A DNA stretch of 26,909 nt from a virus. Below, piece by piece: positions 1-26,909 of the stretch. The notes below the pieces were generated by a model, which worked only from the letters and a program-made list of their open reading frames with translations, did no database searches and was not told the origin of the DNA. Where the stretch lies: the IMG/VR virus record IMGVR_UViG_3300046757_000275, positions 1 through 26,909 of that record; one strand, 5' to 3'. How positions within the stretch are numbered: the stretch's first letter is position 1; every line of letters starts with the position of its first letter. Made by a program: the position numbers and the translations under genes.

Positions 1-3000
1 TAATTAAGTTTCTTTGGAATGCTTCGTTAATACCTGCGCCATTTGGATCTAAGAATAATTCAAACATACGTGCTACTTTTTCTAGCCACGCATCTGGAAC
101 TGCTGTTTGTCCACCTACTGTGCCAGCACCCATAATTCTTACACCGTTGGTTGTAACTTCACGTTTGAAGAAATCACTACCATCGCCTGTAACATCAATA
201 ATTGCACCATTGTTGTATTCCGGATCTGCCGGACTACCAGGAATTTCATCTGTGCCAGGAATTTCATCTGTGCCTTCTACAAAATCAGATGCATCAATTC
301 TTATACCGTTCCTGTAAACATTGTACTCGATTGTATCTTCTAAAGGTTTTGACAATTCAATAGCAACTGTACTTCCATCTAATACAAAAATTTCATCTTC
401 AAATGTATTTTCAAAAATATCCCAATTATCAGTATACCAACCTGATGTATCCCAGCCTGCTGGACCTGAGAAGTCAAAACTGCGTACTTCTACTCCGCCA
501 TAATCGATACCATCTAGTAACTGAGATAACTCTTTGCCAAACATATTTGCGCCTGGTTGATATGCAAATTTAATTCTATCTTCAGCACTTAATAAACTTA
601 TAGGTTTTGTATAATTTACTGTTATTACAGAATTTAGTTTAGGAGGAACATTAAATTTAATTCTACCTCTTTCTCTATTATACGTTTTTGTTGTATCTTC
701 AAAATTTTCATATGTATATTTGCTGCGTAATTGTAATACACCATCAACTAAAACTGAGACTTTTTTCAAATTAAGGTCCATTGGCCATATTAAATCGTAT
801 ATTGATTTAGCTCCTGTACCCGTTAGCGTTTCTGTTTCTTCGAGCGTATTAAAAGTGTAACTACCTGCGTTACGATCAAACTTCATTGCAACTTTAGTTG
901 ACCTTACTAGTCCGCCACCTAAAACTGCTGTTGCTTTTGCAGGAGTGCCATCGTCAGTTTGTGAGCCTTCAATTACAACAGTTGGAGCACTTGTATATCC
1001 ACTTCCCGGAGTAACAATTTCAATTTTAGTTATTTTTCCATAACCAAGATATGCCTTTGCTGTTGCGCCGGAGCCGCCGCCGCCTTGTATTTTAACAATT
1101 GGTTCAAATGTCCACCCACTGCCGCTATCACCAATTTTAATTTCAGTTATTTGTTGGCCTAGATTGTTTTTCCAATTTTGTCTTGGATTAACAGTACTAT
1201 CTAAGTTTTCATTTACAATAACATTGTCTAATATACGTGCTGTGCTTGATTCAATTCGCCCTGTGTCTTCATTATATGCCGGGCTTAAATCAAAGTCAGT
1301 TGTTCGAGAACTAGTATTGTCAAGTACATCATAATTGCTTACAAACTCTCTTAGTTTAGTTTTATAAGGTTTAAATTCTTCTACAAAATCTTGGTAACTT
1401 GACAAGTTATCATTATTAAACGTAATATCGTCTTGATTTAGTGTTCCTCTAATATGTTTTGCTTTTACAAAACTAGTTTTAAACAACCAATCTACAGTCG
1501 GTTGTTCTGCCATTAAATAGCGCAGTGAAGACATAAACAATTTATTGTATTCAACTTTTAAATTGCCTATGAAAATATTATCTCTAAGAGTTTCTAAAAT
1601 AGTTCTTATTTCTTTAGCAGGATTATTATCATAGAAAGTGTTATCAAATCTTCTATTATCAAATCCTACAGTATTTTCAAGGAAATTATAAAGACTTTCT
1701 TTAAGTTTTATTGTTCCATTTTGTCTACCAATTGTTTCAAAATTTACTGTATAATCTTCAGTTCTTTCATCAGCAACTTTTCTTAATAATAACCAACCGC
1801 CAGATCCAACATTATTAATTTTAACAACATCGTTAATAGTTAAATTTAAAGGAAATAGTTGATAAGATCCTTCAATACTAGTTGCAATTGGAGTAAATTG
1901 ATTATAGCCTTCTGCATACCAATCTACATAATCCCAGTATAACGATGTATCAAAACTTTGTAATGCTCGTCTATACCATTCTTTGGTACCATTGTTGTAT
2001 GAATATAAAGACCATTTGCCATTAATATTAGCATCTGCTGTTACTAATACTGTAAATGGTCTAACACTAATTGATGTTTGGTCGTTATATCCTATACCGT
2101 CATCAACAACAGTTGCTGATGTAATTTGTCCTAGGTTATTAATTTCAACCTTAATATCTGCATCTTTGCCTGCACCAATAACTTTTATTTTAGGAGCTAC
2201 TTTATAGCCGCGCCCTGGATTATCTATATTAACTCTTACAAGGTTGCCATTTACAATAACAGGAGTTAGTGCAGCAGTCTCTAATTTATTAGTACTAATA
2301 TACTGTAATTCATCTATACTGTCAACACTTAAATCCCATACTTGAGAACTAATTGTAGGAATTTCATCTTTATACGATAAGCTAGTTAAATCATATTCGT
2401 CAGTAATTAAGTTTTCTTCTAAAACTATATTAATTCTTTCAACTGCCTGTTTTAATGCTTCAGTTCTATTAACAAATAAACTCTGTCTAGGTCTAGACTG
2501 GACACCGTATCTCATGCTTACTGGAATGTTTGGATCAGGAACCGCTTTACCATTGCTGTCAAAGCCAATTAAACTATCAAACCATTTGCGCTCTAGATCA
2601 GGATCTGGTACACTATCGCTAGATCCGTCAGCAAACAACTTATATTGATTATGATAATTTTGTGCAACTTTTTCTAACGTGTGGTACTTAATTTGCAGAA
2701 CAATGTCATCGCCTTGTACTAAATCGTTACAGTTGTTAAGAACAAATTTGTCTTTTCCTAAGAAACTTAAAAATTTATATCCAGCAGTTCTTGGATCAGT
2801 AATTAAACTTGCAATTGTGATAGTATTAAGTTTTCTGCCAACTGGAATAGTTCTTTTATTAATTACCCAATAATAGTATTTTCTACTAAATGTCTTGCTT
2901 ATATTATCATAAGTAATTTTTGTAGAATATCTAGCATCGCCGTAAATTGACACTCCACTTACACCATTACTAGTTCCTTCTACTGATCCTGATAACTCGT

Positions 3001-6000
3001 CCCAACGACTTGGTAAGAAAACACTTTCTACCCATTCGCAAACAATAATAGCAGAACTTGGTGTTAATTTATTCCAATTATCTCTTTGGAAAGTTGTTGA
3101 ACCTTGATAAGGATTAACAAATTTAGCTGTTTGGGTATTCCACCAAACTTTACCAACATACTTGTCAGTCCATCCTAAATCAGGTTCGACTAATGGATCA
3201 GCTATTGTTCCTGTATTATAAAACGCAGGATCAGCTGGTAACTTATAAGATATTTCTTGTTCAGCCGGGCCTGGTATTTTACCTTGTATAACATCAACAT
3301 AATCAATGTATGAAACAACACTATTAGTTCTCTTATTGTAAACAAGTACTCCATCAAGTTGATTAATATCTACAGGAGTAATACCTTGGCTTATTACACT
3401 CCATGATCGTGTATTAGGTTTCTTTCTATAATTAAGCAAAATACCTTTATGATCTCTGCCATCAACATACTGGGTTGGAACACCTACATATGCATGATTG
3501 TTTATTGAATAAACGTTTTCACCAAATGTAGTTTGTGTCATTGGATAAACAAACTGTTCACCGTATACTAAAGTAGTACCAATTTTTTCATAAACATAAA
3601 CTAGGCCTCTGTCTAGTTTTGTATTTTTAAATGTAGTAAATTCTTTATCAAATGTAGTTTGAATTTCATTATCTTTATCAAAGGTTGTTGGTATTTTTTG
3701 ATCGCCGTTTAAACTTGAAATAAGTAAATCGTCTTTTCCAAAATCAACGCTAAATCCAAATTTTTCACTTTCTTCGTTACTAGGTGATTTGATTGTTTGA
3801 GATGGCCTAAAGATGCCGTCACTGTTTTGTGTCCAAATATATACTACGCCTTGATTAACTTTAACGTCATCGTTTAATGGAGCACCGATTGCTATTTGTG
3901 TTCCATCCGGGCTTAATGATACTGATTTTGCCCAATCATCACCATCAACGGGTGCCGGTATAACTTGTGATACTGAATATTTGTTATCAATTTCTCTATA
4001 TACGACTATGTTATAGTCAGTAGTGCTGTCCGCCTGTGCTAACTTTGTTGTTACAATTAATACATTTGAATCATCACTTACATCAAAACTTTCACTAAAT
4101 TCTAATATATTTTCTAACGGATCAAATACTGTTTCATCATAAAATGCATTTGCAGTTAAATTTGGCAAGTATCCTACATAATCAATTCTTGTAGTTAATG
4201 CTGTCCAAGAATTATTTGTATTCGAAGGAACAGCACTAGCAGCATCAATATTAGTTGTTGCTTTCCATAGATCATTATTATATGAGACTATATTATTTTG
4301 TCTGTATGCATATGCGTTATTAAATTCGCCCATAAACTCAGGATCTTTTCCGTAGCGCCAACTAATTTTATTCCAATATACTGTGTTTAATATTTCATTC
4401 ATAGTTTCTGGAACATCTTTTAGTGCTTCATAATAATCATCTTTATAAAGAACTACATCTCCTTTAGAATATGCATTTAATCTATATACACCAAGGAATT
4501 CTTGCTGAGGTGATACGCCGTGACGGAATATTTCAATTGAGCCTGGTTGTGTTCTTCTACCTGCAGAATCATTTTCTGCAATGCCGCTGTCGCTTTTACT
4601 TCCTACTAATAATGTATAGTAATTTCCAGACTGTACTATCTTAACTTTGCTACCAAACTGTCTGTTATTTGCTCTATACTCAGATACAAATATATCTTTA
4701 ATTCTATATGTACCGTTATTCAATCTTCTATATATTGCAACAGCACCTTCGTTTGTTAAATCATTGGATATTCCTAATTCCATAGCAGGAATATTAAACA
4801 CTTGTGTATAATCTTTGTTTAAACTAAACGGAGGATTAGAACTTCTAGATATTCCTGACTCAGTAACTTCAGTAAAGAATGCATATTCTTCATCAACTAT
4901 TTCAGGATTAGATACAATATCAAAATTAGAAGTATGTTCAAACACTACTAATTTTCCAACTAAATTAGTTTGGAGTGCAATATCGTTGTTTACATCTTGT
5001 ACTGTACCACATACACGATCAGTATCTGTTGCGCCTCTTAGTACAGTATTTGCTTTTCTTCTAATTTCATATTTTCCAATATTAGACTGTTCAACAAAAT
5101 CGCCAGTTAACACTTTTAAATACAATCTAACACTATTAAAGTTGCGCTGTACATATACAACCGATGCTGTACTTGTAGTAATTGTTGTTAATGCTAATCC
5201 ACCCTGTCCATCTTTTGGACTTTGTACATCTTCAATTATATCGTTAACTTGTGGTTGGAAGGCAAATCCATTAAAATCAAACTCACTAAGAGTCATATCA
5301 ATATATCCGTCCCATAGATCAATAACAGTATGTTGCTGGTTTAAAACATCGTACGATAAACCAGCAGCATCTAAATCAATATCTCTATTATCAAGATTAT
5401 AAAAATCAAAGTTTGGAGTAGCGCCGATATCAAGTTGATCCGAATATTGTTTGCCAACTCTTACTACCCATTTATTACTTGGTTGATCTGCTTCAACACC
5501 GTCTTGTCCGTCAGCAGGTGTTGGATCTCCGCGATATGACAAGTGTGATAAAAAGCTAACTCTATTTTTATTTGTTACATATACGCCAATGTCACCTACT
5601 GTGGCTTGAACATTATAGTATAAATTAGTGTCGCGCACTGATGATTGTAATAAAACATCAGCATATACTAGTCCTCTTCCTACATCATAATAACGTGAAT
5701 TATTATTATATGTCGGCGTTGCTATTTGCCAATATCCGCCAACTGCCTCTGATGTAGAATATGTATCTTCTTCAGTATAAAATCCTACAAAATCAGTATC
5801 GTCAATGTAAAGTTCGCCTGATATATCAAAAATACCATTTGAATTTTTAAGATATATAACTGCACTGTCACCTTTAAATGCAACATAAGATACATCTGCA
5901 CTACCTGTATCGGTAGTTATACGTTGACCTACTACAGGCAATGTTACAAAAGTATCAACAAACATAATATGGTCAATTTTTTCTAAAATAGTATGTTCGG

Positions 6001-9000
6001 CTGTAATAAATGCAGTATTAAGTTCTGGTATTTCTCCATCAAACGGTATATAATTATCTAAAGTTGGATATGTAAAGCTACGTTGGTTCCAGAATAAATT
6101 AACCCTATCACCAACAGATGTGCCTAAATATTGATCTTTAGGAGCACGTACTAACATATGATCTGTGTTAGCATAATTTGTTAATCCAGGATTACCTGCA
6201 ACTAATAAATTTAGTGTTGTGCTATCTGCGTCTGCAGAACTTGCAATATTAGTATAAGAGTCAAACGTTGAAAAAGGCTGACTAGCTATCTCAGGTAAAA
6301 TTTCTCTATTAGCTTTCCATAAACTTTCTCTATAACGTATTATATCACCCTTAACATAACTAGCATCAGGTTGGAAATCAAATGTCTGTTGACCATTGCC
6401 GTCATCTTTATATGCTAACTTAGTTTTAATATTACTTGCTTTTGGAATACCAACAACTAAGTATTCGCCATCAGGTGAAACATCTATGCTTTTACCAAAG
6501 TCGCAACTAGCTGGATTAAACAAATTAGTTTCATCAATAGTTATTTCTTGTGCTAAATTTAAATTAGCTACATCTCTTGATCTTCTGTAATATGAAATTT
6601 GTCCGTTACCTGCATTAGGTGCTGAAACAAAGACATTATTATTATTACTTGTTACTGCAATGCTATCAGAAAACCCTTGATCTGTACTGTCGTAATCTGC
6701 TGGATTTTCAAGTGTTTGTTGATTAGTATAAGCAGGGCTGTTTTCTAATACTGCCCAGTCATCGTCATATTTGTCAATCCAGAGCTTTTGTCCTTCGTAT
6801 AAATTTTGTCCAACTACACTGTTAATTTCTGAAACTGTAGGGATTCTAACAGAAATTAATCTAACTATAAGAAACGCTTCGCTGTCAAATACATTAATAT
6901 CGTTATCTAACGGTACTTCAATTACTACCTTGTCTAATAATACAGCAGCTACTTTATAAAGACCATTAAGGTCATATTTATTTGCAGCTTTAAATCCTAT
7001 ATAATCATCGACGTCGATTGCATTATCAACCCATGCATCTGTAGTAATTTCAACCCTAATATATCCTGGAGTTAAATTTCCATCTACAGGAATATTTACA
7101 ACCTTAGTTAGTTCAATGCAATTTACATTTGGTGTTGTTAGCTGTGCAACGTCCCAATCATCATTAGCAGTATTTGTAATCCAAACTGTTTGTCCTAAAC
7201 CTATTTGGTTTATATTAACACGAGTTAAAGTTGAAATGTCTCCTGCAAGGAAATTAACATCCTCGTTTCTTACATATCCGCCTGTTTTTACAAATTCTCT
7301 ATCTAATACTTTTGTAGGGAACGGAGTGTGTTCATACCCTTCTGGTTTGCTGTAAACTTCGTTTGGTAATATTCTATAATGGTTGTCAACATTTGTAGGT
7401 GGTAATTTTTTTACAAGTTCAAATGCTTGAGAATTCTCTACAAACTTTTTGTCATTAAGTTGAAATTCAACTTGTTGTACATCTTCTGTTGAACCAAATC
7501 GTCCTGTTTGTATTGCCCATTCTTCATAAAATTCTAAAGTATCTTGAGTGTTGCCTAATGCATCAAACAGATTAGTAAACACTCGCATAGTACCTTTGTC
7601 AGAAATAGCACCTCTGTAAAACTTATATTGACTTACATCGTCGTTGATAATATTGGCAAGATATTGACGTTTTTGATATCCAAACAAATGTTGTGCCATT
7701 TTTTGTTGTTCACTATCAAAGTTGTCAGAGTCTAAATCATAAAAATCTGCAAATTGATTAATTCTATAATCAAAGTTTGTTATTAATTCAGGTACTGGCT
7801 TTTCATTTAATCTATACCAAAAATTAGGATTAAATTTTTCTTCGCCAATAACATTTCTTAATGCTACATAATAAAACTGTTTATATTTTACAAGATCGCC
7901 AATTGTATAGTCTTTCCATTTTTCCCAATCGCCGTACTTTGCATCGTCAAATATAAATCCTGGAATATTTAATCCACCATTCCAGTTATCAGATCTATAT
8001 CCGTTAACACGGATTCTTTCTTGTCTATAACCAGTACTTGGATTATATATAGTATCGTTGAATACTGTTTTATTGTCTAATAGTACAACATGTTCTTTCT
8101 GCACTAATGGCAATGATGCATGATATAATCCGTCATCTGTATTTGTTATTTCAATTCCAAAAGAATTTTTATCTCTTAATAAACTACTAAAGTTTGAATC
8201 TAAGAATTCTCCAGAAGCCTTAAGAATTGAATATCCGTAAAATTCATCTTTTATATCATCAACTACATGGTAATCTTTCTTAAATCTTAAAAAGTTTGCT
8301 CCTGGACTTAATGCAATTAATGCTGTTGCAGCCCAACCTTGAGTTGTCCAATACATAAATTCTTTAGTTGAAGTATTCCAATTTTCTACAACATTTGCTT
8401 CTGAATCAAATTTATCAAACGCAAAACCTATATCTTCTAAACGTGCAGCATATCCTAACAGAAAATCAACAGTGTCCTGCACTGTATTAAATTTTGATCC
8501 ATAACTTAGTTTTTTAACTGTTGTTCTCTTAAAATCCTTTTTGAACTTTGCTGTCCTGCCGCCTTCTACAGGCAGTGCCGGCAGTTTAACTGTGTTGGTA
8601 TCAAACGTTTCATCTATACTTCCGCCAGTAATAAAATTACTAACAGCTCTAAAATAATTATTTCCAGCAAATATTACTTCGCCTGATCTGTATTGAGTAT
8701 TAGATGCAAACTCAGATGCTCTTACATTTCTGCCACCAACTGTAACTTCATAAAAAGAAGCTCCAGGTACTGTTTCATAGTATTCAAAATAAGGTTTTTC
8801 TATACTATATCCTCTAAGTACATATCCTACGTCTGCCTTTTCTATAATAACACCACTGTATGTTGCTAATTCTGTTGCACTACTTGTGTTTAGAAAAACT
8901 TGATAATTTTCTTGGGGTATAAAAATGCCGTCACGTGTAAGAGACTGTGTTGGCGATCTGCTATCTAAAATTAAATTAAAGTTTTCTTTGCTTGTAAATC

Positions 9001-12000
9001 CAGCAATTTTTACTCCTATTTGGTTATCTAAGTTTTTCAAATCATTTTGATAGCTGTTATATACTGTTAGGATGTCACTAGCAACTAAGTTATAAATGTA
9101 ATTTACAAAACCCGATGTCATTGTTCTTGAAGCAGACTCGTTAGTATTGGGAACCAAAAAGTCTTTCATTACTATTTGCTTATTGGTTTCAGTATATGCC
9201 CATTGACCTACTAAGTTTCTAGTTGTTCTAGAAACATCAAATCCTAAACCCATTGTTTTTGCAGGATTATTTACTAACATTGCTTTCATAACAGCAAATG
9301 GATATTCAGAACTTTTGCGCCATGCATTTTCTACAGGATTTTGATCACCAAATTTAAAATTTCTTACAGTACGATTCAAAACAAAATCTTGTACGTAGCC
9401 TGATCGCAACGGTGACATTAAAGAACCATTTTGACCAACTGGTAAATGTCCTGTTATGCCAGGTCGAGCAATTTTTTCATCTACTGTAATATTCTCTGGA
9501 TTTGCTATTCTGCCTTCTTCAATGTTTTTCCACAATATTAAATTATCGCTTGTATACGGCGCAGGACCATATACTGTATTCCACCAAGACGGTTTTGAAC
9601 TAAAGCCTTGAATTTCCCAAGGATGGCTGTGAGGACGATCTGTATCGTATGCATGTTGGTATATGCCTCTCCAAAATCCTGGATTCTCATTACCGTTTGG
9701 AGAATTTGTATCTGAGTAGTTAAATGTCCAATCATTATTTCTATCATAAAAAGTATTATTACTAAAATTTTGATTGTTTAAATTTGTTTGTAACCATTGT
9801 TGAAAGTCAGTTAGTAAAGCATTGTTTATATCTTGACGGCTAAAGTCATTTGTTTTATATTCGCCGCCAGTAAAGTGATTAACATCTAATCTGTCACTGG
9901 AATATTCAACTTTAATATTATTATAAATTCTTTTTTCAAATTCAAGTAGCAAACCATCTCTATAATCTTTATATGCTTTAATATAACTTCCGTCATGTCC
10001 TTTTACAAAAGCAACGCCAATTGGATATTCATTAATTTCAATATCATCGTTTCCTGTAATAACTTGTGTGCTATCAATATTAGGAATGAATAATAATGTG
10101 TTTAAACCCTTAAATGTTATAGTATGTGCTTTTCCATCTGTTGACATAGATTTTGCAATTGCCTTAGATGTATAAATTGGATATGTCCATCCAATTGTTT
10201 CTGTACTAATGTTTTCTTTTGATGTAGCTTCAATCTGTCCGTATATTTTATATGGGCCAGTAACATTAGGATCTAAAGGATATGCAGGCTGTACAGTATC
10301 ATCAATTACTATCATTGGATGATACTTAGGATACAGGCCTAACTTTGATGGTGTAGGAGCTATAAAAGATCCGTCTGAAGATTCGTATTCATATATTTCA
10401 ATTATGTCGTTTTCTTTTTGGTTAGCAGTAATTGAAATATATCCTACATTATTAAAATTATAATCTTTACCGTGTGTTAAAAGAGATTGGTTTAAGTAGA
10501 CCAATAACCCTCTTGGCTGTAGCGAGTTTAATGTAAAACTGTCTGTTAAAGGATAATCTTGGATTCTTGAATCCAATACAGCGTATTCAATTCTGTTAGA
10601 CGAACCATAGGGCATCATATCTGAGAAATAAAACGGCTGTGTCTTAACTTTATCTTTATTAATAGTAGACAATACTAAGTCTACATGAGTCTTAGTTGCT
10701 CCGTCAAACCCTAAGTTAGTAGCAGTTTCAATAAAGTTTCTTTTAAATTTTGCATATTCAGTTTTAGCATATTTTACTGCTTTAACAATATTAAAGTCTT
10801 TGCTTGTTACATGGTAAAGAGGCAAATTAATTGGACCACTGTGTTTTACAAAACGTTTACCGTAGCGATCTAAGTCGCCTAAATCTCTCAAGTTGTTGGG
10901 TCCTAAAAATTTACCAGTAAAATTTGGTAAATCTTCTAACATGCTATCTACATGATCGATTACTTCGCCTAAAGTAAATTGTGTAATGTCTTCATTTAAC
11001 GGATTTCTTTCTAAATTATACGGAAATTCGTAATACCCATTTGAATTTTTTACTGTCTTAGAATCTGTTTTAATTTTAACAGTATCATTAACAACTAAGT
11101 CTGTTATAAATTGTATTTGTGCAAGTTTGCCGTCTGTGTTAATAATATAATCAGTATTTTTTAATTTTATTTTGTTGTTAACAAATACTGCAACTTTTAA
11201 ATCAGTGATTGAAGATGATTCATCATATACATCTATATCAAAATTATTAAGTTTTAAATCTGTTGCTACATATTCCTTTACTACAAACTGTTTAGATTTT
11301 TGAGGTGTCTTACTAAAACCATTTGCATAATCAAATGTAGATAAAGTTTTATATTTTTTTAAGTAACCAGCATTAATTGATCCGTTAATTACAGAATTAT
11401 TTAATTCATATTCAAACGTATCATTTAATAAATCAAAACTAAACAATATGTCACCTGAATTATCAATATTTCTATATGATAAAGGAATTCCTATTTCAGC
11501 ATCTGCATTACCTTCGCCTACTGCATATGAAAATATCTTAGTTCCTTTAAAATCTGTTTGGGGATAATATACTGGGTCGCTATAACTATTGCCAGAATTA
11601 TCGCAAACTTCAAATAACGGCGGCTGATTAGTTTTTGTTTTTTCTTGTGCTATTACCCATGCATCGCCATGATAGTGATAGCTCTTACCTGCATTTACTA
11701 AACCTTGTGTAACTAAAATAGTTTCAAGATCAATTGGATTTGTGTCAGCAGTTTCAATTAAAGATATTTGCCTATTGTTTCCAATATCAACATATTTGAC
11801 TTTGAAAATTTTGCCACTAACTCGTATATCATTATCAGCTGTAAATAAAATTCTCATCCCTTCAGCTAGATCAATACCGTCAATATTGTATCCTATTTGG
11901 CCTTCAATTGTGCTAAAAACATCAGTAGTGTAAGTGTCAATTAAATCAACATCTTGTTTAGCACTTGCGCCAAAGTTATTAAGTTTTAGACCAGCTTCAA

Positions 12001-13456
12001 ATTCAATAATAGGACGTAATGCTCTTTTTGACTCGTCTAAGTTTTCAGATACATTATTATAATCATAACTTGCTAAAATTACATCTTTATGATGCCAACA
12101 ATTATACCTACTCCATGCATTCCTATCTTGACTTGCTCTATTAATAACTATATAATCTTTAGTTGCAGCATAGTTTCCTGCATTTGAATAAGGCAAGGTA
12201 TCAAATTCTTCGCTATCAAAAGGAACAGTTTTATTTTCACTATAGACAGCAGGAATAATTAAATCTTGATCTTTAATTAATTTAATCTTGTCACCAACAC
12301 CTTCAACGTACCAATTGTTTTGATTGTAAACTGCTGGCTCAGTATCGCCTTGGAAACGGATTTGCATTCCGTTAGATAATTCAACGCCGTTTGCACTTTT
12401 ATATGTTTTCTTACCTAAAATTTCATCAGTAACATTTAAAAAACTGTTTTCTTCAATGTCATATATTTTAAATAAACCACTAGTGTCAATTGCATTTTTG
12501 CTGATATAATATAATCTATCAGGTGAGTTTGCAGGAATAGTAAATTCTATTGTTCCTTTTTCAATATAAGCAACTGCTACTTCTTCGCCGTCTTCACCTA
12601 ACTTACGAATACCATCCGGATACAACGTTGAAACATTATCGTCAGCTTCAAATGTTACACTACCACTAGACGGTAATACAATATATTCGCCTTGGTCATA
12701 TTCGTTACCATATAATACTGCATCAAAAAGACCTTCGCCTCTAATCCCTTCATTGCCAGCAGTTAATACTGCACTGCCTGGTGTAAAATTTCTAGTAATT
12801 GCAAATGCAAGAGGGTGTCCAGGTGTATCAATTTCAAAGCGGTATGTTTGACCTCTATATAGTTTCAGTGACGGATTTCTTGTTAATCCATCATTAAACA
12901 CATATGCAATATTGTCGCCTTGATCCTCTGTAGTAACTGTATAAGTACTGACAATCTCTCTACTTTGACCTCGAACAGGAATGCTTAAAGGTCCAGTTGG
13001 CAACCAATAATATTCGCGGAAGTTTACAAATTTATCCCAATCAATATTTGGGTTCCATCCGTATGTTTCTTGTGAGTTTATTCTACTATGATTATCTATA
13101 TTTGCGCCAAAAACACTAAGTTGGCCCATATAGTCATTATAGTCTTTATAAAAAGTTACATTTTCATAATTGTCTTTAATAACAACAGCTGGTTCAAATT
13201 GATAATCTTCTCTATTTTTACTAACATCTGGAACGTAGTTGTCAGTTGATTTATATGCTTTTGCTGTTTTTCTGCCGTAATAGCCATTTAGTTTTTCTGC
13301 TACGCCAGGCTGTATAAGTTGATCAAGTGTTGCTTGTAAAAACTTTTTATTAGCCTTTGTTCTAAAGAATGCAGGTAAAAAATCAGCTGCTGTGATTTTA
13401 TTATCTTTTCCGGGCACCGGAAGTGGAGATACATTTTGATCGTCATTATATGCCAT
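1..13456 (-). CDS. Giant modular virion structural protein, probably baseplate wedge/peripheral (3' end beyond window)
   Basis: The frame starts at ATG 13456-13454 and has no stop to the left edge, so at least 4485 residues are encoded; the C-terminus is missing. The ATG overlaps the gp6 stop (TAATG), and a GGAGG lies 12 bases upstream inside gp6. Visible modules, by approximate residue: YYWLPTGP block (148-155); a cupredoxin-like beta domain (195-330); a HAYDTDRPHSHPWE...YGPAPYTSDNLILW block (1266-1307); CBM5/12-like segments with a GD-V/I-x-Y core (near 1850, 2370, 3000, 3060); FG-GAP-like propeller blades such as SLSPDGTQIAIGAP (2250-3330); a GKVWWNT block (near 3430-3490); and two PGxGY repeat modules (near 3750 and 4110-4160). 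Such proteins occur in marine T4-like phages as virion structural proteins. Its place directly after gp6 is where T4 has gp7 (1032 residues), so a wedge or peripheral baseplate role with possible host-surface binding is inferred, not shown. Confidence 0.85.
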   Translation of the reverse strand, partial: MAYNDDQNVSPLPVPGKDNKITAADFLPAFFRTKANKKFLQATLDQLIQPGVAEKLNGYYGRKTAKAYKSTDNYVPDVSKNREDYQFEPAVVIKDNYENVTFYKDYNDYMGQLSVFGANIDNHSRINSQETYGWNPNIDWDKFVNFREYYWLPTGPLSIPVRGQSREIVSTYTVTTEDQGDNIAYVFNDGLTRNPSLKLYRGQTYRFEIDTPGHPLAFAITRNFTPGSAVLTAGNEGIRGEGLFDAVLYGNEYDQGEYIVLPSSGSVTFEADDNVSTLYPDGIRKLGEDGEEVAVAYIEKGTIEFTIPANSPDRLYYISKNAIDTSGLFKIYDIEENSFLNVTDEILGKKTYKSANGVELSNGMQIRFQGDTEPAVYNQNNWYVEGVGDKIKLIKDQDLIIPAVYSENKTVPFDSEEFDTLPYSNAGNYAATKDYIVINRASQDRNAWSRYNCWHHKDVILASYDYNNVSENLDESKRALRPIIEFEAGLKLNNFGASAKQDVDLIDTYTTDVFSTIEGQIGYNIDGIDLAEGMRILFTADNDIRVSGKIFKVKYVDIGNNRQISLIETADTNPIDLETILVTQGLVNAGKSYHYHGDAWVIAQEKTKTNQPPLFEVCDNSGNSYSDPVYYPQTDFKGTKIFSYAVGEGNADAEIGIPLSYRNIDNSGDILFSFDLLNDTFEYELNNSVINGSINAGYLKKYKTLSTFDYANGFSKTPQKSKQFVVKEYVATDLKLNNFDIDVYDESSSITDLKVAVFVNNKIKLKNTDYIINTDGKLAQIQFITDLVVNDTVKIKTDSKTVKNSNGYYEFPYNLERNPLNEDITQFTLGEVIDHVDSMLEDLPNFTGKFLGPNNLRDLGDLDRYGKRFVKHSGPINLPLYHVTSKDFNIVKAVKYAKTEYAKFKRNFIETATNLGFDGATKTHVDLVLSTINKDKVKTQPFYFSDMMPYGSSNRIEYAVLDSRIQDYPLTDSFTLNSLQPRGLLVYLNQSLLTHGKDYNFNNVGYISITANQKENDIIEIYEYESSDGSFIAPTPSKLGLYPKYHPMIVIDDTVQPAYPLDPNVTGPYKIYGQIEATSKENISTETIGWTYPIYTSKAIAKSMSTDGKAHTITFKGLNTLLFIPNIDSTQVITGNDDIEINEYPIGVAFVKGHDGSYIKAYKDYRDGLLLEFEKRIYNNIKVEYSSDRLDVNHFTGGEYKTNDFSRQDINNALLTDFQQWLQTNLNNQNFSNNTFYDRNNDWTFNYSDTNSPNGNENPGFWRGIYQHAYDTDRPHSHPWEIQGFSSKPSWWNTVYGPAPYTSDNLILWKNIEEGRIANPENITVDEKIARPGITGHLPVGQNGSLMSPLRSGYVQDFVLNRTVRNFKFGDQNPVENAWRKSSEYPFAVMKAMLVNNPAKTMGLGFDVSRTTRNLVGQWAYTETNKQIVMKDFLVPNTNESASRTMTSGFVNYIYNLVASDILTVYNSYQNDLKNLDNQIGVKIAGFTSKENFNLILDSRSPTQSLTRDGIFIPQENYQVFLNTSSATELATYSGVIIEKADVGYVLRGYSIEKPYFEYYETVPGASFYEVTVGGRNVRASEFASNTQYRSGEVIFAGNNYFRAVSNFITGGSIDETFDTNTVKLPALPVEGGRTAKFKKDFKRTTVKKLSYGSKFNTVQDTVDFLLGYAARLEDIGFAFDKFDSEANVVENWNTSTKEFMYWTTQGWAATALIALSPGANFLRFKKDYHVVDDIKDEFYGYSILKASGEFLDSNFSSLLRDKNSFGIEITNTDDGLYHASLPLVQKEHVVLLDNKTVFNDTIYNPSTGYRQERIRVNGYRSDNWNGGLNIPGFIFDDAKYGDWEKWKDYTIGDLVKYKQFYYVALRNVIGEEKFNPNFWYRLNEKPVPELITNFDYRINQFADFYDLDSDNFDSEQQKMAQHLFGYQKRQYLANIINDDVSQYKFYRGAISDKGTMRVFTNLFDALGNTQDTLEFYEEWAIQTGRFGSTEDVQQVEFQLNDKKFVENSQAFELVKKLPPTNVDNHYRILPNEVYSKPEGYEHTPFPTKVLDREFVKTGGYVRNEDVNFLAGDISTLTRVNINQIGLGQTVWITNTANDDWDVAQLTTPNVNCIELTKVVNIPVDGNLTPGYIRVEITTDAWVDNAIDVDDYIGFKAANKYDLNGLYKVAAVLLDKVVIEVPLDNDINVFDSEAFLIVRLISVRIPTVSEINSVVGQNLYEGQKLWIDKYDDDWAVLENSPAYTNQQTLENPADYDSTDQGFSDSIAVTSNNNNVFVSAPNAGNGQISYYRRSRDVANLNLAQEITIDETNLFNPASCDFGKSIDVSPDGEYLVVGIPKASNIKTKLAYKDDGNGQQTFDFQPDASYVKGDIIRYRESLWKANREILPEIASQPFSTFDSYTNIASSADADSTTLNLLVAGNPGLTNYANTDHMLVRAPKDQYLGTSVGDRVNLFWNQRSFTYPTLDNYIPFDGEIPELNTAFITAEHTILEKIDHIMFVDTFVTLPVVGQRITTDTGSADVSYVAFKGDSAVIYLKNSNGIFDISGELYIDDTDFVGFYTEEDTYSTSEAVGGYWQIATPTYNNNSRYYDVGRGLVYADVLLQSSVRDTNLYYNVQATVGDIGVYVTNKNRVSFLSHLSYRGDPTPADGQDGVEADQPSNKWVVRVGKQYSDQLDIGATPNFDFYNLDNRDIDLDAAGLSYDVLNQQHTVIDLWDGYIDMTLSEFDFNGFAFQPQVNDIIEDVQSPKDGQGGLALTTITTSTASVVYVQRNFNSVRLYLKVLTGDFVEQSNIGKYEIRRKANTVLRGATDTDRVCGTVQDVNNDIALQTNLVGKLVVFEHTSNFDIVSNPEIVDEEYAFFTEVTESGISRSSNPPFSLNKDYTQVFNIPAMELGISNDLTNEGAVAIYRRLNNGTYRIKDIFVSEYRANNRQFGSKVKIVQSGNYYTLLVGSKSDSGIAENDSAGRRTQPGSIEIFRHGVSPQQEFLGVYRLNAYSKGDVVLYKDDYYEALKDVPETMNEILNTVYWNKISWRYGKDPEFMGEFNNAYAYRQNNIVSYNNDLWKATTNIDAASAVPSNTNNSWTALTTRIDYVGYLPNLTANAFYDETVFDPLENILEFSESFDVSDDSNVLIVTTKLAQADSTTDYNIVVYREIDNKYSVSQVIPAPVDGDDWAKSVSLSPDGTQIAIGAPLNDDVKVNQGVVYIWTQNSDGIFRPSQTIKSPSNEESEKFGFSVDFGKDDLLISSLNGDQKIPTTFDKDNEIQTTFDKEFTTFKNTKLDRGLVYVYEKIGTTLVYGEQFVYPMTQTTFGENVYSINNHAYVGVPTQYVDGRDHKGILLNYRKKPNTRSWSVISQGITPVDINQLDGVLVYNKRTNSVVSYIDYVDVIQGKIPGPAEQEISYKLPADPAFYNTGTIADPLVEPDLGWTDKYVGKVWWNTQTAKFVNPYQGSTTFQRDNWNKLTPSSAIIVCEWVESVFLPSRWDELSGSVEGTSNGVSGVSIYGDARYSTKITYDNISKTFSRKYYYWVINKRTIPVGRKLNTITIASLITDPRTAGYKFLSFLGKDKFVLNNCNDLVQGDDIVLQIKYHTLEKVAQNYHNQYKLFADGSSDSVPDPDLERKWFDSLIGFDSNGKAVPDPNIPVSMRYGVQSRPRQSLFVNRTEALKQAVERINIVLEENLITDEYDLTSLSYKDEIPTISSQVWDLSVDSIDELQYISTNKLETAALTPVIVNGNLVRVNIDNPGRGYKVAPKIKVIGAGKDADIKVEINNLGQITSATVVDDGIGYNDQTSISVRPFTVLVTADANINGKWSLYSYNNGTKEWYRRALQSFDTSLYWDYVDWYAEGYNQFTPIATSIEGSYQLFPLNLTINDVVKINNVGSGGWLLLRKVADERTEDYTVNFETIGRQNGTIKLKESLYNFLENTVGFDNRRFDNTFYDNNPAKEIRTILETLRDNIFIGNLKVEYNKLFMSSLRYLMAEQPTVDWLFKTSFVKAKHIRGTLNQDDITFNNDNLSSYQDFVEEFKPYKTKLREFVSNYDVLDNTSSRTTDFDLSPAYNEDTGRIESSTARILDNVIVNENLDSTVNPRQNWKNNLGQQITEIKIGDSGSGWTFEPIVKIQGGGGSGATAKAYLGYGKITKIEIVTPGSGYTSAPTVVIEGSQTDDGTPAKATAVLGGGLVRSTKVAMKFDRNAGSYTFNTLEETETLTGTGAKSIYDLIWPMDLNLKKVSVLVDGVLQLRSKYTYENFEDTTKTYNRERGRIKFNVPPKLNSVITVNYTKPISLLSAEDRIKFAYQPGANMFGKELSQLLDGIDYGGVEVRSFDFSGPAGWDTSGWYTDNWDIFENTFEDEIFVLDGSTVAIELSKPLEDTIEYNVYRNGIRIDASDFVEGTDEIPGTDEIPGSPADPEYNNGAIIDVTGDGSDFFKREVTTNGVRIMGAGTVGGQTAVPDAWLEKVARMFELFLDPNGAGINEAFQRNLI
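240..275 (-). repeat. Two-copy 18-bp tandem repeat inside the giant gene
   Basis: The plus-strand unit ggaatttcatctgtgcca occurs at 240-257 and again at 258-274, with the last base of the second copy changed. It is in frame and encodes a duplicated Gly-Thr-Asp-Glu-Ile-Pro type hexapeptide near residue 4400 of the giant protein. It looks like a recent slippage duplication in a surface loop. Confidence 0.85.
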
Positions 13457-16400
13457 TAGTAACTATATCCTCCGCTGTTACCGCTATTACTGCTACTGTT
13501 GCTGCTATTGCTGCTACTGATGCTGTTGCTTCCACTATTACTACTTCCGCTAGTTGTATTAGACACCCTTGACACTATGCCAGATGCTGTAGTTGCTACT
13601 GAACTAATTACGTTGCCTGATGCTTGTATCTGTGTTGCCGTAATCTCGTCTATAGTTTCAACATCGCCAACTGTTGCTGCACTTACAAAAATTTCATCTG
13701 GTTCGCTTTTTATTTCAAACAAACTACCAAACGACTGTGTTGTTTGTCTTGGAACTATTAAAAAGCTAACAAGTTTTGGTGATAATTGATTCATAATATA
13801 TGCACTAAGTTCTTGGAAGTAAAATGTTTCTCCAAAATCCCAATTTTCAATATCAAAAAACTTGTTTACTGCATCAATAATATCTGCTTTTAATTCATTA
13901 TCGTTAATAACTAAGTTTTTGTTTCTAACTATTTTAAATTTAACTTGTAAGCTCGGCTTTGCTTTGCTTCCAAAAAGTATCTTATATTTTACTGGATGAT
14001 AAATGATATCATCACTAATACTTTTAATTCTGTTAATATCATTACCATAATTTCTTAGCAATTCATCATTGCTTGGCGGCAACGGCTGAGTTACAAGGTT
14101 ACCTGTAATATATTGGTTAATTTGTTCGTTATAAGTTTTTGTTAATATGTAAGTATCTATAATATTACTTGAACTTGGATCAATTCTAAAATTACCATCA
14201 GCAACATGAACATAGTGAAACTTTAAATTAGAACGTCCAAAATATGCTTTATAGTCTGTATTAATTTGTGTATTATTCAATTGCTTGTTTAATTTTCTAA
14301 ATATTTGTTCGTCTTGAAGGTAAAATACTTGTCCTTCAAGACGAGAACTATAAGGTGCTATTGCAGCTTCATTCTGTACAATAATAATTTCATTGTTTAA
14401 GTTATTAAAAAACTTATAATCTTCTACTCCATCAGATGTAGTATATTTCTTTTGAAATATTACTTTCTCACCAATAGAAACAGAATCATCAAGTTCGCCG
14501 ACAATTTGTTCAAATATATCCGGATCATCAAATACTCCGTCGTCATCTAGATCAATAAATTGGATTTGTATTTTTCTGCTATCTAGATATCCTTCACTAT
14601 CTTTATACTGGTCTGTAATTGTCCAAGAATAATCTCTTGTAAACGGTGTTAATTCTCCAGGCTTACGATTAATATTTAGAATATCAATTTTATCACGTAC
14701 AGTTTTTCCTGTAGTAGGATCGTAAATTTTATCTGCATTATCAAAGAAGAAACGTATTTCATCTTCACTTTCCATTACATACCTTGTCTGACGGTATGTA
14801 ACAGTATATTTTTGACCGTCAGTCTTAAAGTACAACATCCAACTAGCATCTAGATTATCACCTGATGTGTCACCTGCTTTACCTGTTGCAAAATTACTAA
14901 TAGTGTTAACATCTTCGCCTACTACTATTTTCCATTGTCTATCGTATATGTCGTATCTTAATGCAAAGTTTCTTAGTTCAAATGCTTGGTCAATAAGTTG
15001 AGTTTTTACATCGTTAATTAATGCTAAGGCATACCTTGGTATTACTTGCTCAATTAAGGCGCCGGTGTCAATGTAGTCATTAATAACAATGCCTGCTGCA
15101 CTATCAGGATTCATTGATGTGCCGTCGTCGGTAACTGCCATTACTTTGACCCACTTATACATTGTTTTGCCTAAATGATCATTGCCATCGTCGTCCATTA
15201 ATGTGCCATTTGGCATAAAATGTTTTCCTGCTGGTGGAACAAACTTTATCATTGTACCTGTTTCTAATAATCTTAAACTATTAGCAGTAAAACTTCCAAC
15301 AGCATATGCGTTTTCACTTACATCTTGAAGAACTCCAGAATAAGAATTTGTTTCTGTTGTTACAGCTTTCCAAGAAGCATTTAGATCACTAACAATAATT
15401 TTTGGATATTGTGATAGATAAAAGTTTTTACTATTTGGATACTGAATAATCTTTTCAATTATATTATAAATTGCGCCTTCAATATCTGTTTGTGTTGAAA
15501 AAGTAAAAGTTTGCTTTTCTTGGTAGTTTTCTTTGTAAATAACTCCGTCATCTACAAATAAACTAGTGTTCGAATATTTTCCACTAGCATCCTTTAAATC
15601 AAAATACCTACTTATACCGCTAGAAATTCTATTTGTACTTTTAGTTTTAATAATTTCTTGACTTACTGCAAGAGGACCAATATTATAATCTTCTCCTGTA
15701 ACTAATCTATCTTGTGTATAATAAGTTGCAGGAGCATTTGCTTTTATTTCTTCGTTAGATTCTGATGCTGTGCCATTACTAACAGTAGATGTTAGTTTTA
15801 AGCCAAGTGTTAATGTTTCTTTGCTACCTGTTCTTGTTTGATAAGGTATTTCTATTTGTACAAGTCCTATTGCACTAGGTGTAATAATTGCTCTTGTTCC
15901 AGAACTTGTTCTATAATAAACTTTAAAATCTCCTGCTGGCAAATTACCAAAGACACCGTCACTAAAGACTAAATTAATCCTGTCCCCAATTCTCGTTGTT
16001 GCTGCAAATACATCTCTAGTACTGTTAAACAAACTGTTATATACAACATTGTTTCCTTCTACCGAGTCAATTTTAGTCCAAGATGAATTTTCAAATCCTC
16101 CAGAATTTAAACCGTATAACCAAATATCGGTATTATTGATATTTTCTGCATCAATAGCAATTGATTGATTTGGAGTAGGATTTGTAATTGTAAATTTTCC
16201 GCTATCTAACTTCCCTTGTCGGAAAGCCATAAAAAATCCTGTGTTAGCACTGCCAGCGCCTTGTCCGTCATCTCTAAATAACATAGAAGGATTATTGCCC
16301 GGGAGCGGAGGCTCTTCAACCAGCGCATCTCCTACAATATCTGTGCTTACAATTTCAAATCTTGTGTTAACACCTTCAATTCTTTTTGTAAATGGGTAAA

Positions 16401-16992
16401 TCGCCGAAGCTGTATTAGTAGAATTAAATTTATATTTTTGTGTTGAGACACCTGCAATAGATGACGACTTTAAAGGATTACCAACAGAGTTCTGTACAGG
16501 TAATGCTGAGTTCATTATTTTTAAAAACTGTTCAAAATAATTTGAATTAGTCTGGTCATTCCATTTTACTGTAATTCCTGCTAAATTTAATCCAGTACTA
16601 TCTAAAACATTTTCTGTAGTCTTAATTGTATCGATTTTCATCAAACCATTAGCTGATTGATTACGTCTCGGATTATATGCAAGCATACGAGCTAGACGTA
16701 AGACGCTTTCTCTACGTTCTGCTGTTTCAAGGAAATTTTCTCTTGCATTTAGATCAATGCGGAATGACAGGTTTTGCCCAAGGAAAGCAATCATATCAAT
16801 CAGTGCAAGATATTCACTAGATTCAATATAGTCGTTAAAATCTTCTGGATAATTTTGACGCAGATAATTAATCATTGTGCGTCTTAAATTGTCAAAATCG
16901 TATGACTGAAAATCAGCGTTACGATATGATTGATAAATTCTTTTCCAGTCCTCAGCTACTAATAACCGTGACTGCCTATCAGTTGCAGACAT
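13456..16992 (-). CDS. 6: Baseplate wedge protein gp6
   Basis: Encodes 1178 residues. In T4, gp6 forms the inner ring of the baseplate that joins the wedges around the hub and controls sheath contraction. Residues about 28-115 carry the recognisable N-terminal signature of marine T4-like gp6: DFDNLRRTMINYLRQNYPED, then a SSEYLALIDMIAFLGQNLSF helix and a RRESVLRLARMLAYNPRR segment. A second conserved part near 1010-1104 (NWDFGETFYFQELSAYIMNQ) resembles the gpJ-like C-terminal core. The protein is much longer than T4 gp6 (660 residues). The last 45 or so residues are a Ser/Asn/Gly-rich tail, probably disordered. The start is supported by AAGGA 7 bases upstream. It follows gp25 after 58 bases, and its stop overlaps the giant gene's start by one base. 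A late-type promoter motif precedes it. Confidence 0.9.
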   Translation of the reverse strand: MSATDRQSRLLVAEDWKRIYQSYRNADFQSYDFDNLRRTMINYLRQNYPEDFNDYIESSEYLALIDMIAFLGQNLSFRIDLNARENFLETAERRESVLRLARMLAYNPRRNQSANGLMKIDTIKTTENVLDSTGLNLAGITVKWNDQTNSNYFEQFLKIMNSALPVQNSVGNPLKSSSIAGVSTQKYKFNSTNTASAIYPFTKRIEGVNTRFEIVSTDIVGDALVEEPPLPGNNPSMLFRDDGQGAGSANTGFFMAFRQGKLDSGKFTITNPTPNQSIAIDAENINNTDIWLYGLNSGGFENSSWTKIDSVEGNNVVYNSLFNSTRDVFAATTRIGDRINLVFSDGVFGNLPAGDFKVYYRTSSGTRAIITPSAIGLVQIEIPYQTRTGSKETLTLGLKLTSTVSNGTASESNEEIKANAPATYYTQDRLVTGEDYNIGPLAVSQEIIKTKSTNRISSGISRYFDLKDASGKYSNTSLFVDDGVIYKENYQEKQTFTFSTQTDIEGAIYNIIEKIIQYPNSKNFYLSQYPKIIVSDLNASWKAVTTETNSYSGVLQDVSENAYAVGSFTANSLRLLETGTMIKFVPPAGKHFMPNGTLMDDDGNDHLGKTMYKWVKVMAVTDDGTSMNPDSAAGIVINDYIDTGALIEQVIPRYALALINDVKTQLIDQAFELRNFALRYDIYDRQWKIVVGEDVNTISNFATGKAGDTSGDNLDASWMLYFKTDGQKYTVTYRQTRYVMESEDEIRFFFDNADKIYDPTTGKTVRDKIDILNINRKPGELTPFTRDYSWTITDQYKDSEGYLDSRKIQIQFIDLDDDGVFDDPDIFEQIVGELDDSVSIGEKVIFQKKYTTSDGVEDYKFFNNLNNEIIIVQNEAAIAPYSSRLEGQVFYLQDEQIFRKLNKQLNNTQINTDYKAYFGRSNLKFHYVHVADGNFRIDPSSSNIIDTYILTKTYNEQINQYITGNLVTQPLPPSNDELLRNYGNDINRIKSISDDIIYHPVKYKILFGSKAKPSLQVKFKIVRNKNLVINDNELKADIIDAVNKFFDIENWDFGETFYFQELSAYIMNQLSPKLVSFLIVPRQTTQSFGSLFEIKSEPDEIFVSAATVGDVETIDEITATQIQASGNVISSVATTASGIVSRVSNTTSGSSNSGSNSISSSNSSNSSSNSGNSGGYSY

Positions 16993-17016
16993 ATGCTTTT
17001 CCTTGTTTACTAATGA

Positions 17017-17024
17017 TATTTATC
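17017..17024 (-). promoter_or_regulatory. Candidate late promoter for gp6 and the giant gene
   Basis: The minus strand reads GATAAATA, one mismatch from the T4 late consensus TATAAATA. It lies 24 bases upstream of the gp6 ATG, in the longest gap of the operon (58 bases). A second, weaker candidate, TTAAATA, sits at 17042-17048 just after the gp25 stop. In AT-rich DNA such octamers arise by chance, so the call rests on position, and on the similar spacing seen upstream of gp48. Confidence 0.4.
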
Positions 17025-17050
17025 TGAATAGAAAAAGTGCGTATTTAATT

Positions 17051-17491
17051 TTAACTTAATAAACCGTTTTCTTTGTCAAATTTAAAACGTAACTGATCTT
17101 GGATTTTATAAGGTAAAAATATAAGAGATATATCAACTTGTATGCCTTGCTCGTATGTGTCAACTATAATTTGATCTATTTTTGTTCTAGGATCATAGTT
17201 AACAATACGAGTAACATCATTAACTACTGCTTCTTGTACTTCTTTTGTAAACGGTTCAAATAAAATATCCCATATAATTGTTCCAAATGTAAGATCGCTT
17301 AATTTTTCACTCTGTCTAATATGGAAATGATTTATTAAATCTTGCTTAATTAAGTCGTAGTCGTACAACCCGAAGTTTCTTGCATCAGGTGAAACTGTAG
17401 AAAATCCTCTATAGGTTCTACCGTCAAGTGATTTTTTAGAATTTGGTTGTACTGTTACACGTTTATATAGATTTTTTTCTAATTGACTCAT
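17051..17491 (-). CDS. 25: Baseplate wedge protein gp25
   Basis: Encodes 146 residues, close to T4 gp25 (132). The family (GPW/gp25) forms part of the inner baseplate next to the sheath and is related to TssE of type VI secretion systems. The family core is visible as DLTFGTIIWDILFEPFT at residues 66-82, matching the usual pattern of a Gly-containing strand followed by an FEP segment. After it come the helix EAVVNDVTRIVNYDPRTKI and a beta strand pair (QVDISLIFLPY). It has the usual length for the family, and its gp5-gp25-gp6 order is typical of marine T4-like phages. AGGG lies 10 bases before the ATG. Only 15 bases separate it from gp5. Confidence 0.9.
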   Translation of the reverse strand: MSQLEKNLYKRVTVQPNSKKSLDGRTYRGFSTVSPDARNFGLYDYDLIKQDLINHFHIRQSEKLSDLTFGTIIWDILFEPFTKEVQEAVVNDVTRIVNYDPRTKIDQIIVDTYEQGIQVDISLIFLPYKIQDQLRFKFDKENGLLS

Positions 17492-17506
17492 ACTGTATTT
17501 ACCCTA

Positions 17507-19984
17507 TTAAAATGGTCCAATTGGCGGTGTTTCTGCTAAATTAGTATCTGGAGTTATTGTTACATCTGATTGCGATTCTTGTTCATCGAGCAAACTTTTT
17601 AGTGCATCTGCTAATTCATTTTTAAATCTAGACACAACTGATTTTCTAACAGCAGGAGTACTTGAACCAAAATATTTCATTCCGTTACTTGCAGCTCTTT
17701 CTAAGTATACCATTTTAACCATTGCTCTATCAGATGGCGTATCTGCACCAATAGATTTAACTGCTCTTTCAAATATACGCTGGCATCCTGAATTTCCATG
17801 TTGTATAGCTGTAGACCAAACAACATCTTGTAGTGTTTTAGACCGGTCTCGTGGATCAATTCCAATGGCCCGTTTAATACGTTTTGCAGCTGGTTCAAAA
17901 TATGTTTTAACAGCAAACGAATGTTGTGCTTCTGCATTAGCAGCATCGGACATTAAAGATTGCCAACCTTGTTTAAAAGTAGCAGTTCCTGATCTTGCTG
18001 CATTTTCTCCTCCCAGGGCATTCATTCCGTCATATAAACTAGAATAATTATGTTCACAATACTTAATAAAATTACCCATTGCTCCTGTATTAGCAGCAAT
18101 TTGGTATGTTCCATAACTCCAGCCGCCTGTCCTATCATAACCAATAGCGGAAGGCTCTCCTCTAGACTCATATTTTGCACTCAATGATCCTAATTCTTCA
18201 CTAAATTCAAAATCTGGATTTGCTGCGTAATCTTCTGAACCTGTAAAACCTAATTCAGCTCCATTTGAATCTTTTCTTCCTGCAAGAGAAGTTGTACCTG
18301 AATTAATTTGTCCACCACTGCCAGCAACATATGCACTCGCTTTCCTACCGCCTGTATTTTTAAAGAATGTATCAGGAGTTAGTACTCTATTAGCTGACGG
18401 TAATCCTCCTGGTGTTTCTCTATCAGTTTCTGTTTTTTTGTAAGATAAAGGATCTAAATTTTCATGGTGTGGCCAAGGTTCATGTTGAGGAGCTCTACAT
18501 AAAATACTTTCATAAGGTTCAATTATGCCGCCAGGCTTAACACGAGGTAAAGTTACTGTACCTAATACATCAACTTCTTTTGCAGTTTGTGCTGTTGCTG
18601 CTTTTGGTCCATTCATATGAACAAATGTTGCTGTTTCTCTGTGTTCCTTTTTGCTGCTTATATGAGTATATGCATTTGTAGTTAATCTATTATCGCCACC
18701 AGATTTAATATTCATATTTCCAGTAGTATCGATATATTGGCTTTTCTTCACTTTCATATGATGATCTTTTGCAATAGTTACTTTACTATCAGCACCAATA
18801 TGTAAATTGTAATCATATGCAGATTCTATTTGCACTCTACCGCTAGGAGCATTATTTTTATCTGTTGCACTACCATCATTATAACGTGCAGTTGCTTTAA
18901 TATTAACGTTTCTTCCAGCTTCTAAATTAATATCACGTTCAGCAGTAACGTTAAGATCATTCTCAGTCATAATACTAACACTGTCTTGTGCGTGAATATC
19001 AATTTTACCATCGCTAGACATTTCTATCCATGTAGTGCCCCTAGCGTTTCCTATATAAATCAAATCTTCTGAATTGTGTAATAGAAGTTGATGTCCAGTA
19101 CGTGTTCTAAAACGCAACAATTCATTTTGAGGAATTGTATTATCGCCTACTTGTCCTTCTTTTACATTTTTGTAAATAGGCGGACCGTCTTCTGCATGAG
19201 TAGCTCTTACAAACCTATCATCACCGTCGTCCATTACAAAACTACTTCCGCCTAATCTATTAGAAGGAACTGAAATCTTTTGTTTTGCAGAACCAATTGC
19301 AGCCGTTGGAGCACCGTCTCTGTAATCTTTAGGGCCCGGCGTACTAACACCAAAAACCATGCTAGGTATTTCACGTCTAGCACTAGTAGTTGTTGTTCCT
19401 CGAACTTCGTCATTTAGTAAACCTTGGACTTCTAATGTTTCAGTAAAATCTTTATTGTATGGTTTATTAAATAGCGTAGGGTCAATTAAAGCGCCATCTT
19501 CGTTTGCTTTATTATATTCTCCTACGGGAAGTTTTCTGTCTTTTAAACCTTCTGGTAGATCTGCTTGTGTTGTTTTTTCTGTTGATGCTCTGCCGTCAGG
19601 AACCATAAAGTTCATATATTCTGCAGGTATACATCCTATCCAATAACCAAAGTTTGCATTGCCTTCTGCAAAAATAACAAGAACACGAGTTCCAACATCT
19701 GGTGGCACCATCCACATACCATAAGACTTTTGTGTATGCTGATATCCTTCATTTGCTGTAAGTGCGTTATTAGGAGTTATTCCGTAAAACGGACTTAGGT
19801 ACTTTACATTTAATAATTGTCCTGTTCTTTCTGGTGTGCCGCCAGCGGAAGTATATTTTAAAAGTTCAACAGTCAATCCGCCCATATACTTTGTATCAAG
19901 GTTATTTACTACGATTGCCTCATACGGGCCTGAATCGCTATATTTCTTTTCTGTATGTCTAGTTCTTTGATAACTTGAAGCCAT
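17507..19984 (-). CDS. 5: Baseplate hub protein gp5 with beta-helix and C-terminal lysozyme domain
   Basis: Encodes 825 residues. gp5 is the trimeric needle that punctures the outer membrane, and its lysozyme opens the peptidoglycan. Residues about 15-130 form the OB-like domain (GPYEAIVVNNLDTKYMGGLT; GMWMVPPDVGTRVLVIFAEG; GYWIGCIP). Residues about 300-440 hold VgrG/gp5-like beta-helix repeats (KIDIHAQDSVSIMTENDLNV, then ERDINLEAGRNVNIKA). After a linker, residues about 600-790 resemble a phage tail lysozyme: AKYESRGEPSAIGYD, with E606 the likely catalytic acid, followed by GGWSYGTYQIA. In T4 the lysozyme lies between the OB domain and the beta-helix; here it comes last. The start has AAAGG upstream and the gap to the previous gene is 11 bases. 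The role is confident; the catalytic residue is inferred. Confidence 0.9.
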   Translation of the reverse strand: MASSYQRTRHTEKKYSDSGPYEAIVVNNLDTKYMGGLTVELLKYTSAGGTPERTGQLLNVKYLSPFYGITPNNALTANEGYQHTQKSYGMWMVPPDVGTRVLVIFAEGNANFGYWIGCIPAEYMNFMVPDGRASTEKTTQADLPEGLKDRKLPVGEYNKANEDGALIDPTLFNKPYNKDFTETLEVQGLLNDEVRGTTTTSARREIPSMVFGVSTPGPKDYRDGAPTAAIGSAKQKISVPSNRLGGSSFVMDDGDDRFVRATHAEDGPPIYKNVKEGQVGDNTIPQNELLRFRTRTGHQLLLHNSEDLIYIGNARGTTWIEMSSDGKIDIHAQDSVSIMTENDLNVTAERDINLEAGRNVNIKATARYNDGSATDKNNAPSGRVQIESAYDYNLHIGADSKVTIAKDHHMKVKKSQYIDTTGNMNIKSGGDNRLTTNAYTHISSKKEHRETATFVHMNGPKAATAQTAKEVDVLGTVTLPRVKPGGIIEPYESILCRAPQHEPWPHHENLDPLSYKKTETDRETPGGLPSANRVLTPDTFFKNTGGRKASAYVAGSGGQINSGTTSLAGRKDSNGAELGFTGSEDYAANPDFEFSEELGSLSAKYESRGEPSAIGYDRTGGWSYGTYQIAANTGAMGNFIKYCEHNYSSLYDGMNALGGENAARSGTATFKQGWQSLMSDAANAEAQHSFAVKTYFEPAAKRIKRAIGIDPRDRSKTLQDVVWSTAIQHGNSGCQRIFERAVKSIGADTPSDRAMVKMVYLERAASNGMKYFGSSTPAVRKSVVSRFKNELADALKSLLDEQESQSDVTITPDTNLAETPPIGPF

Positions 19985-19995
19985 TAATTATTCCT

Positions 19996-20715
19996 TTAAG
20001 GAGTTGTAAAAACCTTTTTTCCACTTTTAAAATCATATCTATCAAACCCAGGCTTTAGTACTTCGTAATTATATACTGTCCCCGAAGATCCTGTTGGAGG
20101 AGGTTCAGTAACAATAGAAGGAGAAGTTGTTTCAGTACTAGGAGTTGCTGGACCTGCATCCGGTGGTTGATCTTCAGTTTCACTAGTTGTTTTTGTAGTT
20201 GTTGTTGTTTCTCCGGTTTTTGTATTTTGTGTTGTTTTTGTTGTTGTGCCGGCTTCGTTCATTGTTACAGAAGAAGATTCTCCGGGGGGTTCGTTACTAA
20301 CATCTGGATTAGCTTCAAATATAGGAAGACCTTTATATTCTCCACATTTAACAGAGCCCGGCGGCTGGAAAATTTTACTTCTATCACTATTTTCTACTAT
20401 TTCTGCATTATACTCGTATAATGTACGTATTACATTTCCGTTAATAGATGCATATGCTATAAAAAATCTATTTTTCATAGTATAAAATGGTTCGCCGTTA
20501 ACTACTCTAACAAGAGTAGGCATTGTATTTTCCGTTATAGGCTTTGCAACACTAACAATATCTGCGACAAACTCATCGTATGTTAAATAGGTAATTGTTT
20601 CATATTCGTCTAGCCAATACTGACCTTCAGCAGGAAGATTTTCAGAAGGAGCATCGGCTCCTTTTTGTTGAATGTCTTCTGGTCCTGCATCTGGTGCTAA
20701 ATCTTGGTATGGCAT
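19996..20715 (-). CDS. Unrecognised protein between hub genes, Thr/Pro-rich linker
   Basis: Encodes 239 residues; I do not recognise the family. The N-terminal half (residues about 30-145) looks folded: QYWLDEYETITYLTYDEFVA, then NRFFIAYASINGNVIRTLYE. Residues 147-180 are almost entirely Thr, Ser, Lys and Glu (TTTTTKTT). A proline-rich part follows, and the protein ends in a compact YDFKSGKKVFTTP motif. The pentapeptide PDAGP occurs at residues 8-12 and 185-189. There is no signal peptide and no membrane helix. AAGGA precedes the ATG by 6 bases. Its place between the gp27-like protein and gp5, in the same transcript, suggests a hub accessory or a chaperone for hub assembly. That is inference from neighbours only. 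Confidence 0.75.
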   Translation of the reverse strand: MPYQDLAPDAGPEDIQQKGADAPSENLPAEGQYWLDEYETITYLTYDEFVADIVSVAKPITENTMPTLVRVVNGEPFYTMKNRFFIAYASINGNVIRTLYEYNAEIVENSDRSKIFQPPGSVKCGEYKGLPIFEANPDVSNEPPGESSSVTMNEAGTTTKTTQNTKTGETTTTTKTTSETEDQPPDAGPATPSTETTSPSIVTEPPPTGSSGTVYNYEVLKPGFDRYDFKSGKKVFTTP

Positions 20716-20741
20716 TTATATTCCTTATACTGTAATTATTT

Positions 20742-20749
20742 TATTTAAA
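20742..20749 (-). promoter_or_regulatory. Candidate late promoter before the 239-residue gene and gp5
   Basis: The minus strand reads TTTAAATA, one mismatch from T4 late TATAAATA. It lies 26 bases upstream of the ATG at 20715, in a 56-base gap that is otherwise non-coding. The position mirrors the motifs before gp48 and gp6. The A/T-only context makes chance a real alternative. Confidence 0.3.
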
Positions 20750-20771
20750 AATAGGACTTTCATATGCTGGC

Positions 20772-23700
20772 TTACCCTTCGTTGTTCTGCTGATCTTGGA
20801 AGTACTGAAAGCTACCTTCATATCCAACATCTATTGGCGTTCCGCCAACACTACTATTTGGTACTGTTGGATTAGGAACAAAGCCACCTGTGAGCTCGTT
20901 TAACGGATCATAAACGTCAGCTATTGGTACATATAATCCTGTGGTAGGATCTATTGTATATCCGGGTGGAGTATTCGCCTCTCGAATATCTTGGAAGCTA
21001 AGTCCTCCGGCCTCAGTTGGAGTACCAGTTGGTGCATACGGAACTGTTGGATTAGGAACAAATCCTGATGCAGGTGCTGATATTTGAAAGTGGTCAGGAT
21101 TGCCTGAAAACCCTACTTGATCTCCTGTAACAGGATTTGTAGCAGTAACATTTATTGTACCATTAGGGTTAGTAGTTACTGTAGGGCCTGGCGCTGAAGG
21201 TCCAAAGGAAGGGGTGCCGCTGGCACCGCCAGCTTGTAATGCATCATTTACTGCCGATGATACATTATCTGAAATATCATTAACAGCATTATTAACAAAC
21301 GTTGATACCGGTGCTGGTGGCTGATAAAATAGATCAGGAAGTTCAGGGATAGGAGGAACAGCAGGAATTGCCGGAAGTGCAGGAGCTAATGCACCTACAT
21401 CAAATCCAGAAACAGTAGAAGCAATTTCATCATAATCTGGAAGTGAGCCAATAACATCTAAATCAAATGCTGGCAATTCTGGTGGATTTATTCCGAATAC
21501 TTCTGTAGGAAGATCAGGAATATCAACGTCTAGTGCAGGAACTAACTTTGCAATATCGTCTACACCAAAAGTTAATTTTTTACTATCGTCACAAACTGCA
21601 TTATCAAACTCATCCTGGCTAGGTGGTATAGGTGGGTTTGGATTTCCTGGTTCGCCATCTACAATAATTGGTTTTTCTTTAATGTCTACACCATCATTAA
21701 CTTCAACAAATGCTTTATTATTAGTAGTTGCAGGATCGTCTTGGCCTCTACGCCTAATTAATTTAAGGGTTTGGGTAAATTGTCCTCTTGAAAATCTATT
21801 AGTAACTGCCCATACAGAAAACAATCCGCTAAAGCCCGGAACTACTGTAGGCATTTCCATAGTTGCACCTTTTATTTGATAATCAAATGGTGTTTTAAAA
21901 TTAACTACACAAAATACTTCAGATTGCTGATATGTCATTGTGCCGTCTTCTGTAGCATTTGGCGAATCGCCAGCAGGTGCAACATAGTTTCCTGTTTCTT
22001 GTGGAATAAAGAAAGGATCTCCCATAATTTCCATTTCAGCAGTAACCATGTCTAGTGGCAGATTAGTAATCCGATCATGGAACATTTCAGCAATTTGCCT
22101 TCTAATATCCGGATTTACTGTTCCTCCGCTTTCTGTACCCAATGCTGCTGCTTGCTCTATGGGTGCTCCTGCTTCTGTTTTTTGTGTGAGATCAGTATCT
22201 TTTGGCGGTGTTGCTGAAGTAGTCGTTTCAGTAACTGCTGTATTTGTTTTATGATTATCTCCTCTAACTCCGCCTTTGTTCATACCAAAATTAGATAATG
22301 CTGTTTGCATGAACGCTTGATTAAAATTAATATCAAAATTTAACACATCTTCATTCTTGCCGGTGTAGATATAATTATATTCTTTTGCAGCAGCTTTTTT
22401 TAGACCTTCTGTATTTAGAGGTTTTTGGTTAGTTGATAATACGTGTGCTTCGTCAACTTCGTATTCAACTACAGAGTATACATATACTTTAGGTGGACGT
22501 CCTAATTGATACTCAGTTTCTGCATTTTCATCAATAAAAACTTGTGTATCAATTTTGTACCATTTGTTTAGACCGTTAGTTGAACCTTCAGTAGCTTTTT
22601 CTGCGGCATACTCGCTTTGATTAACTATTTTTTCAATAATTTTAGTAATTCTTTCACCTTGACCAAATTGATAATCTCTTGCCTTGTCAGATGCTTGAGC
22701 TGCTTGAGATGATGCGTCTACTTTTCCGGTGTTAGGATCAATTGCACCCGCTGGTTCTGCTTCTGCTTGATTTCCTCCTACATTTGAACTCGTAGTTACT
22801 GCACTTATACCAATTGCATTCATTTGGGCTTCATCTTCGGCATATGTTTTTAAAATAGCAAATGTAGAACTAGCAGCTTTAACTTCTACATTGTTTACTT
22901 TATCACCTTGATAAGTTTCACCAGTAAGATCTTTTGTTGATCCTTTTTGTTCTTTAATAGCATCTTCAACTGTAGTTGTAAATGCTGATTCATCAACTTC
23001 ATTTTGTTTTAATGCATCAACTAGTGCTGTTCTATCTTTTGGAAATACAATTACATATCTGTCAGACGAAGATATAGCTTCTGAATCTTCTAGAGCTTCA
23101 ATTTGAGCGTTTATTCCTCCACTTACAGAAGCTATTGATGTTTCTAAAATTTCATGTACCAATGTCCCAGTAGCTTTAATAGGTGTTTTAACATGATTAA
23201 CAGTATCTGATAGTCCTGACTCACTCATTGGAACTGCTTTAACTTGATAAATGCTTCCTGTTCCTGATACATTAAAATCAACTGTTGTAATTTTAATTGG
23301 AATAAAAATAGGACGCTGTAAAAAATTAGCAGATGATTGTCCACCTTCATTCCAACCTACAAAATCAAACTTTAAACAAAACGGCGCATCTAAATAATTT
23401 TGATAACCTGTCTCTCGTGCTATACCTATGATTGCTTCAACAAAATTTCCCATTGAATATGGTTCAGTTACTGTAAATGATAAATTTGTTCCCATTGCCA
23501 CACCAGTATTTGGATTTGGTGCAATAACTGCTTCTAAATCAATATCATCAATATAATACTCTGCATGTTCACTTGTGCCGCCGCCGGTTTCATCAAAAAC
23601 TTGGTAACGTTTGTCTAAGTTTCCGCCGCCGCTTTTTAAAAGAATTTTAGAAAAGCCGCCGGCGCTTCTATAAGAGCTAGGATTATTATATTCTTGTGGA

Positions 23701-24185
23701 CTTAACACACCTAGTGTAATAATATAATTGTATCCGTTATGATTTCTTAACGGGTTTGGTATTCTGCTTGCAGATTCACCAGATGCAGAAAACGGACTTT
23801 TATATCCCGTATCTATAAATTCTCCACTAAAGTTTGTTCTGTCTTTAAGCTGGTCAAATTGCGCTACTAAGGAATCAAATCGTCCGCCTGTTAATCCAAT
23901 AAGATCAGCTTGTCCCCTAGTAATAATACTAATAGGATCAGAAAGTATACTTTTAAAAGTGTCATCGTCGCCAATTATACCGCCTAATGCTTCTCCTACA
24001 GCACCTGATAGCCCACTTAATAGACCACGTGTAGCAGTATTAAGAAAATTATTTCCCTGTGAAATACCAGTTACATCGGATAATGCACTATTAGCTGCAT
24101 CAGTCGCAGCATTTGAAATATCATTAACAGAATTTGCCGCTGCGTTTGATACTGTAGTTACCGCAGTTGTTAAAAACTTACTCAT
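20772..24185 (-). CDS. Baseplate hub structural protein, gp27-like, with long proline-rich tail
   Basis: Encodes 1137 residues. After an Ala/Asn-rich helical N-terminus (about 1-60) comes a beta-rich core (about 145-820). Early core motifs are YNYIITLGVLSPQEYNN and EYYIDDIDLEAVIAPNPNTG, then FTVTEPYSMGNFVEAIIGIA. The core closes with AEMEIMGDPFFIPQETGNY and GLFSVWAVTNRFSRGQFTQT followed by LKLIRRR. This closing pattern (a GDP-F/L strand and a final V-x-H/R-F-x-G-x-F-x-T-x-L hairpin) is what gp27, gpD and VgrG hub proteins show, and the neighbour gp5 is gp27's partner in T4. I therefore call it gp27-like, mainly on architecture. T4 gp27 has only 391 residues. Residues about 820-1137 form a Pro/Gly/Asn-rich tail with repeats. 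AGGA precedes the ATG, which directly follows the gp53 stop. Confidence 0.7.
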   Translation of the reverse strand: MSKFLTTAVTTVSNAAANSVNDISNAATDAANSALSDVTGISQGNNFLNTATRGLLSGLSGAVGEALGGIIGDDDTFKSILSDPISIITRGQADLIGLTGGRFDSLVAQFDQLKDRTNFSGEFIDTGYKSPFSASGESASRIPNPLRNHNGYNYIITLGVLSPQEYNNPSSYRSAGGFSKILLKSGGGNLDKRYQVFDETGGGTSEHAEYYIDDIDLEAVIAPNPNTGVAMGTNLSFTVTEPYSMGNFVEAIIGIARETGYQNYLDAPFCLKFDFVGWNEGGQSSANFLQRPIFIPIKITTVDFNVSGTGSIYQVKAVPMSESGLSDTVNHVKTPIKATGTLVHEILETSIASVSGGINAQIEALEDSEAISSSDRYVIVFPKDRTALVDALKQNEVDESAFTTTVEDAIKEQKGSTKDLTGETYQGDKVNNVEVKAASSTFAILKTYAEDEAQMNAIGISAVTTSSNVGGNQAEAEPAGAIDPNTGKVDASSQAAQASDKARDYQFGQGERITKIIEKIVNQSEYAAEKATEGSTNGLNKWYKIDTQVFIDENAETEYQLGRPPKVYVYSVVEYEVDEAHVLSTNQKPLNTEGLKKAAAKEYNYIYTGKNEDVLNFDINFNQAFMQTALSNFGMNKGGVRGDNHKTNTAVTETTTSATPPKDTDLTQKTEAGAPIEQAAALGTESGGTVNPDIRRQIAEMFHDRITNLPLDMVTAEMEIMGDPFFIPQETGNYVAPAGDSPNATEDGTMTYQQSEVFCVVNFKTPFDYQIKGATMEMPTVVPGFSGLFSVWAVTNRFSRGQFTQTLKLIRRRGQDDPATTNNKAFVEVNDGVDIKEKPIIVDGEPGNPNPPIPPSQDEFDNAVCDDSKKLTFGVDDIAKLVPALDVDIPDLPTEVFGINPPELPAFDLDVIGSLPDYDEIASTVSGFDVGALAPALPAIPAVPPIPELPDLFYQPPAPVSTFVNNAVNDISDNVSSAVNDALQAGGASGTPSFGPSAPGPTVTTNPNGTINVTATNPVTGDQVGFSGNPDHFQISAPASGFVPNPTVPYAPTGTPTEAGGLSFQDIREANTPPGYTIDPTTGLYVPIADVYDPLNELTGGFVPNPTVPNSSVGGTPIDVGYEGSFQYFQDQQNNEG
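20863..21062 (-). repeat. Exact 20-bp direct repeat, 180 bp apart, in the hub gene tail
   Basis: The plus-strand sequence actgttggattaggaacaaa occurs at 20863-20882 and at 21043-21062. The distance is exactly 180 bases, so the frame is kept, and both copies encode GFVPNPTVP. Similar Gly/Thr-rich residues follow each copy, which suggests duplication of a 60-residue unit that has since diverged. Confidence 0.85.
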
Positions 24186-24485
24186 TTACAATCCTAATGT
24201 TTGTCTTATTAATTTGTCTTGCGGTAGATAAATTTTAGTTCCTGCAATAAAATCAAAAACAGGATCTTTAATAATATCCATATTACGTTGTGCAAAAACC
24301 CACCATAACTCTCTTCTTCCATAAGCAACATAAGCTAATAAATCGGGTCTATAAGTAAATTCAGGCTTAATCTCGTAAAGAACATCATCTGGATGTACAG
24401 GAATAGCTCTAGGAGATAAGATATCTAAATACCCTGCTTTGTTAACTGTTGTATTGCCATATGGTGATAAACTTTTTGTTTGCAT
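24186..24485 (-). CDS. 53: Baseplate wedge protein gp53 (LysM-like)
   Basis: Encodes 99 residues. In T4, gp53 joins wedges together and completes the baseplate ring. Residues 39-90 carry the family hallmark of a LysM-like fold: IKPEFTYRPDLLAYVAYGRR, then ELWWVFAQRNMDIIKDPVFD and AGTKIYLP. The pattern Y-RPDLLAY-x-YG-x-x-x-LWWV-x-A-x-x-N-x-x-I-x-DP is typical of gp53-type and other LysM baseplate proteins. It is about half the length of T4 gp53 (196) and is reduced nearly to this one domain. Its ATG overlaps the gp48 stop (TAATG) with AAGGA 9 bases upstream, and its stop directly precedes the hub gene's ATG, so translation is probably coupled on both sides. Confidence 0.85.
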   Translation of the reverse strand: MQTKSLSPYGNTTVNKAGYLDILSPRAIPVHPDDVLYEIKPEFTYRPDLLAYVAYGRRELWWVFAQRNMDIIKDPVFDFIAGTKIYLPQDKLIRQTLGL

Positions 24486-25312
24486 TAGATAAATCCTTCG
24501 TCACCTTGGACGTGGCCGCCTGCTGCATACTCGTTCAAACTAAATCTTGCTTGCGAACGTCTTGCGTACTGCGGCTGTAATGTTACTGTAATTGTGCTTT
24601 GTACTGGGACAAAGTTTTTAATTCCGTTAACGGTACATTCAATATAATCACTATCTTGTGGCATATCAGTTGTAAAATTTGTTATAACAACAGGAATATT
24701 ATTTAGAACATGATCTCCGTAACCATTTAGTCTACAAACAGGTGGCGGATTACCTAAAGGATCACTTTCTCCATAAAACATTTTTGTAGCAGTTCTTAAA
24801 AAGTGTAAACACGCAATCCAATACTTTGCATCGTTTTCATTTTCTTGGAAAAATTCTCCTGTAATTGTAATAGCATCAACTTGGCTATTTTCATATGCAT
24901 TATATGCATAATTTGTATGTGTTGGCTGAACTTGTGCATAATTAGCTGTGTGACTAAACAACACTGACGGGTTAAACGGAAACACCATTCTATTTCCTGT
25001 GTTAAATGCCGACGAAGTGCCTGTACTTTCTTTTAATGGACCAAGTATATCACCTACTAACAATACCTCAGGAATGCTAATAGCAACTCTCCAGTCACTA
25101 TCGTTCCTAGTTGATATATCAGATGAAATAATTGCTCGTGTAATAGTTCGATCACTAATAACTGTATCAAAAAGAAACTGAGCTGTTATTTGTCCAAGGG
25201 GTCCTGCGCCTGCGACAGCTGACGTTACTGCATCAACTGCTGCTGACGTTGCTGCACTAGCAGCATCTGAGGCTATACTCCTAGCAAAGTTTGCTGCATT
25301 AAATTCTGCCAT
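24485..25312 (-). CDS. 48: Baseplate tail-tube cap protein gp48
   Basis: Encodes 275 residues; T4 gp48 has 364. gp48 sits on top of the hub and, with gp54, starts tail-tube polymerisation. The recognisable stretches are RMVFPFNPSVLFSHTANY (108-125), the helix ACLHFLRTATKMFYGESDP (147-165), and VCRLNGYGDHVLNNIPVVIT (172-191) followed by NFTTDMPQDSDYI. This is the pattern of gp48 proteins in marine T4-like phages. The first 40 residues are strongly alanine-rich. gp54 is a related family, so a gp54 assignment is the main alternative. GGAG lies 8 bases before the ATG. It is the first gene of the leftward structural operon, with a late-type promoter motif immediately upstream. Confidence 0.85.
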   Translation of the reverse strand: MAEFNAANFARSIASDAASAATSAAVDAVTSAVAGAGPLGQITAQFLFDTVISDRTITRAIISSDISTRNDSDWRVAISIPEVLLVGDILGPLKESTGTSSAFNTGNRMVFPFNPSVLFSHTANYAQVQPTHTNYAYNAYENSQVDAITITGEFFQENENDAKYWIACLHFLRTATKMFYGESDPLGNPPPVCRLNGYGDHVLNNIPVVITNFTTDMPQDSDYIECTVNGIKNFVPVQSTITVTLQPQYARRSQARFSLNEYAAGGHVQGDEGFI

Positions 25313-25334
25313 ATTTTTTCTCCAATAACACTAG

Positions 25335-25341
25335 TATTTAG
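25335..25341 (-). promoter_or_regulatory. Candidate late promoter of the structural operon
   Basis: The minus strand reads CTAAATA, a form of the late motif described for marine T4-like phages and close to T4 TATAAATA. It is 22 bases upstream of the gp48 ATG. It directly abuts the -35 box of the divergent gp55 promoter (25342-25347). Late promoters of this type need gp55-bound polymerase. The assignment rests on motif and position. Confidence 0.55.
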
Positions 25342-25370
25342 TTGACAAAATTATGTATGTATATTATAAT
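25342..25370 (+). promoter_or_regulatory. Consensus sigma70 promoter for gp55
   Basis: TTGACA at 25342-25347 and TATAAT at 25365-25370 are separated by 17 bases, an exact match to the housekeeping sigma consensus. Transcription would start near 25377, followed by GGAG at 25385-25388 and the ATG at 25399. This points to expression by unmodified host polymerase early in infection. Because the -35 box contains a TTG codon, the promoter also argues against starting gp55 there. Confidence 0.9.
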
Positions 25371-25398
25371 AAATATATTAACCTGGAGCCTAACAATA

Positions 25399-26238
25399 AT
25401 GCGAGCAAAAAATTATCTAAACAACAAAGATATCTTAAAAGAAATACACAAGTCAAAAAATACATTCAACAGCTATATAGATCCGTCATACGGACAATAT
25501 GATATTATTCTTCCTGACGTAGAAAAAATTAATATACGTACAATTGCCGAAGCAAAGCGCAATAAAGCAAAAAAATTGTCAAGTGCAGAGTATGAACGTA
25601 GAAAAATGGCAGGTGAAAAAGTAAAACAAGCAGAATGCGAAGTTCCTTACACTTCGATTACTAAAGAAGAATTAATCTTCCGTGTTATGACGTTTGATCA
25701 CATTCCGGAAGAGCCCGGAAGAAAGAAAAATCCTAAAACTATTGCAGATACTAAGGTAAAATTAAATTTCCCTCCATTTAAGCATTATAAATTCGATGAC
25801 GAAGGAAATTTACAACTAGTTGGTAAGTCACACTGGGAAGGCGGCATGGAAAATGGTAGTTTTAATCATAAACACGGTAAAGCAACTGATAAACTTGCAA
25901 TGATGTGGTTAAAATTAGTGGATCGTTATGCTACCCGTGGCAATGTTCGTGGATATACTTATAACGATGAAATGAAAGGGCAAGCTATTTTACAATTAAC
26001 ACAAATTGGATTGCAGTTTGATGAGTCAAAGTCAGACAATCCTTTTGCATATTATACCGCAGCCGTAACAAATTCGTTTGTTAGAGTAATTAACATTGAA
26101 AAACGTAATCAAAACATACGCGATGACATTTTAGAAATGAATGACTTAACGCCAAGCTATACTAGGCAGAACGAAGGCGAATGGGAAGCTAGTGTTAAGC
26201 GTAACGAACAAGCTGGCCAGACATCGTTCACTGATTAA
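25399..26238 (+). CDS. 55: gp55, sigma factor for late transcription
   Basis: Encodes 279 residues from ATG 25399, which has GGAG 10 bases upstream. A frame extension to TTG 25342 is rejected because it begins inside the -35 box. gp55 replaces the host sigma factor and recognises late promoters. The N-terminus (NYLNNKDILKEIHKSK) matches T4 (YVNNKELLQAI). The sigma region-2-like core is at about 160-240: DRYATRGNVRGYTYNDEMKG, then FDESKSDNPFAYYTAAVTNS and FVRVINIEKRN. T4 has 185 residues; here about 120 extra residues lie between the N-terminal motif and the core, rich in Lys/Arg with a few aromatic patches. The C-terminus (EQAGQTSFTD) shows no clear match to the sliding-clamp-binding tail of T4 gp55. 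The identity is secure; the role of the insert is unknown. Confidence 0.92.
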   Translation: MRAKNYLNNKDILKEIHKSKNTFNSYIDPSYGQYDIILPDVEKINIRTIAEAKRNKAKKLSSAEYERRKMAGEKVKQAECEVPYTSITKEELIFRVMTFDHIPEEPGRKKNPKTIADTKVKLNFPPFKHYKFDDEGNLQLVGKSHWEGGMENGSFNHKHGKATDKLAMMWLKLVDRYATRGNVRGYTYNDEMKGQAILQLTQIGLQFDESKSDNPFAYYTAAVTNSFVRVINIEKRNQNIRDDILEMNDLTPSYTRQNEGEWEASVKRNEQAGQTSFTD

Positions 26239-26241
26239 TGG

Positions 26242-26270
26242 TTGACACCCTCCTAAATTTATAGTATAAT
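26242..26270 (+). promoter_or_regulatory. Consensus sigma70 promoter for gp47
   Basis: TTGACA at 26242-26247 and TATAAT at 26265-26270 have a 17-base spacer, again the exact consensus. The -35 box begins 4 bases after the gp55 stop. GGAG follows at 26286-26289 and the start codon at 26300, nearly the same layout as the gp55 promoter. gp47 is therefore likely transcribed independently, in the early phase. Confidence 0.9.
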
Positions 26271-26299
26271 ATACAAGCTAACTATGGAGAAACTTAGAT

Positions 26300-26909
26300 T
26301 TGTTTAAAAAGGCAGCGGTTTTTACCGATATCCACTTTGGATTAAAAGGAAACAGTCGTATTCACAACGACGACTGTGAAGACTTTATCGACTGGTACAT
26401 TGATCAAGCAAAAACTGCTGGTTGTGAAACTGGTATTTTCTGCGGAGATTGGCATCATAATAGAAATAGTCTCAATCTTACAACTATGGATGCTACTATA
26501 CGTAGTTTAGAGAAACTTGGTAAAGCATTTGACAAGTTTTACATGTTTGTAGGCAATCATGATCTATATTACAAGGACAAACGCGATGTAAGTTCAACTA
26601 TATTTGGTAAACACATCGACGGTATTACTTTTGTAGATGAAATTTACGAAGAAGAAGACGTTGCGCTCGTACCTTGGTTAGTAGGAGACGAATGGAAGAA
26701 GATGAGCAACATCAAAGCAAAGTATTTGTTTGGTCATTTTGAACTTCCTAGCTTTTATATGAACGCATTAGTTAGAATGCCAGACCACGGTGACCTAAAG
26801 CCTGAGCATTTTAAGCATCAAGAGTACGTCTTTAGTGGACATTTTCATAAAAGACAGAAGCAAGGTGCTATACACTACATTGGCAACGCATTTCCGCATA
26901 ATTATGCTG
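26300..26909 (+). CDS. 47: gp47, recombination endonuclease subunit (Mre11/SbcD-like), 5' part
   Basis: The window holds 203 codons; the 3' end lies outside. gp47 pairs with gp46 (Rad50-like) to resect DNA ends for recombination-dependent replication. All five metallophosphoesterase motifs are present: TDIH (9-12), GDWHH (49-53), GNHD (85-88), GHFE (145-148) and GHFH (180-183). These bind the two metal ions. The start is TTG at 26300, chosen because GGAG lies 10 bases upstream and the first beta strand (KAAVFTDIHFG) begins just after it. The nearby ATG at 26284 is out of frame and reaches a stop after seven codons. The rare start codon would lower expression. gp46 is expected downstream, beyond the window. 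Confidence 0.92.
   Translation, partial: MFKKAAVFTDIHFGLKGNSRIHNDDCEDFIDWYIDQAKTAGCETGIFCGDWHHNRNSLNLTTMDATIRSLEKLGKAFDKFYMFVGNHDLYYKDKRDVSSTIFGKHIDGITFVDEIYEEEDVALVPWLVGDEWKKMSNIKAKYLFGHFELPSFYMNALVRMPDHGDLKPEHFKHQEYVFSGHFHKRQKQGAIHYIGNAFPHNYA

Follow-up and report, generated by a model that had tools for sequence, protein, structure and literature searches.

The IMG/VR record IMGVR_UViG_3300046757_000275, a genome fragment of 26,909 bases analysed here over its whole length (the window), is half filled by a single open reading frame that follows a gp6-like baseplate wedge gene. At this position T4 carries gp7 (1032 residues), which completes each wedge as a third chain beside two copies of gp6. 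The locus therefore raises the questions of whether so long a gene is real, to which family its product belongs and what part this giant protein plays in the baseplate.

The uninterrupted frame described in the earlier note was recovered, with its ATG overlapping the gp6 stop codon by 1 nt at base 13456 and with no stop codon before the window edge (Table 1). Its full length, which that note had left open, can now be put at about 5,490 aa. In the relative G003 the giant is complete at 5,486 aa and shares 94% amino acid identity with the part in the window, and with G003 as the guide the gene extends ~1,000 codons past the edge of the window. Further complete copies reach 5,488 aa in G004, 5,511 aa in G001 and 5,038 aa in G002. 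An internal stop, which the note had named as a sign of error, was found in none of the 44 relative contigs examined; the frame is open in all of them over 3,628–5,624 aa, some being cut by contig ends. Comparison of 4,395 codons in the window and G003 revealed 154, 80 and 507 differences at codon positions 1, 2 and 3, respectively, and this excess at third positions points to purifying selection on a protein. As the frame is complete in G003, G001 and G002 and unbroken in the 44 contigs, it did not arise by chance, and we conclude that the giant gene is real. At ~5,500 aa, its product is among the longest known phage proteins.

Profile searches matched PHROG 10938 to the giant over most of the chain, in six stretches (E 3.7e-293), and three conserved regions, here named cores N, M and C (Table 1), each match this family separately (E 1.7e-101, 1.7e-127 and 8.8e-71, respectively). 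The members of PHROG 10938 are giants of 3,148–4,555 aa in jumbo phages, including those of RaK2 (3,326 aa), Cassandra (3,857 aa), Atu_ph07 (4,449 aa) and Phosso (4,555 aa), together with CBB_236 and phAPEC6 gp245. They have in common with the window giant the three cores, the slot after gp6 and the upstream genes, whereas the window giant is longer and has its own C-terminal extension with an exchangeable cassette. By sequence similarity, it is a longer, insert-bearing member of an already known jumbo phage family. Finished isolate genomes hold homologues of about 3,300–4,600 aa, and independent contigs carry the whole gene in one frame. The independent contigs rule out an assembly error as the source of the giant frame, and it is very improbable that separate genes were falsely joined or that the contig end is chimeric, a point taken up with the cassette below.

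The gp6-like wedge gene is followed by the giant in Phosso, Atu_ph07, Cassandra, RaK2, CBB and phAPEC6, and in Vibrio phage 2.275.O the giant comes after a 1,287-aa gene in the gp6 slot. Salicola phage SCTP-2 is the exception, with gp6 90 kb away from the giant; a different giant, encoded by a 3,096-aa ORF (L097:5609-14899), sits ahead of the PHROG 10938 giant in that phage. The window order 47-55-x-53-x-5-25-6-giant is the same as in Cassandra and RaK2, and the window giant is the gene immediately following gp6 of a 46/47-55-53-5-25-6 block, as in the PHROG 10938 phages. The SbcCD-sigma order is that of the PA5oct-like Cassandra, and three fibre-like genes follow downstream. The gp5-like hub protein of the window ends in a VgrG3-like T6SS domain (PF21277, E 7e-31) where T4 has lysozyme.

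Two members of the family have been detected in virions by mass spectrometry, CBB_236 with 21 peptides in CBB (PMC5259590) and the 381.9 kDa gp245 with 17 peptides in phAPEC6 (PMC7247149). Both are the homologues of the giant that adjoin gp6. PHROG 10938 is therefore a virion protein family, and the giant of the window phage is presumably a structural virion protein. The earlier note had proposed that structural and receptor-binding roles are fused in one chain; homology to these two virion proteins upholds the structural part, and receptor binding by the giant is a prediction from its modules. RaK2-like phages that carry the giant family have whiskers (PMC7247149, PMC5259590), and the giant is long and in part repeat-rich, features that would suit a protein forming long whisker-like tail fibres instead of part of the wedge. 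We consider this improbable, as almost every relative keeps the giant together with gp6, and the conserved cores of the protein consist of dense globular domains instead of repeats.

The nearest relatives of the window gp6 are in jumbo phages, at about 35%. When a search of genome contigs was made, a contig of 335,231 bases (PBPT01000016.1; L532, L539-L555) was found that is filed under a Neomarinimicrobiota MAG. It is 93% coding and contains a T4-type large terminase, a sheath and the same baseplate block as the window; an end overlap was looked for and none was found. Its gp6 is 67% identical to that of the window and is directly followed by a giant of 5,265 aa, and the gene adjoining its gp55 is 84% identical to the gp47/SbcD-like gene of the window. 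We conclude that this is a phage contig misbinned in the MAG. The shared gene order suggests that the window is a fragment of a jumbo phage genome, most likely from a phage like that of the 335-kb contig. A T4-sized genome was given up in light of this contig, and the marine T4-like context proposed earlier gives way to PA5oct, RaK2 and Atu_ph07 as the closest phages, all of them jumbo phages. The same MAG includes a second contig, of 153,204 bases, with a member of the giant family, and further members are found in smaller contigs of Pelagibacter, Porticoccaceae, Rickettsiales, Endomicrobia and Methanoregulaceae MAGs. That these samples are marine or aquatic is taken from the MAG record titles.

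With gp6 directly before it and the gp53, gp5 and gp25 genes further upstream, the gene does occupy the 'gp7 position' assigned to it previously, but detectable homology to T4 gp7 does not go with this place. No significant match was obtained when T4 gp7 was aligned to a profile of the whole giant family with hhalign (E 0.37), a tblastn-type comparison likewise gave none, and the profile of T4 gp7 domain V (Gp7_5th) stayed below its cut-off on the giant. T4 gp7 (1,032 aa; PF21427, PF21428, PF21456) is five times shorter, and the likeness between the two consists of the place behind gp6 and that 23-aa sub-threshold match. Among the fold-search matches of core M there was no gp7. At the sensitivity of profiles, no T4 gp7, gp8 or gp9/10-N match over the cut-off was found in Phosso, Atu_ph07, Cassandra, RaK2, SCTP-2, G001 or G002, with one gp9/10-N match below the cut-off in SCTP-2, and gp8 likewise had no match in four further long contigs and in the MAG with the 335-kb contig. 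Thus, the relatives revealed, at profile level, no T4-like version of the separate gp7 homologue that the earlier note had envisaged elsewhere in the genome. The window giant corresponds to T4 gp7 by position, and similarity does not place it in the T4 gp7 family.

A helical segment within core M, KGT...EW (aa 1890-2000), resembles part of P2 gpI (PF09684) and of XM1 gp17, which has been identified as the T4 gp7 orthologue (PMC10457771). Both may have a counterpart of it in a similar order to the window giant, in proteins of 180-240 aa as against about 5,490 aa. With hhalign, the segment gave P 0.0024 against a gpI profile made from seven GenBank sequences (gpI relatives in viral contigs being too alike for a profile), P 0.3 against T4 gp7 and P 0.1 against the corresponding cyanophage motif. 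It came first of 50 slices of the giant, though narrowly (25.2 versus 23.7 for the next), and since a chance slice scores so close the likeness to gpI is only suggestive. The segment is poorly modelled, the Tail_P2_I profile (PF09684) has no match on the giant, and the gpI profile found nothing across the relatives of the giant in this lineage.

A giant of 6,376 aa in cyanophage S-RIM12 (L105:18720-37850) also lies directly behind gp6 and resembles the window giant in position, size and glycine-rich repeats. Cores N, M and C are not shared, and as only small glycine-rich repeat modules are common to the two, the S-RIM12 giant is ruled out as an orthologue. It contains the T4 gp7 motif DFYSAKGTSFSIAYLFKLLYGETV (hhalign 95%, E 3e-8), to which the window giant has no match. 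In pelagimyophages and cyanomyophages gp7 is described as absent and substituted by VrlC (PMC7029224); the S-RIM12 giant has the motif nonetheless, and it and that VrlC may not be one protein. The window giant could also be a strongly diverged orthologue of T4 gp7 and P2 gpI in which inserted domains came to separate the N-terminal helices from the KGT segment. Its gene position and the gpI score would fit such an origin, as would the S-RIM12 giant, which occupies the same slot, matches the T4 gp7 motif and has the same layout, with helices at the N-terminus and a KG segment far from them. However, the direct comparisons with T4 gp7 and the cyanophage motif and the close scores of the null slices argue against it, and we put its chances slightly short of even.

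Table 1. Features of the 26,909-base window and of the giant protein encoded in it
Feature	Position	Strand	Residues (aa)	Evidence or remark
Giant ORF	2..13456	-		4,485 codons, ATG start, 3' open; PHROG 10938
Conserved N-terminal segment	13007..13456	-	1-150	kept in all jumbo relatives
Cupredoxin-like domain	12437..12949	-	170-340	Foldseek
Core N	10307..12424	-	345-1050	conserved, mostly beta domains; blastp to jumbo giants and model
Core M	7412..10018	-	1147-2015	most conserved part
KGT...EW helical segment	7457..7789	-	1890-2000	suggestive resemblance to P2 gpI / T4 gp7 motif
Lineage insert	3437..7411	-	2016-3340	CBM5/12-like and FG-GAP (propeller-like) repeats
Gp7_5th weak match	5879..5947	-	2504-2526	17.3 bits, cut-off 27
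CBM_5_12 match	4205..4315	-	3048-3084	26.6 bits, cut-off 26.2
FG-GAP_2 match	3836..3946	-	3171-3207	26.8 bits, cut-off 23
Core C	1247..3424	-	3345-4070	conserved, contains helical block DWLFKTSFVKAKH
Glycine-rich repeat (GSGYT..P)	971..1165	-	4098-4162	
Linker and first part of cassette	2..274	-	4395-4485	whole cassette ~340 aa
gp6-like baseplate wedge	13456..16992	-		1,178 aa; PHROG 10646, E 3e-287
gp25-like baseplate wedge	17051..17491	-		profile matches
gp5-like hub, VgrG3-like C-terminal domain	17507..19984	-		profile matches
gp53-like baseplate wedge	24186..24485	-		PHROG 7145, E 6e-23
gp55-like late sigma factor	25342..26238	+		
gp47/SbcD-like nuclease subunit	26300..26908	+		3' open

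When the giant was compared with the jumbo phage giants by blastp, the blocks kept were aa 1-170 plus 345-1050, 1147-2015, and 3345-3690 plus 3830-4070. Helices are predicted in the first 150 residues (e.g. 34-48) with low model confidence, and this segment is a candidate for the gp6-binding part. The domain that follows it matches rusticyanin in Foldseek (probability 1.00, TM by target about 0.42), and a copper site is not evident in it; a stretch related to this domain, with a weak match, was also seen in a cyanophage gp9-slot protein. The AlphaFold model of aa 1-1060 is of moderate quality (pLDDT 62.7). The modelled portion consists of the cupredoxin-like domain and unassigned beta domains and contains no recognised baseplate fold, so the description of the N-terminal part as baseplate-like was not borne out. 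Core M was modelled better (aa 1140-2035, pLDDT 76.5); its sole match in a fold search of the PDB was a chitin-binding domain, near aa 1575-1618, and its matches in BFVD were mostly members of the PHROG 10938 family, including Atu_ph07. By sequence, the whole giant matches nothing in the PDB, and profile searches of the PDB gave only weak matches, a chitin-binding domain for core M and a stretch of tailspike for core C. A search of NCBIfam returned no match.

Between cores M and C, where RaK2 has about 226 aa, lies an insert of ~1,300 aa. Two of its repeats are just over the Pfam cut-offs (CBM_5_12 and FG-GAP_2), in agreement with the carbohydrate-binding-like and propeller-like modules recognised earlier. 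Beyond aa 4070, glycine-rich repeats of a kind common to many marine phage structural proteins, of which a second copy occurs near aa 3727-3802, are followed by the C-terminal extension.

At aa 4400, the identity between the window and G003 drops from 0.97 to about 0.55, immediately behind a flank that is ~95% identical. The final 81-91 residues in the window are unlike those of G003, and the same allele occupies the same place in L012, L034 and L037. L003 is 96% identical to the window before the site and is without the cassette. The two flanks are 9-27 aa apart in most relatives and 351-417 aa apart where the cassette is present; in a few relatives the cassette is located about 400 aa further on. 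Its two alleles, alike at about 48%, have in common the invariant EHVFHTxH and other residues, which could form a metal site. Hence the cassette is present, absent or swapped among relatives with near-identical flanks. The one circumstance that fits an assembly artefact is that the cassette junction of the window, at which the allele type switches, lies ~270 nt before the end of the contig, a region prone to branching in assemblies. A chimera is therefore possible for the contig of the window alone, and the pattern rests on the other contigs, among them L012, L034 and L037 with the same allele in the same place.

No named family was found for the cassette in NCBIfam or by profile searches. It recurs over 324 aa (E 9e-233) in a 1,723-aa 'baseplate wedge subunit' of cyanophage S-RIM12 that is otherwise a different protein. 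There it stands before a YHYH domain, which is a predicted zinc hydrolase (PMC7824862); the cassette of the giant is itself not YHYH. The cassette may be a host-contact or envelope-acting unit and is possibly enzymatic. A more far-reaching reading has one chain taking over the roles of T4 gp7, gp8, gp9 and gp10, and treats the cassette as a mobile unit for host contact or for acting on the cell wall, which has passed between marine lineages that are unrelated (jumbo phages and cyanophages) and from one baseplate protein to another; in our view this reading is rather unlikely.

We consider that, in a marine jumbo myophage, the giant probably serves as a peripheral subunit of the baseplate wedge, a wedge scaffold bearing surface-binding modules. 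It would take the place of T4 gp7 beside the two gp6 copies of the wedge. The conserved core of ~2,800 aa (N, M and C, in all relatives) would be the scaffold that binds gp6, and the N-terminal helices and core M would make the giant the third member of the wedge next to the gp6 dimer. The ~1,300-aa beta-rich insert and the C-terminal extension with its ~340-aa cassette would face outward, to contact the surface of the cell or to carry fibres; with such modules displayed on the wedge chain, scaffold and host contact would be combined in one chain. Binding of gp6, outward display and binding to the host surface are all predicted from sequence.

Support for the giant as a wedge subunit comes from the gp6-giant order in the window, the jumbo phages and the 335-kb contig, from the PHROG 10938 match together with the two homologues in virions, and from the failure to detect gp7, gp8 and gp9/10 at profile level in the relatives tested. 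The binding-type modules, the cassette variation behind near-constant flanks, the fibre-like genes that follow and the resemblance of the KGT...EW segment to P2 gpI point the same way. Counting against it are the lack of significant similarity to T4 gp7 and of any gp7 in the core M fold search, the narrow lead and poor model of the gpI-like segment, the SCTP-2 giant that is not beside gp6, and the fact that the virion data come from CBB_236 and phAPEC6 gp245, homologues in other phages. CBM5/12 and cupredoxin-like domains can also be purely structural. The giant might, accordingly, be only a scaffold or adaptor that enlarges the baseplate periphery, its modules structural and the receptor bound by the products of the downstream fibre genes. 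Three fibre-like genes do follow, and cupredoxin-like domains in which no copper site is evident and CBM5/12-like domains are building blocks in other phage tails. However, a cassette that is present, absent or in two alleles between flanks ~95% identical is what host-contact parts would show, and we regard a purely structural role as possible but less than likely.

The giant ties abundant and unstudied environmental phage contigs to jumbo phages for which a virion protein is known, and a full length and a domain map are available for a protein that fills about half of the contig. What is new here in a known family is the ~1,300-aa CBM5/12 and FG-GAP insert and the swapped C-terminal cassette. 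How the baseplates of jumbo phages function without recognisable gp7-gp10 can now be put to a direct test. The cassette junction is a site at which a baseplate subunit appears to exchange host-contact parts, and the swapped cassette is the part of the giant most worth following.
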